In this document: in pieces, positions 1 to 64,000 of the stretch
How positions within the stretch are numbered: position 1 is the first letter of the stretch
How the letters are laid out: each line of letters begins with the position of its first letter
Source of the DNA: Winogradskyella vincentii
Lineage (GTDB): Bacteria > Bacteroidota > Bacteroidia > Flavobacteriales > Flavobacteriaceae
NCBI RefSeq assembly: GCF_020166345.1
Contig: NZ_JAIUJS010000001.1
Coordinates: 496,001-560,000 of the forward strand
Length of the DNA stretch: 64,000 nucleotides
Reading direction: 5' to 3'
Notes under the pieces: model-generated
The model's database searches: none
What the model was told of the DNA's origin: nothing
Seen by the model: the letters and a program-made list of their open reading frames with translations, nothing else
Program-made: the position numbers and the translations under genes

Positions 1-1
1 A

Positions 2-1048
2 AGTACTCCTGATTATCAGATGGAATTAGGAGCTCTAACAAATTTTCCAAATCAACTAGAACTATATCATGGAATGGGAAGTCTAAGTGCTTCAAATTAC
101 ACAAACTATCCACCATTAAACCAGCTATGCTTTGTCATTGCAAATTTGTTTCCTGGCCACAGTATTTTGAATTCGATTGTCGGTATGAGAATACTTATTA
201 TTGGCGCAGATTTAGGTACACTATATTTTGGTAAAAAACTCCTTGAGAAATTAAATATTCCATCCAACAGAATCTTTTGGTACATACTTAACCCTTTTAT
301 AATAATTGAGCTAACAGGTAACCTTCATTTTGAAGGTGTAATGGTTTTCTTTTTCGTTTGGAGTCTGTACTTACTGCATTGTAGAAAGTGGATAATATCT
401 GCGATTATTCTAGCTTGTTCAATCTCCATAAAATTAATCCCATTAATGTTTTTACCGTTATTTTTTAAATGGTTTAAAAAAGAAAATGGAAAGTTAAATT
501 TAAAGAAATTGATAAAGTTTTACTTAGTCGTTGGAGGAACCCTAATTCTATTCTTTATACCATTTTTTTCAATGGAATTTATTACTAATTACTCGAAAAC
601 CATTGGATTATGGTTCGGTAATTTTGAATTTAATGGTAGCATTTATTATTTGGCAAGAGAAATTGGTTATGCCATTACTGGGTATAATGAAATAGCAATA
701 ATCACAAAGATATTTCCACTGATATCCTTATCTATAATCCTTTACTTTTCCTTTTTCAGAGCAACACACACGATAACTGAATTGGCAACTTCAATGCTTC
801 TGGCACTTAGTTGCTATCTGTTTTTAAGTACTACAGTACATCCATGGTATTTAACAACACTAATCATACTTTCTATTTTCACTGCCTACAGATACGCTCT
901 AATTTGGTCTGTTGTAATAATACTAAGCTATTTTGCTTATGCCGACATTGATTATACCGAAAATCTATGGGTATTAGCTCTTGAATACCTCATTGTATTT
1001 TCTGTATTTATTTGGGAAGTCGTGCTGAAGAAAAAGATAATTTTTTAA
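2..1048 (+). CDS. Polytopic membrane protein, glycosyltransferase (GT-C/mannosyltransferase-like), 5' end cut by window
   Basis: The reading frame is open from base 2, so the protein starts before the window; an ATG at base 20 is internal. About 348 residues are visible, mostly hydrophobic, with roughly nine to ten predicted membrane segments separated by short polar loops. The motif YTNYPPLNQL near the start, followed by alternating hydrophobic helices, resembles polyprenol-phosphate-dependent mannosyltransferase-like (GT-C fold) membrane proteins of Bacteroidota. The catalytic first periplasmic loop would lie upstream and cannot be inspected. It ends 4 bp inside the convergent small gene downstream. 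A GT-C function is inference from topology and the one motif; a generic membrane protein is the alternative. Confidence 0.6.
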   Translation, partial: STPDYQMELGALTNFPNQLELYHGMGSLSASNYTNYPPLNQLCFVIANLFPGHSILNSIVGMRILIIGADLGTLYFGKKLLEKLNIPSNRIFWYILNPFIIIELTGNLHFEGVMVFFFVWSLYLLHCRKWIISAIILACSISIKLIPLMFLPLFFKWFKKENGKLNLKKLIKFYLVVGGTLILFFIPFFSMEFITNYSKTIGLWFGNFEFNGSIYYLAREIGYAITGYNEIAIITKIFPLISLSIILYFSFFRATHTITELATSMLLALSCYLFLSTTVHPWYLTTLIILSIFTAYRYALIWSVVIILSYFAYADIDYTENLWVLALEYLIVFSVFIWEVVLKKKIIF

Positions 1049-1341
1049 TCCTCTAAATCTTCAGGTGGTTGTACGGCATCAGGATCATCTCCTTGAAAAT
1101 CCTCATAATCATCTTCATCATAATTCTCCATAGTCACCGCTAATTTAGTACTTACTTTAACTAAATACTTTGTGTCTTCCGTGGTAACCTCAACGGCCTC
1201 AACAAGTTCATTTTTAGCATTTCTAAATGAAATAATATGATTATCGTCATAGCCGTCGGGATACTTTTCTACTAACAATGCGAGTATCTCAGGTGTTAGT
1301 TTTTTGAAATCTACAATTACACGTTTTAGATTATCTTTCAT
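1045..1341 (-). CDS. Conserved hypothetical protein with acidic C-terminus
   Basis: A 98-residue soluble protein. Residues 1-70 look like a small alpha/beta fold (KRVIVDFKKLTPEILALL, then a beta-rich stretch). Residues 72-98 are strongly acidic (repeated D/E, with YDEDDYEDFQGDD). It has no signal peptide or membrane segment. Short proteins with an Asp/Glu-rich tail are common next to housekeeping genes in Flavobacteriaceae, but I cannot name a function. Its 3' end overlaps the convergent membrane-protein gene by 4 bp. The coding call rests on a clean ORF, sensible composition and fit with flanking gene ends. Confidence 0.75.
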   Translation of the reverse strand: MKDNLKRVIVDFKKLTPEILALLVEKYPDGYDDNHIISFRNAKNELVEAVEVTTEDTKYLVKVSTKLAVTMENYDEDDYEDFQGDDPDAVQPPEDLED

Positions 1342-1458
1342 CTTAGTTAGGGTTGATTACTAATACTAAGATACAAATGAAATTAAAATAAATATTAATG
1401 AAATATTATTTTAAGGCTGGCTTCAAGAATATTGAATTGTTGTAATGTATAATATAAT

Positions 1459-2298
1459 TTAAAGCATTTTAAGAGTATTAACCTCTTGTGTAGTTAAGTG
1501 TTTCCAATGCCCTCTAGGAATGTCTTTTTTAGTTAAATGACCAATTGCAACACAATCAATTTTTACAATATCGTATTTAAGGTGATCAAAAATTGTTCTT
1601 AATATTGTGTTGCCAGTATTTTTAATTTTTATACCTATTTTATTTTTAGACTCACCTTGTATATAACTAACTTCTTCAACGGCAATAAGCTTTCCTTCAA
1701 CCTTGAATCCCTCTTGAATTTTTTTAAGGTCTTCAAATTTTAGATTCTTATCTAGTTCTACTTGAAATAGACGCGCAACACCTGTTTTAGAATTGGTAAA
1801 CTTTTGAACCACCTCATCATCATTGGTAAACAATAGTAAGCCTAAAGAATTCCTGCCTAATCGCCCTATGGGCTTAATTTTAGCATTGGTTGCATTGGCA
1901 ACTAAATCCATGACCGTTCTACCCTTTCCTTCTGCTGTAGTAGTAGCAAATCCTTTCGGTTTATTGAGAAGCACGTAAACTTTTGGCTCCGGACTAATGC
2001 GTCTTCCATCAAATTTAACTTCATCACCAGGCTTCACTTTATAACCCATTTCGGTAATTACCTTACCATTCACAGTAGCTAATCCTAAAGCAATATTTTC
2101 ATCAGCTTCTCGCCTAGAACAAATTCCAGAATTTGCAATGTATTTATTCAATCGAATCTCATCTGGATTCGATGTTTTTTTCGGCTGAGACTTTTTCTTA
2201 GAGAATCTGTTATCCTTAGCAAAACCCTTTGTATTACTTCTGGCAGGTTTTCTGCTTGAAGCTTTCCCTTTTCCTCTTCCATCTTGATTTCTGCTCAT
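1459..2298 (-). CDS. RluB/RsuA-family pseudouridine synthase with Asp-to-Gly at the catalytic position
   Basis: A 279-residue protein. It has a Lys/Arg-rich disordered N-terminus (1-45), an S4 RNA-binding domain (about 46-100, RLNKYIANSGICSRREAD) and a pseudouridine synthase domain (105-279, VYVLLNKPKGFATT). Family members modify uridines in 23S or 16S rRNA in the cytoplasm. The family active-site motif is normally GRLDxxTxGLLL. Here it reads GRLGRNSLGLLLFTND, so residue 148 is Gly (codon GGC) where the nucleophilic Asp is expected. The rest of the fold looks intact and the tail GHLTKKDIPRGHWKHL is well ordered, so this is not a decayed gene. Either this lineage has an inactive RNA-binding paralogue or catalysis is unusual. 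The enzyme class is certain from the domains; activity is not. Confidence 0.85.
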   Translation of the reverse strand: MSRNQDGRGKGKASSRKPARSNTKGFAKDNRFSKKKSQPKKTSNPDEIRLNKYIANSGICSRREADENIALGLATVNGKVITEMGYKVKPGDEVKFDGRRISPEPKVYVLLNKPKGFATTTAEGKGRTVMDLVANATNAKIKPIGRLGRNSLGLLLFTNDDEVVQKFTNSKTGVARLFQVELDKNLKFEDLKKIQEGFKVEGKLIAVEEVSYIQGESKNKIGIKIKNTGNTILRTIFDHLKYDIVKIDCVAIGHLTKKDIPRGHWKHLTTQEVNTLKML

Positions 2299-2318
2299 AA
2301 CACTTATATTTTTGGCTG

Positions 2319-2326
2319 CAAAGGTA
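2319..2326 (-). promoter_or_regulatory. -7 promoter element of the pseudouridine synthase gene
   Basis: On the minus strand this reads TACCTTTG, a perfect match to the Bacteroidota -7 consensus TAnnTTTG. It lies 20 bp upstream of the ATG and would give a leader of about 15 nt. It suggests the gene has its own promoter although the nitrilase gene upstream runs in the same direction. Confidence 0.55.
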
Positions 2327-2345
2327 TAACAATACTTTACATTAA

Positions 2346-3293
2346 CTATTTTATTTCTACAGTAGTTTGCCTATCTCTATTGACGGTTAATTTTGTTACA
2401 TCGGGTCTAGAGTAATGGCCAACAACGTCAAAATTTTGACGCTCTTCTAATACTCTATTAAAGTTAATAGATTGAATTATTAAACCCTCTTTATTGATTA
2501 CTGGCTCCACAATCCATTCACCATCTGGTCCTGCTATACAACTGCCTCCATTTGCTAATATATCAGGCGCATTTTTTATAATTTCATTATAGAAAGGTGT
2601 GTTCTCAGGAAAATCCATTTTGTTCATTAAACTTGAAACCGAAACCACAAAAGAGCGTGACTCCCGTGCAATAAATCTTGTTATATCTTTTGTGTTATGA
2701 TCACTGCCAGGCCATACGGCTATATGTAAATTTTCACCTTGACCGTACAATGCTGTTCTTGGTAAAGGCATCCAATTTTCCCAACAATTTAAACCACCTA
2801 CTGTAAATGACTTTAAAGGGTGAACTTGTAGCCCATTGCCATCACCAGGAGCCCAAGTTAAGCGTTCATCGTAAGTTGGCTGTAGCTTTCTATGTACAGA
2901 TTTTATTTCACCCCTTTCATTTATATAGACCAATGATGCATAAATACTGTGCCCTCCTCTATCAGTAGGTCGCTCCATAATCCCTAAATACATGGCTATG
3001 TTATTAGCTTTAGCCAATTTACATATTGAATTTAAATCTCCCTTTTCAATGCATATAGAATTGCTAACATAATGCGCATGAAGTATCTTGTTAATATCCG
3101 TATTCCACTCAGCACCTCCAGTAAGAGCCAACCAAAATGGATATCCTGGTAAAAGAGCTTCACCAAAAACTATAAGCTCTACATTTTCTTTAGTGGCATC
3201 AATTATGGACTGTTCAATTTTCTTTAATGTGGCATTTTTATCTAACCAAACTGGTGCGATTTGAGCCATTGCAATTTTTAAGTTATGCTCCAT
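2346..3293 (-). CDS. Carbon-nitrogen hydrolase, nitrilase branch
   Basis: A 315-residue cytoplasmic enzyme of the nitrilase superfamily. The catalytic triad is visible: Glu45 (FGEALLPGYPFW), Lys136 (VHRKLQPTYDER) and Cys170 (GGLNCWENWMP). The Cys-Trp-Glu-Asn context and PGYPFW motif are typical of true nitrilases (branch 1), which hydrolyse nitriles to carboxylic acid and ammonia, rather than amidases. The substrate cannot be told. Its ATG overlaps the stop codon of the UbiA-like gene by one base (TAATG), implying translational coupling and one operon with the mevalonate genes. A role in isoprenoid metabolism is only inference from position. Confidence 0.9.
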   Translation of the reverse strand: MEHNLKIAMAQIAPVWLDKNATLKKIEQSIIDATKENVELIVFGEALLPGYPFWLALTGGAEWNTDINKILHAHYVSNSICIEKGDLNSICKLAKANNIAMYLGIMERPTDRGGHSIYASLVYINERGEIKSVHRKLQPTYDERLTWAPGDGNGLQVHPLKSFTVGGLNCWENWMPLPRTALYGQGENLHIAVWPGSDHNTKDITRFIARESRSFVVSVSSLMNKMDFPENTPFYNEIIKNAPDILANGGSCIAGPDGEWIVEPVINKEGLIIQSINFNRVLEERQNFDVVGHYSRPDVTKLTVNRDRQTTVEIK

Positions 3294-4195
3294 TATATAC
3301 GATTTAAAACAATTGATATATCAATTAATAATATTGAAAATACACCAGCAACAATTATAAACTTAAGTACATTATGAAGAAGCAAATAGTGTGTTTTCTT
3401 TTCTGATTTCCATAAAACAATGAGAAATACCAACAACAAAAATATACATAGATAAAAGAAATAATACATATGTCCTATTTCAAAATAAAGTATCAGAATT
3501 GTTGCTGCAGTAATTGTTAATAATGCCATAATACTTAGCATCAGTTTTGTTATTCTTTCGCCATGTACAACAGGAACTGTACGATAATTCATTGCCAAAT
3601 CTCCTTTAATATTTTCCAAGTCTTTTATGAGCTCACGCATGGAAATCAGTAAAAACAAGAATATTGCATGGCCGAAGATTACCAGCTCAAAATTTCGATA
3701 GTAAATAAAAATGGCAAAAAATGGAGTCACCGTCAATACTGCCGAAACAATATTACCTGTTATTGGTTGCCTTTTTAAACGATGCGAATAGAACCATATT
3801 GCAAAAATGTATAGAGCAAAGAAAACAACAGCCTTAAAAGATACATAGCTTGCAAAGACTATAGCTAAGAAATTCAGCACAAAATAAAATGAGAGTTTGG
3901 TGTTTTGACTAACTAATCTATCCAACATTGTTTTTTGCGGACGATTGATAAGGTCCTTTTCTGAATCGTAAAAATTATTAATGATATAACCAGCAGCTAT
4001 TGTTGCCGAAGAAGCCAAAACAAGCATTAATAAATTAACATCTAACAGAACTGTTTTAACGGGTAGGTGGTTCGCAAAAATATATATGGAAGCCAAATAT
4101 TGCGCAATGACAACAACAAGAATATTATATCCACGTACAACAGAAAATAAACTGAAAAATTTAAGGAGTATATGTTTTTGCTGTCTTGAAAGCAT
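3293..4195 (-). CDS. UbiA-superfamily prenyltransferase (geranylgeranylglycerol-phosphate geranylgeranyltransferase-like)
   Basis: A 300-residue membrane protein with about eight to nine hydrophobic segments. Both UbiA Asp-rich motifs are present: NNFYDSEKDLINRP (residues 73-86, the NDxxDxxxD-type motif) and DLENIKGDLAMNYRT (about 190-205). The family transfers a prenyl chain from a polyprenyl diphosphate to an acceptor at the membrane. In Flavobacteriaceae this gene is commonly annotated as geranylgeranylglycerol-phosphate synthase-like and sits, as here, beside mevalonate kinase and diphosphomevalonate decarboxylase. The acceptor is uncertain: sn-glycerol-1-phosphate derivatives or a quinone/haem precursor are possible. 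Stop and start codons overlap with the nitrilase gene. Confidence 0.85.
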   Translation of the reverse strand: MLSRQQKHILLKFFSLFSVVRGYNILVVVIAQYLASIYIFANHLPVKTVLLDVNLLMLVLASSATIAAGYIINNFYDSEKDLINRPQKTMLDRLVSQNTKLSFYFVLNFLAIVFASYVSFKAVVFFALYIFAIWFYSHRLKRQPITGNIVSAVLTVTPFFAIFIYYRNFELVIFGHAIFLFLLISMRELIKDLENIKGDLAMNYRTVPVVHGERITKLMLSIMALLTITAATILILYFEIGHMYYFFYLCIFLLLVFLIVLWKSEKKTHYLLLHNVLKFIIVAGVFSILLIDISIVLNRI

Positions 4196-4240
4196 GGATT
4201 TAGAAAATTAAACCCTGAAATAAGTTCAGGAAAATCTACA

Positions 4241-5170
4241 TTAGAAGTTATATACAACCTCTAATTTCTGTCCTTTGAGTGCTTCCTTTGCTCTATCAAT
4301 ATTTTCGGTGAATCCTAGAATATATCCTCCTCCACCAGAGCCACAAAGTTTTAAATAGTAATCATTAGTTTCAATCCCTTTTTTCCATAATTCATGGAAT
4401 TGTTTAGGAATCATTGGCTTGAAATTATTAAGTACAATCTTAGATAATTGTTTTGTATTCTTAAATAACGATTTTATGTCACCTTTTAAGAAATCATCTA
4501 CACAGGCATCTGTGTGTTTGATAAATTGTTCTTTCAACATACTTCTAAAGCCTTCATTCTTCATGTTTTCCATGAAAATTTTAACCATCGGAGCAGTTTC
4601 ACCAACTATACCACTATCTAATAAGAAAACCGCACCCTTACCTTCAGATTTCTGAGATGGTATACCTGTAGCTTCAATATTATCCTTAGAATTTATTAAA
4701 ATAGGCAAACTTAAATAACTATTTAATGGATCTAAACCGGAAGACTTACCATGAAAAAAAGATTCCATTGCAGAGAAAATGGCTTTAAGTTTCAACAATT
4801 TTTCTCTCGTCAAATTTTCTAATACGGTTATCTTATTCATTGCATATTTATCATAAATAGCTGCAACCAATGCACCACTACTACCAACACCATAACCTTG
4901 TGGAATTGATGAGTCAAAGTACATGCCTGCATCTACATGCTTTTGCAATGTGTCAAAATCAAAAGAAACCAAGCCTTCTTCAATGTTTCGCAAATAATCA
5001 ACAAAGGCAATCAAACTTTTATTTGATTTTTTTGCTTCGCCAGAAGGGTTTTCGTCAACTTTGAGAGCTCCATTATAGAAATTATAAGGGATAGATAATC
5101 CTTTAGAATCTTTTATAATTCCGTATTCTCCAAATAATAGAATTTTAGAATAAAATAATGGTCCTTTCAT
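4241..5170 (-). CDS. mvk: Mevalonate kinase (GHMP kinase family)
   Basis: A 309-residue GHMP kinase. The phosphate-binding loop PQGYGVGSSGALVAA is near residue 92 and MESFFHGKSSGLDPLNSY carries the substrate/ATP-region motif with the catalytic-type Asp. The C-terminal glycine motif KLCGSGGGGYILGF is also present. It phosphorylates mevalonate at the 5-hydroxyl, an early step of isopentenyl diphosphate synthesis. It lies 24 bp downstream of the diphosphomevalonate decarboxylase gene on the same strand, so one mevalonate operon is likely. GHMP kinases are similar to each other, so phosphomevalonate kinase is an alternative, but gene order and motif favour mevalonate kinase. Confidence 0.85.
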   Translation of the reverse strand: MKGPLFYSKILLFGEYGIIKDSKGLSIPYNFYNGALKVDENPSGEAKKSNKSLIAFVDYLRNIEEGLVSFDFDTLQKHVDAGMYFDSSIPQGYGVGSSGALVAAIYDKYAMNKITVLENLTREKLLKLKAIFSAMESFFHGKSSGLDPLNSYLSLPILINSKDNIEATGIPSQKSEGKGAVFLLDSGIVGETAPMVKIFMENMKNEGFRSMLKEQFIKHTDACVDDFLKGDIKSLFKNTKQLSKIVLNNFKPMIPKQFHELWKKGIETNDYYLKLCGSGGGGYILGFTENIDRAKEALKGQKLEVVYNF

Positions 5171-5194
5171 AGTTTTTTAAGTTGCTAGGTTTGG

Positions 5195-6268
5195 CTACAA
5201 CCGTTTTGCACCATTCCCAACGCTATCGCAAATATAGTGACCCTTTTGGCAATATGCAACTAACTCACTCTTAATGAAGTCATAAACTTTTGATTCCTCA
5301 GCCTTGGGAAACAATACATGAACGTTAGCTCCAGCATCTAAAGTGAAGCAAATATTTGAATTATTTTCTTCTCGAAACTTCCAAATTCGGTTTATGATTT
5401 CCAAAGTATTTGGCTTCATTAAAATGAAATATGGCATACTTGTCATCATCATTGCATGCAAGGTTAATGCCTCACTTTCAACAATTTTTATAAACTCCTT
5501 CAAATCACCTGATGACAATATATCCTTTAGTTTGCCCAAATTGTCATGTGCTTGTGAAAATCGCTCCTTTGCAAATGGATGACCATACATAAGTTTATGT
5601 CCCAGAGTACTGCTAACTTGTTTCTCTCCTTTGTCTACCAGTAAAATTGCATCTTGATAATCCTTAAAATTTGAGTGAATATCACCATCAAACCTTACAC
5701 CAAATAAATCTGAACTCTCTGTACTCCTATTTTTACCCCAAACCACAAGTTCTCCCTCAATACTTCTACAAGCACTTCCTGATCCTAAACGCGCTAAAAA
5801 AGATGCCTTACGATTAAAGTAATCATCCGCATAATCTACACCCAAGTCTTCCTCAATACTCATTAAACAAAGTGCCAATGCACTCATACCTGAAGCAGAA
5901 GAAGCAATACCAGAACTATGAGGAAAAGTATTTGATGTTTCAATATTAAAGTGATAATCTCTTAAGAATGGGACATAGCTTTCAATACGTTCAAAAAAAG
6001 TTTGAATCTTAGGTTTAAAAGCTTCATTCTTCTCACCTTCGAAAAAAACATCAAAACTAAATTCTGAACTTGTCTTCTTGGTATATGTTACCTCGGTTAT
6101 AGTTTTACAATTTGATAGTGTAAAACTAATCGACGGATTCTCAGGAATTTGATTTTTGCGTTTTCCCCAATACTTCACCAAAGCTATATTACTTGGAGAC
6201 GACCATTTTACCGATCCGCTTTCTACATTAGAATTGTAGGACTTAAGAATAAAATCTTGATCTGTCAT
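5195..6268 (-). CDS. mvaD: Diphosphomevalonate decarboxylase
   Basis: A 357-residue GHMP-fold enzyme that converts mevalonate 5-diphosphate, with ATP, to isopentenyl diphosphate, CO2 and phosphate. Diagnostic motifs are NIALVKYWGKR (residues 27-37) and the ATP loop HSSGIASSASGMSALAL, followed by GSGSACRSIEGELVVWGK. The C-terminal LDAGANVHVLF region is also typical. It is slightly longer than many bacterial homologues. It is the first gene of the operon mvaD-mvk-UbiA-nitrilase; a -7 element lies about 19 bp upstream of the start. Confidence 0.93.
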   Translation of the reverse strand: MTDQDFILKSYNSNVESGSVKWSSPSNIALVKYWGKRKNQIPENPSISFTLSNCKTITEVTYTKKTSSEFSFDVFFEGEKNEAFKPKIQTFFERIESYVPFLRDYHFNIETSNTFPHSSGIASSASGMSALALCLMSIEEDLGVDYADDYFNRKASFLARLGSGSACRSIEGELVVWGKNRSTESSDLFGVRFDGDIHSNFKDYQDAILLVDKGEKQVSSTLGHKLMYGHPFAKERFSQAHDNLGKLKDILSSGDLKEFIKIVESEALTLHAMMMTSMPYFILMKPNTLEIINRIWKFREENNSNICFTLDAGANVHVLFPKAEESKVYDFIKSELVAYCQKGHYICDSVGNGAKRL

Positions 6269-6286
6269 TTAATTTTAATTCAGTTG

Positions 6287-6294
6287 CAAAAATA
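6287..6294 (-). promoter_or_regulatory. -7 promoter element of the mevalonate operon
   Basis: The minus strand reads TATTTTTG, a perfect TAnnTTTG, 19 bp upstream of the mvaD ATG. No clear -33 TTG was seen at the usual spacing, because the upstream bases are the end of the DUF1697 gene. Predicted leader is about 12-15 nt. Confidence 0.5.
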
Positions 6295-6302
6295 GAGAAA
6301 AT

Positions 6303-6851
6303 CTAGAGGTTTGGTCTATTTTCTTCTGCCATGCTTATCAATTTTAGCATAGTTTTATAATTCCTGGCTGTGGCACCAACGGATAATTTACGCTCAAAGT
6401 AATTTAAATTAAATTTAGCTTTGCCATAACCGGTTGCACAATAAAAGTAGATACAGTCACCAATAATGAAATACTCCTCATTTTCGTAGGTCTTTTGACT
6501 AGCTTCGTTTACTAATTTTTTGTTTGGCACATGACTAAGTATTGCAAAATAACTGTTGATTTTTTTATCTTCTGACAAGGGGCAATTCTCAAATATTGAA
6601 TTTAGCTCCTGTTTTGTTCTTACCAATACAGAAACTTCAAAGCCAAAATGATTGAGAATCGAATTTTGAATTCTTCTCTCTAATTCTGTTTTTTTTTGTT
6701 CATCAGATTGAAAAATAATATTGCCAGTTTGAATGTAAGTCTTTACACCTTCAAGTCCAATATTAGCTAAAATAGATCTAAGTTCAGCCATGGGCACTTT
6801 TCTATGACCACCAACATTTATTCCTCTTAAAAGTGCGATATATGTTTTCAT
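6303..6851 (-). CDS. DUF1697 domain protein
   Basis: A 182-residue cytoplasmic protein. The N-terminal signature YIALLRGINVGGHRKVPM and the following MAELR...GNIIFQSD are characteristic of DUF1697, a small alpha/beta family of unknown biochemical role. The C-terminal ATARNYKTMLKL is also conserved in the family. Its start codon overlaps the stop codon of the FAD-dependent oxidoreductase gene (TAATG), so the two are cotranscribed and probably coupled in translation. No function can be assigned. Confidence 0.88.
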   Translation of the reverse strand: MKTYIALLRGINVGGHRKVPMAELRSILANIGLEGVKTYIQTGNIIFQSDEQKKTELERRIQNSILNHFGFEVSVLVRTKQELNSIFENCPLSEDKKINSYFAILSHVPNKKLVNEASQKTYENEEYFIIGDCIYFYCATGYGKAKFNLNYFERKLSVGATARNYKTMLKLISMAEENRPNL

Positions 6852-8065
6852 TATTCATTAATTGATTGTGCCACAATATATGCTCCTGTCCAAGCATTTT
6901 GAAAATTGAAACCTCCAGTTACAGCATCTACATTTATTACCTCGCCTGCAAAGTAAAGATTCGGTATTAATTTACTTTCAAAGGATTTAAAGTTTATTTC
7001 CCTTAAATCTAATCCACCAGCTGTAACAAATTCTTCCTTAAAAGTGCTTTTCCCAGTTACATGAAAAACGGCTTGGGTTAGTTGTTGGGCCAATGAAACC
7101 AATTGAGATTTGTTGATTTCTGCCCATTTCATTTCGTCAGAAATACCAGAGGCAACAACCAATTTCTTCCAAAGTCGCTTTGGCAATTCAAATTGGGTAG
7201 TGTTTACAACTAATTTTTTTGCGAATAAAATCTTTGCTTTTTTTAAATCCTCAATACAAGTATCAGTATCTTTTTGAATAAAGTTTACTTTAATTTTAAA
7301 GTTATAATTTAATTCTGCAAGTTCTATGGCACCAAAGGCTGAAAGTTTTAAAATTGCTGGTGCGCTCATACCTACATGGGTAATCAATAATGGTCCATGA
7401 GAATTTAAGTTAGTTCCCAGTACTTTAACATCTACATTTTTTGCAACGACTCCTGGTATATTCTTAATTCGTTCATCATTAATATCAAAAGTAAATAGAG
7501 ATGGAACTGGTTTTACTATAGAATGCCCAATTCCTTCTAATAAATTCCATATTTTAGGATTACTTCCAGTGGCAATCACAAGCTTATTACATGTAAATTG
7601 ATCCTTGATGGTATGAATTAAAAAACCATCTTCAACTAATTCAAATGATTTTACAGATTGATTATAACATACTTCAACACCGTGCTTATTACTCTCTTTT
7701 ATAAAACAATCTATTATAGTTTGGGAAGAATTTGAAACAGGAAACATCCTGCCATCTTCTTCAATTTTTAATTCTACACCACGCTCTTGAAACCAAGAAA
7801 TGGTATCACCTGTCATAAATGAATGAAACGGACCCAACAACTCTTTTTCGCCTCTGGGATAGTTCTTAACCAATTCAGATGGGACAAATTCTGCATGTGT
7901 TATATTACATCTTCCACCACCAGATATTTTAACCTTTTGCAATCCTTCTTTACCACGTTCTAAAATGGCAATAGACAATTGAGGAAACTTTTCTGCAATA
8001 TTTATACCAGCAAAAAATCCTGCTGCACCACCACCAATAATTATAATATCTTTGTGTTTACTCAA
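6851..8065 (-). CDS. FAD-dependent oxidoreductase, HI0933/YhiN (BaiN-like) family
   Basis: A 404-residue flavoprotein. The N-terminal Rossmann dinucleotide fold is IIIIGGGAAGFFAGINIAE (residues 7-25), followed by KISGGGRCNITHAEF, the hallmark of the HI0933-like family. The C-terminal FAD-contact segment is LYFAGEVINVDAVTGGFN. Members are cytosolic NAD(P)/FAD proteins; some reduce unsaturated steroid acids, but the physiological substrate in Bacteroidota is not known. It is divergently oriented to the secreted propeller-like gene with only 28 bp between the starts. Confidence 0.9.
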   Translation of the reverse strand: MSKHKDIIIIGGGAAGFFAGINIAEKFPQLSIAILERGKEGLQKVKISGGGRCNITHAEFVPSELVKNYPRGEKELLGPFHSFMTGDTISWFQERGVELKIEEDGRMFPVSNSSQTIIDCFIKESNKHGVEVCYNQSVKSFELVEDGFLIHTIKDQFTCNKLVIATGSNPKIWNLLEGIGHSIVKPVPSLFTFDINDERIKNIPGVVAKNVDVKVLGTNLNSHGPLLITHVGMSAPAILKLSAFGAIELAELNYNFKIKVNFIQKDTDTCIEDLKKAKILFAKKLVVNTTQFELPKRLWKKLVVASGISDEMKWAEINKSQLVSLAQQLTQAVFHVTGKSTFKEEFVTAGGLDLREINFKSFESKLIPNLYFAGEVINVDAVTGGFNFQNAWTGAYIVAQSINE

Positions 8066-8093
8066 AGTCTTAGATTGAAATTATAAAATTACT

Positions 8094-8909
8094 ATGTTAA
8101 TACCCAAAAGACTAATTTTTATTCTACTTATCACAATTGCTTGTACTTCGTTTGGGAAATTAGAATTACTTGGGGATTTACCAAATAGCTTCAAGGAAGC
8201 TTCAGCATCTGAAATAATACCAAATTCAAATTTAATTTGGGTTATAGAAGATTCTGGAAATGAGAATGTACTATATGGCCTAGAAACAACAGGTGAAATA
8301 TCTAAACATATAACATTAAATGAGGCTACAAATATTGACTGGGAAGATATTACAGCTGATGAATATGGTAATATTTATATAGGTGATTTTGGAAACAATA
8401 ATAAAAACCGTACCTCTTTTCAAATTTATAAAGTCTACAATAAGGAATTAGAGAATAGCACCGCTAAAGCTCATACAATCCAATTTACTCTTCCAGCTGA
8501 CATAGAGCCGAAAGATTTCGAGGCATTTTTTGTACATAAAGACATCTTCTATTTATTCAGCAAAGAGCATAAGATTTTTAATGTTTTTACCGTACCAAAT
8601 GCTGTTGGCACTCATACGGCAACTTATATTTCTTCTTTTGAACTCGAAGGTAAAGACACTAGGGTTACCTCAGCCGATATTAGTTTTGACGGCAAATCTG
8701 TAGTTTTATTAAACCATAAACGGCTATGGAAATACACAAATTATGAAGGCTCTGATTTTTTTTCAGGTAGCAAAGAAAAACTAACCTTTAAGCATAATTC
8801 ACAAAAAGAAGGTATATGCTTTCAGAATGACTCCACCTTAATTATTACTGACGAGCGCCATGGCACTGAAGGTGGTAATATTTATAGGTTCAATCTTCTT
8901 AAGCAATAA
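8094..8909 (+). CDS. Secreted protein with predicted beta-propeller repeats, SdiA-regulated/esterase-like
   Basis: A 271-residue protein with a short signal sequence (KRLIFILLITIACTSFG) and then repeated beta-strand blocks. LIWVIEDSGNENVLYGL and DWEDITADEYGNIYIGDF are the D-x-E-(D/G)-I/L signature seen in six-bladed propeller proteins of the SdiA-regulated or phytase/esterase-like type. The cleavage region includes a Cys (IACTS), so a lipoprotein is possible but no clean lipobox is seen. It ends 1 bp from the convergent metallophosphatase gene. The function is not known; calcium-dependent phosphoesterase activity is one possibility. Confidence 0.7.
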   Translation: MLIPKRLIFILLITIACTSFGKLELLGDLPNSFKEASASEIIPNSNLIWVIEDSGNENVLYGLETTGEISKHITLNEATNIDWEDITADEYGNIYIGDFGNNNKNRTSFQIYKVYNKELENSTAKAHTIQFTLPADIEPKDFEAFFVHKDIFYLFSKEHKIFNVFTVPNAVGTHTATYISSFELEGKDTRVTSADISFDGKSVVLLNHKRLWKYTNYEGSDFFSGSKEKLTFKHNSQKEGICFQNDSTLIITDERHGTEGGNIYRFNLLKQ

Positions 8910-8910
8910 A

Positions 8911-11900
8911 TTAGAATCCAAATCCTAATTGAAATGCAATCCGCAAACCATCATCACTGTTGAAGGCAGACAAGTTTGCATTTATCATACTATAAGCAGT
9001 TACAAATAAGCCACCTCCAATTGATGTATTCCATTGATCTTCATTAAAACTCGGATCCACTACCCTACTGTCATCTATCCACACTCTACCATAATCAAAC
9101 CCTCCAAAAAAGCCTACGTTAAATGGTAAGAAATTAGACGACTTACGTCTTAAATTAAAACGCAAGTCAGTACTTTGTACGAATGTACTTTTACCTGAGA
9201 ATCTCTCTCTTCTATAGCCTCTTAATCCTGTTTGATCTCCCAATACAGCTGCCTGATAAAATTCAAAATCGTCTCCAAGGTTAATATGGCTTCTTAGTTT
9301 AGTTGCCAGCACAACCTGGCCTTCAGGAACTAGTTTGTAATCAAATGCTAATTCTGGGATCACATAACCAAATCCTTTTGTTGTATTTGTGTTATTTCTA
9401 TAACCAGCTTCAACACTAAACATCATTCCTAATGTTGGAAATGTCTTGTCATCCTTTACATCATATGTGTATTTTGCCTGCGCACCAAAAAATGCTTGCT
9501 GATCAAATAATTCATCGTTAGCAGGGAATTCTGTTTCTAAATAGCGCCCGGGAGTTCGTTCAATCTCATTAGACTCATATGCAATTCCTGCTTCAAAGGT
9601 TGATCCATATTGCCCTCTCCAAATCAATGAAGGAGTTGCACTGATTGTGCGGATTTTAACTCTGTTAAAATCAAAATCAATATTATCATTGTCAACCTCA
9701 GGGTTAGGAGTAGAATTTCCATAACCAAAATAATTAACGGCAAAATTTGGACTATTATAATGCACATTAAAAACCAGATTGGTTGTACCGAATACATTTG
9801 CCAACTCTCCTTTATAATTTAACACAAGCCCTTGAGTTGCTAAAAAGTAACTAGCTGCGATGGTGTGCTGTGATGAGAAAGGATTCCTTTCAAAATTATA
9901 GTTTGTCAATACATTTGTAACACCTAAACTAAAACCATCATCAGGGTTTGCGCCAATTGTTGGAACTATTTTGTTTGTACTGTTTTTTAATTTCTTATAA
10001 TTATAGACATTGGTTTCGTAGTCATCGGTAAGTTTTCTGTTTCCTTTATTGGTTAGATAAGTATTCTTTTTTGTTTTATGTTCATAATACTTTAATCTTT
10101 TACCATTTTTAATATCATAAGTATCATTATTCTGTCCGCCTACTAAACGTACTTTAATTAACTGGTCACCTTCACCATAAACATTGAAAACATCATCATC
10201 GTCTAAAGCATAAACCCAAATTTCCTTAGTATCCTCTTTGCTATAGGTTCGCTCAAGTACCACATCCGCTTTTTCACCACCCTTAATACGGAACACAGAT
10301 ACTTTTGTCTTACCGTTTGGTAAACGTTCTATATCAAACCAATCATCCTTATTTGTACCTTTTACAACTGCAAATTTATTTATCAGTTTATAATATCTGT
10401 CTGATATATCTTGTAAGTTACCTCGTCTTGCCTTCAATAATCTTTTAATTTCCTCTACATCTTCATCCCTAACCTCTTCAGGAATATTTAAAAATGCTTT
10501 TTCAATAATCTCGTCAGTAATGTTCTCTTGGATATACTTTACTTGTGCATCCCAAATAGGCTTGTCGGATGCCTCAATTAATGCCATATCAAGAGGATAT
10601 GGTTCTACATTAATTTCTTTTTCATCTACTAAGACTTCATCATATTTTCTAAGAAGTCCTGCAGAAGGTAAAAGTCTTACGGCGATGCCTAATAAAAAAC
10701 CGTCACTCATTTTAGAAAAGGCTTGATCTCTATCTCTTGGCATTGGTCTAAAGATTTTTTTTCCGTCTTCCTTAAATTCTATCCAACGCCATTGATCTTG
10801 GTGTCTATCCCAATCACCAATTAACATATCAAATAAACGCGCTTTGATATATGAAGCCTCATCTACAACAATATCCTCATCTTTTCTGATTTTTTCCAGC
10901 ATATCAACCGTACTAAAAAGTTCATTCTGATATCCAAAACTAGCTTTGTTATCATGCCCTTCTGAAGTGTGCTCCTCAATCATATACAACTCATCACCAA
11001 AATCACCATTATATTTTCCAAGTGCATTTTGTTTAGGCACATAGTACAATACTGGATTTGTATGGTAGATACCAACAGCATCCGATAAATCTCCGACAAC
11101 AAAAGGTGCATAAGGATGTGACCCGGTGAACACATCCATTACTAATTTAGTTGTAAAATCTTCGTCTAATTTATCACCAATGTACTTGTCCTTAAACACA
11201 AGTGCTTGCAGATATTGAGCCGCCTGCTTTTCTAATGCACGCATAACATACTGGGTACCATTTTTATCTTCTAACCTTAATGATTTTGATTGGTTCCCTC
11301 CACCTTTTCTTACTGGCTTCAACCCACCGAACAACGTATCTAAATTTACAGTTGGGGCTTTAACAGGTGTAGCAAATTGCTTTCTGAATCTGTCTCCCCA
11401 TAAAAACTTATAAAATCCTGATTTTTCAGTGTCTTCTTTCTTATATATAGATGAAGTAACCGTTTCTGGAAACTTTGAAGGATAATTGGTTATATCATAT
11501 TTTGTTTGATCATAAACTGTAGTTGTATAAACTGGAACATTATTACCTGTTTCATAAAACCTTACAAACGAAGAACCATCTGTAAACACATCTAATCTTG
11601 CATAACCATTTGCTCCATAACCGAATTTACCATTACCTATTAACCTTGTTGCAGATGTCTTAGAACCTGAACCGCTAACTATCTGTGGTAATCCACCTTC
11701 AACAATATATTGTAAGTTATGTTCATGACCTGAAACAAAAACGACTTTGTCATTATCTTGTGCCAAACTAACCACACGATTTTTTAATTCATTATACATC
11801 TTATTCTGAAGATCCACATTGATTACACCTCCTGTTTTTCTTGTAACATTTTTAATTGTACCTAAAACAGGTAATGGTTTCATATGGCTTGCAAAACTAT

Positions 11901-12600
11901 ATTGCCCGCCATGAGGACCATATGTAAACATAGGGTGATGAAGTGCTATTAATGTAGTTTTTCCACGAGCTTTTTTTATTTCACTTCTTAATTCATCTAA
12001 AAAGTCAACTCTTGTTTTTATATCACACTCATCATTGATTGTTGGGTAATTATCCCAATCTGTTACATACCAATGAGAATCAACAATTATAAGTACTATA
12101 TCATCAGTGATATTCACCTTTTCGATAGGACACCCATTTTCTGGCAAGAATGTATTTTTCCCTAATTCATCTTCTACAAATTTTTCTTGTCGCTTTAGCC
12201 CTTTAATTCCACTATACCAATCATGGTTTCCTGGAATAAAAACTGTTCTTCCCTTAAAATTTTTAGCGATATCCGTTTGAACCTTAAGTCTATGTTCCGC
12301 TAACTCTTTTTTATCTTTCTTTTTGGTAAGACCATTTGGATAAATATTATCGCCCAAAAAAATTGCGGTACTATTAGAGGAAGCCTCACTTAAAGTAGCA
12401 CCAAATTCACTTATTGCTGGGTCTACTTGACCCATTGCAGAATTACCAGCATCACCCAATAAATAAAAAGAATGCCTTATAGTTTTATCTTCAGGAAAAT
12501 CAACAATTGTATTTTTCTCCACTTGCAATTTATGAGTTGCACATGCACTTACAATAAGACTAACTACGAATAAAAGAACAGTTTTACGTAAAAAATTCAT
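8911..12600 (-). CDS. Outer-membrane lipoprotein: metallophosphatase + kinase-like segment + beta-barrel fusion
   Basis: A 1229-residue protein. The lipobox is LIVSAC (Cys20). Residues 45-350 form a calcineurin/purple-acid-phosphatase-like metallophosphoesterase with all metal motifs: LLGDAGN, LGDNIYPNG, PGNHDWYSG, ALHHPMF and VSGHEHNLQY. Residues about 430-770 contain VMRALEK (about 450), GDWDRHQDQWRW (about 595) and PRDRDQAFSK (about 620). This arrangement recalls HipA/CotH/FAM20-type kinases (Lys, catalytic Asp-Arg-His, metal Asp). Residues about 850-1229 look like a surface-antigen/Omp85-type barrel ending in aromatic FGF. It probably sits in the outer membrane with the phosphatase exposed. 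A -7 element lies 27 bp upstream. Phosphatase and barrel are well supported; the kinase likeness is inference. Confidence 0.88.
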   Translation of the reverse strand: MNFLRKTVLLFVVSLIVSACATHKLQVEKNTIVDFPEDKTIRHSFYLLGDAGNSAMGQVDPAISEFGATLSEASSNSTAIFLGDNIYPNGLTKKKDKKELAEHRLKVQTDIAKNFKGRTVFIPGNHDWYSGIKGLKRQEKFVEDELGKNTFLPENGCPIEKVNITDDIVLIIVDSHWYVTDWDNYPTINDECDIKTRVDFLDELRSEIKKARGKTTLIALHHPMFTYGPHGGQYSFASHMKPLPVLGTIKNVTRKTGGVINVDLQNKMYNELKNRVVSLAQDNDKVVFVSGHEHNLQYIVEGGLPQIVSGSGSKTSATRLIGNGKFGYGANGYARLDVFTDGSSFVRFYETGNNVPVYTTTVYDQTKYDITNYPSKFPETVTSSIYKKEDTEKSGFYKFLWGDRFRKQFATPVKAPTVNLDTLFGGLKPVRKGGGNQSKSLRLEDKNGTQYVMRALEKQAAQYLQALVFKDKYIGDKLDEDFTTKLVMDVFTGSHPYAPFVVGDLSDAVGIYHTNPVLYYVPKQNALGKYNGDFGDELYMIEEHTSEGHDNKASFGYQNELFSTVDMLEKIRKDEDIVVDEASYIKARLFDMLIGDWDRHQDQWRWIEFKEDGKKIFRPMPRDRDQAFSKMSDGFLLGIAVRLLPSAGLLRKYDEVLVDEKEINVEPYPLDMALIEASDKPIWDAQVKYIQENITDEIIEKAFLNIPEEVRDEDVEEIKRLLKARRGNLQDISDRYYKLINKFAVVKGTNKDDWFDIERLPNGKTKVSVFRIKGGEKADVVLERTYSKEDTKEIWVYALDDDDVFNVYGEGDQLIKVRLVGGQNNDTYDIKNGKRLKYYEHKTKKNTYLTNKGNRKLTDDYETNVYNYKKLKNSTNKIVPTIGANPDDGFSLGVTNVLTNYNFERNPFSSQHTIAASYFLATQGLVLNYKGELANVFGTTNLVFNVHYNSPNFAVNYFGYGNSTPNPEVDNDNIDFDFNRVKIRTISATPSLIWRGQYGSTFEAGIAYESNEIERTPGRYLETEFPANDELFDQQAFFGAQAKYTYDVKDDKTFPTLGMMFSVEAGYRNNTNTTKGFGYVIPELAFDYKLVPEGQVVLATKLRSHINLGDDFEFYQAAVLGDQTGLRGYRRERFSGKSTFVQSTDLRFNLRRKSSNFLPFNVGFFGGFDYGRVWIDDSRVVDPSFNEDQWNTSIGGGLFVTAYSMINANLSAFNSDDGLRIAFQLGFGF

Positions 12601-12626
12601 GTGGGAGTATTGATTAGTTAATAATC

Positions 12627-12634
12627 CAAATATA
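12627..12634 (-). promoter_or_regulatory. -7 promoter element of the metallophosphatase-barrel gene
   Basis: The minus strand reads TATATTTG, a perfect TAnnTTTG, 27 bp upstream of the ATG. A TTG at 12664-12666 is 29 bp further, longer than the usual -33 spacing, so the -33 element is doubtful. Confidence 0.45.
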
Positions 12635-12759
12635 TTAAATATATAAAGTATTAACTTTTCTCACAAAATTTGAATGATAAGCGACAGAGTATCTATAAAT
12701 TTTGCATTTGAACAGAATTTTACAGTAAATTATAATATTAGCCAAAGTATTTTGACCAA

Positions 12760-14322
12760 TTACGAACTGCAAGACAACATAGAACAACCTACTTTATGTC
12801 TAGCCCATTCAGGTCGCTTTACAAACCATTTTTCCTTACTAGGCTGTTCATCATATGGATGTTTTAACAGGTCAAAAAGCTCATCAATTAAGCCATAATC
12901 ACCCTTGTCTGCATCATCAATAGCCAACTGTGCCATATAATTTCTGAGAACATACTTTGGGTTTGCAAGATTCATGACTTTTTTTCGATCAATATTTGCT
13001 AAAGTTTCTAATTGCAATCGTTTATCGTATTCTAAGAACCAATTGTTCCAATGGCTTACAGCATCATCACTCAATTGATCTAAATTGTAAAAAGCATCTT
13101 TAATAATTGAAATGCCCTTCATTGGTTCTCCTTTTTTATAATTAGACAACAATCTAAAGAAAATCGTCATGTCGGTTTCTTCAGCTAGTAAACAATCTTC
13201 TAGTGAGGTTATAAGTTTTAAATCAGACTGTTTAATGGTATGTAAACCGAGTTTAGAACACATCATTTCTAATGACTTTCTTTCAAAATCTGTCTGGTAA
13301 CTTTTTAATACAGATTCAAAGGGTTCAGCTTCTTCTACTAGAGGATACAAGGCATTTGCCAACTGCAAAAGATTCCATAAACCAATGTTTGGTTGATTAC
13401 CAAACCTGTAGCGTTTATTTTGTCTATCAGTAGTATTAGGTGTCCAGCCAAAATCAAAACCCTCAAGCCATCCGTAGGGACCATAATCAATTGTAAGTCC
13501 TAAAATGGACATATTGTCCGTATTCATAACACCATGCACGAAGCCTACACGTTGCCAATGAATTATCATGTCTAATGTACGCAGTGCCACTTCTCTAAAT
13601 AATTTTACATAAACAGTTTTACTTGGATTACCCATGTGAGGAAAAAAATGTCTTATCGTATAATCAGTAAGTTTTTTTAAATTCTTAAAATCTTGTCTAG
13701 AGGCAAAAAGTTCAAAATTGCCAAATCGAATAAAAGTTGGTGCAACTCTGCAAACTATTGCACCTTTTTCATATGCAGAATTTCCATCATAAAGCATATC
13801 CCTTAGCACATCATCTCCAGAGAGCATTAGACTCAATGCACGTGTTGTAGGTACACCTAGATGATGCATTGCCTCACTGCATAGATATTCACGTATAGAG
13901 GATCTTAAAACAGCCAAACCGTCACCTTGTCTAGAATAAGGTGTTTCACCTGCACCTTTTAACTGAAATGCCCATTGTTTATTATTTTGATTTACTTCAA
14001 AAAGATTAATAGCCCTGCCATCTCCTAGTTGTCCTGCCCAATTTCCAAATTGATGGCCTGCGTACGCCATGGCATATGGTTTTGTATTTGGATATACTGT
14101 AGTTCCTGAAAAGATTTCTAAAAATTCCTTTGAGGTCAAATCTTTAACTTCAAGTCCTATATCTTTGGCTAATTGCTTAGATGAATGAATTAAAATTGGG
14201 TTAGACGGTATTAATGGCCTTACAAAAGAATAAGCAGCTTTAAATACTTGTCTTCTCGTGTTCTCTGAATTATCATCCGATGGTAATTCTTTATTATATG
14301 TATCTGAAATATTTAAATGCAT
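12760..14322 (-). CDS. selO: SelO/YdiU family protein adenylyltransferase
   Basis: A 520-residue pseudokinase-fold enzyme of the SelO family. It transfers AMP from ATP to Ser/Thr/Tyr side chains and is linked to redox stress. Family landmarks: GHQFGNWAGQLGDGRAINL, YSRQGDGLAVLRSSIREYL, the MNTDNMSILGLTIDYGPYGW metal/catalytic segment and LANPKYVLRNYMAQ. The C-terminus ends CSMLSCSS: the position occupied by selenocysteine in eukaryotic SelO is Cys here, as usual in bacteria. Length matches the bacterial family. It probably has its own promoter in the 133-bp gap above it, where I see no clear -7 element. Confidence 0.95.
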   Translation of the reverse strand: MHLNISDTYNKELPSDDNSENTRRQVFKAAYSFVRPLIPSNPILIHSSKQLAKDIGLEVKDLTSKEFLEIFSGTTVYPNTKPYAMAYAGHQFGNWAGQLGDGRAINLFEVNQNNKQWAFQLKGAGETPYSRQGDGLAVLRSSIREYLCSEAMHHLGVPTTRALSLMLSGDDVLRDMLYDGNSAYEKGAIVCRVAPTFIRFGNFELFASRQDFKNLKKLTDYTIRHFFPHMGNPSKTVYVKLFREVALRTLDMIIHWQRVGFVHGVMNTDNMSILGLTIDYGPYGWLEGFDFGWTPNTTDRQNKRYRFGNQPNIGLWNLLQLANALYPLVEEAEPFESVLKSYQTDFERKSLEMMCSKLGLHTIKQSDLKLITSLEDCLLAEETDMTIFFRLLSNYKKGEPMKGISIIKDAFYNLDQLSDDAVSHWNNWFLEYDKRLQLETLANIDRKKVMNLANPKYVLRNYMAQLAIDDADKGDYGLIDELFDLLKHPYDEQPSKEKWFVKRPEWARHKVGCSMLSCSS

Positions 14323-14455
14323 ACTTTTAAAAATGGCTGGTTTAAACCCAGCAAAACGAATCTTGTTCTATAATATAATTTTCAAGGCTAAGTTACTAAT
14401 TAGCCATTATATGGATAGTAAATAATTCTTAAATTAGCATTTTAGCGATAACACT

Positions 14456-15661
14456 ATGGAAAATATCTTAACTGAAGTTGAAAAATATGTAGTACACTAC
14501 CTTAATGAAAAACTAGATCCGAAATTTGTTTATCATAATTTAGCCCATACTCAAAGAGTGGTTGAAAAGATTAATGAACTCACGGAAGAAGAAAGTGGCA
14601 TAACGGATGATGAAAAACGTCAATTACTTATTGCAGCTTGGTTTCATGATACTGGATTTACAGAAACTATAGATGGACATGAAGAAGAAAGTGCAAAAAT
14701 CGCTAAAGATTTCCTAAAACAACACAATGTAGCAGATGCTGAAATAGATGGAATTGCAGAAATTATTCGTGCTACAGAAATGACCTATGAACCAAAAACA
14801 AAATTAGAGGGTATTATAAGAGATGCTGATTCCGCTCATATTTCTAGTAAGAACTATGAGGATTATGCTTCACTATTAAGGAAAGAATGGGAACTAACAT
14901 TGAACAAAAACCTAACAAAGGATGAATGGTTAATGTCAAATATAGAATTTTTGACCAATCATACCTTTAACTCAGATATCGCTGCAAGTAAATGGGAAAA
15001 ACGAAAAGGTAAAAATTTAGCAAATCTTTTACAGAGCTACAATAAAATTAAAATTGATACCAACAAACTCAAACACAAAAAAGCTGAATTACAGTTTAAA
15101 AAAGAGAAGTTAGATTTACCGGATCGTGGCGTTGAAACCATGTTTAGAGTAGCATTAAGAAATCACATTACCTTAAGCGATATTGCTGACACAAAAGCTA
15201 ATATTTTACTATCGGTAAATGCTATTATTATTTCTGTTGCGCTATCTAATTTATTACCAAAATTAGATAACCCCTCTAATGACTATTTAATATATCCAAC
15301 GCTCATTTTTATGTTTTTTACGGTGATTTGCATTGTACTTTCAGTACTTGCTACACGACCTAACGTTACTAAAGGCCAGTTCACAAAGGAAGATGTTGCC
15401 AATAAAAAAGTGAACTTATTGTTTTTTGGAAATTTTCATCAAATGAAACTTAACGAGTTTGAATGGGCTATGGAAGAAATGATGAAGGATAAAGATTATC
15501 TCTATGGTTCCTTAACTAAAGATCTCTACTTCCTCGGTTTAGTATTGAATAGGAAATATAACTTATTACGAGTAACCTATAATGTATTTGTGATTGGGAT
15601 TGTGATAAGTGTATTAGCCTTTGGAATATCCTTTTGGCTTTCAGAATCTGTTATAAACTAA
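14456..15661 (+). CDS. HD-domain phosphohydrolase fused to Pycsar-type transmembrane effector domain (DUF5706)
   Basis: A 401-residue protein. Residues 1-200 are an HD domain with metal ligands H31, H64-D65 (AAWFHDTGF) and D123/D125 (RDADSAHIS). Residues about 225-401 match the PycTM/DUF5706 effector fold: FRVALRNHITLSDIADTKANIL, then three predicted membrane helices near 248-266, 278-300 and 376-398. In known Pycsar defence systems this membrane domain responds to cCMP or cUMP made by an adjacent cyclase and damages the membrane. No cyclase gene is nearby; instead an HD nucleotide hydrolase is fused in front. The gene is alone on its strand and converges with the GAF gene (2 bp apart). Whether it is a defence effector or a housekeeping signalling protein is open. 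Confidence 0.85.
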   Translation: MENILTEVEKYVVHYLNEKLDPKFVYHNLAHTQRVVEKINELTEEESGITDDEKRQLLIAAWFHDTGFTETIDGHEEESAKIAKDFLKQHNVADAEIDGIAEIIRATEMTYEPKTKLEGIIRDADSAHISSKNYEDYASLLRKEWELTLNKNLTKDEWLMSNIEFLTNHTFNSDIAASKWEKRKGKNLANLLQSYNKIKIDTNKLKHKKAELQFKKEKLDLPDRGVETMFRVALRNHITLSDIADTKANILLSVNAIIISVALSNLLPKLDNPSNDYLIYPTLIFMFFTVICIVLSVLATRPNVTKGQFTKEDVANKKVNLLFFGNFHQMKLNEFEWAMEEMMKDKDYLYGSLTKDLYFLGLVLNRKYNLLRVTYNVFVIGIVISVLAFGISFWLSESVIN

Positions 15662-15663
15662 GC

Positions 15664-18036
15664 CTAGTTACTGATTTCTTTCATTAAATCATCATAGGTG
15701 TAATATTCCTTATCATTATTATCCTTGTGATAAAGAACACTTACTCGTATTGCCTTTAACCCTGTTACTGCTTGCAAGTCCTGAAGCTCTAAAATTTCAA
15801 TATCATTATCTAAGTAATTTTTAGACTGCAAAAACTTAACATATCTTAGGTATTCTTCTTCGTCTTGTTTTTGAGAATAAACAATACTTATTTTTCCTTT
15901 TTGCGTAATACGTTCGTTGGTTCCTTTAATAAATGCTTTATCAACACGTTTTTTTACTATTTCATATCTTGCATTATATGTACCATCTACATCAAATTGC
16001 TTTTCATCCATTCTAAAACTAATAGACAATGGTTGGTTAAACACCAAAATCATTGAAGCAACATCTAGTTTAACTGGAAAATCTGATTGCATCTGATAAT
16101 ATGAATTTTCCATTTCACACATAATCTGCAATTGCCATAATCTTAAGTTATATAAGTAAATTGAACTAAAACTGTCTTCTTTAGTTAATGATTCACCTAT
16201 ATACATGTTATGCTCCACACCATCTGTTTTAAAACGTTCAAAATAATGTGGGTACATTGCCTGCGCACTAATTTGCTTTTCGTCTAAAAGGGAAGCCATA
16301 TTCTTGTTGATCGCAGCAATAGTCTCATCGTAATTTTTGCGGTTTTGATATACCGTACCAACTTTACTATCAATTGAATTTAAATAGGCCTGTATTTCTT
16401 CTTCAAGGTTTTTATTTGTCTTAAGGTGTTTTAAGACAGGATTTAAATCGTGTTTTATAAAACCGTTAATCTGTTGCTCACTATCCACTTGAAAATTATT
16501 ATCAAGTGATTCTAACCATTCGTTTATTTGGTATAAATACTGCTCGTAAATAGGCAGAGCTTCCTGATCTATAGCATTTTTAATAATTGATTTCAGCGCG
16601 CTTAATTGAATTATAAGATCGAGTTTAGTCGCTCTATTTCTGGCTTCAGAAGATCCTTTAATATCAATTTGACCGAACAATGGGTAAATATCATTAAAAA
16701 CTATCTGATTAAAATTTGGCTCTTTTCCATTAAGATCATCCTTAATGTATTTTCTCGCCTCCTGTTCAAATCTCCATTGTACACTTTGGTGTATCGATGT
16801 ACACTCTTGCTGTATAATGGCGTCGATAAGGTTTTCCTCTTCATTTTTTGAACGCTCAACAGCAGAAACTATAAATAGCATTACGTCTACCAGTTTATTA
16901 GCATTTATACTGTTTAAAACCTGACGTTTTTCAGAGACAATTTCCAAAATTCCCATTAAACCTTCTTCATTTGCAATAGGTGCAAAGATGGCGCTTTTTA
17001 TCCCTTGCTCATGTAATACCCTAACATGTGGAGCATGACCTTTTGATTTTGAAAATGCTTTATCTACATCTGAAATTGAAAAATACTTTTTCTCCTTTAA
17101 CAATCTATCATAAGACCAGCGACATAGCGCATCAGAACAATTTGAAATTTCAAGATTATTAAGTAAGAAACTATCCATACCTGCTCCATAAACACGCTCA
17201 AAGGTATCATCCTCCTTATTATAAATAGAAAATCCAACCTTAATATCTTTTAATCCCAAAAGTGAACGAAATATTTCATGAAAATCTTCCATGAACCCTT
17301 CATTTTTACGCTTGTCTTCACCTATTAATGATGACTTTATATTTGAAATCGATTGATCGTCTGTTACATCAAAAATATTTGATATCACGAATCCTTTGAA
17401 ATCATAACTATTTGGTGGAAACTTCTCTTTCCATAAATCAATATTCTCAAAATTGTCTAAAAGTTGGGCATAGTCCTCGTCTGTAATTTTTGGTGCATTC
17501 TTTTTTGGGATAATTTCTGTAAAATCCGCATTATAAAGTATCTTATAATAGCGCATTACCCCATTTGCATCAGGTATTTCATAGAAAAATGGGCGTTTAA
17601 AGTTGAGATTATAACCGTAACAAAAGTTTAAAATTACTGAACAGGCAATAATATACCTTTGGTCCTTTGGCATGTTTTTGATCTGCAAATCAAAATCTTC
17701 ACCAGCAGTTTTAAGTATATTTTTAAATCGAGTAGAAGAATTAAATATTACATCTAAAAAAGGGACTGATGCAGTTTTAATTTCATTATGAGAAAGGACT
17801 GGACTAAAAGCATCTTGCAATATTCCTTCAATTTCCTTTTCATGCTTTTGTAAAATTGTTAAATCACTAAAACCATCTCGCAATATTGGATAATCCTCAG
17901 CTATTTTTAATACTCTACGCGCATTTAGAGCAATAAAATCATTATCTGCTTCAATTAAATTCTCATACTGAGTTAAATATTTGTTGAAGCTAACTTTAAT
18001 AACTAATGGCGATTCTAAACCTTCATTAACATCCAT
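15664..18036 (-). CDS. Large GAF-domain protein of unknown function
   Basis: A 790-residue cytoplasmic protein without signal peptide or membrane helix. Residues about 245-400 form a GAF-type sensor domain (DIKVGFSIYNKEDDTFERVY ... SAIFAPIANEEGLMGILEIV). The flanking N-terminal 240 and C-terminal 390 residues are mainly helical and match no domain I recognise. There is no kinase, cyclase or phosphodiesterase motif, so it is a sensor or scaffold rather than an enzyme as far as can be seen. Similar long GAF proteins occur widely in Flavobacteriaceae. An 18-bp perfect palindrome lies 22 bp upstream of the start. Confidence 0.75.
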   Translation of the reverse strand: MDVNEGLESPLVIKVSFNKYLTQYENLIEADNDFIALNARRVLKIAEDYPILRDGFSDLTILQKHEKEIEGILQDAFSPVLSHNEIKTASVPFLDVIFNSSTRFKNILKTAGEDFDLQIKNMPKDQRYIIACSVILNFCYGYNLNFKRPFFYEIPDANGVMRYYKILYNADFTEIIPKKNAPKITDEDYAQLLDNFENIDLWKEKFPPNSYDFKGFVISNIFDVTDDQSISNIKSSLIGEDKRKNEGFMEDFHEIFRSLLGLKDIKVGFSIYNKEDDTFERVYGAGMDSFLLNNLEISNCSDALCRWSYDRLLKEKKYFSISDVDKAFSKSKGHAPHVRVLHEQGIKSAIFAPIANEEGLMGILEIVSEKRQVLNSINANKLVDVMLFIVSAVERSKNEEENLIDAIIQQECTSIHQSVQWRFEQEARKYIKDDLNGKEPNFNQIVFNDIYPLFGQIDIKGSSEARNRATKLDLIIQLSALKSIIKNAIDQEALPIYEQYLYQINEWLESLDNNFQVDSEQQINGFIKHDLNPVLKHLKTNKNLEEEIQAYLNSIDSKVGTVYQNRKNYDETIAAINKNMASLLDEKQISAQAMYPHYFERFKTDGVEHNMYIGESLTKEDSFSSIYLYNLRLWQLQIMCEMENSYYQMQSDFPVKLDVASMILVFNQPLSISFRMDEKQFDVDGTYNARYEIVKKRVDKAFIKGTNERITQKGKISIVYSQKQDEEEYLRYVKFLQSKNYLDNDIEILELQDLQAVTGLKAIRVSVLYHKDNNDKEYYTYDDLMKEISN

Positions 18037-18057
18037 AGTACTAATTCTTGTTGGTTG

Positions 18058-18075
18058 TGTTTAACTAGTTAAACA
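18058..18075. repeat. Perfect 18-bp palindrome upstream of the GAF gene
   Basis: TGTTTAACTAGTTAAACA is a perfect inverted repeat without spacer, 22 bp before the GAF-protein start codon and inside the 109-bp gap after the GH97 gene. Immediately after it, ATAGTC and GACTAT (18076-18098) form a second, looser inverted repeat. It could be a dimeric repressor operator; it lacks a T-run, so it is not a clean terminator. Confidence 0.4.
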
Positions 18076-18145
18076 ATAGTCGTTTTGAATAAGACTATCT
18101 TACATCCATTTTGTTACAATAAATAAGGTACCATTTAAGCAAGCA

Positions 18146-20272
18146 TTATTCACTCGCCTTTTTCATGATACTTAAAGCAAAACCTCCGCCTTCAGCAAGT
18201 TTAATATCCAAACTAGACTTATTATTTAAATCTAGTTTTTCAATCATTATGTCAAGAGGATTGTTATCCCAATGGGCATTAGGACCATCTTTATATAGGA
18301 TTGCCTCATAATCTTGATTTTTATCTAAAAAATCAAAATCCAACTTTAAAGATACGGAATTTTCATCTGTTATTCCTCCGACAAACCAGTTGCCAGTGCC
18401 TTTTTCTTTTCTTGCAATGGTCACATAATCACCAACTTCACCATTTAAAACGGTAGATTTTTCCCAATCTACACCAACGTCTTTTATAAATTGTAGTGGC
18501 TCAGGATTTGCCTCATAATGCTCAATTAAATCTGCCGCCATTTGCACTGGACTATATATCACAACATATAATGCTAATTGTTGTGCAAGAGTAGTATTTA
18601 CTTGACTTTCTTCCTTGTACTCATCAAATTTAATATTGAATATTCCAGGTGTAAAATCAATAGGTCCAGCCAACATTCTTGTGAAGGCCACAGTAGGTAA
18701 ATGACTAGGAGGGTTACCTTTCTCAATTGACCAGGCATTAAATTCTTGTCCACGGAGTCCTTCTCTAGAAATGGCATTTGGATAGGTTCTTCTTAACCCT
18801 GTTGCCTTAATTGGCTCATGTGCATTAACTGCAACTTGATATTTTGCTGCTTTTTCGACAGCATTATTATAATGGTTCACCATATACTGACCATGGTGAT
18901 ACTCACCATCTGGCAAAATTTTCCCAACATACCCAGACTTGACAGTATGCATGCCGTATTTCTGCATTAATGCATATGCTGCATCCATTTGCTTGGTATA
19001 TGTCTCTGTAGCAGCAGATGTTTCATGATGCATAATAATCTCAACACCTTTTTCTCTCGCATAATTTGTTACCTCTTCAAAATCATAATCAGGATAAGGG
19101 GTCACAAAATCAAAAACACCTTCACGATCAGGAAAACCGATCCAACGCTCCCAACCGGTATTCCAACCTTCAACTAAAACGCCACCGATATTATTTTTTG
19201 CAGAAAAATCTATAAAGCGTTTTACATTTTCTGTAGTTGCACCATGCCTTTCATGAGCCTTACCAGTATCAACCCATTTACCATCAACTTGTTCCATACC
19301 ATAATCCCATGATGATTTATTTAAGTGCATTTCCCACCAAACACCTGTATACTTCATTGGTTTAAACCAGGATACATCACCAATTTTATTTGGTTCATTT
19401 AGATTTACTATGAGATTTGATTCTATTAATCCAGGTGCATCTTCAGATATTTGTATTGTTCTCCAAGGTGTATTAAATGGTAAACTTCTTTTTACTTTAT
19501 ACTCTGTATTTTCACTACCAACTAAAATACTTTTAAACTTTAAATTCTCTTTATCTACACCTAGTGTCATATCTGAATAATCCACCAAGGATGCCTCATG
19601 AAAACTTAGATGTAAGCCTTTTTCTCCAACCAACGTAGTAGGTGTATTTACAGCATTATTAGGAATATAGGTTTGGGCAAGATTTGGATGATCGCGCTTA
19701 CTAATTGCATCAATTTCAGAAAACATTGTCTCTGAATACAAATGCTCATAAATATCCCAATCTCCAGGAATCCAGAATGTTTTATAATCTTCGGTTAGAT
19801 TAAACTCCGTGTGCTCCTCCTTAATTAAGGCTTCTGCCCAACCTTCTTGCTCTGGGAATTCATATCTAAATCCAATCCCATCATCATATACTCTAAAAAC
19901 AACATTAAGTTGTCTTTTTAAATCAGTTGTCTCTTGAAGTTTAATATCAAGTTGATTGTATTTGTTTTTTACATCAATTTGTTCTCCCCAAGGCATCTGC
20001 CAAGTTTCATCAAATGAACTTATATCAGCAGTCATTATTTTTAAATTAGAATCAATAGCTTCTGAATTTGTGAATTCAAATCCTAAATACGAGGTATCGA
20101 TTACCACTCCATTATTGTACTTTACCGTATAATATGGTTGCCCTGTATCATTAATATTAAACTCAACTTTAACCTTTGATTCTGGTGAAGAAACTTCTAT
20201 CATTTCATTATTATTTTCCGAACATCCTAATAATGATGCAATTAAAACAAGTGTAAATAATTTAATTTTCAT
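18146..20272 (-). CDS. susB: Glycoside hydrolase family 97 alpha-glucosidase, SusB-type, lipoprotein
   Basis: A 708-residue lipoprotein (signal with LLGCSENN, lipidated Cys17). The fold is the GH97 N-terminal beta-supersandwich, a TIM barrel (about 290-570) and a C-terminal beta domain. Recognisable GH97 segments are VWWEMHLNKSSWDYG, IIMHHETSAATETY and VNAHEPIKATGLRRTYPNA followed by SREGLRGQEFNAW. The Glu residues in HHE and AHEP fit the inverting, SusB-like subtype, which releases glucose from maltooligosaccharides in the periplasm. It is the last gene of the alpha-glucan operon, 2 bp after the GH13 gene. Confidence 0.93.
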   Translation of the reverse strand: MKIKLFTLVLIASLLGCSENNNEMIEVSSPESKVKVEFNINDTGQPYYTVKYNNGVVIDTSYLGFEFTNSEAIDSNLKIMTADISSFDETWQMPWGEQIDVKNKYNQLDIKLQETTDLKRQLNVVFRVYDDGIGFRYEFPEQEGWAEALIKEEHTEFNLTEDYKTFWIPGDWDIYEHLYSETMFSEIDAISKRDHPNLAQTYIPNNAVNTPTTLVGEKGLHLSFHEASLVDYSDMTLGVDKENLKFKSILVGSENTEYKVKRSLPFNTPWRTIQISEDAPGLIESNLIVNLNEPNKIGDVSWFKPMKYTGVWWEMHLNKSSWDYGMEQVDGKWVDTGKAHERHGATTENVKRFIDFSAKNNIGGVLVEGWNTGWERWIGFPDREGVFDFVTPYPDYDFEEVTNYAREKGVEIIMHHETSAATETYTKQMDAAYALMQKYGMHTVKSGYVGKILPDGEYHHGQYMVNHYNNAVEKAAKYQVAVNAHEPIKATGLRRTYPNAISREGLRGQEFNAWSIEKGNPPSHLPTVAFTRMLAGPIDFTPGIFNIKFDEYKEESQVNTTLAQQLALYVVIYSPVQMAADLIEHYEANPEPLQFIKDVGVDWEKSTVLNGEVGDYVTIARKEKGTGNWFVGGITDENSVSLKLDFDFLDKNQDYEAILYKDGPNAHWDNNPLDIMIEKLDLNNKSSLDIKLAEGGGFALSIMKKASE

Positions 20273-20274
20273 AG

Positions 20275-21954
20275 TTATATTTTTTCTAGTAACACAATAT
20301 CAAATTCTGAATCAATTACAACGCGACCATCAACCACTTTGGTTTTTTTACCTGAGTACGCATCTCTTATGTTGTCTCCATCTTTAAACATTTTAGAGAC
20401 GTCAATAGATTTTGCACCCTTATGAACATCTAACCCAATAACCACTAAATCTATAAAATCACCTTTCTGATAAGTTCTATAAAAATAATAAGGTTGTGCG
20501 GTAATCATCTGATGCTTTCCAGCTCCAACAGCAGGATGGTTGGCTCTAAATTGACCTAATTTTTGCCAATGCTTTAAAATGCTCTTTTTATCGTTATCTA
20601 TGGCAATTTCATCCCAATTCATTTTAGATCTTAATGTTGCATCTCCAACAGTTCCTTCAATAACCAAGGAGCGTGCTGATTCATCACCATAATACACCTG
20701 TGAGGCACCAGGTGAAAGCAATAGCTTGTTTGCTGTTTCGAATGGTTTTTTGCGGTCTGGATCGAATGGTTGACCATCGTCATGGGAGCTTAAATAATTT
20801 AAAACACCATAACCTTTCAAGTCATTTTTAAGCTTTTGGTCATACTTTCTGAAAAGTGTTTCAGCTTGTAATTCTTTCGCGTTCCACTTAAATTCAAAGT
20901 TGATTTGTTGCGTAAACATATCATCATAATAGTTTACTTTTTTATCTCCAAAATCAAAGTATTTTCCTCCTGAAATTCCATAATTGTAAACTTCTCCAAC
21001 CAGATAAAAATCGTTGTCATCTATTACTTTATTTGGGTTATTTTTCTTGAATTCAGTGAAAGCGTAATCGCACTCTTTTTTGAATTCTGACCATACGTAT
21101 TCTTCAGTATGTTTTACTGTATCACAGCGATATCCGTCGATTCCAAATTCCGTTATGTAATCAGTCAACCATTTCATAATGTAAAAACGAGGTGCTCTAG
21201 GATGTCCTGTTCGTTCAAAAAAAGCATCTAATTCCGCTACTTCTTGGTCATAGCGTCCTTCTGCCTTCCATTTTTCAACCAATTGAGGTGGCAATTCAAC
21301 TTCCTCATTACTTTCAGTCTTAATGTCTGGTAGGTTCTTAACCAAAGTACATGTAATAGTATTTTCGTAATTATCATATTTACATTGCGGTTCTGTCCTT
21401 ACCCAATCACTTGGCCAAACTGGATCTTTCTCGGTGACAGGACCTGTATGGTTTATAACTGCATCTAAGACAATTCTTATACCCTTTGCATGTGCTTCTT
21501 TAACCAACTCATGTAAATCTTCCTTTGTACCATAATTAGGGTCTATGTTGGTCCAGTCCTTAGTCCAATAACCGTGAAAACCATATGACAACCCAGTTCC
21601 TTCATCTGTTGCACCATGAATCTGCTCAACTATTGGTGTCATCCAGATGGCATTAATTCCTAAATCTGTGAAATAACCTTCTTTAACTTTTTGAGTAACG
21701 CCCTTAATATCTCCGCCCTCAAAACCTCTAAGTTTACCAGGTGCTTTAGTTCTGTCAAAATTTACGTCATTCGATGTATCACCATTATTAAAGCGATCTG
21801 TTAGCAAGAAATAGAGATTTGCTCCTTCCCAAACAAAAGGAGTGCTAGAAGTTGTTGTCTCTTCAACTTTATCTTGAGTTTGTTCTTGATTAGATGTGTT
21901 TTTGCATGTCATCACTGATAGACAAATAGCTACTGTTAAAATTATATGTTTCAT
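20275..21954 (-). CDS. GH13 alpha-amylase, lipoprotein
   Basis: A 559-residue lipoprotein (SVMTCKN, lipidated Cys17, then an acidic/Thr-rich linker). It carries a GH13 barrel with the conserved regions in order: IRIVLDAVINHTGP (region I), GIDGYRCDTVKH (nucleophile Asp), DFYLVGEVYNYG (acid/base Glu) and LNYLSSHDDGQPFD (stabilising Asp). A C-terminal beta domain starts near residue 475. It hydrolyses alpha-1,4-glucan, probably outside the cytoplasm on a membrane. It is tightly packed in the operon (2 bp on both sides). Confidence 0.94.
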   Translation of the reverse strand: MKHIILTVAICLSVMTCKNTSNQEQTQDKVEETTTSSTPFVWEGANLYFLLTDRFNNGDTSNDVNFDRTKAPGKLRGFEGGDIKGVTQKVKEGYFTDLGINAIWMTPIVEQIHGATDEGTGLSYGFHGYWTKDWTNIDPNYGTKEDLHELVKEAHAKGIRIVLDAVINHTGPVTEKDPVWPSDWVRTEPQCKYDNYENTITCTLVKNLPDIKTESNEEVELPPQLVEKWKAEGRYDQEVAELDAFFERTGHPRAPRFYIMKWLTDYITEFGIDGYRCDTVKHTEEYVWSEFKKECDYAFTEFKKNNPNKVIDDNDFYLVGEVYNYGISGGKYFDFGDKKVNYYDDMFTQQINFEFKWNAKELQAETLFRKYDQKLKNDLKGYGVLNYLSSHDDGQPFDPDRKKPFETANKLLLSPGASQVYYGDESARSLVIEGTVGDATLRSKMNWDEIAIDNDKKSILKHWQKLGQFRANHPAVGAGKHQMITAQPYYFYRTYQKGDFIDLVVIGLDVHKGAKSIDVSKMFKDGDNIRDAYSGKKTKVVDGRVVIDSEFDIVLLEKI

Positions 21955-21956
21955 TT

Positions 21957-23852
21957 TTAATGGTGGATTTTTAAAATAAATGATTGTAATGGTTCAATAT
22001 CAATTCTAACCTCTGCTTTACCATTTATGACCTTTAAGGTTGAATTATATTGATTATAAAGTTGATCTTCTACCTTATATTCACCATTGTCTAAACCAAG
22101 CTTTTTAATAAGATCTTCAGGTAACTGAAGTTCAAACCCATACGTATTATCTGCATTGAAATTTGAAATGACGATCAATTGTTCATCTTCACTCCATCTT
22201 ACAAAAGACAATACTTTATCATTGTACCATTCTGTATTTTGCTGATTGTATAAATGAATATCTTGATAATTACCCATCAAAGCAGAACTATTAATTGTGA
22301 AATTGAGTAGTCTCTTGTAAAAATCCCGTAATTCTAACTCTGATTCTGTAGATTGACCGCCATCATATTTCTTGTCATTTACCCAGCGAACCAAACTTGG
22401 AACAGACCCATAATCGAATATTGACGTGCGTGTAGGATCACCAAAACCTAAGTCTTCTGCACCAGGTTCTCCGAACTCTTGAGCAAAATAAATCATTGTT
22501 GGTGAAGTTGAAGATGTCGCTGAGACTACCATTGCCGGCTTCCCTTTTTTTGAGTCTCCAGCAAAATCTAGGCTAGATATACGTTGCTCATCATGATTTT
22601 CTAAAAAATGAAGCATATGATGCTCTATATCGGATAATTCATCTAAAATTGGAGGAATATTATCTGTTTTACCATGTCCTTGCATGACATGCTTTAGTGT
22701 ATCATAGAGTTGAACTTTATCATAGAGATAGTCCATTTTTCCTTTATTGATGTAATCTCTGTACAAATGCGGTTGATATACTTCAGCCAATAAGAACGCT
22801 TCCGGGTTCTTCATTTTTATATGCGAGTTCATATAACTCCAAAACTCAACTGGCACCATTTCTGCCATATCAAAACGGAATCCGTCCACACCTTTAGCCA
22901 ACCAATATAATGCAATATCCTTAAATTTTATCCATGAATCTGGAACTGTTTTATCTTGCCAGAAATTGAAATGTGCTTCATAATCTTCATTTTCAAAACC
23001 AGCAGGAAGCTCATCGAAATCTTTTGAACCATCTGGACTTATACCATAATTCACCTTAACAGTTTCGTACCAATCATTGACATTAGGTTTTGATGCTCTA
23101 GAACCATTACCTGTCCATTTGGCTGGATTTTCGTCAAATTGACCATCTATCAAAGGGTGGCTTTCACCTCCTAATGGCTGATATCCATTTTGCCAATCTG
23201 GAACCTGAAAAGATTCACCAGGATTATAATAAAAATTGTTGTTTACAGAATAGGTTACGGACGTATCATCATCTGCACCAAAGTCTTTAATACCTTCAGG
23301 AAGGGTTAAACTTTTATAATTACGAGCAACATGGTTTGGTACAATATCAATAATGAGTTTAAGACCCTCTTTATGTGTCCGTTCTATCAAAGCCTGGAAT
23401 TCTTCTAAACGATTTTCAACATTATCAGCCAAATCTGGGTTAACATTATAATAGTCCTTAACAGCATATGGTGATCCCGCCCTACCTTTCACAACATCTG
23501 GATCATCATTTGAAATTCCATATTGAGTGTAATCTGTAATTACATCGTGATGCGGAACACCTGTGTACCATATATGAGTAATGCCAAGTTCTTTAATTTC
23601 CGTTAGTGCTTTTTCGGTAAAATCACTGAACTTACCAACACCATTTTCCTCAATTGTTCCCCATGGTTTATTTGTGGTATTTGTATTCCCAAAAAGTCTT
23701 GTGAAAACTTGATAAACAACTGCTTTTTTCTTCATGCTATTTTTAAGATGTTCTGTTTTAATCGTTTCTGATTTTTCTTGTTTTATGTCACTTTTACATC
23801 CAATGACACTAAAGATACTAATTGCAAATATGACAAGTTTATAGTGTTTCAT
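21957..23852 (-). CDS. GH13 alpha-amylase-type hydrolase, lipoprotein
   Basis: A 631-residue lipoprotein (VIGCKSDIKQE, lipidated Cys19). GH13 regions: LKLIIDIVPNHVARN, VDGFRFDMAEMVPVEFW (nucleophile Asp), AFLLAEVYQPH (acid/base Glu) and MLHFLENHDEQRISS (third Asp). The long insert between regions I and II (WQNGYQPLGGESHPL and neighbours) differs from the neighbouring GH13, so the pair is not a recent duplication and probably differs in bond or chain-length preference. It sits between the GH31 and GH13 genes with gaps of 7 and 2 bp. Confidence 0.93.
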   Translation of the reverse strand: MKHYKLVIFAISIFSVIGCKSDIKQEKSETIKTEHLKNSMKKKAVVYQVFTRLFGNTNTTNKPWGTIEENGVGKFSDFTEKALTEIKELGITHIWYTGVPHHDVITDYTQYGISNDDPDVVKGRAGSPYAVKDYYNVNPDLADNVENRLEEFQALIERTHKEGLKLIIDIVPNHVARNYKSLTLPEGIKDFGADDDTSVTYSVNNNFYYNPGESFQVPDWQNGYQPLGGESHPLIDGQFDENPAKWTGNGSRASKPNVNDWYETVKVNYGISPDGSKDFDELPAGFENEDYEAHFNFWQDKTVPDSWIKFKDIALYWLAKGVDGFRFDMAEMVPVEFWSYMNSHIKMKNPEAFLLAEVYQPHLYRDYINKGKMDYLYDKVQLYDTLKHVMQGHGKTDNIPPILDELSDIEHHMLHFLENHDEQRISSLDFAGDSKKGKPAMVVSATSSTSPTMIYFAQEFGEPGAEDLGFGDPTRTSIFDYGSVPSLVRWVNDKKYDGGQSTESELELRDFYKRLLNFTINSSALMGNYQDIHLYNQQNTEWYNDKVLSFVRWSEDEQLIVISNFNADNTYGFELQLPEDLIKKLGLDNGEYKVEDQLYNQYNSTLKVINGKAEVRIDIEPLQSFILKIHH

Positions 23853-23859
23853 TTATGGA

Positions 23860-26295
23860 TTATTTTCTTAGTTTAATGCGTACTTTCTTCTCAGTATTTG
23901 TATCCCAATCAATATTTAATGTTAAGGTCTTATATTGAGAATTGTATGTTCCATTAACTTTCTCATTATTAATCTTAATACGTTTTGGTTTCTTTTCTAT
24001 ATTATGAATTGTAAAATCAATGGTTTTTGTCCTAGGTGTAAAATTCTTGCCATTATTAGCATTGAATTCAATTTCTAACCATGATCCCCTAATCTTTGCT
24101 TCAAAATCTAAAATTTGATACGCTCCATTTTCGAAAGTATTTGTTGTAATACCATCATCCATATAAAGGTGACGTTGAGATTTAGTAACTGTGACATCAT
24201 GATAATACTGCAATTGCAAATAACCATCATCATAGGATTTTGTAGACTGCATTGGTTTTGCCAGTGGGATAAAAGATCCTCCTCGTGCATAAACAGGAAT
24301 AAAACTTTCACTTAACGTTACGCTCTTTTTTTGACCGCCTTCAATAACTTCATCAGTCTCAATATCAAACCACATAGAACCTCTTGGAAAGTAAACTTCT
24401 TGAGTCTTCTTACCTGCCTCTAAAACCGGAGAAACAAGAATATCATTTCCCCATAAATACGCATCAGAATACTCTAATAAATCGGCATTATTAGGTTCCT
24501 CAAAAAACAAAGGACGCATTAATGGCCTACCTTTAATATGATTCTCAGCCATCAAATGGTAATTGTATGGCAACATTCTGTATCGCATCTGAATAGCAAA
24601 ATTTGCGAGTTTTTTAGCTTTTTCACTTCTATAAACAGGTTCACTGGCTAGGGTTTCATCCGCATGAGGCCTAAATATTGGTTGAAAAACTCCATACTGT
24701 AACCATCGTGCATATAACTCATCATCTAAATTCGCGCCAGCAAAACCACCTAAATCACTATGCATATATGCGATTCCTTGCATACCCATTTGTAAAGCAA
24801 TTTCTGGTTGTGGCTTAAGTCCACCCCAACTTCTGCTCACATCTCCAGTCCATGGTATCATTCCATAGCGTTGCGACCCTGAATAACCGGCTCTCATTAA
24901 TACAAAAGGTCTTCGATTAGAATTTGATTCTAAACTTGCCTCATAGACCAGCTTTGCCCAATTATGACCATAAATATTATGAAGTTCATCTGCCGAGCCT
25001 GTCTCAAAATTTACCCAATTGGGTAATTCCTCTGGTTCTCCAAGGTCACCCCAAAAACCATTGACGCCATAGTCTGATAATCTATTATAAATATCTTTAA
25101 ACCAACGTTCTCCTTTAGGTTTAAAGATGTCTATTATACCACCTTTACCAAAATAAAATTCAAAAACCGCAGGATTGCCAATGGAATCTTTAGCTAGTAT
25201 ATCTTCATTTACTGCCTCATCCCAGTGCTTTGAAGTCTTAAGAACATAAGGCTCAGTTATTAGCGTTGTTTCAACATTTTGAGATTTTAAAACATCTACC
25301 ATTTGTTTTGGTTCTGGGAAAGAATCTCTATAGAATTCAAAATTACCGAGGGTACCTTGTATTTCCTTACCAAACCAATATAAATCTATAATTATGGCAT
25401 CTACTGGAATTTCATCTTTCTTAAACTTATCAATAGTTTCTAAAGTTTCTTTTTGAGAGTGGTAGCCAAAACGGCTAGAAAAATTACCAAGTGTCCATCT
25501 TGGCAACATGGGTTGTTTACCAGTTAATTCCGCATAATTTTCTACAACATCATACCAAGAATTACCAGCTATTATTTGGTATGTTTTTCTACCAGACAAA
25601 GTCTCATAGGTTAAGGTGTTATCCTTTCTGCTATCTAAATCTAAATATCCAATTGTGGAATTATCAAAATGGAGCATATATTTCTTAGATGACAACACAA
25701 CAGGTAGGGTGAAATTTAGCAATTCACTATAGGACTGGTAACCATATTGTGCTCTATTGTAAAGTGGTAACCTATGCCATCTTCGGTTCATGCCAAGTGC
25801 TCTAGAACCTCCACCATACAAGACCTCTTCTTCGGTAAGATTAAATTCAATTTTTTCAGATACATCGGCAATTATATGATCTTTCACTAACTCCATAGAT
25901 TCATGAGGACTTTTATAATACCCTCTTTTTTCAGAAATCAAAGAATCATCATTATATGTATAGCTTATTTTGAAGGGTTCAGTCGTAACAATTACTGATA
26001 AGCCTTCAGTCCCATAAGTTATATCATTCCCAACATACTTGTAGGTTGTCTCAACTTTATTAGGTTGCAAAATTACAGCGTGAGAGTTTGCATTGGTCTC
26101 TTCACCATTAGGCACGAAAGTGGTTTCTAATATTTCCGTTGAATAATATTTGAAAAGATATTTTCCATCATTTGTGGTAACTGAAAATATCCCGTTCTCT
26201 TCAGAATGTGACTGGTAAACTCTCTCAGGATTCTGAGAAAATAAACATATGATGCCAGCTATAATGAATAAAAGACTAAGAAAAAGCTTTCTCAT
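23860..26295 (-). CDS. Glycoside hydrolase family 31, alpha-glucosidase-like
   Basis: An 811-residue exported protein (signal ending LFSQ at about residue 21). It has an N-terminal galactose-mutarotase-like beta-sandwich, then a GH31 barrel with GFWGDLGEPEELPNW (nucleophile Asp) and IPWTGDVSRSWGG (acid/base Asp), and C-terminal beta domains beginning at PVYARGGSFIPL. The family cleaves terminal alpha-glucosyl residues. Its place among maltodextrin enzymes supports alpha-glucosidase; alpha-xylosidase is less likely. A 165-bp gap separates it from the GH65 gene above. Confidence 0.92.
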   Translation of the reverse strand: MRKLFLSLLFIIAGIICLFSQNPERVYQSHSEENGIFSVTTNDGKYLFKYYSTEILETTFVPNGEETNANSHAVILQPNKVETTYKYVGNDITYGTEGLSVIVTTEPFKISYTYNDDSLISEKRGYYKSPHESMELVKDHIIADVSEKIEFNLTEEEVLYGGGSRALGMNRRWHRLPLYNRAQYGYQSYSELLNFTLPVVLSSKKYMLHFDNSTIGYLDLDSRKDNTLTYETLSGRKTYQIIAGNSWYDVVENYAELTGKQPMLPRWTLGNFSSRFGYHSQKETLETIDKFKKDEIPVDAIIIDLYWFGKEIQGTLGNFEFYRDSFPEPKQMVDVLKSQNVETTLITEPYVLKTSKHWDEAVNEDILAKDSIGNPAVFEFYFGKGGIIDIFKPKGERWFKDIYNRLSDYGVNGFWGDLGEPEELPNWVNFETGSADELHNIYGHNWAKLVYEASLESNSNRRPFVLMRAGYSGSQRYGMIPWTGDVSRSWGGLKPQPEIALQMGMQGIAYMHSDLGGFAGANLDDELYARWLQYGVFQPIFRPHADETLASEPVYRSEKAKKLANFAIQMRYRMLPYNYHLMAENHIKGRPLMRPLFFEEPNNADLLEYSDAYLWGNDILVSPVLEAGKKTQEVYFPRGSMWFDIETDEVIEGGQKKSVTLSESFIPVYARGGSFIPLAKPMQSTKSYDDGYLQLQYYHDVTVTKSQRHLYMDDGITTNTFENGAYQILDFEAKIRGSWLEIEFNANNGKNFTPRTKTIDFTIHNIEKKPKRIKINNEKVNGTYNSQYKTLTLNIDWDTNTEKKVRIKLRK

Positions 26296-26460
26296 TTGTT
26301 TTAAATTTTAATGGTGTAACTTCGAATTGAACCCTATTACACATTCAATTTCTAACTTTAATCTATAGATGTATTGTTTCAGTTTTTGAAAGCTACCAGA
26401 ATTTTAAATGGACTATCACTAGTCTAACAATTTAAAATAATTTATGAGTCTGAAAGAATA
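26296..26460. other. 165-bp intergenic gap inside the alpha-glucan operon
   Basis: The gap lies between the GH65 stop and the GH31 start, both on the minus strand, whereas the next genes downstream are 2-7 bp apart. It is AT-rich, with no ORF, perfect TAnnTTTG element or T-tailed hairpin that I can see. It may hold a secondary promoter or an mRNA processing site. Confidence 0.3.
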
Positions 26461-28770
26461 CTAACCAACTGTTACCAAATGATTAGGTGATATATTAACT
26501 TCCTCTTCATTCACTAAAATCTGTAAATCTTCATCTCCTTCTAATTCAAAATGTGTTTCATTTTGATTCACGATTACCTTTATTATTTGATTTCTAAAAT
26601 TCACTTTGAATGAATAGCCATCCCATTGCTCAGGGATTTTAGGTTCAAATGTCAGTTGATTATTTCTAACTCGCATACCACCAAAACCTTCAACTATACT
26701 CATCCATGTGCCAGCCATTGATGTAATGTGTAGTCCTTCATGCACTTCATGATTATAATCATCTAAATCTAATCTTGATGTTCTAAGATAGAAGGTATAT
26801 GCCTGTTCCATTCTATCTAATTTGGCTGCTTGGATACTATGCACACATGGTGACAAGGAACTCTCGTGCACTGTAAATGGTTCATAAAAATCAAAATGAC
26901 GCTCTAATTCCTCTGTAGAAAAATGATCTTCAAAAAAGTAAAACCCTTGTAAGGTATCTGCCTGTTTGATATATGGTGAACGCAATATTCTGTCCCAGGA
27001 CCATTTTTGATTTATCGGTCGTTGCGACTTATCTAAATCAGCTACAGTTATCAATTCTTTATCTAAGAAACCATCTTGTTGAAGAAATACATTATGATCT
27101 TCAGAATAAGGGAAATACATATTATCAGCTACAGATTTCCATTCTGAAATTTCAGCTTTAGATAATTTTACTTTATTCATTATCCTTGCGAAATCAGTGG
27201 TGAATTCTGATTCTATCTTTTCTATGTTTTCTACTGTATAATTTATACACCATTGGGCAATATAATTTGTATACCAGTTATTATTAACGTTATTCTCATA
27301 CTCATTAGGACCAGTAACGCCAAGAATGACATACTTATTTTTATATGTAGAATATGTGGCTCTTTGATGCCAAAACCTTGCAATGCCAATAAGAACCTCT
27401 AATCCCATTTCTGGAATATAGCTGTAATCTCCTGTATATCTATGGTAGTTATAAATTGCAAAGGCAATTGCTCCATTTCTATGAATTTCCTCAAACGTAA
27501 TTTCCCATTCGTTATGGCATTCCTCTCCATTCATGGTTACCATTGGGTATAATGCGACACCATTACTAAAACCTAGTTTTTCCGCATTTTCAATGGCCTT
27601 TTCTAAATGTTTATATCTATACGTTAGTAAGTTTCTTGCAACGCTCTGATCTTTGGTTGACATATAAAAAGGAATGCAATAGGCTTCTGTATCCCAATAG
27701 GTACTTCCTCCATATTTCTCACCAGTAAATCCTTTAGGCCCAATATTAAGCTTTGGATCAGTACCTAAATACGTTTGATTTAAATGAAAAATATTAAATC
27801 GAATACCTTGCTGAGCCTTAACATCACCATCAATAGTAATATCAGCCATGTCCCAAATTTTGGCCCATGATTTCTTTTGATCACTTAGTAATTGTGAAAA
27901 ACCGGCTTGAGTAGCTTTAGCCAAAGCAACTTTTGTCTCTGCAATTAAAGCATCTTTGTCGTGGTTTCTGTCCGAAGTATAACCTCCAAATTTATGGATT
28001 GAAAACACTTCTTGTTGTTTAACCGAAATCTTATAAATGAAACTGATCTTATTATCAGTCCTAATAACTTGTGGTCGCAATCCTGCATTTTGATCATTGA
28101 CAAAACATTCTGATTGCATAAATGTGCAGGTATGAAAGTTGGTTTTCATAGTCTGCGCTTCTATAAATGCCTGGTCGTTTTCAACTTCTAAATTTGAAAT
28201 ATTCCAAAATTTATCATCCCAGTTTGAATCTTCATTTGTAATTGCCCCATCTATATATGGCGTAATTACAAGATCCGCATCTATATTTAGTGGTGTTATT
28301 GAATATTCTATGGCTCCAATTTCATCCAATTCTAAACTTAAAAAGCGTTTTGCATTGACCTGAATCTCACCACCATTATGAAGGGTATACTTAAAGCTTC
28401 TTGAGAGCCAACCTTCCTTCATATTCAATTCCCTTCTGAAATTTTCCACTTTTTTACAGGAATACAAATCGATTTGCTCACCATTGACATTCACATCAAT
28501 TCCAATCCAACTAGGCGCATTTAAAACCTTTGCAAAATATTCTGGGTAACCATTTTTCCACCAGCCCACACGTGTTTTATCAGGATAGTAAACTCCGGCA
28601 ATATAACTTCCTTGAAATGTTGGTCCCGAATAGTGTTCTTCAAAATTGGCACGTTGTCCCATGGCTCCATTACCAATACTGAATATACTTTCTGATGCTT
28701 TTACATTATCTGGATTGAATCCTTCTTCTATGATTGACCATTCGTTAGGTATGATATAATCTAAATTCAT
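26461..28770 (-). CDS. Glycoside hydrolase family 65 phosphorylase, probably maltose phosphorylase
   Basis: A 769-residue cytoplasmic enzyme (no signal). Family 65 landmarks: KGFTGEKYGGSTYWDTEAYC, the catalytic region GEECHNEWEITFEEIHRNG with the general-acid Glu, and GVTGPNEYENNVNNNWYTN. It phosphorolyses maltose to beta-glucose 1-phosphate and glucose. The adjacent beta-phosphoglucomutase gene (36 bp upstream) provides the next step and makes maltose or another alpha-glucosyl disaccharide the natural substrate. Trehalose or kojibiose phosphorylase are alternatives within GH65. Confidence 0.93.
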   Translation of the reverse strand: MNLDYIIPNEWSIIEEGFNPDNVKASESIFSIGNGAMGQRANFEEHYSGPTFQGSYIAGVYYPDKTRVGWWKNGYPEYFAKVLNAPSWIGIDVNVNGEQIDLYSCKKVENFRRELNMKEGWLSRSFKYTLHNGGEIQVNAKRFLSLELDEIGAIEYSITPLNIDADLVITPYIDGAITNEDSNWDDKFWNISNLEVENDQAFIEAQTMKTNFHTCTFMQSECFVNDQNAGLRPQVIRTDNKISFIYKISVKQQEVFSIHKFGGYTSDRNHDKDALIAETKVALAKATQAGFSQLLSDQKKSWAKIWDMADITIDGDVKAQQGIRFNIFHLNQTYLGTDPKLNIGPKGFTGEKYGGSTYWDTEAYCIPFYMSTKDQSVARNLLTYRYKHLEKAIENAEKLGFSNGVALYPMVTMNGEECHNEWEITFEEIHRNGAIAFAIYNYHRYTGDYSYIPEMGLEVLIGIARFWHQRATYSTYKNKYVILGVTGPNEYENNVNNNWYTNYIAQWCINYTVENIEKIESEFTTDFARIMNKVKLSKAEISEWKSVADNMYFPYSEDHNVFLQQDGFLDKELITVADLDKSQRPINQKWSWDRILRSPYIKQADTLQGFYFFEDHFSTEELERHFDFYEPFTVHESSLSPCVHSIQAAKLDRMEQAYTFYLRTSRLDLDDYNHEVHEGLHITSMAGTWMSIVEGFGGMRVRNNQLTFEPKIPEQWDGYSFKVNFRNQIIKVIVNQNETHFELEGDEDLQILVNEEEVNISPNHLVTVG

Positions 28771-28806
28771 TTATATTTCTTTGAATGCTATAAAATACAT
28801 TCGATT

Positions 28807-29463
28807 TTAATTATTAATTAGTGTATTTATAAATTCTTCTGAAATCTCAGTAAAGTCTTTAAAGACATAATCTGCTTCTCCTAAAACCTCTTCGCTTCCA
28901 ATACCGATTGAAATCATCTTCGCAGTATTTGCAGCTTGGACTCCTGCGACTGAATCTTCAAAAACAATACAGTTTTCTGGTTCTATGTTTAACAATTTAG
29001 CAGCGATTAAAAAGACCTCTGGATCTGGTTTTGCCTTGCTTACATCAGTACCATCTACAACAGCATCAAACATATCTTTTACATCAACTTTCTCTATTAT
29101 ATATCGTGCATTTTTACTTGCAGACCCTAATGCTATTCCTTGTTTTTTATTCTTAATAAATGTAAGCCTATCTTTCACTTCTGGCAATAACTCAGATTCA
29201 TCCATTTTATTGATATAAGATAAATATTCATCATTTTTTGTTGCCATAAGTCGAGTAAACTCATCCTGAGGTAAGGTTTTATTCCCCCAAGATAAAATCT
29301 TTTCTAGAGACCTCACTCTGCTTACGCCTTTAAGTTGTTCGTTTTCTTTTTCCGTAAAATCAATACCCAAACTATTGGCCAATTGCTTCCAGGCCAAATA
29401 ATGATATTTTGCTGTGTCTACTATGACCCCATCAAGATCGAATATGAATCCTTTTTTATTCAT
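28807..29463 (-). CDS. pgmB: Beta-phosphoglucomutase
   Basis: A 218-residue HAD-superfamily enzyme. Motif I is FDLDGVIVDT with nucleophile Asp9 and acid/base Asp11, motif II is LGSASKNA, and motif IV is CIVFEDSVAGVQAA. The cap-domain segment YHYLAWKQLANSLGI is typical of beta-phosphoglucomutase. It converts beta-glucose 1-phosphate from the GH65 phosphorylase into glucose 6-phosphate. It is the first gene of the alpha-glucan operon as seen here; no regulator or transporter gene precedes it, only a 270-bp non-coding stretch and a terminator/tRNA. Confidence 0.92.
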   Translation of the reverse strand: MNKKGFIFDLDGVIVDTAKYHYLAWKQLANSLGIDFTEKENEQLKGVSRVRSLEKILSWGNKTLPQDEFTRLMATKNDEYLSYINKMDESELLPEVKDRLTFIKNKKQGIALGSASKNARYIIEKVDVKDMFDAVVDGTDVSKAKPDPEVFLIAAKLLNIEPENCIVFEDSVAGVQAANTAKMISIGIGSEEVLGEADYVFKDFTEISEEFINTLINN

Positions 29464-29732
29464 TATTCCTTTTTTAATTTTATTCAGATAACATTAATTA
29501 AATTCAAATTCTATTTATCATTTTTGGTTTAACCCTCCATAAATATCCTAAAAAATCATGATGATTATAAATAATAATTCAGAACTTATAAAAATATTGG
29601 TTATCAGGTTATAATTTGAGTAAAAATCAAAATGTTTTTAACACTAAAAGGTTTTCGTAGTTAGGAATAATATTAATTTAAAATACTTCGTCTTAAGTAT
29701 TACCCTTATTTAATTCATAAACCTTTAAAACT
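29464..29732. other. Non-coding leader region of the alpha-glucan operon
   Basis: About 270 bp, very AT-rich, between pgmB and the terminator after tRNA-Leu. It must hold the operon promoter, but no perfect TAnnTTTG element is visible on the minus strand. I see no ORF. Confidence 0.35.
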
Positions 29733-29765
29733 AAAAAAAGCCTCTCAAAAATGAGAAGCTTTTTT
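29733..29765 (-). terminator. Intrinsic terminator after tRNA-Leu
   Basis: AAAAGC-TCTCA and TGAGA-GCTTTT arms around a short A-rich loop give a stem with A/T tails on both sides, so it can stop transcription in either direction. It lies 7 bp beyond the 3' end of the tRNA. Confidence 0.75.
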
Positions 29766-29771
29766 CTAATT

Positions 29772-29856
29772 TGGTGCGGGCGGCGAGACTCGAACTCGCA
29801 CACCTCGCGGCACTAGATCCTAAGTCTAGCGTGTCTACCAATTCCACCACGCCCGC
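29772..29856 (-). tRNA. tRNA-Leu (anticodon UAG)
   Basis: The minus strand has a 7-bp acceptor stem (GCGGGCG with CGCCCGC), discriminator A, encoded CCA, a D-loop with GGTAGAC and TTCGAGTC in the T arm. The anticodon stem CTAGA/TCTAG encloses loop CTTAGGA, giving anticodon TAG (reads CUN Leu codons). A long variable arm fits a class II tRNA of 85 nt including CCA. Confidence 0.97.
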
Positions 29857-29868
29857 AAATTAGGACTG

Positions 29869-29897
29869 CAAATATAAACAATACTTTCAATATTCAA
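29869..29897 (-). promoter_or_regulatory. Promoter of tRNA-Leu
   Basis: The minus strand shows TTG (29895-29897), an 18-bp spacer, then TATATTTG (29869-29876), a textbook Bacteroidota -33/-7 promoter. The -7 element ends 13 bp before the mature tRNA 5' end. Confidence 0.75.
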
Positions 29898-29935
29898 ATA
29901 GCTTTCAATTAAGAAAATATTGGTGCTAGTTTTCT

Positions 29936-29943
29936 TATTTTTG
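29936..29943 (+). promoter_or_regulatory. -7 promoter element of the M20 dipeptidase gene
   Basis: TATTTTTG, a perfect TAnnTTTG, 21 bp upstream of the ATG. A TTG at 29920-29922 is only 13 bp away, shorter than the usual -33 spacing. Confidence 0.5.
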
Positions 29944-29964
29944 TTATAAACCATAACAACAATT

Positions 29965-31353
29965 ATGCAATCTATTCAATCTTATATTTCGGACAACAAA
30001 GACCGTTTTTTAAATGAACTTATCGATTTATTGAAAATACCTTCAATTAGTGCAGATTCTGCATATAAAGATGATGTTTTGAAAACTGCTGGAGTTATAA
30101 AAGCCAGTTTAGAAAAAGCTGGTTGTGACCATGTAGAAATTTGCGAAACCGACGGTTATCCTATCGTATATGGCGAAAAAATAATTGATGAGAATTTACC
30201 AACAGTACTTGTTTATGGTCATTACGATGTACAACCACCTGACCCTCTAGATCTATGGAATTCACCACCGTTTGAACCTGTAATTCAAAAAACAGAACTT
30301 CATCCTGAGGGTGCTATTTTTGCACGCGGCGCTAGTGATGATAAGGGACAAGTATATATGCACGTGAAAGCCATGGAATATATGACATCACAAAATGAAT
30401 TGCCTTGTAATGTTAAGTTTATGATAGAAGGTGAAGAAGAAGTTGGTAGTGCCAATCTTGGAAAGTTTGTGGCTTCAAACAGAGAAAAACTAAAAAATGA
30501 TGTCATTTTAATTTCTGATACCGGAATGATCGCTAAAGACATTCCATCTATTACAACAGGACTTAGAGGTCTAAGTTATGTTGAAGTTGAAGTGACAGGT
30601 CCTAATAGAGATTTACATTCAGGCTTGTATGGTGGTGCTGTGGCAAACCCTATAAATGTATTAACCAAAATGATTGCTTCACTTCATGATGAAAATAATC
30701 ATATAACAATACCAGGTTTTTATGATAAGGTAGAAAATCTATCTGATGAAGAACGTGCTGAAATGGCTAAGGCTCCTTTTTCACTAGATGCTTATAAAAG
30801 GGCTCTAGATATTGATGCTGTTTATGGTGAGAAAGGATACACAACAAACGAACGAAACTCGATACGTCCTACGTTAGATGTAAATGGTATTTGGGGAGGC
30901 TATACTGGTGAAGGAGCTAAAACTGTTATTGCAAGTAAAGCCTATGCAAAAATCTCAATGCGCCTGGTACCACATCAAGATTGGGAAGAAATAACAGAAC
31001 TTTTTAAATCGCATTTTGAAAGTATTGCTCCTGCTGGTGTTAAGGTTAAGGTGACGCCACATCATGGTGGCCAAGGTTATGTAACACCAACAAATTTTGA
31101 TGGTTACAAAGCCGCCTCCATGGCATATGAAAAAACATTTGGCATGACACCAATCCCAGAACGAAGTGGCGGAAGTATTCCAATTGTGGCATTGTTTGAA
31201 CAAGAACTTGGTAGCAAAACCATATTAATGGGATTTGGTTTAGATAGTGATGCTATCCATTCACCAAATGAACATTTTGGTATTGGAAATTACCTCAAAG
31301 GAATTGAAACCATTCCATGGTTCTACAAATATTACACTGAATTAAAAAGCTGA
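29965..31353 (+). CDS. M20-family metallo-dipeptidase
   Basis: A 462-residue cytoplasmic zinc peptidase. Metal-site motifs appear in order: VYGHYDVQPPDP (His, Asp), FARGASDDKGQ (bridging Asp), EGEEEVGSANLG (catalytic Glu-Glu), LISDTGM (Asp) and the C-terminal DAIHSPNEHF (His). A dimerisation/lid domain lies near 190-360. The pattern is that of M20 dipeptidases (CNDP/PepV-like subgroup with the PPDP loop). It is a single-gene unit converging on the M28 gene with 2 bp between stops. Confidence 0.93.
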   Translation: MQSIQSYISDNKDRFLNELIDLLKIPSISADSAYKDDVLKTAGVIKASLEKAGCDHVEICETDGYPIVYGEKIIDENLPTVLVYGHYDVQPPDPLDLWNSPPFEPVIQKTELHPEGAIFARGASDDKGQVYMHVKAMEYMTSQNELPCNVKFMIEGEEEVGSANLGKFVASNREKLKNDVILISDTGMIAKDIPSITTGLRGLSYVEVEVTGPNRDLHSGLYGGAVANPINVLTKMIASLHDENNHITIPGFYDKVENLSDEERAEMAKAPFSLDAYKRALDIDAVYGEKGYTTNERNSIRPTLDVNGIWGGYTGEGAKTVIASKAYAKISMRLVPHQDWEEITELFKSHFESIAPAGVKVKVTPHHGGQGYVTPTNFDGYKAASMAYEKTFGMTPIPERSGGSIPIVALFEQELGSKTILMGFGLDSDAIHSPNEHFGIGNYLKGIETIPWFYKYYTELKS

Positions 31354-31355
31354 TT

Positions 31356-32744
31356 TTACTCCTTAACTATTTTATAAGAGGAAGATTTTGATTCCGTATT
31401 AAAATTTATAAAGTAAACCCCTTTCGGCAAGGATGAGAAATCAACTGTGATATTGGGAAGACTAGAATTGATAATGCTTATCTCCTTGCCAGAGATATCA
31501 TTAATTGTAATTCTTAAATCTGCTTCAAAATAATTTTCAATCTTTAGTAATGAAATTACAGGATTTGGATAAACTCTTAATTCATTACTCTCAAATTCAT
31601 CTGTTGACAATGCCGTAAATGAAACACACGGGCTAACTTCTGAGCAATTACCATTACTAACCTCAACTGAATAATTTCCATCTACAGTTGGTGAAAAAGT
31701 TTGAAATGTTGCACCGTTAATTGGTGATTCAGTATCACAATTATACCACTGATAAGATCCAGAGGATTCATTAGAAACTAGACTGGTTGGATTTTCAGTT
31801 ACCGTGTTATCAATTGCTATTAGATTTGCTTTAGTTGCAGTATAGGCCAATACCAACTTTGTAAGTTCGGTCATATATGGTAAATCAATATCTTCAGACC
31901 TGTCATTTGATGTATGGTAGTCTGGAGTTTGATCGTTTGTTTCCCAAGATTCACCAACTAAAACTGCCGAATAGCCTTGGTTCCAAAAGCGAGAATGATC
32001 ACTCGCCGTAGTCCCTGGATTTACAACAATTGGGTTTAGGTCAAAGGTATAATTGTTCAAAATATCAAGGAGATCGTCTTTAATAGTAATAGAATTTGCC
32101 ACGTTTCTTACATCGATATCAAAATCATTATCACCTAGCGTTCCTGGTGCATCACCGTCGTAACCAATCATATCCATATTAACTACAGCTAAAATATTAT
32201 CTCTAGTATTTCCACCCGATTCATCTGCTGCTTGTTGTGCATAAAAGTTAGCACCTAACAAGCCTATTTCTTCTTCATCCCATAATGCATAAATGATGGT
32301 ATTATCAGTGCATTGGCTTGATAAAATTCTTGCAATTTCAATAACTGCTGCAACACCTGTGGCATTATCATCTGCACAATAGGTCGTTACAGAATCATAA
32401 TGTGCACATATCATGTAAATATTCTCAGGGTTTGTTGTACCCAATTGTGTTGCTATCACATTTTTCCCTGTAGAATTAAAATTTTGAATCTCAACGTTAA
32501 GGTTGGGTAATGCCTCAAGACGTTGCTGAATATATGTTGTTGCCAAGTCATTATTACTATGTATGCGATTTGTTATAGTCTGATTAGTTCCATTAATAAT
32601 GGCTACCTCTTCACCGCTCAATTCCTTAATCATAATATCTAAGTTCGAGGTATTTACCTGATTCATTAAGTCTTGAATAGACTGCGAGTGGACTGAACTT
32701 ACGGTTAATGTTAATACTATGATTAAAAGTATTATTCTGTACAT
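31356..32744 (-). CDS. Secreted M28 zinc peptidase with T9SS sorting domain
   Basis: A 462-residue exported protein. A signal peptide (residues 1-20) ends VHSQ. The M28 peptidase domain (about 60-310) has zinc ligands in ICAHYDSVT (His), ADDNATGVAA (Asp), WDEEEIGLLG (Glu), NMDMIGYDGD (Asp) and DHSRFWNQGY (His). An Ig-like/PKD-like linker (about 320-375) is followed by a type A T9SS sorting domain (380-462: LRVYPNPVISLLKI ... KGVYFINF). It is probably an aminopeptidase secreted through the type IX system. A perfect -7 element lies 29 bp upstream. Confidence 0.94.
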   Translation of the reverse strand: MYRIILLIIVLTLTVSSVHSQSIQDLMNQVNTSNLDIMIKELSGEEVAIINGTNQTITNRIHSNNDLATTYIQQRLEALPNLNVEIQNFNSTGKNVIATQLGTTNPENIYMICAHYDSVTTYCADDNATGVAAVIEIARILSSQCTDNTIIYALWDEEEIGLLGANFYAQQAADESGGNTRDNILAVVNMDMIGYDGDAPGTLGDNDFDIDVRNVANSITIKDDLLDILNNYTFDLNPIVVNPGTTASDHSRFWNQGYSAVLVGESWETNDQTPDYHTSNDRSEDIDLPYMTELTKLVLAYTATKANLIAIDNTVTENPTSLVSNESSGSYQWYNCDTESPINGATFQTFSPTVDGNYSVEVSNGNCSEVSPCVSFTALSTDEFESNELRVYPNPVISLLKIENYFEADLRITINDISGKEISIINSSLPNITVDFSSLPKGVYFINFNTESKSSSYKIVKE

Positions 32745-32772
32745 AACTTAAATTATTTTTATTGGCCCCATT

Positions 32773-32780
32773 CAAATATA
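32773..32780 (-). promoter_or_regulatory. -7 promoter element of the M28 peptidase gene
   Basis: The minus strand reads TATATTTG, a perfect match to TAnnTTTG, 29 bp upstream of the ATG. No convincing -33 TTG was found. Confidence 0.5.
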
Positions 32781-32890
32781 AGGATTTGATTAATTGAATT
32801 TATTGACCTTAAAAACTAAATTTCTTCCAAAAGTGTAACAATATCAAACTTTTAGCGTTCTAATACTCTATACATCAATCAGAAAACATC

Positions 32891-33991
32891 ATGCTTAAAA
32901 AATTCTTTATCCTTTGCTCAGGTGCAGACACCTTAATTTTAGATGAGTGTTCTAACGGCGAACAAAACAAATATGCTGGTATAGGTGCTACTGTTTTTTT
33001 CACAGCACTCATGGCTTCAATTGCTGCAAGTTATGCCCTCTATACAGTTTTTGACAATCTATTAACTTCCATCTTCTTTGGTTTTATTTGGGGTTTATTG
33101 ATTTTTAATCTCGATAGATACATTGTATCTACCATAAAAAAAAGGGATAGTTCTTTAGATGAATTTTTACAAGCTATACCACGAATTTTATTAGCGGTTA
33201 TAATTGCTGTAGTTATTTCCAAGCCTTTAGAATTGAAAATTTTCGAAAAAGAAATCAACCAAGTTTTATTAGAACAGAAAAATGAGCTCACATTATCTAA
33301 CCAAAATCAAATAGCAGAACAGTACACACCAAAAATTGAAGACTTAAACAGCCAAATTGCAAATTTAAATTCTCAGATTGACACTAAGGAAGCCGAGGTT
33401 AATTCACTTTATGATACTTTTATATCTGAGGCCGAAGGTACAGCAGGTACTGGTCTTTTGGGCAAAGGCCCTGTTTATAAAGAAAAAAGAGAAAAACATG
33501 ATGCTGCACTTGCAGAATTGCAACAGTTAAAAACCGAAAACAAGGCAAAAGTCTCTGCTTTAGAAACTGAAATTTTAAGTTTACAAGGTGATTATAAAGC
33601 TAACGTTAATAACTCACAGCCTATAATTGATAATTTTGACGGTTTAATGGCGCGTGTTAATGCTTTAGGTGAATTACCATGGCTACCTTCATTCTTTATT
33701 TTCTTGCTGTTTTTAGCTATTGAAACCTCACCTATTTTTGCAAAATTAATTTCCCCTAAAGGTGAATATGATTTTAGACTAGAAGACCAAGAGACAACGG
33801 TTAAAACTTGGACAATGCAAAAAGTAGCAGAACGTAAATTATTACTTAAAACGGATAACGATATAAATAATAGGGTCTATACAGAAATTGCAGATGAAGA
33901 AGAGGTAATGAACTACAAGCGCAAAAAAGCTCGCGAGCTGATGCAATTGCAAGCTGATGCATTTTTTAAAAATCAAAAATCCGCACTTTAG
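32891..33991 (+). CDS. DUF4407 membrane protein with central coiled coil
   Basis: A 366-residue protein. Three hydrophobic segments lie in the first 110 residues (about 30-50, 55-75, 92-112). A long coiled coil spans about 118-220 with heptad patterns (LNSQIANLNSQIDTKEAEV), followed by a fourth membrane helix near 253-272 (PSFFIFLLFLAIETSP) and a charged helical tail. This is the layout of DUF4407 proteins, common in Bacteroidota and of unknown function. The coiled coil would lie on the periplasmic side if the N-terminus is cytoplasmic. It is a single-gene unit, apparently. Confidence 0.85.
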   Translation: MLKKFFILCSGADTLILDECSNGEQNKYAGIGATVFFTALMASIAASYALYTVFDNLLTSIFFGFIWGLLIFNLDRYIVSTIKKRDSSLDEFLQAIPRILLAVIIAVVISKPLELKIFEKEINQVLLEQKNELTLSNQNQIAEQYTPKIEDLNSQIANLNSQIDTKEAEVNSLYDTFISEAEGTAGTGLLGKGPVYKEKREKHDAALAELQQLKTENKAKVSALETEILSLQGDYKANVNNSQPIIDNFDGLMARVNALGELPWLPSFFIFLLFLAIETSPIFAKLISPKGEYDFRLEDQETTVKTWTMQKVAERKLLLKTDNDINNRVYTEIADEEEVMNYKRKKARELMQLQADAFFKNQKSAL

Positions 33992-34030
33992 GTAATTGTT
34001 CTTATTTTTAAGATTGAAAAATTCAATCTT

Positions 34031-34498
34031 ATGAAATATCTCTATAGTTTTTTTATTGCATTATTATTATTTACAAGTTGTATCAGTGTAAAAGCTGATG
34101 TCTACAACACTTCTGAAAAAACTACATCCAACGAACTTGCAGAAGCAGGTATTAGATTAGTGCTACAACAACAAGAATCTGCTTGGAATAACCAAGATCT
34201 TGAAGGATTTATGGATGGTTATTGGAAAAGTGATGAATTAAAATTCTATGGTGCTAGTGGATTAACCAAAGGCTGGGATCAAACTTTAGCAAACTATAAA
34301 AAGAGATATCCAACGAAGCGTGAAACAGGAACTCTAAACTTTGTTATTAATGATATTTCCAGAATTGAAGGCAATAACTATTGGGTAATGGGAGAGTACC
34401 ATTTAAAGCGTGAAATAGGAGATGCCAATGGCATATTTATTATAATATTTAAACAAATAAATGGAGAATGGAAAATAATTGCCGATATGACTTGCTAA
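34031..34498 (+). CDS. Secreted NTF2-like (DUF4440/SnoaL-type) protein
   Basis: A 155-residue protein with a signal sequence (YSFFIALLLFTSCISVKA). LFTSC resembles a lipobox, so it may be a lipoprotein with Cys17. Residues 40-155 show the NTF2-like fold: LVLQQQESAWNNQDLEGFMD, FYGASGLTKGWDQTLANYKK and the ending NGEWKIIADMTC. Such proteins are often small ligand-binding or stress-associated proteins; no catalytic residues can be assigned. It is 39 bp downstream of the DUF4407 gene and may be cotranscribed. Confidence 0.82.
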   Translation: MKYLYSFFIALLLFTSCISVKADVYNTSEKTTSNELAEAGIRLVLQQQESAWNNQDLEGFMDGYWKSDELKFYGASGLTKGWDQTLANYKKRYPTKRETGTLNFVINDISRIEGNNYWVMGEYHLKREIGDANGIFIIIFKQINGEWKIIADMTC

Positions 34499-34503
34499 AA
34501 AAT

Positions 34504-34556
34504 AAAGTGCAATAAAGCCACTTATCTGTCACCAAAAGCGGACTGTACTGCACTTT
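34504..34556. terminator. Possible bidirectional terminator between convergent genes
   Basis: AAAGTGCA and TGCACTTT form an 8-bp perfect stem with a long, partly pairing loop, in the 81-bp gap between the convergent NTF2-like and STAS genes. It lacks a clean T-run, so this is a weak call. Confidence 0.35.
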
Positions 34557-34579
34557 ACATTAAAAAAGCTATAAATTAA

Positions 34580-34897
34580 TCAGGCAGCAACAATAGAACC
34601 CGTAGGTAATGAAGCCGTATTTGTTTGTTCTTCAGATTTAAAATGGTCGTATAATTCTTTACAACCTAAACCGATTATTGATAATTTTTTTGATCTATTA
34701 ATGGACTCATTATGAAGTTTAGCTAGGGCCATTACACCTGCTCTATCAATACTTTCAATTTGCTCAATATTAATGATTACATCATCAAGCTTTTGAAATA
34801 TATTTGAGAAGTGCGCATCGAATGTCTTCAAACTTAATTTGTTCAAAGTCCCTTTGATTCTAAAACGGTTATTGTAACTGGTAATTTGTAGATCCAT
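34580..34897 (-). CDS. STAS-domain protein (anti-anti-sigma-like)
   Basis: A 105-residue single STAS domain. The core is DVIINIEQIESIDRAGVMALAKL, the loop that carries the phosphorylatable Ser in SpoIIAA-type proteins; here ESIDRAG has Ser at the canonical place. It may act as a partner-switching regulator. The C-terminus PTGSIVAA ends in Ala-Ala, like the other STAS protein near 47.5 kb and the 130-residue protein near 63.5 kb. No anti-sigma kinase gene is next to it. It has a 189-bp upstream region of its own. Confidence 0.82.
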   Translation of the reverse strand: MDLQITSYNNRFRIKGTLNKLSLKTFDAHFSNIFQKLDDVIINIEQIESIDRAGVMALAKLHNESINRSKKLSIIGLGCKELYDHFKSEEQTNTASLPTGSIVAA

Positions 34898-35086
34898 AAT
34901 ACATAATTGTTAATTCATAAATACTAATTCAGGGCTATTAATCAGTAAATTGGGTGCTAATAATCTTTGAGGGATTACCTAAATTTCGGAATATTTTTAA
35001 TAGGAATTAGGATAAAATCGACAAACTGCAATATAGAATTGATTAGTTGAAAATGAATGCCAATTTTGTCGATGAAAAACAGATAC
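34898..35086. other. 189-bp upstream region of the STAS gene
   Basis: There is no ORF. It contains fragments that resemble the LytTR half-sites found elsewhere in the window (TTTCGGAATA at 34984, ATCGACAAACTG at 35018, GTCGATGA at 35068). They do not fall on the 21-bp ladder and no well-placed -7 element follows, so I do not call a site. Confidence 0.3.
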
Positions 35087-35350
35087 CTAAGTTTTGGTAA
35101 CAGTTTTAATATGTAAATCTATATTCACGGGTTTATGAACTACTCTTTTAGAAACCGGGTATTTATCCAAAAGACTACTTGGTCTTTTTGGTCTTTTTTC
35201 AAAACCACCACCACAATTAGGGCAAACTTCAAGCAACAAGTCCACACAGTTTTTACAGAAAGTACACTCAAATGTACAAATCATTGCATCGTCAATATCA
35301 AATGGTAAAGGTTTATTACAATGTTCACAAGACGGTCTAATTTCTAACAT
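35087..35350 (-). CDS. DUF1272 zinc-binding protein
   Basis: An 87-residue protein. Residues 1-60 are the DUF1272 domain with paired cysteines: PSCEHCNKPLP, ICTFECTFCKNCVD and EVCPNCGGGF, enough for two zinc sites of rubredoxin/zinc-ribbon type. The basic C-terminal tail has no recognisable motif. DUF1272 proteins are small, cytoplasmic and uncharacterised. Confidence 0.88.
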   Translation of the reverse strand: MLEIRPSCEHCNKPLPFDIDDAMICTFECTFCKNCVDLLLEVCPNCGGGFEKRPKRPSSLLDKYPVSKRVVHKPVNIDLHIKTVTKT

Positions 35351-35396
35351 GGAAGTTTATTTTCTCTCTTTGAAATTAGTCATTTATTTTTGCAAT

Positions 35397-35534
35397 ATGA
35401 AATACGATTACAAAGTGCTTCTCATGATTATACTCGCCATAATAACAATCTATGGTATCATAACAGGTAAGTATTTATTTCTTGTTTTGATGTTTCCTAT
35501 AGGGTTTCTATTTAAGAAAAAAGATACTGACTAG
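35397..35534 (+). CDS. Small membrane protein
   Basis: Starting at the ATG at 35397 gives a 45-residue protein, MKYDYKVLLMIILAIITIYG followed by a second hydrophobic stretch (KYLFLVLMFPIGFLF) and a Lys-rich end. A longer frame opens at 35349, but TATTTTTG at 35385-35392, a -7 type element just before the inner ATG, favours the shorter start and an almost leaderless mRNA. It overlaps the convergent PhnA gene by 4 bp. The coding call is moderate: hydrophobic two-helix proteins of this size are common, but AT-rich DNA can imitate them. Confidence 0.5.
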   Translation: MKYDYKVLLMIILAIITIYGIITGKYLFLVLMFPIGFLFKKKDTD

Positions 35535-36106
35535 ATCTTTTTTACATATTGTGTAATGATTACTATTTGTTGACCATCAACTTTGCCTTCAATGTAAGAT
35601 TCATTTTCATGATCTAATCTAATATTTCTGACTGCCGTACCTTGCTTTGCGACCATACTAGATCCTTTTACTTTTAGGTCTTTAATCAATACCACAGAGT
35701 CACCAGTATTCAATACAACACCATTTACATCTTTATGAATTACTTGGTTTTCATCTTCAATACCATCACCAGAAGCTTTTGCTAATTCTATAATGTCATC
35801 TTCAAGATACATCATGGCCAATAAATCTTGTGGCCAATCCTCTTCTATTCTATGAAGCATTCGCCATGCCATTATTTTAACAGCTTCATGTTCACTCCAC
35901 ATACTATCATTAAGGCATCTCCAATGATTAGAATCAATTTTATTTGAATCATTCATTTGTTCAATGCAGGAGTTACAAGCGTATAGCATTGTTTTTAAGC
36001 CTGACTCTTTAATATCTGGTATGTTATAAACAGACAGTTGTTCTAGGTCGCTACAAAGCTCACATTTAGAGCCGCTGCGTTTTTTAAGTTCTTTTTCTAA
36101 TGACAT
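35531..36106 (-). CDS. PhnA/YjdM-type protein with zinc-finger N-terminus
   Basis: A 191-residue protein. Residues 1-60 hold paired cysteines (SKCELCSDLEQL, YACNSCIEQM) of a zinc ribbon. Residues about 120-191 are the PhnA C-terminal domain: LNTGDSVVLIKDLKVKGSSM and VRNIRLDHENESYIEGKVDG. Despite the name, these proteins are not proven phosphonate enzymes. The middle region HWRCLNDSMWSEHEAVKI is the longer flavobacterial form. It has its own canonical promoter. Confidence 0.88.
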   Translation of the reverse strand: MSLEKELKKRSGSKCELCSDLEQLSVYNIPDIKESGLKTMLYACNSCIEQMNDSNKIDSNHWRCLNDSMWSEHEAVKIMAWRMLHRIEEDWPQDLLAMMYLEDDIIELAKASGDGIEDENQVIHKDVNGVVLNTGDSVVLIKDLKVKGSSMVAKQGTAVRNIRLDHENESYIEGKVDGQQIVIITQYVKKI

Positions 36107-36123
36107 ATATGATTTTATGCCAA

Positions 36124-36156
36124 CAAAAATAGTAATAGTGTCTCTAGTTTTGACAA
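36124..36156 (-). promoter_or_regulatory. Promoter of the PhnA-type gene
   Basis: The minus strand has TTG (36154-36156), a 22-bp spacer and TATTTTTG (36124-36131), matching the Bacteroidota -33/-7 consensus. The -7 element is 18 bp upstream of the ATG. A second perfect -7 match (TACTTTTG, 36154-36161) overlaps the -33. Confidence 0.7.
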
Positions 36157-36164
36157 AAGTATAA

Positions 36165-37166
36165 TTAGGATGCCATTTTTTTTGTGCTTACCGTATTTCT
36201 TTCAACATAAACTTCGAGGAATTTTGCGTGTTCTGCATTAAAGCTTACATCATTCGAATTTGCAGGTATAAGTACCGTTTCACCCATAGTAATGACTTCT
36301 GTTAAACCGTTTTGTGTAATTTCTGCATTGCCTTCAACACACATAAAGATAACGAAGGAGTCTAACTTTGAATAGTTTTTAGTTTGTGAACCTTCTACAT
36401 TAAAAATATTCGTTTTAAAGAAATTACAGTCTACTAAATTACTAGACTTACCATGTTGTAACTTATAATTGCTTTTACCATCAGATGGGAATACCTTAGT
36501 CGCTTTTGTTGCTAAATCTGTATGTAACTCTCTAGAGTTTCCATTATCATCTACTCTGTCCCAATCATAAACACGATAGGTAATATCACTTGTCTGTTGA
36601 ATTTCGGCAACCATAACGCCAGCGCCAATTGCATGCACCTTTCCAGCAGGTATAAAGTAACTATCTCCTTTATTAACTTTTACAGAATTAAAAATCTGTC
36701 TAACATTTTTTGAGTTTATGTCTTCTAGCTTGCTTGCTTCCAGTTTCTGATCTTTTAAACCCAGAATTATTTCTGCATCCTTTTCATTATCCATGATATA
36801 CCACATTTCAGTCTTACCAAATGAATTATGATGCTTACTAGCCATCTTATCATCAGGATGTACTTGCACAGATAAGTTCTTACTTGCGTCCAAAAATTTT
36901 ATGAGTAGCGGGAAATTCTCACCATAATTTCTAATGTTCTCAAAGCCTAAAAAATCGGTTTTGAAATCTTTAATTAATTCGTTCAAAGTTTTCCCTTTAT
37001 AAATGCCATTTGAAACTACCGAGACATTATCATTAACTCCAGATATCTCCCAACTTTCACCTATAGATGAAGACTTTGAATCTTTATTAAACAGTTTGGT
37101 AAGTTTTTCTCCTCCCCAAATTTTCTCTTTTAAAATTGGTCTGAATTTTATTGGATATGCGTTCAT
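36165..37166 (-). CDS. manA: Mannose-6-phosphate isomerase, class I
   Basis: A 333-residue zinc cupin enzyme that interconverts mannose 6-phosphate and fructose 6-phosphate. The metal motif NLSVQVHPDDKMASKHH (Gln, His), KTEMWYIMD (Glu) and FIPAGKVHAIGAG (His) are all present; the C-terminal half is a second cupin. It is 9 bp downstream of the degenerate glycosyltransferase gene and so part of the operon started by the receiver-glycosyltransferase gene. This links mannose-nucleotide supply to the polysaccharide locus and, through the upstream site, to LytTR control. Confidence 0.93.
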   Translation of the reverse strand: MNAYPIKFRPILKEKIWGGEKLTKLFNKDSKSSSIGESWEISGVNDNVSVVSNGIYKGKTLNELIKDFKTDFLGFENIRNYGENFPLLIKFLDASKNLSVQVHPDDKMASKHHNSFGKTEMWYIMDNEKDAEIILGLKDQKLEASKLEDINSKNVRQIFNSVKVNKGDSYFIPAGKVHAIGAGVMVAEIQQTSDITYRVYDWDRVDDNGNSRELHTDLATKATKVFPSDGKSNYKLQHGKSSNLVDCNFFKTNIFNVEGSQTKNYSKLDSFVIFMCVEGNAEITQNGLTEVITMGETVLIPANSNDVSFNAEHAKFLEVYVERNTVSTKKMAS

Positions 37167-37175
37167 ATTATTTTT

Positions 37176-37667
37176 TTAAACTTTTATTAGATTTATTGAA
37201 TTTCCTAGTTTATTATGATCTTTATTTTTCAAAAAATCTAGAATTGAAAATATACTTTTAAATAGAGTTGGCTTTATCTCCTGGCTTTGCTTTAAATCTT
37301 TATCAAACTCAATTAATACATCTTTATCTTGATGTAACAACCTTAAAACCTGGTTAAGATTAAACTGATGCGTTTTCAAAATATTGACATCTAAGAATCC
37401 AATATGTTTTAGATTATAGTTGTTAAAAACATATCTGGCTCCAGCACGTTTTGCAGCTTCATTAGAAATATGTTTTTTTATTTCTACTATAGAAACATTT
37501 GCACATGTTTCTTTGATTTCCCTTAATTGTTCTAAAGTATTGTCCTTGCTTTCATTATCTACAAAGCACAGTTCAATATCTTCTATTGACTTTAAACTTT
37601 GAGCCAGTTCTTTTGTTTGAATATCCTTTTCATTATTATGGAAAATTATGATTACTCCTATTTTCAT
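37176..37667 (-). CDS. Short, degenerate GT2-like protein
   Basis: A 163-residue protein with the start of a GT-A fold: GVIIIFHNNEKD and IELCFVDNESKDNTLEQL, matching the neighbour receiver-glycosyltransferase (LCFVNDGSKDNTLSVL). The expected metal motif DAD is DVN here (GFLDVN, residues 91-95), and the acceptor half of the domain is missing. The frame is clean and the 17-bp gap to the next gene holds no remainder, so it is not a fresh frameshift. It probably has no transferase activity; a regulatory or scaffold role beside its active paralogue is inference. Confidence 0.7.
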   Translation of the reverse strand: MKIGVIIIFHNNEKDIQTKELAQSLKSIEDIELCFVDNESKDNTLEQLREIKETCANVSIVEIKKHISNEAAKRAGARYVFNNYNLKHIGFLDVNILKTHQFNLNQVLRLLHQDKDVLIEFDKDLKQSQEIKPTLFKSIFSILDFLKNKDHNKLGNSINLIKV

Positions 37668-37684
37668 TGAGATTTAATTGAGGG

Positions 37685-38872
37685 TTAAACAATTTCTAGT
37701 TTAGCATTTACATCGCATTTTTTATGGTCTTTTCGTTTTCTGTAAACCCATGCAATTTGCGCTAACTGCATTACTATTTTTACTGAATCTTTCATAGATA
37801 GTTTAGATCCATCAGCATGAATCCAACGTTTTAATGGTTGCTCACACAACATAGATTTTGCCTTTCTAAGACCAAAGTGAATGGTCATTCGTTTAAATAT
37901 TTCAACATCAAAAATCCACTGTGTTACAAACTTCTTACCAAAGGCAATGTCAATAACGTCCTTATGGAAAATTTTGGCACCACATTGAGTGTCTTTAAAA
38001 TCCATTGATAAAATTTTCCTGATAATAAAATTGATGGTTAGGCTTATGATTTTTCTTGCCGACTCCTTTGTGATGTCTGCTCCCATTCTAGAAATACGTG
38101 AACCACTAACGATTTTAAAGTTTGACGTTTCAATAGTTTTAACTAAATCATCAAAATCCGCTAGATCTGTAGATAAATCTGCATCTAAGAACCCTATATA
38201 ATCAAGGTCTTCCTTTTTTGCCATATGAAGCATTCCTAGCCTTACAGCTTCTGCCTTACCGCCATTTTTATCACAATCATAAACTGTAATATAATCTTCC
38301 CTGCCCTTTTGTAGTTTCTTTAAAACACTTAATGTATTGTCCTTACTTCCGTCATTTACAAAACATAAATGATAGCCTGAATTTGTATTTATAAAGTTTA
38401 AAAACTCTTCGCTTAGAAGTCTTTCTTCTTCATTATAACATGGTATTACAACACCCACACAACGTTGTTGTATCATTACATTAGCATTTTTATCAATGCT
38501 TCCTTCTACCTCTGGAGCTCCAATTAAGTTCTTTACTCGTGCACAAATTTCAATGAGACTTAATGGCTTTTTCATGTAATCATTTACGCCTAATTCAAAT
38601 GCTTTTGTAATGGCATCATCTTTTGTGTTACCAGATAAAATCATAATTGGTGTTTCAGAATCACGTGTAATTCTTATGTGTGTTATCACCTCAAATCCTG
38701 AGATATTAGGCATATTTAAATCTACAATGACCAAATCTGGATTAAACTCATCATAAGTTTCTAATCCTTTTATCGCATCAGTTTCAATTGCAACTTCATA
38801 TCCTAAATCCATTAAACGTTTCTGTAATGGCAGTAATACTAATTGTTGATCATCTATTGCTAAAACTTTCAT
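37685..38872 (-). CDS. Receiver domain fused to a family 2 glycosyltransferase
   Basis: A 395-residue protein from the ATG at 38872. An upstream in-frame start at 38905 lies at the predicted -7 element, so it cannot be used by this promoter. Residues 1-120 form a complete response-regulator receiver: acidic pair AIDDQ, phospho-acceptor Asp51 (VIVDLNMP), Ser80 (MILSGN) and Lys in MKKPLS. Residues 138-370 form a dolichyl-phosphate-mannose-synthase-like GT2 domain: VVIPCYNEEERL, FVNDGSKDNT and catalytic DAD at 230-232 (GFLDADLSTDL). No membrane helix is seen. Phosphorylation would directly control glycosyl transfer. It heads the operon with the GT-like gene and manA, and a LytTR ladder lies upstream. 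Confidence 0.9.
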   Translation of the reverse strand: MKVLAIDDQQLVLLPLQKRLMDLGYEVAIETDAIKGLETYDEFNPDLVIVDLNMPNISGFEVITHIRITRDSETPIMILSGNTKDDAITKAFELGVNDYMKKPLSLIEICARVKNLIGAPEVEGSIDKNANVMIQQRCVGVVIPCYNEEERLLSEEFLNFINTNSGYHLCFVNDGSKDNTLSVLKKLQKGREDYITVYDCDKNGGKAEAVRLGMLHMAKKEDLDYIGFLDADLSTDLADFDDLVKTIETSNFKIVSGSRISRMGADITKESARKIISLTINFIIRKILSMDFKDTQCGAKIFHKDVIDIAFGKKFVTQWIFDVEIFKRMTIHFGLRKAKSMLCEQPLKRWIHADGSKLSMKDSVKIVMQLAQIAWVYRKRKDHKKCDVNAKLEIV

Positions 38873-38902
38873 AATTAATTGTTTTATGTAATTTCTACGG
38901 TT

Positions 38903-38994
38903 CAAAAGTATTGGTATTGACCTTCAAAAAATTTTAATTTAGATTAATACGCTTCTAAGTGTAGACGAATGGCAATTTGGTGTAGATGATTAAA
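38903..38994 (-). promoter_or_regulatory. LytTR-type site A and -7 element (receiver-glycosyltransferase operon)
   Basis: The -7 element on the minus strand is TACTTTTG (38903-38910, perfect). Half-sites on the + strand are ATTTAGATTAATAC (core base 38941, 31 bp from the -7), GTGTAGACGAATGG (38963) and GTGTAGATGATTAA (38984), with steps of 22 and 21 bp. The intergenic gap is shared with the divergent membrane-protein gene starting at 39056, which could also be affected. Confidence 0.75.
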
Positions 38995-39055
38995 AATAGA
39001 ACGACCTCTTTATTTATATATCTTTACACCATTGATATTAGCATTAAGGTCTTAT

Positions 39056-42000
39056 ATGAAAAACGCCTCAAATAAATATCTAACAGTAGCATTACTCATC
39101 GGTATTGCATTTCATGGTACTTCTATATTTTTTACATTAGAAACTACCTATGATGCACTAATCCATTTGTTCTTTGCAGACCACTATTCTGGTAGTTGGT
39201 TTGAGCCTTGGAATTATAAATGGTACACTGGCTTTACAGTGATGAGCTATCCTCCATTAGTGCATCAATCAATTGCTGCGTTATCTTTTATTGGTGGCCT
39301 AAAATTTGGAATGTTTACCATAGCCTTAATAGGTATTATATTATTTATTACTGGTGTTTACAGGTTTTCATTATTAATAACCTCAAATAGAACAGTTGCT
39401 GGTTACGCATCAGTATTAGCTGTATTTTCCTCATCATTTGTAGAAACCCTTCACATCTTTGGGCAACTGCCAAGCATCATCGGTATTTCTGTATTAATGC
39501 ATGCATTACCTGAAATATACCTATGGTTAAAAACTGGTAAATGGCGTTACTTGGCCACATCCTTATCTCTCATTTCAGTAACGGTAACTTCCCATCATGT
39601 AACACCAATTTTCGGAATGGTATTTTTTATTTTTCCGCTTATCGGTATGGTTATTATGGATGATGCCAGAGAAAAAGTACAAACGATTAAGGAGATTACA
39701 ATCAAGGTTTTTATGAGTAGTTTTTTTAAGCTATTTAAACGCATTATAAGTTTTGGGATGCTCTCTTTAACCATTATTATTGGATGCATTTTACCGTATT
39801 GGATTAATTCTAAAAATAACCCTATAACACAGGTACCTATACCGCATGGATCTAGAGATAATTTTCTTGAAATCACGTCGTCCGGTTTGGTATTTTTCTT
39901 AATTCCTTGGGGCGTTCTACTAGTACTGCTACCTTATATTTTTTACAGGTATTACAGCAAACGCTATTTATTTTTTGGACTATCAATTACCATATTATTC
40001 ATTCTAGGTACAGGTGGGACTACTCCAATCCCTAGAATGGTTCTTGGTGAAACAGCTTTCAATATATTAACCTTAGACCGTTTTACCCTTTGGGCATCAA
40101 TAATGTCTTTACCGCTATTTGGCGAATTTGCTTATCGTTTTGTAGAAGGAGATTTAAAAACCTTGATCCAAGATAGATATGGAGCTATATTTCACAGGCT
40201 TTCTGGTGGTATTCTTGCTGGGCTCTTTTTATTCATGACCATATTTACAATGAGCTTAGGTTATTTTAAACCATCCCAACCTCAAAAGATTAAAATGTTG
40301 CCTATTGTAAACTTTCTTAATCAAGACCAGCACGATCAGTGGCGCTATATGACCTTAGGATTTGGTGATCAAATGGCTTGGTTATCTGCACAAACCAATG
40401 CCTTATCAGTAGATGGCAATTATCATTCTGCGAGACGTCTCCCAGAACTAACAACACGACCAATAGAGCGGTTAGAGAATTCAAAATTCAAAGGTGTTGA
40501 AGGTATTGGGTCACTTCAACAATTTTTAACTACGCCAGAGAAATATAACTTGAAGTATATCTTCTCAAATGACAAGTTTTATGATCCCATACTATACTTC
40601 TGCGGATGGCAACGCTTAAGGCAACTAGAAAATGGAATCATGGTATGGGAAAAATTGAATGTACCACCACTATCATCAATTTTACCGAAAGAAGATGTTG
40701 GCACTTGGCAAAAAATCCTTTGGGGAACCGTACCTTTTTTAACTGTGATTATAGCATTTATATTAAATGTACAGTTTCTTTTGGTACATACCTTAAAGAC
40801 TAGGATTACGGCTGATCCTTTGTATATGAAATTTAAGAATAACTATTCAAAATTCTCAAAGGGATTATTAAAGGCATCGCACATTTGGTCAATTATTTTA
40901 GCAGTAATTGTAGGTTATGGTATTTATATTTTTTACATAAAAAATGAATCACATCATTCACCAGAAAATGCAATTTTGGCCTATTACGACGCTTTAGACT
41001 TTAAAGGATTTGAAAAAGCCCATAGCCTAATTAATCCTGAAAGTGATCTTACTATCGCGCAGTATATGCTTGAAGTTTCGGTAACAGATGGTCTATTAAG
41101 CTCTTATGCCAAGTTAGATGCAATTTCTACTGAAATTATTAGCAATACAGACAGTTTAGCAAGTGTGAAAGTTTTTACAGATTGGATAACACCTCTTGAA
41201 AAGATTAAACAAACGGATTATAAAAAACTTGTGAAGCTAAATGGCAAATGGTATCTACAACCAGATGATATTAATATAGACCTACCACCAGATCAATTAT
41301 ACTCTGATAACTTAACAAAATACTTCAATCAAGGAAGACGAAGAATCACAACAGAACAAACACATCATGAAGATGTATTAAAACAACCTGTTCTTGAAAT
41401 ATTAGATGCCAAATTGGTAAAGTATAAAAACAGTTATGCTATTGTTGGAGAAATTCAGAATATTGATAATGTCCCATCAGATGTTGTTTTAAAAGGAACA
41501 TTATACAATGATGAAAACAAAAAGCTAGCAACGTATAATGCTAAGCATCATATTAAACATAAACTATTACCAAAGGAGGTGAGTTCTTTTAGAATTAATT
41601 TTGAAGGCATTGCATGGTCAAAAACCAATGACTCTATACCAAAAACATTTAATCCTGATGAATTTACTCCCATTGAATTAGAAGAGCAACCAACAAAATT
41701 CAATTTACAAGCTGCAGGAAATATTTCTGGTTCTGATTTATTCAAAAACACAGCAGTTTCGGTAACCAAAAAAGATAAGGATTATCTATTTGGTAATATT
41801 ATTAATACAGGTACCGAAGAAGTCACTATACCTCAACTTTTGGTATCCTATTATGATGCAGACAAAAAACTAAAATGGGTAGATCATTTATTTATTGAAG
41901 AGGGTGTACGCCAACAACGGCAGCAGAATTTTAAATATAAAATGATAGATACATCACCAATAGAGACAATCAGTGAAGATATGAGTAATTGCTATGTCAA

Positions 42001-42145
42001 TGGTTTACCTAATGAGGACATTTCTGATAAAATAGTGGCGGATAGAATTGTTAATCATAATAATACAGAACATCAACAAATTATACATGGAGAATACAAT
42101 TTTATAAAACTTGAAGTAAATACCTATATAGGCAATCCTAACTAA
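39056..42145 (+). CDS. Large polytopic membrane protein with periplasmic NTF2-like and FxLYD-type domains
   Basis: 1029 residues from the ATG at 39056 (an upstream TTG frame opening at 39032 is less likely). Residues 1-400 contain about ten membrane helices with TTYDALIHLFFADHY in the first outer loop, like GT-C or 6-pyruvoyl-tetrahydropterin-synthase-related membrane proteins. Further helices lie near 565 and 620. Residues about 640-750 look like an NTF2/DUF4878-type domain (SPENAILAYYDALDFKGFEK), and about 780-1000 contain two FxLYD-like beta domains (AIVGEIQNIDNVPSDVV, YLFGNIINTGTEEVT). It may act in assembly or transfer of the exopolysaccharide at the membrane. It is coupled by TAATG overlap to the next gene. 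Confidence 0.75.
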   Translation: MKNASNKYLTVALLIGIAFHGTSIFFTLETTYDALIHLFFADHYSGSWFEPWNYKWYTGFTVMSYPPLVHQSIAALSFIGGLKFGMFTIALIGIILFITGVYRFSLLITSNRTVAGYASVLAVFSSSFVETLHIFGQLPSIIGISVLMHALPEIYLWLKTGKWRYLATSLSLISVTVTSHHVTPIFGMVFFIFPLIGMVIMDDAREKVQTIKEITIKVFMSSFFKLFKRIISFGMLSLTIIIGCILPYWINSKNNPITQVPIPHGSRDNFLEITSSGLVFFLIPWGVLLVLLPYIFYRYYSKRYLFFGLSITILFILGTGGTTPIPRMVLGETAFNILTLDRFTLWASIMSLPLFGEFAYRFVEGDLKTLIQDRYGAIFHRLSGGILAGLFLFMTIFTMSLGYFKPSQPQKIKMLPIVNFLNQDQHDQWRYMTLGFGDQMAWLSAQTNALSVDGNYHSARRLPELTTRPIERLENSKFKGVEGIGSLQQFLTTPEKYNLKYIFSNDKFYDPILYFCGWQRLRQLENGIMVWEKLNVPPLSSILPKEDVGTWQKILWGTVPFLTVIIAFILNVQFLLVHTLKTRITADPLYMKFKNNYSKFSKGLLKASHIWSIILAVIVGYGIYIFYIKNESHHSPENAILAYYDALDFKGFEKAHSLINPESDLTIAQYMLEVSVTDGLLSSYAKLDAISTEIISNTDSLASVKVFTDWITPLEKIKQTDYKKLVKLNGKWYLQPDDINIDLPPDQLYSDNLTKYFNQGRRRITTEQTHHEDVLKQPVLEILDAKLVKYKNSYAIVGEIQNIDNVPSDVVLKGTLYNDENKKLATYNAKHHIKHKLLPKEVSSFRINFEGIAWSKTNDSIPKTFNPDEFTPIELEEQPTKFNLQAAGNISGSDLFKNTAVSVTKKDKDYLFGNIINTGTEEVTIPQLLVSYYDADKKLKWVDHLFIEEGVRQQRQQNFKYKMIDTSPIETISEDMSNCYVNGLPNEDISDKIVADRIVNHNNTEHQQIIHGEYNFIKLEVNTYIGNPN

Positions 42146-43356
42146 TGATAAAATCTATTTACATATCGTTATTTGTTTTCATCTTGATTTGTTTGGTTTC
42201 AATACAAACAAAAAGTTTAGAAGATTCTTATGTGTTAAAATCCAACAAATCAGAATTCATTGCTGGCGAACATGTCCAACTCGAATTTGGTTACAATACA
42301 GATTCTGATGTTATGCTATATTGCTCAAATAGCTACGGTTCAATTTTACTAGATCCTGAAATAAGCGCTAAGATTCTTAAATTTAATATCCCAGATTCAA
42401 TTTCAAAAAAATCTGGCGTTTTAAACTGGAAACTGATTGCCAAAACCAATAATCTACAAGGCAGTATTAATGTGAAGCCCAAACCATCTATAAAATCACT
42501 TGAAAGTTATTTAGGCCCTCCAAGTATTGAAGCTGGTGGTACAGATTATACCATGCTCGTAGTTATACCCACTGACGATTTAGATAATCCTATGGCAGAT
42601 AGCACTAAAGTGCAGATTAAGCACCAATTCTTGAATAATGAAATAAGTGATACTGTATCCACCTTACATGGATTTACATATAAAACTATTAATTCTTATA
42701 AGGAAAGTGGAAGGATTTTAATTAGCTCAGAATGTTTGGATTTGAACTCAAAAGAATACGATGTCAATGTTATGCCAGCCATACCAACCAATTTTACAAT
42801 TAAAGCAGAGCGAATCCATAATTATGCAGATGGTAATCAAATTACAACGTTTAAGACGTCCCAAATTATAGACAGATTTAACAATGTGGTTAGCGACGGT
42901 ACTTTTGTTACCTTTTTTATAACTGATCAAAATGGTAATAAAACACAAACTTATGGCTCTACCATTAATGGCATTGCAACAGCGAAAATGTTGCATCCAG
43001 ATCATGAAGAGCAGTGGTCCGTCAAAGCCTATATTGAAGGTATGGCAAACAGTGAAACCATTACCTTAGGCTTTAAACAAGCGATATCAAATTTTGAAGC
43101 AGCATTGTCCGATGACAATAGAACTATAACTGTAGGTCCGTTGCAAAGCTTTATGAAACAGCGTGTGCCTGACGGTCTATTTATTACATTAAGCATCTAT
43201 AAAAACAAGGTTTTAGTAAATGAGATACAAGAGCAAAGCTATAACGGTATGGCAAACTTTTATTTAAGTGAAGATGAATATTCTAACGGCTCATATCATC
43301 TAGAAATAGAAACTGCAGGACTCTCTAAAACCCTTACAAACATCACCTATGAATAG
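42145..43356 (+). CDS. Exported Ig-like/invasin-like protein of the polysaccharide locus
   Basis: A 403-residue protein with an N-terminal hydrophobic segment (residues 5-22) acting as signal or anchor and no other membrane helix. The rest is all-beta. Residues about 205-310 resemble a bacterial Ig-like (Big-1) domain: IDRFNNVVSDGTFVTFFITD, then STINGIATAKM. It probably lies in the periplasm or outside the cell and may bind or guide the glycan. Start overlaps the stop of the large membrane protein, and its end overlaps the next gene by 8 bp, so the three form one transcription unit. Confidence 0.75.
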   Translation: MIKSIYISLFVFILICLVSIQTKSLEDSYVLKSNKSEFIAGEHVQLEFGYNTDSDVMLYCSNSYGSILLDPEISAKILKFNIPDSISKKSGVLNWKLIAKTNNLQGSINVKPKPSIKSLESYLGPPSIEAGGTDYTMLVVIPTDDLDNPMADSTKVQIKHQFLNNEISDTVSTLHGFTYKTINSYKESGRILISSECLDLNSKEYDVNVMPAIPTNFTIKAERIHNYADGNQITTFKTSQIIDRFNNVVSDGTFVTFFITDQNGNKTQTYGSTINGIATAKMLHPDHEEQWSVKAYIEGMANSETITLGFKQAISNFEAALSDDNRTITVGPLQSFMKQRVPDGLFITLSIYKNKVLVNEIQEQSYNGMANFYLSEDEYSNGSYHLEIETAGLSKTLTNITYE

Positions 43357-44872
43357 TAAAAGCAAAAACATATTGCGTGGTGTAATACTCCTTATCTACC
43401 TACTTATTATGGCATTAGTAATTTATGGCATTGCAGCAATATTTTCGTATCTAAACACTGGTGCAGATAGAAGTTCGATGTTGCATACAGAGATAAAACA
43501 AGTTGAACAATATCTACCTAAATTTAATTGGGAACCTATAAATAACGAAGGCAGACCAATAGATGAGCAAACTCTTAATTCAATAGAGAACGATTATTTA
43601 GATGCATGGTATGTAAAACATATAGCATACAAAACCAATTCAATAGTTGGTATTGATGATTATTATACTGAAAGTGCACGTCTAAATATATTTAACATTA
43701 TTGATGTCAATACAAAAAATCGGGTTTCAATTGACGGCATAACCCTTTCTCACAGCCCTAATCTAGAGTTCTTCAGTGAAGATGGCCAAATGGTTGTACT
43801 CACAGATAATAATGTTATTGAATACAAACGCATTTTTAAGGGTGAACAACTTATTTCAGAAGTAAACGAAATATCAACTTACAAAGTAACCTTGCTCTTA
43901 GAGGATGGATTTTGGAGAATTAGACATCTCGTTAAAATTAATAGTGAATTTTATAATCCTGAGACTATTTCCAAACCCTTAGGCATCTCAACTATTAAGG
44001 GTACCAATTATTATCCTCAGGATACACCTTGGAATATGTTTGGTGATGATTTTAATAGATCAATAATCGCTCAAGATTTTAAACTAATTAATTCCTCTGG
44101 CCTCAATAGCATAAGAATCTTTGTACCGTATGAAGATTTTGGAAAGTCTAGGGTCAAAACGGAAAAATTGGAAAAATTGATCGAAGTATTAGATCTAGCA
44201 GAGCAGAATAATCTCAAGGTATTGATAACTCTTTTTGACTTCTATGGAGATTATTCGGTTATAGATTGGTCATTAACGCAGTTTCATGCCACAACAGTTA
44301 TAAATTCTATAAAAAACCATAAAGCATTACTAGGTTGGGATATTAAAAATGAACCAAATTTAGATTTTGAATCCCGAGGTAAATCATTGGTTTTGGCATG
44401 GTTAGATAAAATGATAGATCACGTTAAGTCCTTAGATCCAAACCATCCTGTTACTATTGGCTGGTCTAACACTAAAAGTGCAAGTCTATTAAATGAGAAG
44501 CTAGACTTTATTAGCTTTCATTATTATGAAGATTTAGCCAATCTTCCAGAGCTATACACATCCATAAAAACTAAAATTAAAACTAAACCTATTATCATTA
44601 CAGAATATGGTTTGTCGTCTTATAATGGATTTTGGAATCCTTTTGGAGATTCTGATAAAGACCAAGCGAATTACCATAACAACATTCAAACCATTTTTGA
44701 GGCAAATGATATTCAATTTATGTCATGGACCTTATATGATTTTACTGAAATACCGAAGGAAGTCGTAGGTAGACTTCCTTGGCGTAAAAATGCTCAAAAG
44801 CACTTTGGTTTTATCGATAAAAATGGGGCAAAAAAGGCATCGTTTGCGTATATATCCTCTTCTAAAGAATAA
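43349..44872 (+). CDS. Membrane-anchored GH5-like glycoside hydrolase
   Basis: A 507-residue protein with one N-terminal membrane helix (about 12-32), a domain of unknown type (40-200, possibly NTF2-like) and a C-terminal TIM barrel (215-505). Barrel signatures: STIKGTNYYPQD, LNSIRIFVPYEDF, GWDIKNEPNLDF (acid/base Glu after Asn) and PIIITEYGLSSYNG (nucleophile Glu). These place it in the GH5/GH-A clan, near cellulase or mannanase types. Hydrolases of this sort in polysaccharide operons usually trim or release the polymer in the periplasm. The 3' end overlaps the convergent GT4 gene by 11 bp. Confidence 0.85.
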   Translation: MNSKSKNILRGVILLIYLLIMALVIYGIAAIFSYLNTGADRSSMLHTEIKQVEQYLPKFNWEPINNEGRPIDEQTLNSIENDYLDAWYVKHIAYKTNSIVGIDDYYTESARLNIFNIIDVNTKNRVSIDGITLSHSPNLEFFSEDGQMVVLTDNNVIEYKRIFKGEQLISEVNEISTYKVTLLLEDGFWRIRHLVKINSEFYNPETISKPLGISTIKGTNYYPQDTPWNMFGDDFNRSIIAQDFKLINSSGLNSIRIFVPYEDFGKSRVKTEKLEKLIEVLDLAEQNNLKVLITLFDFYGDYSVIDWSLTQFHATTVINSIKNHKALLGWDIKNEPNLDFESRGKSLVLAWLDKMIDHVKSLDPNHPVTIGWSNTKSASLLNEKLDFISFHYYEDLANLPELYTSIKTKIKTKPIIITEYGLSSYNGFWNPFGDSDKDQANYHNNIQTIFEANDIQFMSWTLYDFTEIPKEVVGRLPWRKNAQKHFGFIDKNGAKKASFAYISSSKE

Positions 44873-46076
44873 CTTCTTGAGAGGTAGTGTTTACAACATT
44901 TTCATGTTGCATTAATTGCTTAAATGTATCTATGTACATTTGTGCAATTTGAGACATAGGGTGCGCTGTTGCAGCCTTATAATTTGTTTTAGCTAAACGC
45001 AATCTGTAAGCTTCATTTACAACTAAAGCTTCAATAGCATTTGCTAAACTACCAACACTGGTTGGATCAAAAAATTCACCCATATAACCTTCATCCTTAA
45101 CTAACAATGCTAAATCTCCTAAATCTGGCATTACTACAGCTTTTCCATAGCTTCCGGCTTGATGTAATACTCCAGAACTTCCAGTTGTGGATGTATAAGG
45201 AAATACCACCACAGCACTTTCCTTAAATAATTTTGGCACTTCTTGTTCTTCTACGTAACCTGTAAATCTTACTTGAGGTACATGATTGTATTTTTCTTTT
45301 ACCGACTCTAAGTAACCTGGTACATTTGGATTATCTGTTCCAGCAATAACAACTTCCAAATCCAATCCAGTAGATTGTCTTACACGTTCAACAGCTTCTA
45401 TCATACCTTCTACTTTTTTGTAGGTTCCGAATTTCCCAAAAGTCATTATCTGTAAAGGACCATCAGGCAAACTATAGTCTGGCTGCTCAGGAATTTCAAA
45501 CGTTCCATGTGGTATCAATTTTACATTCGATGTCAAATACTTAGACTCAAGAATGTTTACATATTTCTGCATGGTTACGGCAACAGTATCAGCTTGTAAA
45601 ATGAGCTTTGTCAAGGTTGTTCCTATAAAACCATATATTTTCTGCATCAATCTATTAGATGTAAATCCTGCGCTTCCTAAATCTACTTCTTCTAAAATAT
45701 TATGAAGCAATACGATATTTGGAATACGCTTTAACTTACACACCAACGGTAACATCAATCCTAAAGCCGCAGCTACTTTTTTGTCTCCAAACTTCATAAA
45801 CTGAAGATTGAATAAAACCGAGTCTGGTTTTGTTTGGTTAATAGCCTTTGTTACTGTAAAAATATTCTTGTAGCTGTTAAACGACCAACATTCCTTTACA
45901 GTTATCTTACAACCAGCTTCAGTAAAATTTAAATCCTTTTGACCTTCTGTTCTATCAGTTAACAAAATTAATTCTGTTACCTCCTGATTCTGTCTAAATT
46001 GTTTTACTAAATGGTATGCATATTCATTAAGTGTTACTTTACTTGGTGGATATGCTGTTACTATTGCTAATTTCAT
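44862..46076 (-). CDS. Glycosyltransferase family 4
   Basis: A 404-residue cytoplasmic GT-B enzyme. The N-terminal MKLAIVTAYPPSKVTLNEYA, central VKLIPHGTFEIP and MTFGKFGTYKKVEGMIEAV, and donor-binding SAVVVFPYTSTTGSSGVL are typical of GT4. It adds a sugar from a nucleotide donor to the growing glycan. It converges on the GH5-like gene and lies downstream of the flippase gene with a 98-bp gap that carries its own LytTR-type site, so it can be expressed separately. A PelF-like polymerase role is possible but not shown. Confidence 0.9.
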   Translation of the reverse strand: MKLAIVTAYPPSKVTLNEYAYHLVKQFRQNQEVTELILLTDRTEGQKDLNFTEAGCKITVKECWSFNSYKNIFTVTKAINQTKPDSVLFNLQFMKFGDKKVAAALGLMLPLVCKLKRIPNIVLLHNILEEVDLGSAGFTSNRLMQKIYGFIGTTLTKLILQADTVAVTMQKYVNILESKYLTSNVKLIPHGTFEIPEQPDYSLPDGPLQIMTFGKFGTYKKVEGMIEAVERVRQSTGLDLEVVIAGTDNPNVPGYLESVKEKYNHVPQVRFTGYVEEQEVPKLFKESAVVVFPYTSTTGSSGVLHQAGSYGKAVVMPDLGDLALLVKDEGYMGEFFDPTSVGSLANAIEALVVNEAYRLRLAKTNYKAATAHPMSQIAQMYIDTFKQLMQHENVVNTTSQEVIL

Positions 46077-46100
46077 TTTGATTTTGTTTTAATTACAGTA

Positions 46101-46190
46101 CAAATTTGCGTTATATCAACCACTTAAATCGTAGTCTTTAGGCGGGCTACCTTTTACTGTAGACGAATGGTTTTTTACTTTAGATTAACC
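46101..46190 (-). promoter_or_regulatory. LytTR-type site B and -7 element (GT4 gene)
   Basis: The -7 element on the minus strand is CAAATTTG (46101-46108, 7 of 8 to TAnnTTTG). Half-sites on the + strand are CTTTAGGCGGGCTA (core 46140, 32 bp from the -7), CTGTAGACGAATGG (46161) and CTTTAGATTAACCT (46182), each 21 bp apart. The outer half-site lies over the last codons of the flippase gene. Confidence 0.7.
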
Positions 46191-47434
46191 TTTTTTCGAA
46201 TTCTGTTTTCGTGCTTAAAAAAGCCTAGCTGAATCACTAGTAATAAGATCATGGCGATAATCTGCATATGAACAACTTGTTCTAAAGACTCATGAAAAAT
46301 AATGACTAAAGCCATTTGAAGCATCCCAAATATTCCAGATATAATTACTGGAACGTATTTGTCTAGGGATAGGTAGTAATATGCAAAAATGTTAGAGATT
46401 GCAAACATGGATGTAGCAATAGCATATTTCCATAATAATGGTGCCATGGCTAAATATTCATTTCCAAAGAGTATTTGTATTATAAGCTCCGGAAAACTCA
46501 AACAGGTCACTACAATAATTGTAGATATTACCGCAATGTAACCAACATATTTAAAAAGCACTGTTGCTGTTTCCCTACCTTCTTTTTTTAATTGTACAAC
46601 GGCAGGTAAAAGTAACATTACAAACATCCAGGCAATAAAATAAACTATGCGACCGATCAACGCAAGAGATGCGTATAAACCAGCCTCGTAAGATTCAAAA
46701 TAATGCTTTACCAATAGTATATCACTATTATTAATTATAATCTGTGTCAACTCATAAAAGGCCGTTAATAAAAAGAATCGTTTTATCTGCTTGCTATACT
46801 TCTTATCTAAACCAACCGCAGATTTTAGATTAATGTCACTACTCTTAAAAGGAAATAAACCAAAAACGAAGGACAATAATATTCCTATGGCAATAACCGC
46901 AGAAGACTTTAAATCAAACACTAATATTAGGCCAAGTGTTATTAAAAGCCTACTTAACATTTCACCTTGATAGGTAATAGATAAGGACTTAAACAACTTC
47001 TTACCCTGAAACGTACCTCTATTAACACTCATTAAAAAGTAAAGTGGTACACCACACCCAAAAATCACAAACATAGATTTTGAAGAGGTATTAAATAGTA
47101 CTTGAAGTTGTTCTGCAAATGCAATTATTCCTAATCCTAGAAGTACTCCGACTACAAATGATTGCTTATAGACTCTAGTAACAAAACTTGTAAAGACATT
47201 ACCTTCAAATAAAACAGAGAATTTTGCCGTTACCAACTGAAATGTCATTGCTATAAAAGACAACACCAAAAGAAATGTAATCAGTACAGCCGCATCAGCA
47301 AACGCAGTTGGACCAAGTACACGTCCTAAAATAAGGTTGTATAAATAATTACCGCCATTAACTGCCAATACACTAAGCATAAATAGTTGTTCCGGTGATA
47401 TTTTTTTAGATTTTAAAGTTGCTAATATTTGCAT
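46175..47434 (-). CDS. Polysaccharide flippase, MOP superfamily (Wzx/PelG-like)
   Basis: A 419-residue membrane protein with about twelve hydrophobic segments. The N-terminal region with NGGNYLYNLILGRVLGPTAF is typical of oligosaccharide flippases. It would move lipid-linked or nascent glycan across the inner membrane. It lies 22 bp downstream of the STAS gene on the same strand, so both are expected to be expressed from LytTR site C. Confidence 0.88.
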   Translation of the reverse strand: MQILATLKSKKISPEQLFMLSVLAVNGGNYLYNLILGRVLGPTAFADAAVLITFLLVLSFIAMTFQLVTAKFSVLFEGNVFTSFVTRVYKQSFVVGVLLGLGIIAFAEQLQVLFNTSSKSMFVIFGCGVPLYFLMSVNRGTFQGKKLFKSLSITYQGEMLSRLLITLGLILVFDLKSSAVIAIGILLSFVFGLFPFKSSDINLKSAVGLDKKYSKQIKRFFLLTAFYELTQIIINNSDILLVKHYFESYEAGLYASLALIGRIVYFIAWMFVMLLLPAVVQLKKEGRETATVLFKYVGYIAVISTIIVVTCLSFPELIIQILFGNEYLAMAPLLWKYAIATSMFAISNIFAYYYLSLDKYVPVIISGIFGMLQMALVIIFHESLEQVVHMQIIAMILLLVIQLGFFKHENRIRKKVNLK

Positions 47435-47456
47435 GTCTTTCTTGTTTTTGCAGAGA

Positions 47457-47735
47457 TTATGCTGCTGCTTTTATGTTGTTTTTTGCATCGTTCGTTTCTT
47501 CACCATCTCCAATAACATAAAATGTAGTATTAGATGCGTTAGCATGTGCATATAAACTGCGAAGCGTTAGTAATCCGTTAATATCTATAAATGCAATATG
47601 CTGTAGATCAAGAATTACCTCACCAGTAGTATTTAATATAGTCTCGCAATGGTTTTTTAACTGATTTGCAGTAGTAGAATTAACAATTCCTTCTACTGTA
47701 AAAATGCCGTTATTTTCATTAATTGTAAGTGCCAT
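47457..47735 (-). CDS. STAS-domain protein of the polysaccharide locus
   Basis: 92 residues from the ATG at 47735 (MALTINENNGIF). A longer frame opens at 47798, but it begins upstream of the predicted transcription start. It is a single STAS domain: VILDLQHIAFIDINGLLTL. The position of the phospho-Ser of SpoIIAA (DSxG) is DING here, so this copy may not be phosphorylatable. The C-terminus is NNIKAAA. STAS proteins regulate biofilm loci by partner switching in other bacteria; that role here is inference from its position ahead of the flippase gene. Confidence 0.8.
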   Translation of the reverse strand: MALTINENNGIFTVEGIVNSTTANQLKNHCETILNTTGEVILDLQHIAFIDINGLLTLRSLYAHANASNTTFYVIGDGEETNDAKNNIKAAA

Positions 47736-47776
47736 AATTTTATAATTTTTAAATAGATTTTTGTTCAATACTGACG

Positions 47777-47846
47777 CAAATATCAAGCGTAATTCCATGT
47801 ATGAGCATTATATTTCGATGGATGGCAGTTTGCTGTAGGTGAATGA
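47777..47846 (-). promoter_or_regulatory. LytTR-type site C and -7 element (STAS-flippase genes)
   Basis: The -7 element on the minus strand is GATATTTG (47777-47784, 7 of 8). Half-sites on the + strand are ATTTCGATGGATGG (core 47816, 32 bp from the -7) and CTGTAGGTGAATGA (47837), 21 bp apart. The divergent TPR-barrel gene starts 45-75 bp away on the other side and may share control. Confidence 0.7.
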
Positions 47847-47890
47847 AGCAGTACATGTCCGTAACTTGCAAATAGTTAAATGAAACAGTC

Positions 47891-49954
47891 ATGAGAACTA
47901 TAAAATCAATTATTAAAGTTTGTTTTTTAATCTTGGTATTAAATGCTTCTGCACAAAACATGCAAGAAGGATTTACCTATTTAGAAACTGGGAAATATGA
48001 AAAAGCTGAAACCTTCTTTAATAATATCCTCAAGGAGTATCCTAACAATAAAACTGCACGCTTATGTTATGGACGTGCAATAGGATTAAATGGTAAAGCT
48101 ACAGAAGCCAATATTTTATTTAGTGAATTGCTTAAGGACTATCCTAATGACTTTGAGGTAAAGCTTAATTATGGCGAATCCTTATTATGGAACAACAATT
48201 TTAAACAAGCACAGACTTACTATAGTAAATTGGTGACTGAACAGCCACATAATTTTGCAGCGCTTTTAGGCTATGCCAATACATTGTCTAATTTAAAGTC
48301 ATATGACGATGCTTTAATACAAGTGAATAAAGCCTTGGAGGTGTCTCCAGGAAATGCAAATGCCTTAACTTCAAAAAAGTATATCTATTTAGGGTATGCC
48401 TACCAAAACCAGCAAGCACAAAACTATGATAAGGCAGAAGCGCTATTAATTAAAAACCTAGGTTTATTCAATGACGATAAAGACACACTGCTCAACCTCG
48501 CCAATCTCTATCTTATATGGGAAAAATACAATGATGCTAAAACTACTTATGAGCGTTTAGCAAAGCAACCAGTAAATACAATCCAAGCTTTAAATGGTTT
48601 GGCATTGGTAGCACATTTAAAAAGCAACGAAAAGGAAGCCTTAAATTTAAGTACGGAAGCCTTTCAAAGTTTAAATGTGAACGCTGGTACACAGGTAAAC
48701 CAAAAAACCTCCGAACGCTATGTACAAGCACTAATTTGGAATAAAAAATACAAGCAAGCAGAGGATCTAATAAGCACACTTATTGCAAAACATCCCAACC
48801 AAAACTGGGTTTTAGCATTGCGTGCTACGTTAAATGTATATAGAAGCAATTTTAAGCAGAGTTTGGCAGATTACAACCAAATATTGGCCAATGATAGTAC
48901 GTCATTTGATGGCAACTTGGGTAAGGCAAATGTGCTTAAGGCCCTAGGACGCACTGATGATGCGCTTTCTTCAGCCAATAACACTCTAAAATTTTATAAC
49001 AACCAAAAGGATGCGGTTAATTTTATAAATAAAATAAACCTCAATTTATCACCGAGTTTAGAAAGCAAAGCTTCACACACATTTGATAATGGTGATAACA
49101 AGGCCTTTGCCTTTAATACTACCGTGATATATCCCTTATCTACTAAACTTAACATATTGGGTAGTTATAATTACAGAAACACCAATAATACAGTAACCAA
49201 GAATATGGCAACCTCTAATGATTTGTCATTTGGGTTATCCTATCAGCTAATACCTAACCTTACACTAAAAGGTAGTGCAGGTCTAAGTACTGCAAAAGCA
49301 GAAACCACAGATTTTACCCAATTTCTAACAGATGTAGCACTCAATATAAAGACCTTTAAACTTCAAACCTTGGATATTGGCTACAAACGCCAAATAGAAA
49401 GCTTTAATGCAGATCTTTTAGACCGAGAATTGGTACAAAACAACTATTACGCAAATTATAATCTAAGTACCAATTTTAATTTGGGTTGGTATACGCAGTA
49501 TATCTACACTTCTCAAAACGATGGTAATACAAGAAACCTTTTATTCACTTCTTTATATTATAACCTCTTGGCAAAACCTAGTCTAAAAGTTGGTTTTAAC
49601 TACCAATACATTACATTTAAGGATCAAGTACCTGATATTTATTTTAGCCCAGAGAAGTTTAATGCCTATGAGATATTTATAAACCTAATTAAAGACGAAA
49701 ATATAGCCAAGCCAAAACAATGGTTTTATAATGTTACAGGTGCGTTTGGTTACCAATACATTGAGGACGATCCAAAACAAACCGCTTACCGTTTTCAAGG
49801 TGCGCTTGGATATAAGTTCTCAGAACAAACCATGCTAAACGCATATGGTACACATAGTAACATTGCCTCTGCAACTGCTGCAGGATTTACCTTTACAGAA
49901 ATTGGCTTACGCTTTAAGTGGATTCTTTCCAGAAAACCACGATTTAAGAAATAA
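47891..49954 (+). CDS. TPR protein with C-terminal outer-membrane beta-barrel (YaiO/PelB-like)
   Basis: A 687-residue exported protein. The signal peptide (1-22) ends ASAQ. Tetratricopeptide repeats fill about 25-385 (GKYEKAETFFNNILKEYPNN, NFKQAQTYYSKLVTEQP and others). A YaiO-type beta-barrel follows (about 395-687: FNTTVIYPLSTKLNILGSYN ... GLRFKWILS). TPR-plus-barrel proteins such as PgaA, BcsC and PelB export polysaccharides across the outer membrane, so this is the likely exit pore of the locus. It is divergent from the STAS-flippase unit across LytTR site C. Confidence 0.85.
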   Translation: MRTIKSIIKVCFLILVLNASAQNMQEGFTYLETGKYEKAETFFNNILKEYPNNKTARLCYGRAIGLNGKATEANILFSELLKDYPNDFEVKLNYGESLLWNNNFKQAQTYYSKLVTEQPHNFAALLGYANTLSNLKSYDDALIQVNKALEVSPGNANALTSKKYIYLGYAYQNQQAQNYDKAEALLIKNLGLFNDDKDTLLNLANLYLIWEKYNDAKTTYERLAKQPVNTIQALNGLALVAHLKSNEKEALNLSTEAFQSLNVNAGTQVNQKTSERYVQALIWNKKYKQAEDLISTLIAKHPNQNWVLALRATLNVYRSNFKQSLADYNQILANDSTSFDGNLGKANVLKALGRTDDALSSANNTLKFYNNQKDAVNFINKINLNLSPSLESKASHTFDNGDNKAFAFNTTVIYPLSTKLNILGSYNYRNTNNTVTKNMATSNDLSFGLSYQLIPNLTLKGSAGLSTAKAETTDFTQFLTDVALNIKTFKLQTLDIGYKRQIESFNADLLDRELVQNNYYANYNLSTNFNLGWYTQYIYTSQNDGNTRNLLFTSLYYNLLAKPSLKVGFNYQYITFKDQVPDIYFSPEKFNAYEIFINLIKDENIAKPKQWFYNVTGAFGYQYIEDDPKQTAYRFQGALGYKFSEQTMLNAYGTHSNIASATAAGFTFTEIGLRFKWILSRKPRFKK

Positions 49955-50011
49955 GTCGACTGCACTTAAAAGTGTTATTGCCCAATAATTCATATAAGGA
50001 CAAAAACTAAC

Positions 50012-50019
50012 TACTTTTG
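50012..50019 (+). promoter_or_regulatory. -7 promoter element of the methyltransferase gene
   Basis: TACTTTTG, perfect TAnnTTTG, in the 118-bp gap after the TPR-barrel gene and 54 bp upstream of the ATG. No -33 TTG at proper spacing was seen. Confidence 0.45.
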
Positions 50020-50072
50020 TATGTAATATCATTTACTAATACTATTGTATTTTCAAACTAATATAATGTAGT

Positions 50073-50873
50073 ATGACAGCAAAATATGATAAAATTGGCA
50101 GTGACTATAATCTAACCCGAAAAGCAGATACATACCTCACTAAACAATTAATTTATCATCTGCAACCAACCAAAACTGGCAAGTATTTAGATATTGGCTG
50201 CGGTACGGGAAACTACACTAACGAGCTTCAAAAAAAGGGATTCGATTTTATAGGTATTGACCCTTCTGAAGTAATGCTAGAAAAAGCTAAACTAAGGAAC
50301 AGTCAAGTTTTATGGCAAATAGGTTCTGCAGAAAATATTGGACTTCCTGATAGTTATGTTGATGGGATAATTGCTTCCTTAACCATACACCATTGGACTG
50401 ATTTAAAAACAGGGTTTTCAGAACTATATAAAGTTTTAAAACCAGAAGGAAGAATTGTAATTTTTACATCTATACCCAAACAAATGAAAGGGTATTGGCT
50501 AAACCATTACTTCCCAAAAATGCTATTAGATTCAATGGTTCAAATGCCAACTCTAGAGAATGTAAAAACAGCTATGAACGATGCAAGATTTGAGTTTTTA
50601 GAGACACATAAATATTTTATTCAACCTAACTTGGAAGATCAATTTTTGTATTGTGGTAAAACCAACCCAGAACTTTACTTTGACGAACAAATTAGAAACG
50701 GTATATCTTCTTTTTCATCCCTATCAAATAGGTCGGAAGTCGCAAAAGGATTATCCCAACTAAAAAAGGATATTGACACTGGCAAAGTTGATGAAATCAT
50801 AAAATCTTATGAAAATGATTTTGGAGACTATCTGTATATTATCGGTAAAAAATCAACGTGCAAATTTGCTTAA
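50073..50873 (+). CDS. Class I SAM-dependent methyltransferase
   Basis: A 266-residue cytoplasmic enzyme. SAM-binding motif I is KYLDIGCGTGNYTNEL, motif II region FDFIGIDPSEVMLEKAK, and post-motif PDSYVDGIIASLTIHHWTD. The pattern is that of the UbiE/Methyltransf_11 group; the methyl acceptor is unknown. It lies next to the polysaccharide locus but has its own promoter. Confidence 0.88.
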   Translation: MTAKYDKIGSDYNLTRKADTYLTKQLIYHLQPTKTGKYLDIGCGTGNYTNELQKKGFDFIGIDPSEVMLEKAKLRNSQVLWQIGSAENIGLPDSYVDGIIASLTIHHWTDLKTGFSELYKVLKPEGRIVIFTSIPKQMKGYWLNHYFPKMLLDSMVQMPTLENVKTAMNDARFEFLETHKYFIQPNLEDQFLYCGKTNPELYFDEQIRNGISSFSSLSNRSEVAKGLSQLKKDIDTGKVDEIIKSYENDFGDYLYIIGKKSTCKFA

Positions 50874-51056
50874 CAATATTTGATATACCACTTCTATTCT
50901 TATAATCTGAGAACAGAATGCACAAAACAGAACAAGCCTTTGATAGCACATTGTTTAATTAATTATTGTACAAACTGCTTTGAGCATACCTAATTCAGGG
51001 TTGGCAACATACTTGATATAATTGTCTAAACTCAAGGAAAAAACTATCTTAATCCC

Positions 51057-51974
51057 ATGAAAATCGTGTTTGTAGTCAATAATAAAGACAATCGTTTGGC
51101 AAAAGAGCTTCCTAAGCTTAACAAATATTTTCAACAAACAAAAATAGGCAGTGTACAGTTCATTACAACAATAAGAAAAAAACATGCTGTCGAAATAGCC
51201 AAGCAAGCTACAGAAAACGGTTGTGATTATTTGATTGCCGTTGGAGGTGATGGTACCTTGCATGAGGTTGTCAATGGTTTGTTTCAAAGTAACATTCCGG
51301 CGAATGAATACCCAACAATAGGACTGCTCCCACAAGGTTCAGCCAATGATTTTTCTAGAACAGCAAATATCACCAATTCTATTCAAGAACTGTTTGAACT
51401 CATACAATCTAATACCTCTAAAAAAATAGATCTTGGGAAAATCATAATACAACAGACTCAAGAAACTCGATATTTCATCAATATAGCTGGTATTGGTATT
51501 GGTGCAGAAGTGGCTCAAAAAATAGAACAATCATCAAGTTTTTTAGGTCCGGGATTTAATTATTTCAAGAACATCCTAAAAGGGTTTCTTAGTTATAATA
51601 AAAAAGAAATAAGCAGCACAAGCGATACATGGCAATGGAAAGGTAAATTACTTCAAATGGCAGTGGCAAACGGACGTTATTTTGGCAATGCCTTATGTAT
51701 CACCCCTGATGCCAAACTCTCAGACGGAAAATTCAAAGTTGCCATCTTCGGGGATTTGAGCATTTGGGATTACTTAAAAAATATCAGAAAATTGAAAAAG
51801 GGAGAAAAAATCAATCTTCCACAGGTTAGCTACTATGATACTGATAAAGTGTTGGTTGAAAGCAACGACTCCTGTGGCATTGAAGCTGATGGTGAGTTTG
51901 TTGGTCTCGTTCCAGCTACTATAAGGGTAATACCTAAGGCTATCTGCTTTTTAATGCCTCCTGATATTCCATAA
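51057..51974 (+). CDS. Diacylglycerol/lipid kinase family protein (YegS-like)
   Basis: A 305-residue DAGK-catalytic-domain protein. The nucleotide-binding motif is LIAVGGDGTLHEVVNG (near residue 62-77), followed by GLLPQGSANDFSRT (the GTGNDFAR-type motif) and the C-terminal SNDSCGIEADGEFVG. Members phosphorylate diacylglycerol or related lipids at the membrane surface. A weak -7-like TATAATTG lies at 51017. No obvious operon partner. Confidence 0.88.
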   Translation: MKIVFVVNNKDNRLAKELPKLNKYFQQTKIGSVQFITTIRKKHAVEIAKQATENGCDYLIAVGGDGTLHEVVNGLFQSNIPANEYPTIGLLPQGSANDFSRTANITNSIQELFELIQSNTSKKIDLGKIIIQQTQETRYFINIAGIGIGAEVAQKIEQSSSFLGPGFNYFKNILKGFLSYNKKEISSTSDTWQWKGKLLQMAVANGRYFGNALCITPDAKLSDGKFKVAIFGDLSIWDYLKNIRKLKKGEKINLPQVSYYDTDKVLVESNDSCGIEADGEFVGLVPATIRVIPKAICFLMPPDIP

Positions 51975-52143
51975 TATTCTGCTCTCTGTTTATCAAAAAA
52001 ACTAGGCATAACATTGTATATATTTCATCACATCTGATTTTAAGTTGGGAATTTCCTAGTATATGAACAATAGGTTTCTGATTATTTACTAACTTAGTTT
52101 CAGCCTCCTTAAAACAAGAGCTAATTGAACTGGCAAAGTTCAC
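51940..52143 (-). CDS. Doubtful small ORF, possible gene remnant
   Basis: 67 codons from a GTG start, on the strand opposite YegS and overlapping its end by 35 bp. The translation (FASSISSCFKEAETKLVNNQ ... CDEIYTMLCLVFL) is helical and protein-like rather than low-complexity, and the frame is closed by a stop just upstream. I do not recognise it. It could be a decayed gene left in the 241-bp gap or a chance frame. Confidence 0.2.
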   Translation of the reverse strand: MNFASSISSCFKEAETKLVNNQKPIVHILGNSQLKIRCDEIYTMLCLVFLINREQNIMEYQEALKSR

Positions 52144-52178
52144 AATACCTGGCTACCTAATGCACACACAAAGAATTT

Positions 52179-52192
52179 GTCAATAATTTGAC
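52179..52192. repeat. Short inverted repeat before the SLC13-type transporter gene
   Basis: GTCAATAATTTGAC: 5-bp arms around TAAT, 24 bp before the GTG start. It could be an operator for the transporter; evidence is only the symmetry and position. Confidence 0.3.
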
Positions 52193-52215
52193 CAAACCAT
52201 ATAAACTGATCGTAA

Positions 52216-53640
52216 GTGGAAGAACAATCAGATAACTATCTGAAAGTACTTTGGGTAAAAAGAATAATTACCCTGGCCATTGGTATCATAATCTGGAATC
52301 TACCCATACCTTGGGATATTACTCCTGATGCTTGGCATTTATTTGCCATCTTTATCACTGCCATCTTAGGCGTGCTGCTTGAAGCTCTTTCTATTTTTAC
52401 GGCATCTATTATTGCCTTAGTAGCTGTTGTCTTGTTGAGAGTCCTATCACCCGAAAAAGCATTTTCAGGTTTTTCTCAAAGTTTTATCCTTCTGATATTG
52501 GCCGCTTTTTTGGTGGCGAAAGGGGTAATTAAATCTGGATTAGGAAGACGAATTGCATTCCTGCTTATTAGACGGTTTGGGCAGTCTACTTTGAATTTGG
52601 GGTATTGCCTGGTTATAACAGATACCATTCTTGGGCCGTCTATCCCAAGTAACACAGCTCGCTCTGGAATTATGTATCCCATAACCCACTCTTTGTCGCT
52701 AGATACAGGATCACTGCCAACACCCCAAGGAAGAAATCGAACAGGAACTTATCTGATGATGACTTACATAGCAGGCCAGACTATAAGTTCGGCTCTTTGG
52801 CTAACCGGAATGGCAGCTAATCCCGTAGGAGCCGGAATTGCTTCTCAGTTTGGTGTAAATATGAATTTTGGTAATTGGGTCTTCGTGGCTTCGGTGCCAT
52901 GTATTATAGCGCTTGTAGCTATTCCTTATGTGCTATACAAACTGTTTCCTCCCGAAAACAAATACACTCCTGAAGCACCAGAAATAGCAAGAAAGGGGTT
53001 ATTGGAAATGGGACCTATGAGTACTCAAGAATGGATTATGGGTAGCACATTTTTTGGTATGATAATCCTTTGGGCTTTTTCACCAGTATTGAATATAAAT
53101 CTGGCCATTGTTGCCTTTCTGGGACTATCAATCCTCATATTGGCTCAAGTATACACCATAGAAGACATCCGTCAAGGTGGCGGAGATGCCCTAGAAACCT
53201 ATATTTGGTTTGCTATTTTATACATGATGAGTACAGCCCTGAATGACATGGGGTTTATGAAGATTCTAGGTGCTCAATTAGCGACCTATATCTCAGATTA
53301 CCACTGGATTACTGTCTATGTACTACTTATAGTTTTATATATTGTAATACATTATCTTTTTGTGAGTCAAACAGCACATTTGTTGGCTTTATATGCTGTT
53401 TTTTTACAGGTGGCGGTCAATGCAGAAGTACCAGCTCCATTAATGGCTTTTATGCTCTCGTTTGCTACTAATTTATTTGCGGCAATTACTCCACAGGCTT
53501 CTAGTTCTAATGTTCTTTTCGTTGGAAGTGGGTTTTTACCATCCAAAGAAATTTATAAACAAGGTGCTGTTATAACAGTCTTAAATACAATAATATTCCT
53601 TCTTGCAACACCATGGGTTATGTGGGCTTCATCCTTATAA
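52216..53640 (+). CDS. DASS/SLC13-family anion transporter, CitT/DiT1-like
   Basis: A 474-residue membrane protein starting at GTG (no nearby ATG in frame); about twelve membrane helices. The family motif appears as GPSIPSNTARSGIMYPI, the SNTAR form found in CitT and plant dicarboxylate translocators rather than the SNTAT form of sodium-coupled members. The second motif is SFATNLFAAITPQASSSNVLF. It probably exchanges di- or tricarboxylates across the inner membrane; substrate and coupling ion are not determined. Confidence 0.9.
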   Translation: MEEQSDNYLKVLWVKRIITLAIGIIIWNLPIPWDITPDAWHLFAIFITAILGVLLEALSIFTASIIALVAVVLLRVLSPEKAFSGFSQSFILLILAAFLVAKGVIKSGLGRRIAFLLIRRFGQSTLNLGYCLVITDTILGPSIPSNTARSGIMYPITHSLSLDTGSLPTPQGRNRTGTYLMMTYIAGQTISSALWLTGMAANPVGAGIASQFGVNMNFGNWVFVASVPCIIALVAIPYVLYKLFPPENKYTPEAPEIARKGLLEMGPMSTQEWIMGSTFFGMIILWAFSPVLNINLAIVAFLGLSILILAQVYTIEDIRQGGGDALETYIWFAILYMMSTALNDMGFMKILGAQLATYISDYHWITVYVLLIVLYIVIHYLFVSQTAHLLALYAVFLQVAVNAEVPAPLMAFMLSFATNLFAAITPQASSSNVLFVGSGFLPSKEIYKQGAVITVLNTIIFLLATPWVMWASSL

Positions 53641-53683
53641 TTGAGTTTTGAAAAATACAACATTCGCATATTTAAAAATAAAA

Positions 53684-53705
53684 GGCAAAAGCTTTCGCCT
53701 TTGCC
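53684..53705 (-). terminator. Intrinsic terminator of the T9SS-exported protein gene
   Basis: GGCAAAAGC and GCCTTTGCC arms with a TTTC loop and one mismatch. On the minus strand it is followed by TTTTATTTTT. It lies 30 bp beyond the stop of the minus-strand gene and also separates it from the convergent transporter gene. Confidence 0.75.
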
Positions 53706-53735
53706 TCTCCTAAATTAAACAAATCAACCAAACGT

Positions 53736-56309
53736 TTAATTAACAATTAGTTTTAAGGTATTGTATTCACTAGAATTACTAATGAGTTTACAGAAGTATA
53801 TTCCTGAACTTAAATTATTTCTTTCTATCGTAATTGTATTATTCCCAGCAGTAGCATTTAATTTTGAAAGATGTACTTGCTCTCCTAATTGGTTGTAAAC
53901 AACAAACTGAAAGGTTACATTATTGGAAGCTCTAAACTGTATTTGTGCCATAGATGTCATTGGATTAGGAAATACTCTTAGTGTTTTAGCCTCTATTTCT
54001 TCCTCCTCAATTGACAATGCTGTATCTTGAGAGAGTCTTAGATTATTTAAACTCACATACTTGTTTACTGCAGCACCATCCTCCGAAATCATTGTAAAAA
54101 CTATAGTTACAACATCGTCTAATTCTGGGTTAGTTGTAGATATAGACTCAAATTCTGATAATGGCAATATATATTCTTGCAATTGACCTGATAATGCAAT
54201 TGTAGTTTTAAACTGATCTTCCCAATTAGTTATACTTTGTTTTACAAATGTAATTTCTAGATTTCCGGTACCTTTTGCACTTAATTTTAAAGTATTATAA
54301 TCTCTAAGATCCACAGCGTTAAATCTAGGAGTCAAGGCTCTGTAAGCAGCAACATAACTACTGGTAGTTGCGCGTAAATCTAAGTTTCTCTCAATAGGAA
54401 ATTCATCTTCTTCAAAGTCAATTGAGTTTTGAGTAATAGTATACTGACTAACATTAGTTCCTTCTTGTGAGTCGTCTATTCCCCAAGGGCCATCAGACAT
54501 AAAAAGATCATCTGGTGTAGCAACACCATCACCAATTCTAAAACCAATATCAAATAAACCGCCTGTTTCTATGGTGTGATTGGTGATGTATTGCTCACTT
54601 AAGGTTAGGGTACTATTTAAATTTTCAAATTCGTTTGTTTCTGTTGTTCTAAATCCTGCATCTAAGCTTACCGCTTCGGTTGCATTTGTATTTACAATTT
54701 GCAATTCTAAGTTGCCATTGTTGTACTTTCCTTTTCTAACAAATACAGTTGGAGGTGTAGAATTATTATAATCAGATATTGGCTTTTCAATAGCTAATAG
54801 GTTAAGTACTTCTTCACCTAACAGATATAAATTATCCAAAGTATTGGTCCAAATCTGAAAATTATAGTAGGTTACATTATCCTCATATTGATCGAGATTC
54901 CAGTGGCTTTCAATAACAAAATTGGCGTCATTATTTACAACCTTTGCTGAAAGACTAAGTACAAATTCATAGGTACCATCTACATTTTTTATGATCGACT
55001 TTATAAACTGTTGCTCATTTATGTCTATGGTAGAAACCGAAATTAATTCTGCGCCTAACAATCTATCACAGATATACTTGGTATGCTCATACACACCATC
55101 TTCTGTTTTTAATGCCAAAATTGAGGCAAATGGTGTGTCGTTTTCCATGTAATCCACAGCAAATATTTCAGTTGCATTGGTAATACTCAATAAATCTGAA
55201 GGCGTGGCATTAATGGTTTCAGTTTCGCCTATTATATTAAGTGGAATAAAATCCTCTAATGTAAAATCACCATTACGCTTTGCATATTGTAGTCCTCTGG
55301 TAACACGAGGAGCCGTTGCAACGTCAAAACTATAACCAGTTTTTGCTCTATTGAAGTTTCGCTTATTGATCTGCTCTGACAGCCTGTTGTTACTTTCTAA
55401 TCCGCCATCATTACTTTTAGACGTCGGTGGTTGCACTACATCGCACATGCCATAGCCAGAACATGAAGGATCTTGGCAATCTATTAACCCATCACCATCA
55501 TCATCAATTCCATTATCACATATTTCTTGGGCTACTGGAGCAGTTGGGCAACGAGCACCATCATTACTAGAACTAGATGGCCCAAATGCAAAAAGGTTAG
55601 AATCCATATCCTCAACACCATTTACATTCTGCACACTTTGTATGACATAGATAGTACCTGTTTGATTTGCAGATACATAAAAACGACCATCTGCATCAAA
55701 GTATACAGCACCATATGTATAATTATTACCTTCTAATATAGGTACCACACCTAGGGATGACACCTGTCCATTTGAAGGATCTATTCTATATAAAATATTA
55801 GTTCCTTTCTCAACAGTATACAATTGACCATCTACAGCATTGAATGCCCAATCATGAATACTTATTCCTTGAGACAGTGATGCTGTTTCCTGATGTTGTG
55901 CGTAATTACTAGAATCTGGGTTTAGATCGATTTTATAATAGGTCGTGCCACCACCTTTTAAGAAATAAATACCTTCTGCACTGACATCACCTACATAACG
56001 ATTATTATTAGGTAATTCTGGGACATAATAAACCGTAGTTGTAAAATTCTTTCCTATCCTAACAATTTCCTTTGATCCTTTAAGTGATCCCCAAAAAAAT
56101 CCATCTGCAGGATTATAAGCAGCGGCATTTATAGAAGCGTCTGTTACATTTTCTTTAACCATGTAAGAATTACCAGAAGCCAAATCAATAGCAAATACAT
56201 CATTATATTGAAAGAGATATGCATTATTGTCACAATTAAATGGGACATCCTGTGCCTTAAGCGGAGTGCTTATTATTAATATTATTACTAAGAATAAAAT
56301 ATTTTTCAT
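53736..56309 (-). CDS. T9SS-exported protein with propeller-like N-terminus and MopE-like repeat
   Basis: 857 residues from the ATG at 56309, which gives a clean signal peptide (MKNILFLVIILIISTPLKAQ). Alternative in-frame starts at 56327 and 56333 remain possible; one further upstream (56417) lies inside the regulatory site. Residues about 25-260 form a DUF6923-like beta-propeller. It is followed by a MopE-type acidic repeat (CDNGIDDDGDGLIDCQDPSC), probably calcium-binding. A middle beta domain (340-600) and a carbohydrate-binding-like sandwich (620-775) come next. The end is a type A T9SS sorting domain (785-857, LRVFPNPMTSMAQI ... SSGIYFCKL). It is predicted to be a cell-surface protein. 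LytTR site D and a perfect -7 element precede it. Confidence 0.85.
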   Translation of the reverse strand: MKNILFLVIILIISTPLKAQDVPFNCDNNAYLFQYNDVFAIDLASGNSYMVKENVTDASINAAAYNPADGFFWGSLKGSKEIVRIGKNFTTTVYYVPELPNNNRYVGDVSAEGIYFLKGGGTTYYKIDLNPDSSNYAQHQETASLSQGISIHDWAFNAVDGQLYTVEKGTNILYRIDPSNGQVSSLGVVPILEGNNYTYGAVYFDADGRFYVSANQTGTIYVIQSVQNVNGVEDMDSNLFAFGPSSSSNDGARCPTAPVAQEICDNGIDDDGDGLIDCQDPSCSGYGMCDVVQPPTSKSNDGGLESNNRLSEQINKRNFNRAKTGYSFDVATAPRVTRGLQYAKRNGDFTLEDFIPLNIIGETETINATPSDLLSITNATEIFAVDYMENDTPFASILALKTEDGVYEHTKYICDRLLGAELISVSTIDINEQQFIKSIIKNVDGTYEFVLSLSAKVVNNDANFVIESHWNLDQYEDNVTYYNFQIWTNTLDNLYLLGEEVLNLLAIEKPISDYNNSTPPTVFVRKGKYNNGNLELQIVNTNATEAVSLDAGFRTTETNEFENLNSTLTLSEQYITNHTIETGGLFDIGFRIGDGVATPDDLFMSDGPWGIDDSQEGTNVSQYTITQNSIDFEEDEFPIERNLDLRATTSSYVAAYRALTPRFNAVDLRDYNTLKLSAKGTGNLEITFVKQSITNWEDQFKTTIALSGQLQEYILPLSEFESISTTNPELDDVVTIVFTMISEDGAAVNKYVSLNNLRLSQDTALSIEEEEIEAKTLRVFPNPMTSMAQIQFRASNNVTFQFVVYNQLGEQVHLSKLNATAGNNTITIERNNLSSGIYFCKLISNSSEYNTLKLIVN

Positions 56310-56345
56310 AGCGTAATAGTTCTTCATTTTCATTCTATTTGATAA

Positions 56346-56436
56346 CAAATCTACGCTGGTTCTCAGCTTTTTATAAGAATTTTCGATTGACCAATTTATT
56401 ATTGCGGTGGCTGACAATTAAGTATCGATGAACGGG
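56346..56436 (-). promoter_or_regulatory. LytTR-type site D and -7 element (T9SS protein gene)
   Basis: The -7 element on the minus strand is TAGATTTG (56346-56353, perfect). Half-sites on the + strand are TTTTCGATTGACCA (core 56384, exactly 31 bp from the -7), ATTGCGGTGGCTGA (56405) and GTATCGATGAACGG (56426), each 21 bp apart. The predicted transcript starts near 56340. Confidence 0.78.
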
Positions 56437-56463
56437 TTTAAAACCGAATAACATTTAAGAGAA

Positions 56464-56533
56464 ATAAAAAAGGCAACAGAATATCTGTTACCTTTTCCAT
56501 GATATAAACCTCTAGTTTTTAAGGGACTAAAAT
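56464..56533 (-). ncRNA. Candidate small RNA 1 (about 70 nt)
   Basis: A transcription unit is predicted between a perfect -7 element (TATATTTG, 56538-56545) and an intrinsic terminator (56468-56496) on the minus strand. The stretch holds no convincing gene: the only ATG frame is 20 codons, starts 32 nt in and runs through the terminator. Controlled by LytTR site E. It is not a family I recognise; its 5' part, TTAGTCCCTTAAAAAC, is unstructured and could pair with targets. Confidence 0.55.
56466..56496 (-). terminator. Intrinsic terminator of candidate small RNA 1
   Basis: AAAAGG-AACAGA pairs with TCTGTT-CCTTTT (one mismatch, 3-nt loop). On the minus strand it is followed by TTTTTTATTT. It would also act as a back-up stop for the sensory operon. 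Confidence 0.8.
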
Positions 56534-56537
56534 ACTT

Positions 56538-56650
56538 CAAATATATGTTTATCAAATAGTGAATTTGTCAATTTTAGTTAGAATTACTTTTACTAATGAT
56601 AAATAACCGATAAGTGTCAACGAATGATTTTTTGGCATCAAATGAAAACT
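56538..56650 (-). promoter_or_regulatory. LytTR-type site E and -7 element (candidate small RNA 1)
   Basis: The -7 element is TATATTTG (56538-56545, perfect). Half-sites on the + strand are TTTTAGTTAGAATT (core 56576, exactly 31 bp from the -7, weak), a poor match at 56597, GTGTCAACGAATGA (56618, strong) and GCATCAAATGAAAA (56639), all in 21-bp steps. It is the most degenerate of the eight sites. Confidence 0.6.
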
Positions 56651-56666
56651 TTGAAATACCAGATAT

Positions 56667-56735
56667 TAAAAAAGGCTTTAGATTTCTCTAAAGCCCTTAA
56701 ACCGCTAATTAATCTTATTCTTAGTGAATGATTAT
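56667..56735 (-). ncRNA. Candidate small RNA 2 (about 68 nt)
   Basis: A unit is predicted from the -7 element TAAATTTG (56740-56747, perfect) to a strong terminator (56668-56695) on the minus strand. There is no ORF of useful length. It shares the string GGTTTA with candidate 1 near the middle but is otherwise different. Controlled by LytTR site F. It lies just downstream of the LytTR regulator gene, whose transcripts would also end at this terminator. Confidence 0.6.
56668..56695 (-). terminator. Strong intrinsic terminator (candidate small RNA 2 and sensory operon)
   Basis: A perfect 9-bp stem, GGCTTTAGA with TCTAAAGCC, loop TTTC, followed on the minus strand by TTTTTT. It lies about 140 bp beyond the stop of the LytTR regulator gene. 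Confidence 0.9.
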
Positions 56736-56739
56736 ACTT

Positions 56740-56829
56740 CAAATTTAAACGAAGTTAATTCATTAAATCATGGTTTTCGATACTATGTTTTGTTGTAACG
56801 TTGGTTGACCTAAAAGTGTCGACAAATGG
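56740..56829 (-). promoter_or_regulatory. LytTR-type site F and -7 element (candidate small RNA 2)
   Basis: The -7 element is TAAATTTG (56740-56747, perfect). Half-sites on the + strand are TTTTCGATACTATG (core 56778, exactly 31 bp from the -7), GTAACGTTGGTTGA (56799) and GTGTCGACAAATGG (56820), each 21 bp apart. It lies immediately downstream of the LytTR regulator stop codon. Confidence 0.75.
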
Positions 56830-56834
56830 TAATT

Positions 56835-57545
56835 CTACAATAAATTTAAACGCTTCATCAACTCTGGTCTGTTAGAACGACTAACAGGAATTACGTCTTT
56901 TTTAATCAATACACTATTATCCTCAATGTCTATGATTTTGTCAACATTAATAATATAGGAGCGATGTACTTTTAAAAATAGACTATCTGGCAGTTTCTCT
57001 TCAATTTTCTTTAAGGTTGAATGCACCGTATAGTTTTTATCTTCCGTTTTCACATGAATATAATCACCTTTAGCTTCTACTAGATAAATACTTGGTATAT
57101 CTATTTTTATTAAACGCCTATCAATATTTACATAAAGGTCGTTTCCAGAACTGGTTTCTACTTTGTCTGATGCTGCTTTGGTCTTAGTCGGAGATTTAAC
57201 CGCCTTTGCTTTGTCAATAGCCTTGCTGAAACGTTCTAAACCAATGGGTTTAACTAAATAATCCACTATACAATCGTATTCAAACGCCTGAATTGCAAAG
57301 TTTGGATCTGATGTTGTTAATACTATTTTAGGTGGGTTCTTAAGGGTTTCTATAAAATCAAAACCAGTAAAATCTGGCATGTGTATGTCTAGAAAAATAA
57401 GATCTACCTCGTTTTGATTAAGGTACTTTATGGCCTGAATTGCATTTGGAAATTCTTCAAGAACATTTAATTCGGGAATGTTAGTGCAAAGTTGTGCGAT
57501 GATAGCTCTTGCTGTAGCCTCATCATCAATAATAATACAATTCAT
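56835..57545 (-). CDS. LytTR-family DNA-binding response regulator
   Basis: A 236-residue protein. The receiver (1-120) has acidic pair Asp7-Asp8 (IIIDDEA), phospho-acceptor Asp53 (LIFLDIHMP), Thr/Ser in VLTTSDP and Lys99 (YLVKPIGLE). The LytTR DNA-binding domain is at about 135-236 (SIYLVEAKGDYIHVKTEDK, FLKVHRSYIINVDKI). The class (AlgR, AgrA, VirR) binds two direct half-sites one or two helical turns apart. It is the last gene of the sensory operon, 9 bp after the Hpt gene, and is the obvious candidate to bind sites A-H. Confidence 0.94.
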   Translation of the reverse strand: MNCIIIDDEATARAIIAQLCTNIPELNVLEEFPNAIQAIKYLNQNEVDLIFLDIHMPDFTGFDFIETLKNPPKIVLTTSDPNFAIQAFEYDCIVDYLVKPIGLERFSKAIDKAKAVKSPTKTKAASDKVETSSGNDLYVNIDRRLIKIDIPSIYLVEAKGDYIHVKTEDKNYTVHSTLKKIEEKLPDSLFLKVHRSYIINVDKIIDIEDNSVLIKKDVIPVSRSNRPELMKRLNLL

Positions 57546-57554
57546 AAAATTAGA

Positions 57555-57872
57555 TTAAAGCGTCTTTAAAAAATCAGTCATGATTTGCAAAATGGCTTCA
57601 AAATCCTCTTGTCCATCCGTTTTGTGCTCAATTAAACTATCCTCATAGTTAACTGCAACTTCATAACTTCTTTCGAGTCCTAAAATACTAATTTTATGTT
57701 TAAGTTTATGAACGTTTGAGGCAGCAAGTTTATAATTACCAGCTGAAATATTACCTCTGTATTCTTGTTTCTCTAACGGAAATTCCTTTTTAATAATGCC
57801 TATAAGCTTTTGCTCAAACTCTTCATTGCCACCTGACATGCTTTGTATATAGGATAAATTGGGCTGTTCCAT
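57555..57872 (-). CDS. Hpt-domain phosphotransfer protein
   Basis: A 105-residue all-helical protein. The segment SNVHKLKHKISILGLER matches the Hpt helix with phospho-accepting His55. It has no other domain. It would shuttle phosphoryl groups between receivers and the kinases or the LytTR regulator. It is tightly linked: 1 bp after the histidine kinase gene and 9 bp before the LytTR gene. Confidence 0.88.
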   Translation of the reverse strand: MEQPNLSYIQSMSGGNEEFEQKLIGIIKKEFPLEKQEYRGNISAGNYKLAASNVHKLKHKISILGLERSYEVAVNYEDSLIEHKTDGQEDFEAILQIMTDFLKTL

Positions 57873-57873
57873 A

Positions 57874-59022
57874 TTATTTTTTTAGTGTAAAGTAAAAGGT
57901 TGTGCCTTCACTAACCTGAGATTCTAACCAAATTCTACCACCATATAGATCTACTATTTTCTTTACAATAGATAATCCTATACCAGTAGACTCAGCGTTA
58001 TTTTCCAATTTTTCAAAAGCTCTAAATATTTTATCAAAATATACCTTATCAATTCCCTTGCCATTATCTTTAACATAAAATTCATAAGTGTCTCCTCTAT
58101 CCTCGCAACCTACTATAATCTTACCTTGAGCCTTATCATTATAGGCAACAGCGTTGCTTATTAAATTTTGAAATAGCTGTTGCAATCTGTATTTATCACC
58201 TATTATAACTGGCAATTCTTTAACAATAACCTCAATATTATCAGGTATCTGTATCATCTTAATAAGGTCCTTTAAAAGTAAATTTAAATTTACTTTATAA
58301 GTACTTACCTTATTTTTTCCAATAGTAGAATATTCTAAAATACCATTAATTAGGGTATCCATTTTTTCAACACTGTCTCTAATAGTGCTAATTTGTTTGG
58401 CACCACTATCACCAAGCTTTTCAGAGTAATCATCCTTTAACCAAGTGGTTAATGTGTCAATACTTCTTAAAGGTGATTTTAAATCGTGAGATACCATATG
58501 TGCATAATCACTAAGCTCTTGGTTTTGTACTTCTAAATTATGTAATAAATTTTGTTGTTCTCTAAATGCCTTACAAGCTTTTAGATTAATAGAAAACTTG
58601 TTTATAACAGGTTGTAACTGAGATAAGTCTTTTGTAGTTATATTCTGTTTTTTTGAATATAAAAATAAATAGCCTTGCTCTTTTAAATTGAATATAGCAA
58701 CATAACCGTTTGTAATTGTAATTGGTGCTATTTTAGAAATTATGGTTGTATTGTCTAGTAGCGTCCAGTCTTTAATATCATTTAATATTTTATAAAACTC
58801 AGAGCTATATGCTTCTTCAACTTTTTCACCAAATGGTATTGAATAAGTTGAACTCATTTTATTATCATCGGTCTCTAATATCCAAGCTGCATTTAAATTT
58901 TTACGCTTCAAAATTAGCTTTAAAAACAAATCACAACTTTCTTTATAATCTAATGACTTACCAATAGCCATACCATATTCATAAAGCTGTAATATCCCTA
59001 GTATGTGATTTTCAATTTTCAT
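57874..59022 (-). CDS. Sensor histidine kinase 2 (paired with the FIST protein)
   Basis: A 382-residue cytoplasmic kinase without membrane helix. Residues 1-150 are a GAF-like sensor region. HisKA has His179 in HMVSHDLKSPLRSID, and HATPase_c is at about 270-382 with N-box QLFQNLISNAVAYND, DNGKGIDKVYF and STGIGLSIVKK. The HisKA segment is nearly the same as in the larger kinase of this operon, so the two are duplicates with different inputs. Its start overlaps the FIST gene stop, which suggests the FIST protein is its sensor partner. Confidence 0.93.
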   Translation of the reverse strand: MKIENHILGILQLYEYGMAIGKSLDYKESCDLFLKLILKRKNLNAAWILETDDNKMSSTYSIPFGEKVEEAYSSEFYKILNDIKDWTLLDNTTIISKIAPITITNGYVAIFNLKEQGYLFLYSKKQNITTKDLSQLQPVINKFSINLKACKAFREQQNLLHNLEVQNQELSDYAHMVSHDLKSPLRSIDTLTTWLKDDYSEKLGDSGAKQISTIRDSVEKMDTLINGILEYSTIGKNKVSTYKVNLNLLLKDLIKMIQIPDNIEVIVKELPVIIGDKYRLQQLFQNLISNAVAYNDKAQGKIIVGCEDRGDTYEFYVKDNGKGIDKVYFDKIFRAFEKLENNAESTGIGLSIVKKIVDLYGGRIWLESQVSEGTTFYFTLKK

Positions 59023-60119
59023 TATTCAAATAAACCAACGACTACTGTCTTATTATAAAATTCTAAAAAACCTTCTCCATAAGATGATATTTCACCTAAG
59101 GTTAAAGCACCTCCAATAGAAACATCTGGAAAACGAGTTTTAATCGTATTTGTAATTGCATTTAGCTCCTTATCAAAATTGTCCTCTAAAAATAAAATCC
59201 TAGAAATACAATCAATTAAAATAGCTTTTCGTGGTGATGAGGCTTGATTAATACTTTCTTCTGTAGCTGTCTTTGCCGCTTCGATTAAGGATACTTCATT
59301 TCCATTTAAAATGTCAACAACCATGTTATCTTCTAGCTCTCCTACACAGACTAATTCAACATTTTCATTTACCATTAGTGGATCTCTAACAATACACTCA
59401 GCATCTTCCTTAAGGATACCGAAGGGATATCCTTTTGCTATATCAAAGAAATTATCATCTGTAAATCTCTTACCAGAATGTTTTTCAACTATCGTTTTAT
59501 AAACATTAAATGGATTTTTCCAGTTGAGCTCTTTAATGACGTTACCCTCCGCTTTTGTAACAATAAAAGGACCACCAACTTTTTTCCACCCATGTCTTAC
59601 TCCAATTTTAGATGCCATTTGCATAATACACCCAACGGCCGCATCTTGATAAATGCCCTCGTTGGAAAACACACATGGTTTTTGTTGTAAACTTAAACTG
59701 CCTGCACCTCCTCCAAAATAGTTGGTTTGCATCCCATAATTTTGATATAGCTCACTTAAGTAATGAGAAATATTAGACGTTAAACCATCTACATAGGTAA
59801 AGAGGCTATAGTCTTTATCTTTTTTAAAATTAAACTTTGGTATAGTGTAATTTTTATCGCTTATATTCTTAATTAAAAACAATGACTCTGCATTGTTTAG
59901 TGTATTAATTACAATTCCTTTTTCTAGGATAGTATTACCATGTATTACTTTAGGAAATAACCCTCCAATAAATTTTAGTCCAGCTTCATTTAATTCAGAC
60001 AATAAAATATTAATATCTATCTCTGTGTGTTCACCTACGGATATTAGCACTGCGTTTTGGCCAACATGATTTGAGATTGCAGTAACAATTTCTGAACAAT
60101 TTTTAGATGTAATTAGCAT
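59022..60119 (-). CDS. FIST-domain protein, NosP-like putative haem/NO sensor
   Basis: A 365-residue soluble protein with FIST N-domain (about 25-210) and FIST C-domain (about 215-355). Recognisable parts: ELNEAGLKFIGGLFPKV, MQTNYFGGGAGSLS, KGYPFGILKEDAECIVRDP and SIGGALTLGEISSYGEGF. FIST proteins include NosP, a haem protein that senses nitric oxide and controls a co-encoded histidine kinase. The operon context (stop/start overlap with a kinase) is the same. Haem binding cannot be proven from sequence; small-molecule sensing other than NO is an alternative. Confidence 0.88.
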   Translation of the reverse strand: MLITSKNCSEIVTAISNHVGQNAVLISVGEHTEIDINILLSELNEAGLKFIGGLFPKVIHGNTILEKGIVINTLNNAESLFLIKNISDKNYTIPKFNFKKDKDYSLFTYVDGLTSNISHYLSELYQNYGMQTNYFGGGAGSLSLQQKPCVFSNEGIYQDAAVGCIMQMASKIGVRHGWKKVGGPFIVTKAEGNVIKELNWKNPFNVYKTIVEKHSGKRFTDDNFFDIAKGYPFGILKEDAECIVRDPLMVNENVELVCVGELEDNMVVDILNGNEVSLIEAAKTATEESINQASSPRKAILIDCISRILFLEDNFDKELNAITNTIKTRFPDVSIGGALTLGEISSYGEGFLEFYNKTVVVGLFE

Positions 60120-60120
60120 A

Positions 60121-62196
60121 CTATTTTTTTAAAGTGAAATGAAATGTTGTACCTTCATTTGGTTCTGACTCTAACCAAATATCACCTTTATAGAGGTCAA
60201 CAACTTTTTTTACAATTGATAAACCAATTCCTGTAGATTCTTTACTTTTCTTTAAAGAGTGAAATATTTTAAAAATATTATCATGATACTCTTTCTCAAT
60301 TCCTATACCGTTGTCTTTGACCGAAAACTGATAATACGATTTCTCATCTTTAACATCAATTTCTATAAGGCCATTATTCTTATTATTAAATTTAATGGCA
60401 TTACTTATAAGGTTTTGAAATAACTGTTGCAGTTTTGTTCTATCGCCCTTAATAACAGGTAATTTATTTAATACCTCTATAGATATATGATCTGGCACAA
60501 ATAAAATTTGCTTTAGTTCTGCAATAACAGAATTAAGATCTACTTCTCTTGAATCTTCTAGTTCATTGCCAATACTTGAGTATATTAGAATATCTGATAT
60601 GAGTTGCTCCATTTTCTCGAGCGTGGTTTCAATTAACGCAAAGTTTTGCTTACTCACCTCATCAAATAGGTCTTTATTGTCTTCTTTTATCCAGTTAACT
60701 AGAGCATCAATACTTCTTAAAGGTGATTTTAAATCGTGAGATACGATATGAGCATATTCTTGTAACTCGTCATTACTTTTACCCAAAGCATCTAATAGAA
60801 GCATATTTTTATATTCTACTTTTTCTCGTTCTCTAAGGTTAATTGCACTTTTTAACTGCATTGCTACTAAACTTGCAATGTTTACTAATGTTTTTAAGTG
60901 CTCCTTGGTAAAGTAATTCTTTAATGGATGTTCTGCATCTATAATACCAATGACTTCTCCATCACTTATAATTGGTACTGTTATTTCAGACAATCGTATT
61001 TCATCATCTACAACATACCTATTGTCTTTTCTGGTATCACTAATAATTTCTGCCACACCTGATCTTGCTACACTACCTACGATACCATCACCAATTGGTA
61101 GAGTAATTTTATTTTCTATCTCGTTATCCGCATTAATTTTGTTTCCGTAGGCTGAAATTTGTTCTAAGGTATTCTTCTCCTTATCTAAGATGTAAATGAC
61201 ACAGTCTTTAGAATCTAAATACTGTGCAATATTGTTTGTAATCTCCCAGGCGATTTCATAGATATCCATCTTACCTAGTAGAGACTTAGCAACATCATTT
61301 ATTAAATCTAACACCAGTGCCTGTTCTCTTTCAAATGTCACATCCTCAACGAGAGCCACTTGATATTTTATATTTCCCTTATTATCTCTTACCGCACTAA
61401 CAGTAGTTTTAGCCCAGAGAACTGAATCATTTTTTTTCTTATATCGCTTATGAAGTACAAAATTATCAATCTCGCCAGCATCCATTTTAGTAATGTGCTC
61501 TTGAGATTGTGGAAAATCCTCTGGAAATGATATGTCTTTAACCGTAAGTTTTGAAAGTTCTTCTTCTGTATATCCTAATGTTTTTTGAATAGAATCATTA
61601 GTTCTTACAATTTTGCCATTTTGAGTAAGGACAATACCGATTGAAGAATTCTGAACAATAGCATCTAATTCACTTTTTTGCTCTTCAAGTGTCTCACTTA
61701 TCTGTTTAGTTTCAGTAATATCCCTAACAATACCTTGAGCCGCTATACTTACATTATTTTTCTCTTTAACTAAGCTAGCATTAATATGTACCCACCTAAC
61801 CTCATTATTTTTTGTGAGTATACGAGCTTCATAATCTTTAAAATGGCCTTTATTTATTAACTCTTTATAAGACTCCATAGCGTAATGGATATCTTCTTTA
61901 TAAAGCAGGTCCATTGCGGTTATATTCTCCTTTTCTAAATTGTAACCAAAAAGTTGAGTTGCAGCATCATTAAACTTAAGAATATTGCCGTTGACATCCA
62001 TTATTACATAGGCATCAACAATATTCTCAAAAATACCTTGTAGCTGATTAGATTTCTCAATTAATAACTCTTCTAATTTTTGTGAAGTTTGGAAAAGTTC
62101 TCTTGATTTTTCTTCAAGAATTTTTTCAGCTTCTTTGCGAGCTTGTTTTTCGCGTTCTAAGGCGCGTTTGTATATGTCAAGTTGATCTTGACTCAT
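60121..62196 (-). CDS. Sensor histidine kinase 1 with PAS and GAF domains (paired with H-NOX)
   Basis: A 691-residue cytoplasmic kinase. Order: coiled coil (5-55, RALEREKQARKEAEKILEE), PAS (about 50-170), PAS (about 175-295), GAF (about 300-455), HisKA with His487 (HIVSHDLKSPLRSIDAL), and HATPase_c (575-691; QLFQNLISNAIKFNN, DNGIGIEKEYH, STGIGLSIVKK). No membrane segments. Its start overlaps the H-NOX stop codon (TAATG), the usual arrangement for an H-NOX regulated kinase. Phosphate probably passes to the 137-residue receiver and/or Hpt protein. Confidence 0.94.
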   Translation of the reverse strand: MSQDQLDIYKRALEREKQARKEAEKILEEKSRELFQTSQKLEELLIEKSNQLQGIFENIVDAYVIMDVNGNILKFNDAATQLFGYNLEKENITAMDLLYKEDIHYAMESYKELINKGHFKDYEARILTKNNEVRWVHINASLVKEKNNVSIAAQGIVRDITETKQISETLEEQKSELDAIVQNSSIGIVLTQNGKIVRTNDSIQKTLGYTEEELSKLTVKDISFPEDFPQSQEHITKMDAGEIDNFVLHKRYKKKNDSVLWAKTTVSAVRDNKGNIKYQVALVEDVTFEREQALVLDLINDVAKSLLGKMDIYEIAWEITNNIAQYLDSKDCVIYILDKEKNTLEQISAYGNKINADNEIENKITLPIGDGIVGSVARSGVAEIISDTRKDNRYVVDDEIRLSEITVPIISDGEVIGIIDAEHPLKNYFTKEHLKTLVNIASLVAMQLKSAINLREREKVEYKNMLLLDALGKSNDELQEYAHIVSHDLKSPLRSIDALVNWIKEDNKDLFDEVSKQNFALIETTLEKMEQLISDILIYSSIGNELEDSREVDLNSVIAELKQILFVPDHISIEVLNKLPVIKGDRTKLQQLFQNLISNAIKFNNKNNGLIEIDVKDEKSYYQFSVKDNGIGIEKEYHDNIFKIFHSLKKSKESTGIGLSIVKKVVDLYKGDIWLESEPNEGTTFHFTLKK

Positions 62197-62735
62197 TAAT
62201 TTTTAGTAATAATAAATTTAACCTCAGTACCGTCTTCTTTTATTTTTTCAAGTACAATATTAGCAGTAGAATTAAAATGCTCAAACGTCTTATTCATTAA
62301 ACCTAATCCAAAATGATGCATGGCCCTACTAGAGGTATAAATCATTACCAAAGAGTTTTGAGTTTTCTCTAAAACTTCAAATGTTGGTAATTCTGCATCT
62401 GGATATATTTTTCTTACTTCAACATGGATATGATTTTCAATAGAAGATATCATTTCTATAGGATCATTATAAGTTGCTAGCAATCCTGGGTAACTATCCT
62501 CTAGAACACTAAAAAAGTGCTCTGCGTACACCAATAGTAAATTGTCTATGGACAAACCTGTATTTTTACTGAGGTGTTGCAATAGCTGTAGCATCTCTGA
62601 AAAACTATACGTACCGACTGAAGTATACACACCATTAGATTCTAAATCTGAGCTAGAAATAATTTTATCTACCATTTCTAATCCAAACTTATCTTCAACC
62701 AATTCTAAAAATTCTGTAAATACAATTCCTTTCAT
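62196..62735 (-). CDS. H-NOX (haem nitric oxide/oxygen binding) protein
   Basis: A 179-residue protein of the HNOB family. It starts MKGIVFTEFLELVEDKFG and carries the proximal haem ligand His104 in NHIHVEVRKIYPDAELP. The propionate-binding YxSxR motif is Tyr133-Ser135-Arg137 (IYTSSR). The length and these three features define a bacterial H-NOX, which senses nitric oxide and usually inhibits or activates a neighbouring kinase. Start overlaps the receiver gene by 4 bp, stop overlaps the kinase gene by 1 bp. Confidence 0.94.
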   Translation of the reverse strand: MKGIVFTEFLELVEDKFGLEMVDKIISSSDLESNGVYTSVGTYSFSEMLQLLQHLSKNTGLSIDNLLLVYAEHFFSVLEDSYPGLLATYNDPIEMISSIENHIHVEVRKIYPDAELPTFEVLEKTQNSLVMIYTSSRAMHHFGLGLMNKTFEHFNSTANIVLEKIKEDGTEVKFIITKN

Positions 62736-63145
62736 TTCTCGATTATTAATTCATTTATACTCCAATATGATAATAATTTTTCGATTTTTGAAACATAGTC
62801 TTCATATTTCAGTGGTTTTAAAATATAGCCAGCAATACCAACTTTATAGCATTCTAATAAATCGCGTTGATTATTGGAAGTGGTTAAAATTATGGTAGGA
62901 ATATACTTAAGCCTGTCATCTGCTTTTAAGATTTTTAAAAATTCAATTCCATTAATCTTAGGCATATTTAAATCCAACAAAATGATATCTGGTAAATTGT
63001 CTTTTTGTTCTAACAATTTTAAAGCTTCCTCACCATTATTAGCCTCCTTAATATTATGATTAAGTTGTAATGAACCAATTGCTCTGTTGAGCTTCATCAC
63101 TTCAATCATATCATCCTCAATGAGTAATATCTTCAAATTTTTCAT
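62732..63145 (-). CDS. Single-domain response regulator (Rcp1-like)
   Basis: A 137-residue receiver without output domain. Acidic pair Glu10-Asp11-Asp12, phospho-acceptor Asp58 (IILLDLNMP), Thr/Ser in ILTTSNN and Lys110 (YILKPLKY). The alpha-4 insertion and length resemble Rcp1-type receivers that pair with GAF-containing kinases. It opens the sensory operon and is preceded by LytTR site G. Confidence 0.92.
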   Translation of the reverse strand: MKNLKILLIEDDMIEVMKLNRAIGSLQLNHNIKEANNGEEALKLLEQKDNLPDIILLDLNMPKINGIEFLKILKADDRLKYIPTIILTTSNNQRDLLECYKVGIAGYILKPLKYEDYVSKIEKLLSYWSINELIIEK

Positions 63146-63169
63146 GTTAAGCGGTTTTACTTAGGCAAG

Positions 63170-63262
63170 CAAATTAGCTTAACTCTATGTTCTGTGAGAT
63201 TTATTTCGGTTGCAGGTATCTAAGTGTCGTTGGATGGTAGATAAGTGTCGACGAATGGTAAT
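63170..63262 (-). promoter_or_regulatory. LytTR-type site G and -7 element (sensory operon, autoregulation)
   Basis: The -7 element on the minus strand is CTAATTTG (63170-63177, imperfect). Half-sites on the + strand are ATTTCGGTTGCAGG (core 63207, 30 bp from the -7), GTGTCGTTGGATGG (63228) and GTGTCGACGAATGG (63249), each exactly 21 bp apart. The last two share a TAAGTGTCG start and TGGTA end. It sits 58-115 bp upstream of the operon. Confidence 0.78.
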
Positions 63263-63279
63263 TGAGGAAAAATTACATC

Positions 63280-63672
63280 TTAAGCCGCAATAGATACTCT
63301 TTTACTAAGTAATTGAGCAGATTTCAATACAGACTGTTGCGTTTCTATTTTGTTTTGCTCAAATTCATGTAAGAATTTTGATTTAAATCTTGAATCGCCA
63401 GATGCTTCCAAGTACTCTTCTAATTGCGACATAAAATCTAGATGTCTCAAACTTTTAAGCATCAACGTGCTAGGATGAATAAACTGATTCTTCTCATTCA
63501 AATCTTCAAACTCAAAATAACTAACCTCCTTTAGTTTATTGCTTAAGCCAATTCCTTGTCTTAACTTTTGCTTAACCAAGATTAAGTCTTGTTTTATTAA
63601 GTATTCTTTTTTGATTAAGTAAAATGCTAAGATTGATATAATGAATATTGAGTAACCAATAAGTAATTCCAT
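63280..63672 (-). CDS. Small membrane-anchored protein of unknown function, LytTR-controlled
   Basis: A 130-residue protein: one N-terminal membrane helix (4-22, LIGYSIFIISILAFYLI), then a cytoplasmic helical, charged region (KLRQGIGLSNKLKEVSYFEF, QLEEYLEASGDSRFKSKFL). The C-terminus is KRVSIAA, again ending Ala-Ala. I recognise no family. It is a separate transcription unit just upstream of the sensory operon with its own LytTR site (H) and a perfect -7 element, so it may be a membrane adaptor in the same response. Confidence 0.75.
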   Translation of the reverse strand: MELLIGYSIFIISILAFYLIKKEYLIKQDLILVKQKLRQGIGLSNKLKEVSYFEFEDLNEKNQFIHPSTLMLKSLRHLDFMSQLEEYLEASGDSRFKSKFLHEFEQNKIETQQSVLKSAQLLSKRVSIAA

Positions 63673-63705
63673 AATTGTAGATTAATTAATTTTAATTTCT
63701 GGTTA

Positions 63706-63775
63706 CAAAACTAATTTTGAACTACAATGATTTTTTGGTTTTTCGATGAATGAACATTTAGAAGCGTTGGTTGGC
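63706..63775 (-). promoter_or_regulatory. LytTR-type site H and -7 element (130-residue protein gene)
   Basis: The -7 element on the minus strand is TAGTTTTG (63706-63713, perfect). Half-sites on the + strand are TTTTCGATGAATGA (core 63744, exactly 31 bp from the -7) and GAAGCGTTGGTTGG (63765), 21 bp apart. Predicted leader is about 27-30 nt. Confidence 0.75.
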
Positions 63776-63805
63776 TACTAACCTTCTTTTAAAAAATTTA
63801 GGTGA

Positions 63806-64000
63806 CTAAAATAAATTATCTCTAACCTTTTTGGGAAGTTTTTGTGCAATCATATCGTAAGAATGATCAATTAACTCAAAGACAAGTTTTTGCGATAGTT
63901 CTCCTGTATGAATGAATACACTATTCCACTGTTGCTTATGCATATGGTAGCCAGGTTTAATACTTTCAAATTCAGCTCTTAACTCTTGTGCATACTCAGG
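63806..64000 (-). CDS. MmcQ/YjbR-family protein, C-terminal part (cut by window)
   Basis: 64 codons of an open frame running off the right edge. The translation KPGYHMHKQQWNSVFI followed by LIDHSYDMIAQKLPKKVRD is the C-terminal half of the MmcQ/YjbR (double-wing-like) family, which typically has about 115-120 residues. The start is outside the window. Function of the family is unknown, though the fold can bind DNA. Confidence 0.8.
   Translation of the reverse strand, partial: PEYAQELRAEFESIKPGYHMHKQQWNSVFIHTGELSQKLVFELIDHSYDMIAQKLPKKVRDNLF

Follow-up and report, generated by a model that had tools for sequence, protein, structure and literature searches.

A conserved, probably nitric oxide-sensing split phosphorelay predicted to control a surface polysaccharide locus in Flavobacteriaceae

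Flavobacteriaceae probably possess a conserved nitric oxide (NO)-sensing split phosphorelay that controls a surface or matrix polysaccharide locus by transcription. We analyzed 64,000 nucleotides of the Winogradskyella vincentii genome (hereafter the window), in which this relay is encoded by a seven-gene operon. Three points are new: the relay is conserved, its second sensor is exchangeable, and a predicted operator of LytTR leads to the polysaccharide locus; a search of the available literature for the seven-gene operon found no description of it.

All seven open reading frames (ORFs) are on the minus strand in the order REC–H-NOX–HK1–FIST–HK2–Hpt–LytTR, and nearly all overlap or abut, with intergenic gaps along the operon of -4, -1, +1, -1, +1, and +9 nt. 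A sequence-only reading of the window had proposed this order, the mostly overlapping start and stop codons, and a co-encoded Hpt, single-domain receiver, and LytTR regulator; the window's ORF list, the Pfam domains, and the conserved residues confirmed each of these points. The genes are:

62732..63145, minus strand: REC, single-domain response regulator of 137 aa, which opens the operon (Pfam Response_reg 1e-23; D11, D58, and K110 invariant in 62 homologues)
62196..62735, minus strand: H-NOX NO sensor, 179 aa (HNOB 3e-39; H104, Y133, S135, and R137 in 64/64 homologues; ~86% identity to PDB 6BDD)
60121..62196, minus strand: HK1, cytosolic histidine kinase paired with H-NOX (Pfam PAS-PAS-GAF-HisKA-HATPase; follows H-NOX in nearly all complete-operon loci)
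59022..60119, minus strand: FISTa, putative sensor of FIST lineage a (Pfam FIST_N 2e-27 and FIST_C 2e-19, both above cut-off; not NosP by the curated model)
57874..59022, minus strand: HK2, HisKA-HATPase kinase (Pfam) with a sensory N-terminal region of ~170 aa that is specific to FISTa clusters
57555..57872, minus strand: Hpt, stand-alone histidine phosphotransfer protein (weak Pfam Hpt; H55 in 58/58 homologues, with the HKxKHK motif around it conserved)
56835..57545, minus strand: LytTR response regulator, REC plus LytTR DNA-binding domain, the predicted output (Pfam LytTR 2e-21, Response_reg 5e-18)

Upstream of the operon, a 130-aa ORF (63280-63672, minus strand) has no Pfam match, and its homologues occur at few other loci (16 hits).

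The heme His104 and the YxSxR residues of the H-NOX protein are invariant among its homologues, which, together with the identity to PDB 6BDD/6BDE, upholds the earlier assignment to this NO-sensor family. The distal Tyr140 of O2-binding H-NOX proteins corresponds, as we assume from the offset to the YxSxR motif, to Phe142 here, which is consistent with sensing of NO rather than O2. The window H-NOX presumably binds NO, as judged from the closely similar protein of known structure. That protein is the H-NOX of Kordia algicida, which the available text of the study treats as an isolated sensor without operon context (PMC7356049). The two PDB entries name it "2,4-dihydroxyhept-2-ene-1,7-dioic acid aldolase", an annotation error. 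K. algicida encodes the same seven-gene operon (L100/L203), with a FIST of another lineage than the window's.

Neither kinase has a receiver domain. HK1 and HK2 of the window are 51% identical across the catalytic part, and their HisKA segments match, as had been noticed before: the H-box helix around the phospho-accepting His has a mean identity of 68% between HK1 and HK2 of the same locus versus 33% to other flavobacterial kinases, which argues for a partner common to both. A phylogeny of the kinase cores gave no firm branching order for HK1 and HK2. The window Hpt scores 16.7 bits against Pfam Hpt, below the 24.6 cut-off, and we accept this weak match as genuine because the phospho-acceptor H55 is invariant. 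The REC aspartate is conserved in 62/62 homologues, and the active-site residues expected of REC, Hpt, and LytTR are in place. All parts of a Spo0-type split phosphorelay are thus present: kinases without receivers, a single-domain REC, a stand-alone Hpt, and a DNA-binding protein with a REC domain. In Bacillus, the Spo0 system comprises several kinases (KinA-E), a single-domain receiver (Spo0F), a stand-alone phosphotransferase (Spo0B), and a DNA-binding receiver (Spo0A). The proposed flavobacterial relay shares this layout, but has a true Hpt for Spo0B, LytTR for Spo0A, sensors that are separate proteins, and all components in one operon.

The operon is a recurrent feature of the family. HNOB was found in 146 of 399 sampled genomes from the same family. 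In 75 of these 146, the window's included, H-NOX is followed at 1.3-2.7 kb by a FIST gene on the same strand, and in one further genome FIST is just upstream of H-NOX; this co-location is far beyond chance. Gene order was read at ~64 loci from the sampled genomes and on 80 named genome contigs, two sets that partly overlap. Among the resulting 130-odd Flavobacteriaceae loci, ~100 have the full seven-gene order and 34 are without FIST-HK2. The operon exists in three states: REC-HNOX-HK1-FISTb-HK2-Hpt-LytTR (85 entries), the same order with FISTa (10 entries, of which one repeats the window), and, where FIST-HK2 is missing, REC-HNOX-HK1-Hpt-LytTR (34 entries). The FIST-HK2 slot is empty in strain ALC-1, the nearest relative by H-NOX (93%). 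Nearly all complete operons have retained both REC and Hpt, even where they encode just one kinase. The three states of one operon indicate that the relay is a family-wide module and FIST-HK2 an optional cassette, and both this conservation and the optional, exchangeable nature of the cassette had been missed by the sequence-only reading.

That reading had also placed two putative heme NO sensors in the operon, which stands for H-NOX but not for the FIST protein. The window FISTa scores 30.9 bits against the NCBIfam NosP model NF041558, whose curated cut-off is 450 bits (FISTb types reach 57-59 bits). We aligned the FISTs with annotated Azospirillum NosP and NosP-like proteins, several of which adjoin NahK-family or PAS-domain proteins. 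The C-terminal His of the H-NQT motif is present in 7/7 NosP and NosP-like proteins and in 11/12 FISTb, whereas all FISTa have Tyr or Phe at that position. The window FIST is 74-79% identical to the FISTs of six cluster loci and 47-48% to those of two others, but only 21-25% to those of most clusters. It groups with haloarchaeal and Salinibacter FISTs, a lineage other than that of most clusters; these relatives have cysteines in common with FISTa and also adjoin kinase-like PAS/GAF proteins. The low score, the missing histidine, and the lineage led us to reject NosP as an identification. FISTa may still hold heme, since it has an invariant histidine of its own, H176, which aligns a single column away from a histidine of NosP. 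The nearest fold to a structure model of FISTa is human FBXO22.

The catalytic cores of HK2 from FISTa and FISTb clusters are 61% identical (51% to HK1), whereas their N-termini are unrelated except for the linker. The ~170-aa N-terminal region is probably GAF-like by secondary structure, and the HK2 structure model (pLDDT 72) matches generic kinases only. Cores of one lineage with unrelated N-termini suggest that the sensor half was exchanged on a common kinase core, so that the FIST and the HK2 N-terminus together appear to be one exchangeable sensor. FIST genes adjoin kinases in other contexts as well. The window's genome has a second FIST-kinase pair (L121 5160-8011; G000 C11 ~33-36 kb), in which the FIST scores 92.6 bits to NosP, nearer than the operon FIST yet below the curated cut-off, and the kinase is a hybrid of 576 aa similar to NahK-type kinases. 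Tandem arrays of 2-4 FIST genes beside kinases occur in flavobacteria G339, G226, G303, and G066 (L123, L124, L125, and L129); G339 belongs to the same genus as the window and has no H-NOX.

The output of LytTR is readable from the DNA as tandem predicted operators, which the earlier reading had missed. The operon is flanked by copies of AAGTGTCGACRAATGGTA, perfect or nearly so, which occur only in that genome region. A motif ACCATTCGTCKACACTTA precedes the operon, a gene for a T9SS-secreted protein, and the exopolysaccharide locus; the two are the same motif read differently. The predicted sites in the window are:

63221..63257, minus strand: operator ~100 nt before REC, made of two direct repeats at a distance of 21 bp (CATTCGTCGACACTTA with 0 mismatches, CATCCAACGACACTTA with 3)
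56813..56828, minus strand: operator just beyond the end of the relay operon (2 mismatches)
56611..56626, minus strand: operator between LytTR and the T9SS gene (1 mismatch)
56419..56434, minus strand: weak operator at a conserved position upstream of the T9SS gene (3 mismatches)
46154..46169, minus strand: operator before the glycosyltransferase GT1 (2 mismatches; kept between Wzx and GT1 in other genera)
38956..38971, minus strand: operator before REC-GT2, second half-site 21 bp away (0 mismatches; conserved)

The motif precedes the operon in 107/124 distinct loci, mostly at -75 to -125 and on the coding strand (0 on the opposite strand; shuffled control 0.3%), and the T9SS gene in 71/87 loci, again on the coding strand. 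Of 78 close motif pairs, 74 are spaced by 21 bp. The targets of LytTR regulators are, as a general rule, direct repeats about two helical turns apart, each ~9 bp long and separated by 10-13 bp (PMC11347149), and the core site of AlgR is CCGTTCGTC (PMC4064291), one base off the commonest core here (CCATTCGTC, 81 loci). The 21-bp tandem geometry and the AlgR-like core lead us to read CATTCGTCKACACTTA as the LytTR operator, which LytTR presumably binds. Because of their promoter-like position, tandem form, presence in other genera, and recurrence at polysaccharide genes, we rejected the idea that the repeats around the operon are an insertion footprint.

Genome-wide, the motif occurs in 59/65 cluster-positive genomes (146 sites, 119 of them within 45 kb of H-NOX), with six in which it was not found at 2 mismatches, versus 15/65 cluster-negative genomes, whose 15 sites are close to the reversed control and hence about chance (Fisher 1e-15; related genomes are treated as independent, so that this and the other Fisher value below overstate independence and are indicative only). 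All 5 matches in the window's genome fall within one 24-kb stretch. Four relay operons without an adjacent LytTR are also without the motif, and two of these genomes (G173 and G228) have LytTR elsewhere, behind the motif. At L280 (4442-5923) and L291 (6409-7895), LytTR has moved to a place behind the operator motif and is accompanied there by a single-domain REC of its own; the relocated LytTR of L280 is followed by DUF6923, Wzx, and GT1.

A homologue of the T9SS protein is encoded within 4 kb downstream of the operon in 96/130 loci. Beyond it lies the polysaccharide locus, in which REC-GT2 is divergent from the genes for the membrane, exported, and glycoside-hydrolase-like proteins, and which Wzx, STAS, and mannose-6-phosphate isomerase complete. 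The T9SS gene and the genes of the locus are:

53736..56417, minus strand: secreted protein with DUF6923 and a T9SS sorting tail (Pfam; true start probably the ATG near 56333)
47457..47798, minus strand: STAS-domain protein (Pfam STAS 4e-9; conserved position)
46175..47434, minus strand: Wzx-like polysaccharide flippase (Pfam Polysacc_synt_3; conserved)
44862..46076, minus strand: group 1 glycosyltransferase GT1 (Pfam)
43349..44872, plus strand: glycoside-hydrolase-like protein with a GH2-type barrel (Pfam)
42145..43356, plus strand: 403-aa protein, probably exported (conserved neighbor; signal-like N-terminus)
39032..42145, plus strand: 1037-aa membrane protein (PTPS_related membrane match)
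37685..38905, minus strand: REC-GT2, fusion of a receiver with a family 2 glycosyltransferase that likely starts near 38872 (Pfam Response_reg 7e-23, Glycos_transf_2 3e-21; conserved)
37176..37667, minus strand: short GT2 glycosyltransferase beside REC-GT2 (Pfam Glycos_transf_2; conserved in many genomes)
36165..37166, minus strand: mannose-6-phosphate isomerase (TIGR00218 above cut-off)

Most of 20 further regions, from many genera, show the same order of this locus and the same predicted sites. The gene for the 1037-aa protein, used as a marker, is present in 50/65 cluster-positive versus 3/65 cluster-negative genomes (Fisher 2e-18; related genomes treated as independent) and lies within 32 kb of H-NOX in 46 of the 50; the remaining 15 cluster-positive genomes are without the marker. 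Where the polysaccharide locus is unlinked, L287 and L288 have the motif before GT1 with 3 mismatches. No motif was found at the promoter positions in G165 (L289) and none was recognizable at the promoters in K. algicida (L286), whose polysaccharide locus is 257 kb away. The REC-GT2 fusion is conserved at the locus in many genera and is possibly a phosphorylation-controlled polysaccharide enzyme. No GGDEF or EAL domains were found in the window's genome, in agreement with the earlier expectation of an output other than cyclic-di-GMP (c-di-GMP).

We propose that NO binds H-NOX, which would modulate HK1, and that the exchangeable FIST sensor would modulate HK2, whose phospho-donor helix is closely like that of HK1. 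Both kinases would phosphorylate the one single-domain REC, from which the phosphoryl group would pass to Hpt and on to LytTR (His-Asp-His-Asp, as in the Spo0 layout); we infer this order of phosphotransfer as the simplest wiring. LytTR would bind the tandem repeats 21 bp apart before its own operon, an autoregulation, and would also act before the T9SS-secreted protein, GT1, and REC-GT2 with the divergent polysaccharide genes. On this reading, NO would reach matrix polysaccharide independently of c-di-GMP.

The same parts could instead form a branched network like Shewanella HnoK-HnoB/C/D, in which REC and LytTR would each be phosphorylated by HK1 and HK2 without intermediates, and Hpt would have REC-GT2 or some other protein as its partner. 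Such branching would suit the two co-encoded receivers, the kinases without REC domains, REC-GT2 as a third possible acceptor, and the pairing of LytTR with its own REC copy in L280 and L291, but we consider it doubtful, since the retention of REC with Hpt, even in single-kinase operons, is what a relay needs. It is likewise unlikely that the FIST is a NosP-like heme sensor and that both inputs report the same gas. A FIST fold beside a kinase recalls nosP-nahK, and the C-terminal histidine of NosP recurs in FISTb, which most clusters have; against this, the window FISTa is without that histidine, falls far below the NosP cut-off, and has haloarchaeal and Salinibacter kinship.

A reading of the CATTCGTCKACACTTA repeats as another regulator's sites or as a repeated element could appeal to LytTR binding being a prediction and to some cluster-positive genomes being without sites. 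It is highly improbable given the 21-bp direct-repeat geometry with an AlgR-like core, the strand-specific position near -100, a motif that follows LytTR where LytTR moves, and its near-chance level in genomes without the cluster. We regard as equally remote a relay that serves denitrification or nitrosative-stress defense rather than polysaccharide. The NO input and the nosZ gene of the window's genome would fit that role, but nosZ is present in 53/146 H-NOX genomes versus 130/253 others, if anything a negative association that does not support a link to denitrification over the 399 genomes, and the genes behind the predicted operators are those for polysaccharide and T9SS proteins rather than for N-oxide enzymes.

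Related systems share single elements of the proposed relay. Nisbett reportedly found in 2019 that the signals of H-NOX and NosP meet in a single multi-component network that affects biofilm in Shewanella oneidensis. There, H-NOX/HnoK and NosP are encoded at separate loci with c-di-GMP enzymes as outputs, whereas the flavobacterial genes form one operon with a transcriptional output and no GGDEF/EAL. The Vibrio H-NOX/HqsK-LuxU-LuxO and V. cholerae NosP/VpsS-LuxU-LuxO pathways likewise lead from a stand-alone heme sensor through a cytosolic kinase and a shared Hpt to a transcriptional response regulator (PMC6769237), but each of their kinases is a hybrid that includes a receiver, separate loci encode H-NOX and NosP, and the output is LuxO and quorum sensing, not LytTR and an adjoining polysaccharide locus. 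In Pseudomonas aeruginosa, AlgR/AlgZ likewise places a LytTR regulator on exopolysaccharide genes, with core CCGTTCGTC versus CCATTCGTC (PMC4064291); AlgR, however, does not require its sites to be tandem repeats, the kinase AlgZ is unrelated, and the system has no H-NOX. A survey of H-NOX genome neighborhoods lists FIST genes among the neighbors of group 1 H-NOX and, in its available text, does not analyze gene order, relay, operator, or polysaccharide locus (PMC8738867).

More tentatively, and with somewhat less than an even chance, the operon may be a c-di-GMP-independent biofilm switch that is widespread in marine Flavobacteriaceae. NO and a second, different small-molecule signal (through FIST cassettes a and b) would act on one relay, and LytTR and the phosphorylatable REC-GT2 would control matrix polysaccharide at the transcript and enzyme levels. 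Explanations of how NO controls bacterial biofilm usually invoke c-di-GMP enzymes. The window's genome, from abundant marine polymer degraders, has no canonical c-di-GMP enzymes yet encodes a relay dedicated to NO, with predicted operators that point to a locus for polysaccharide and T9SS surface protein. The swapped FIST cassettes are a natural experiment in sensor exchange on a kinase core, and K. algicida, whose H-NOX structure is solved, or other culturable genera would allow direct tests, for which the operator, its targets, and the sensors are known in enough detail.
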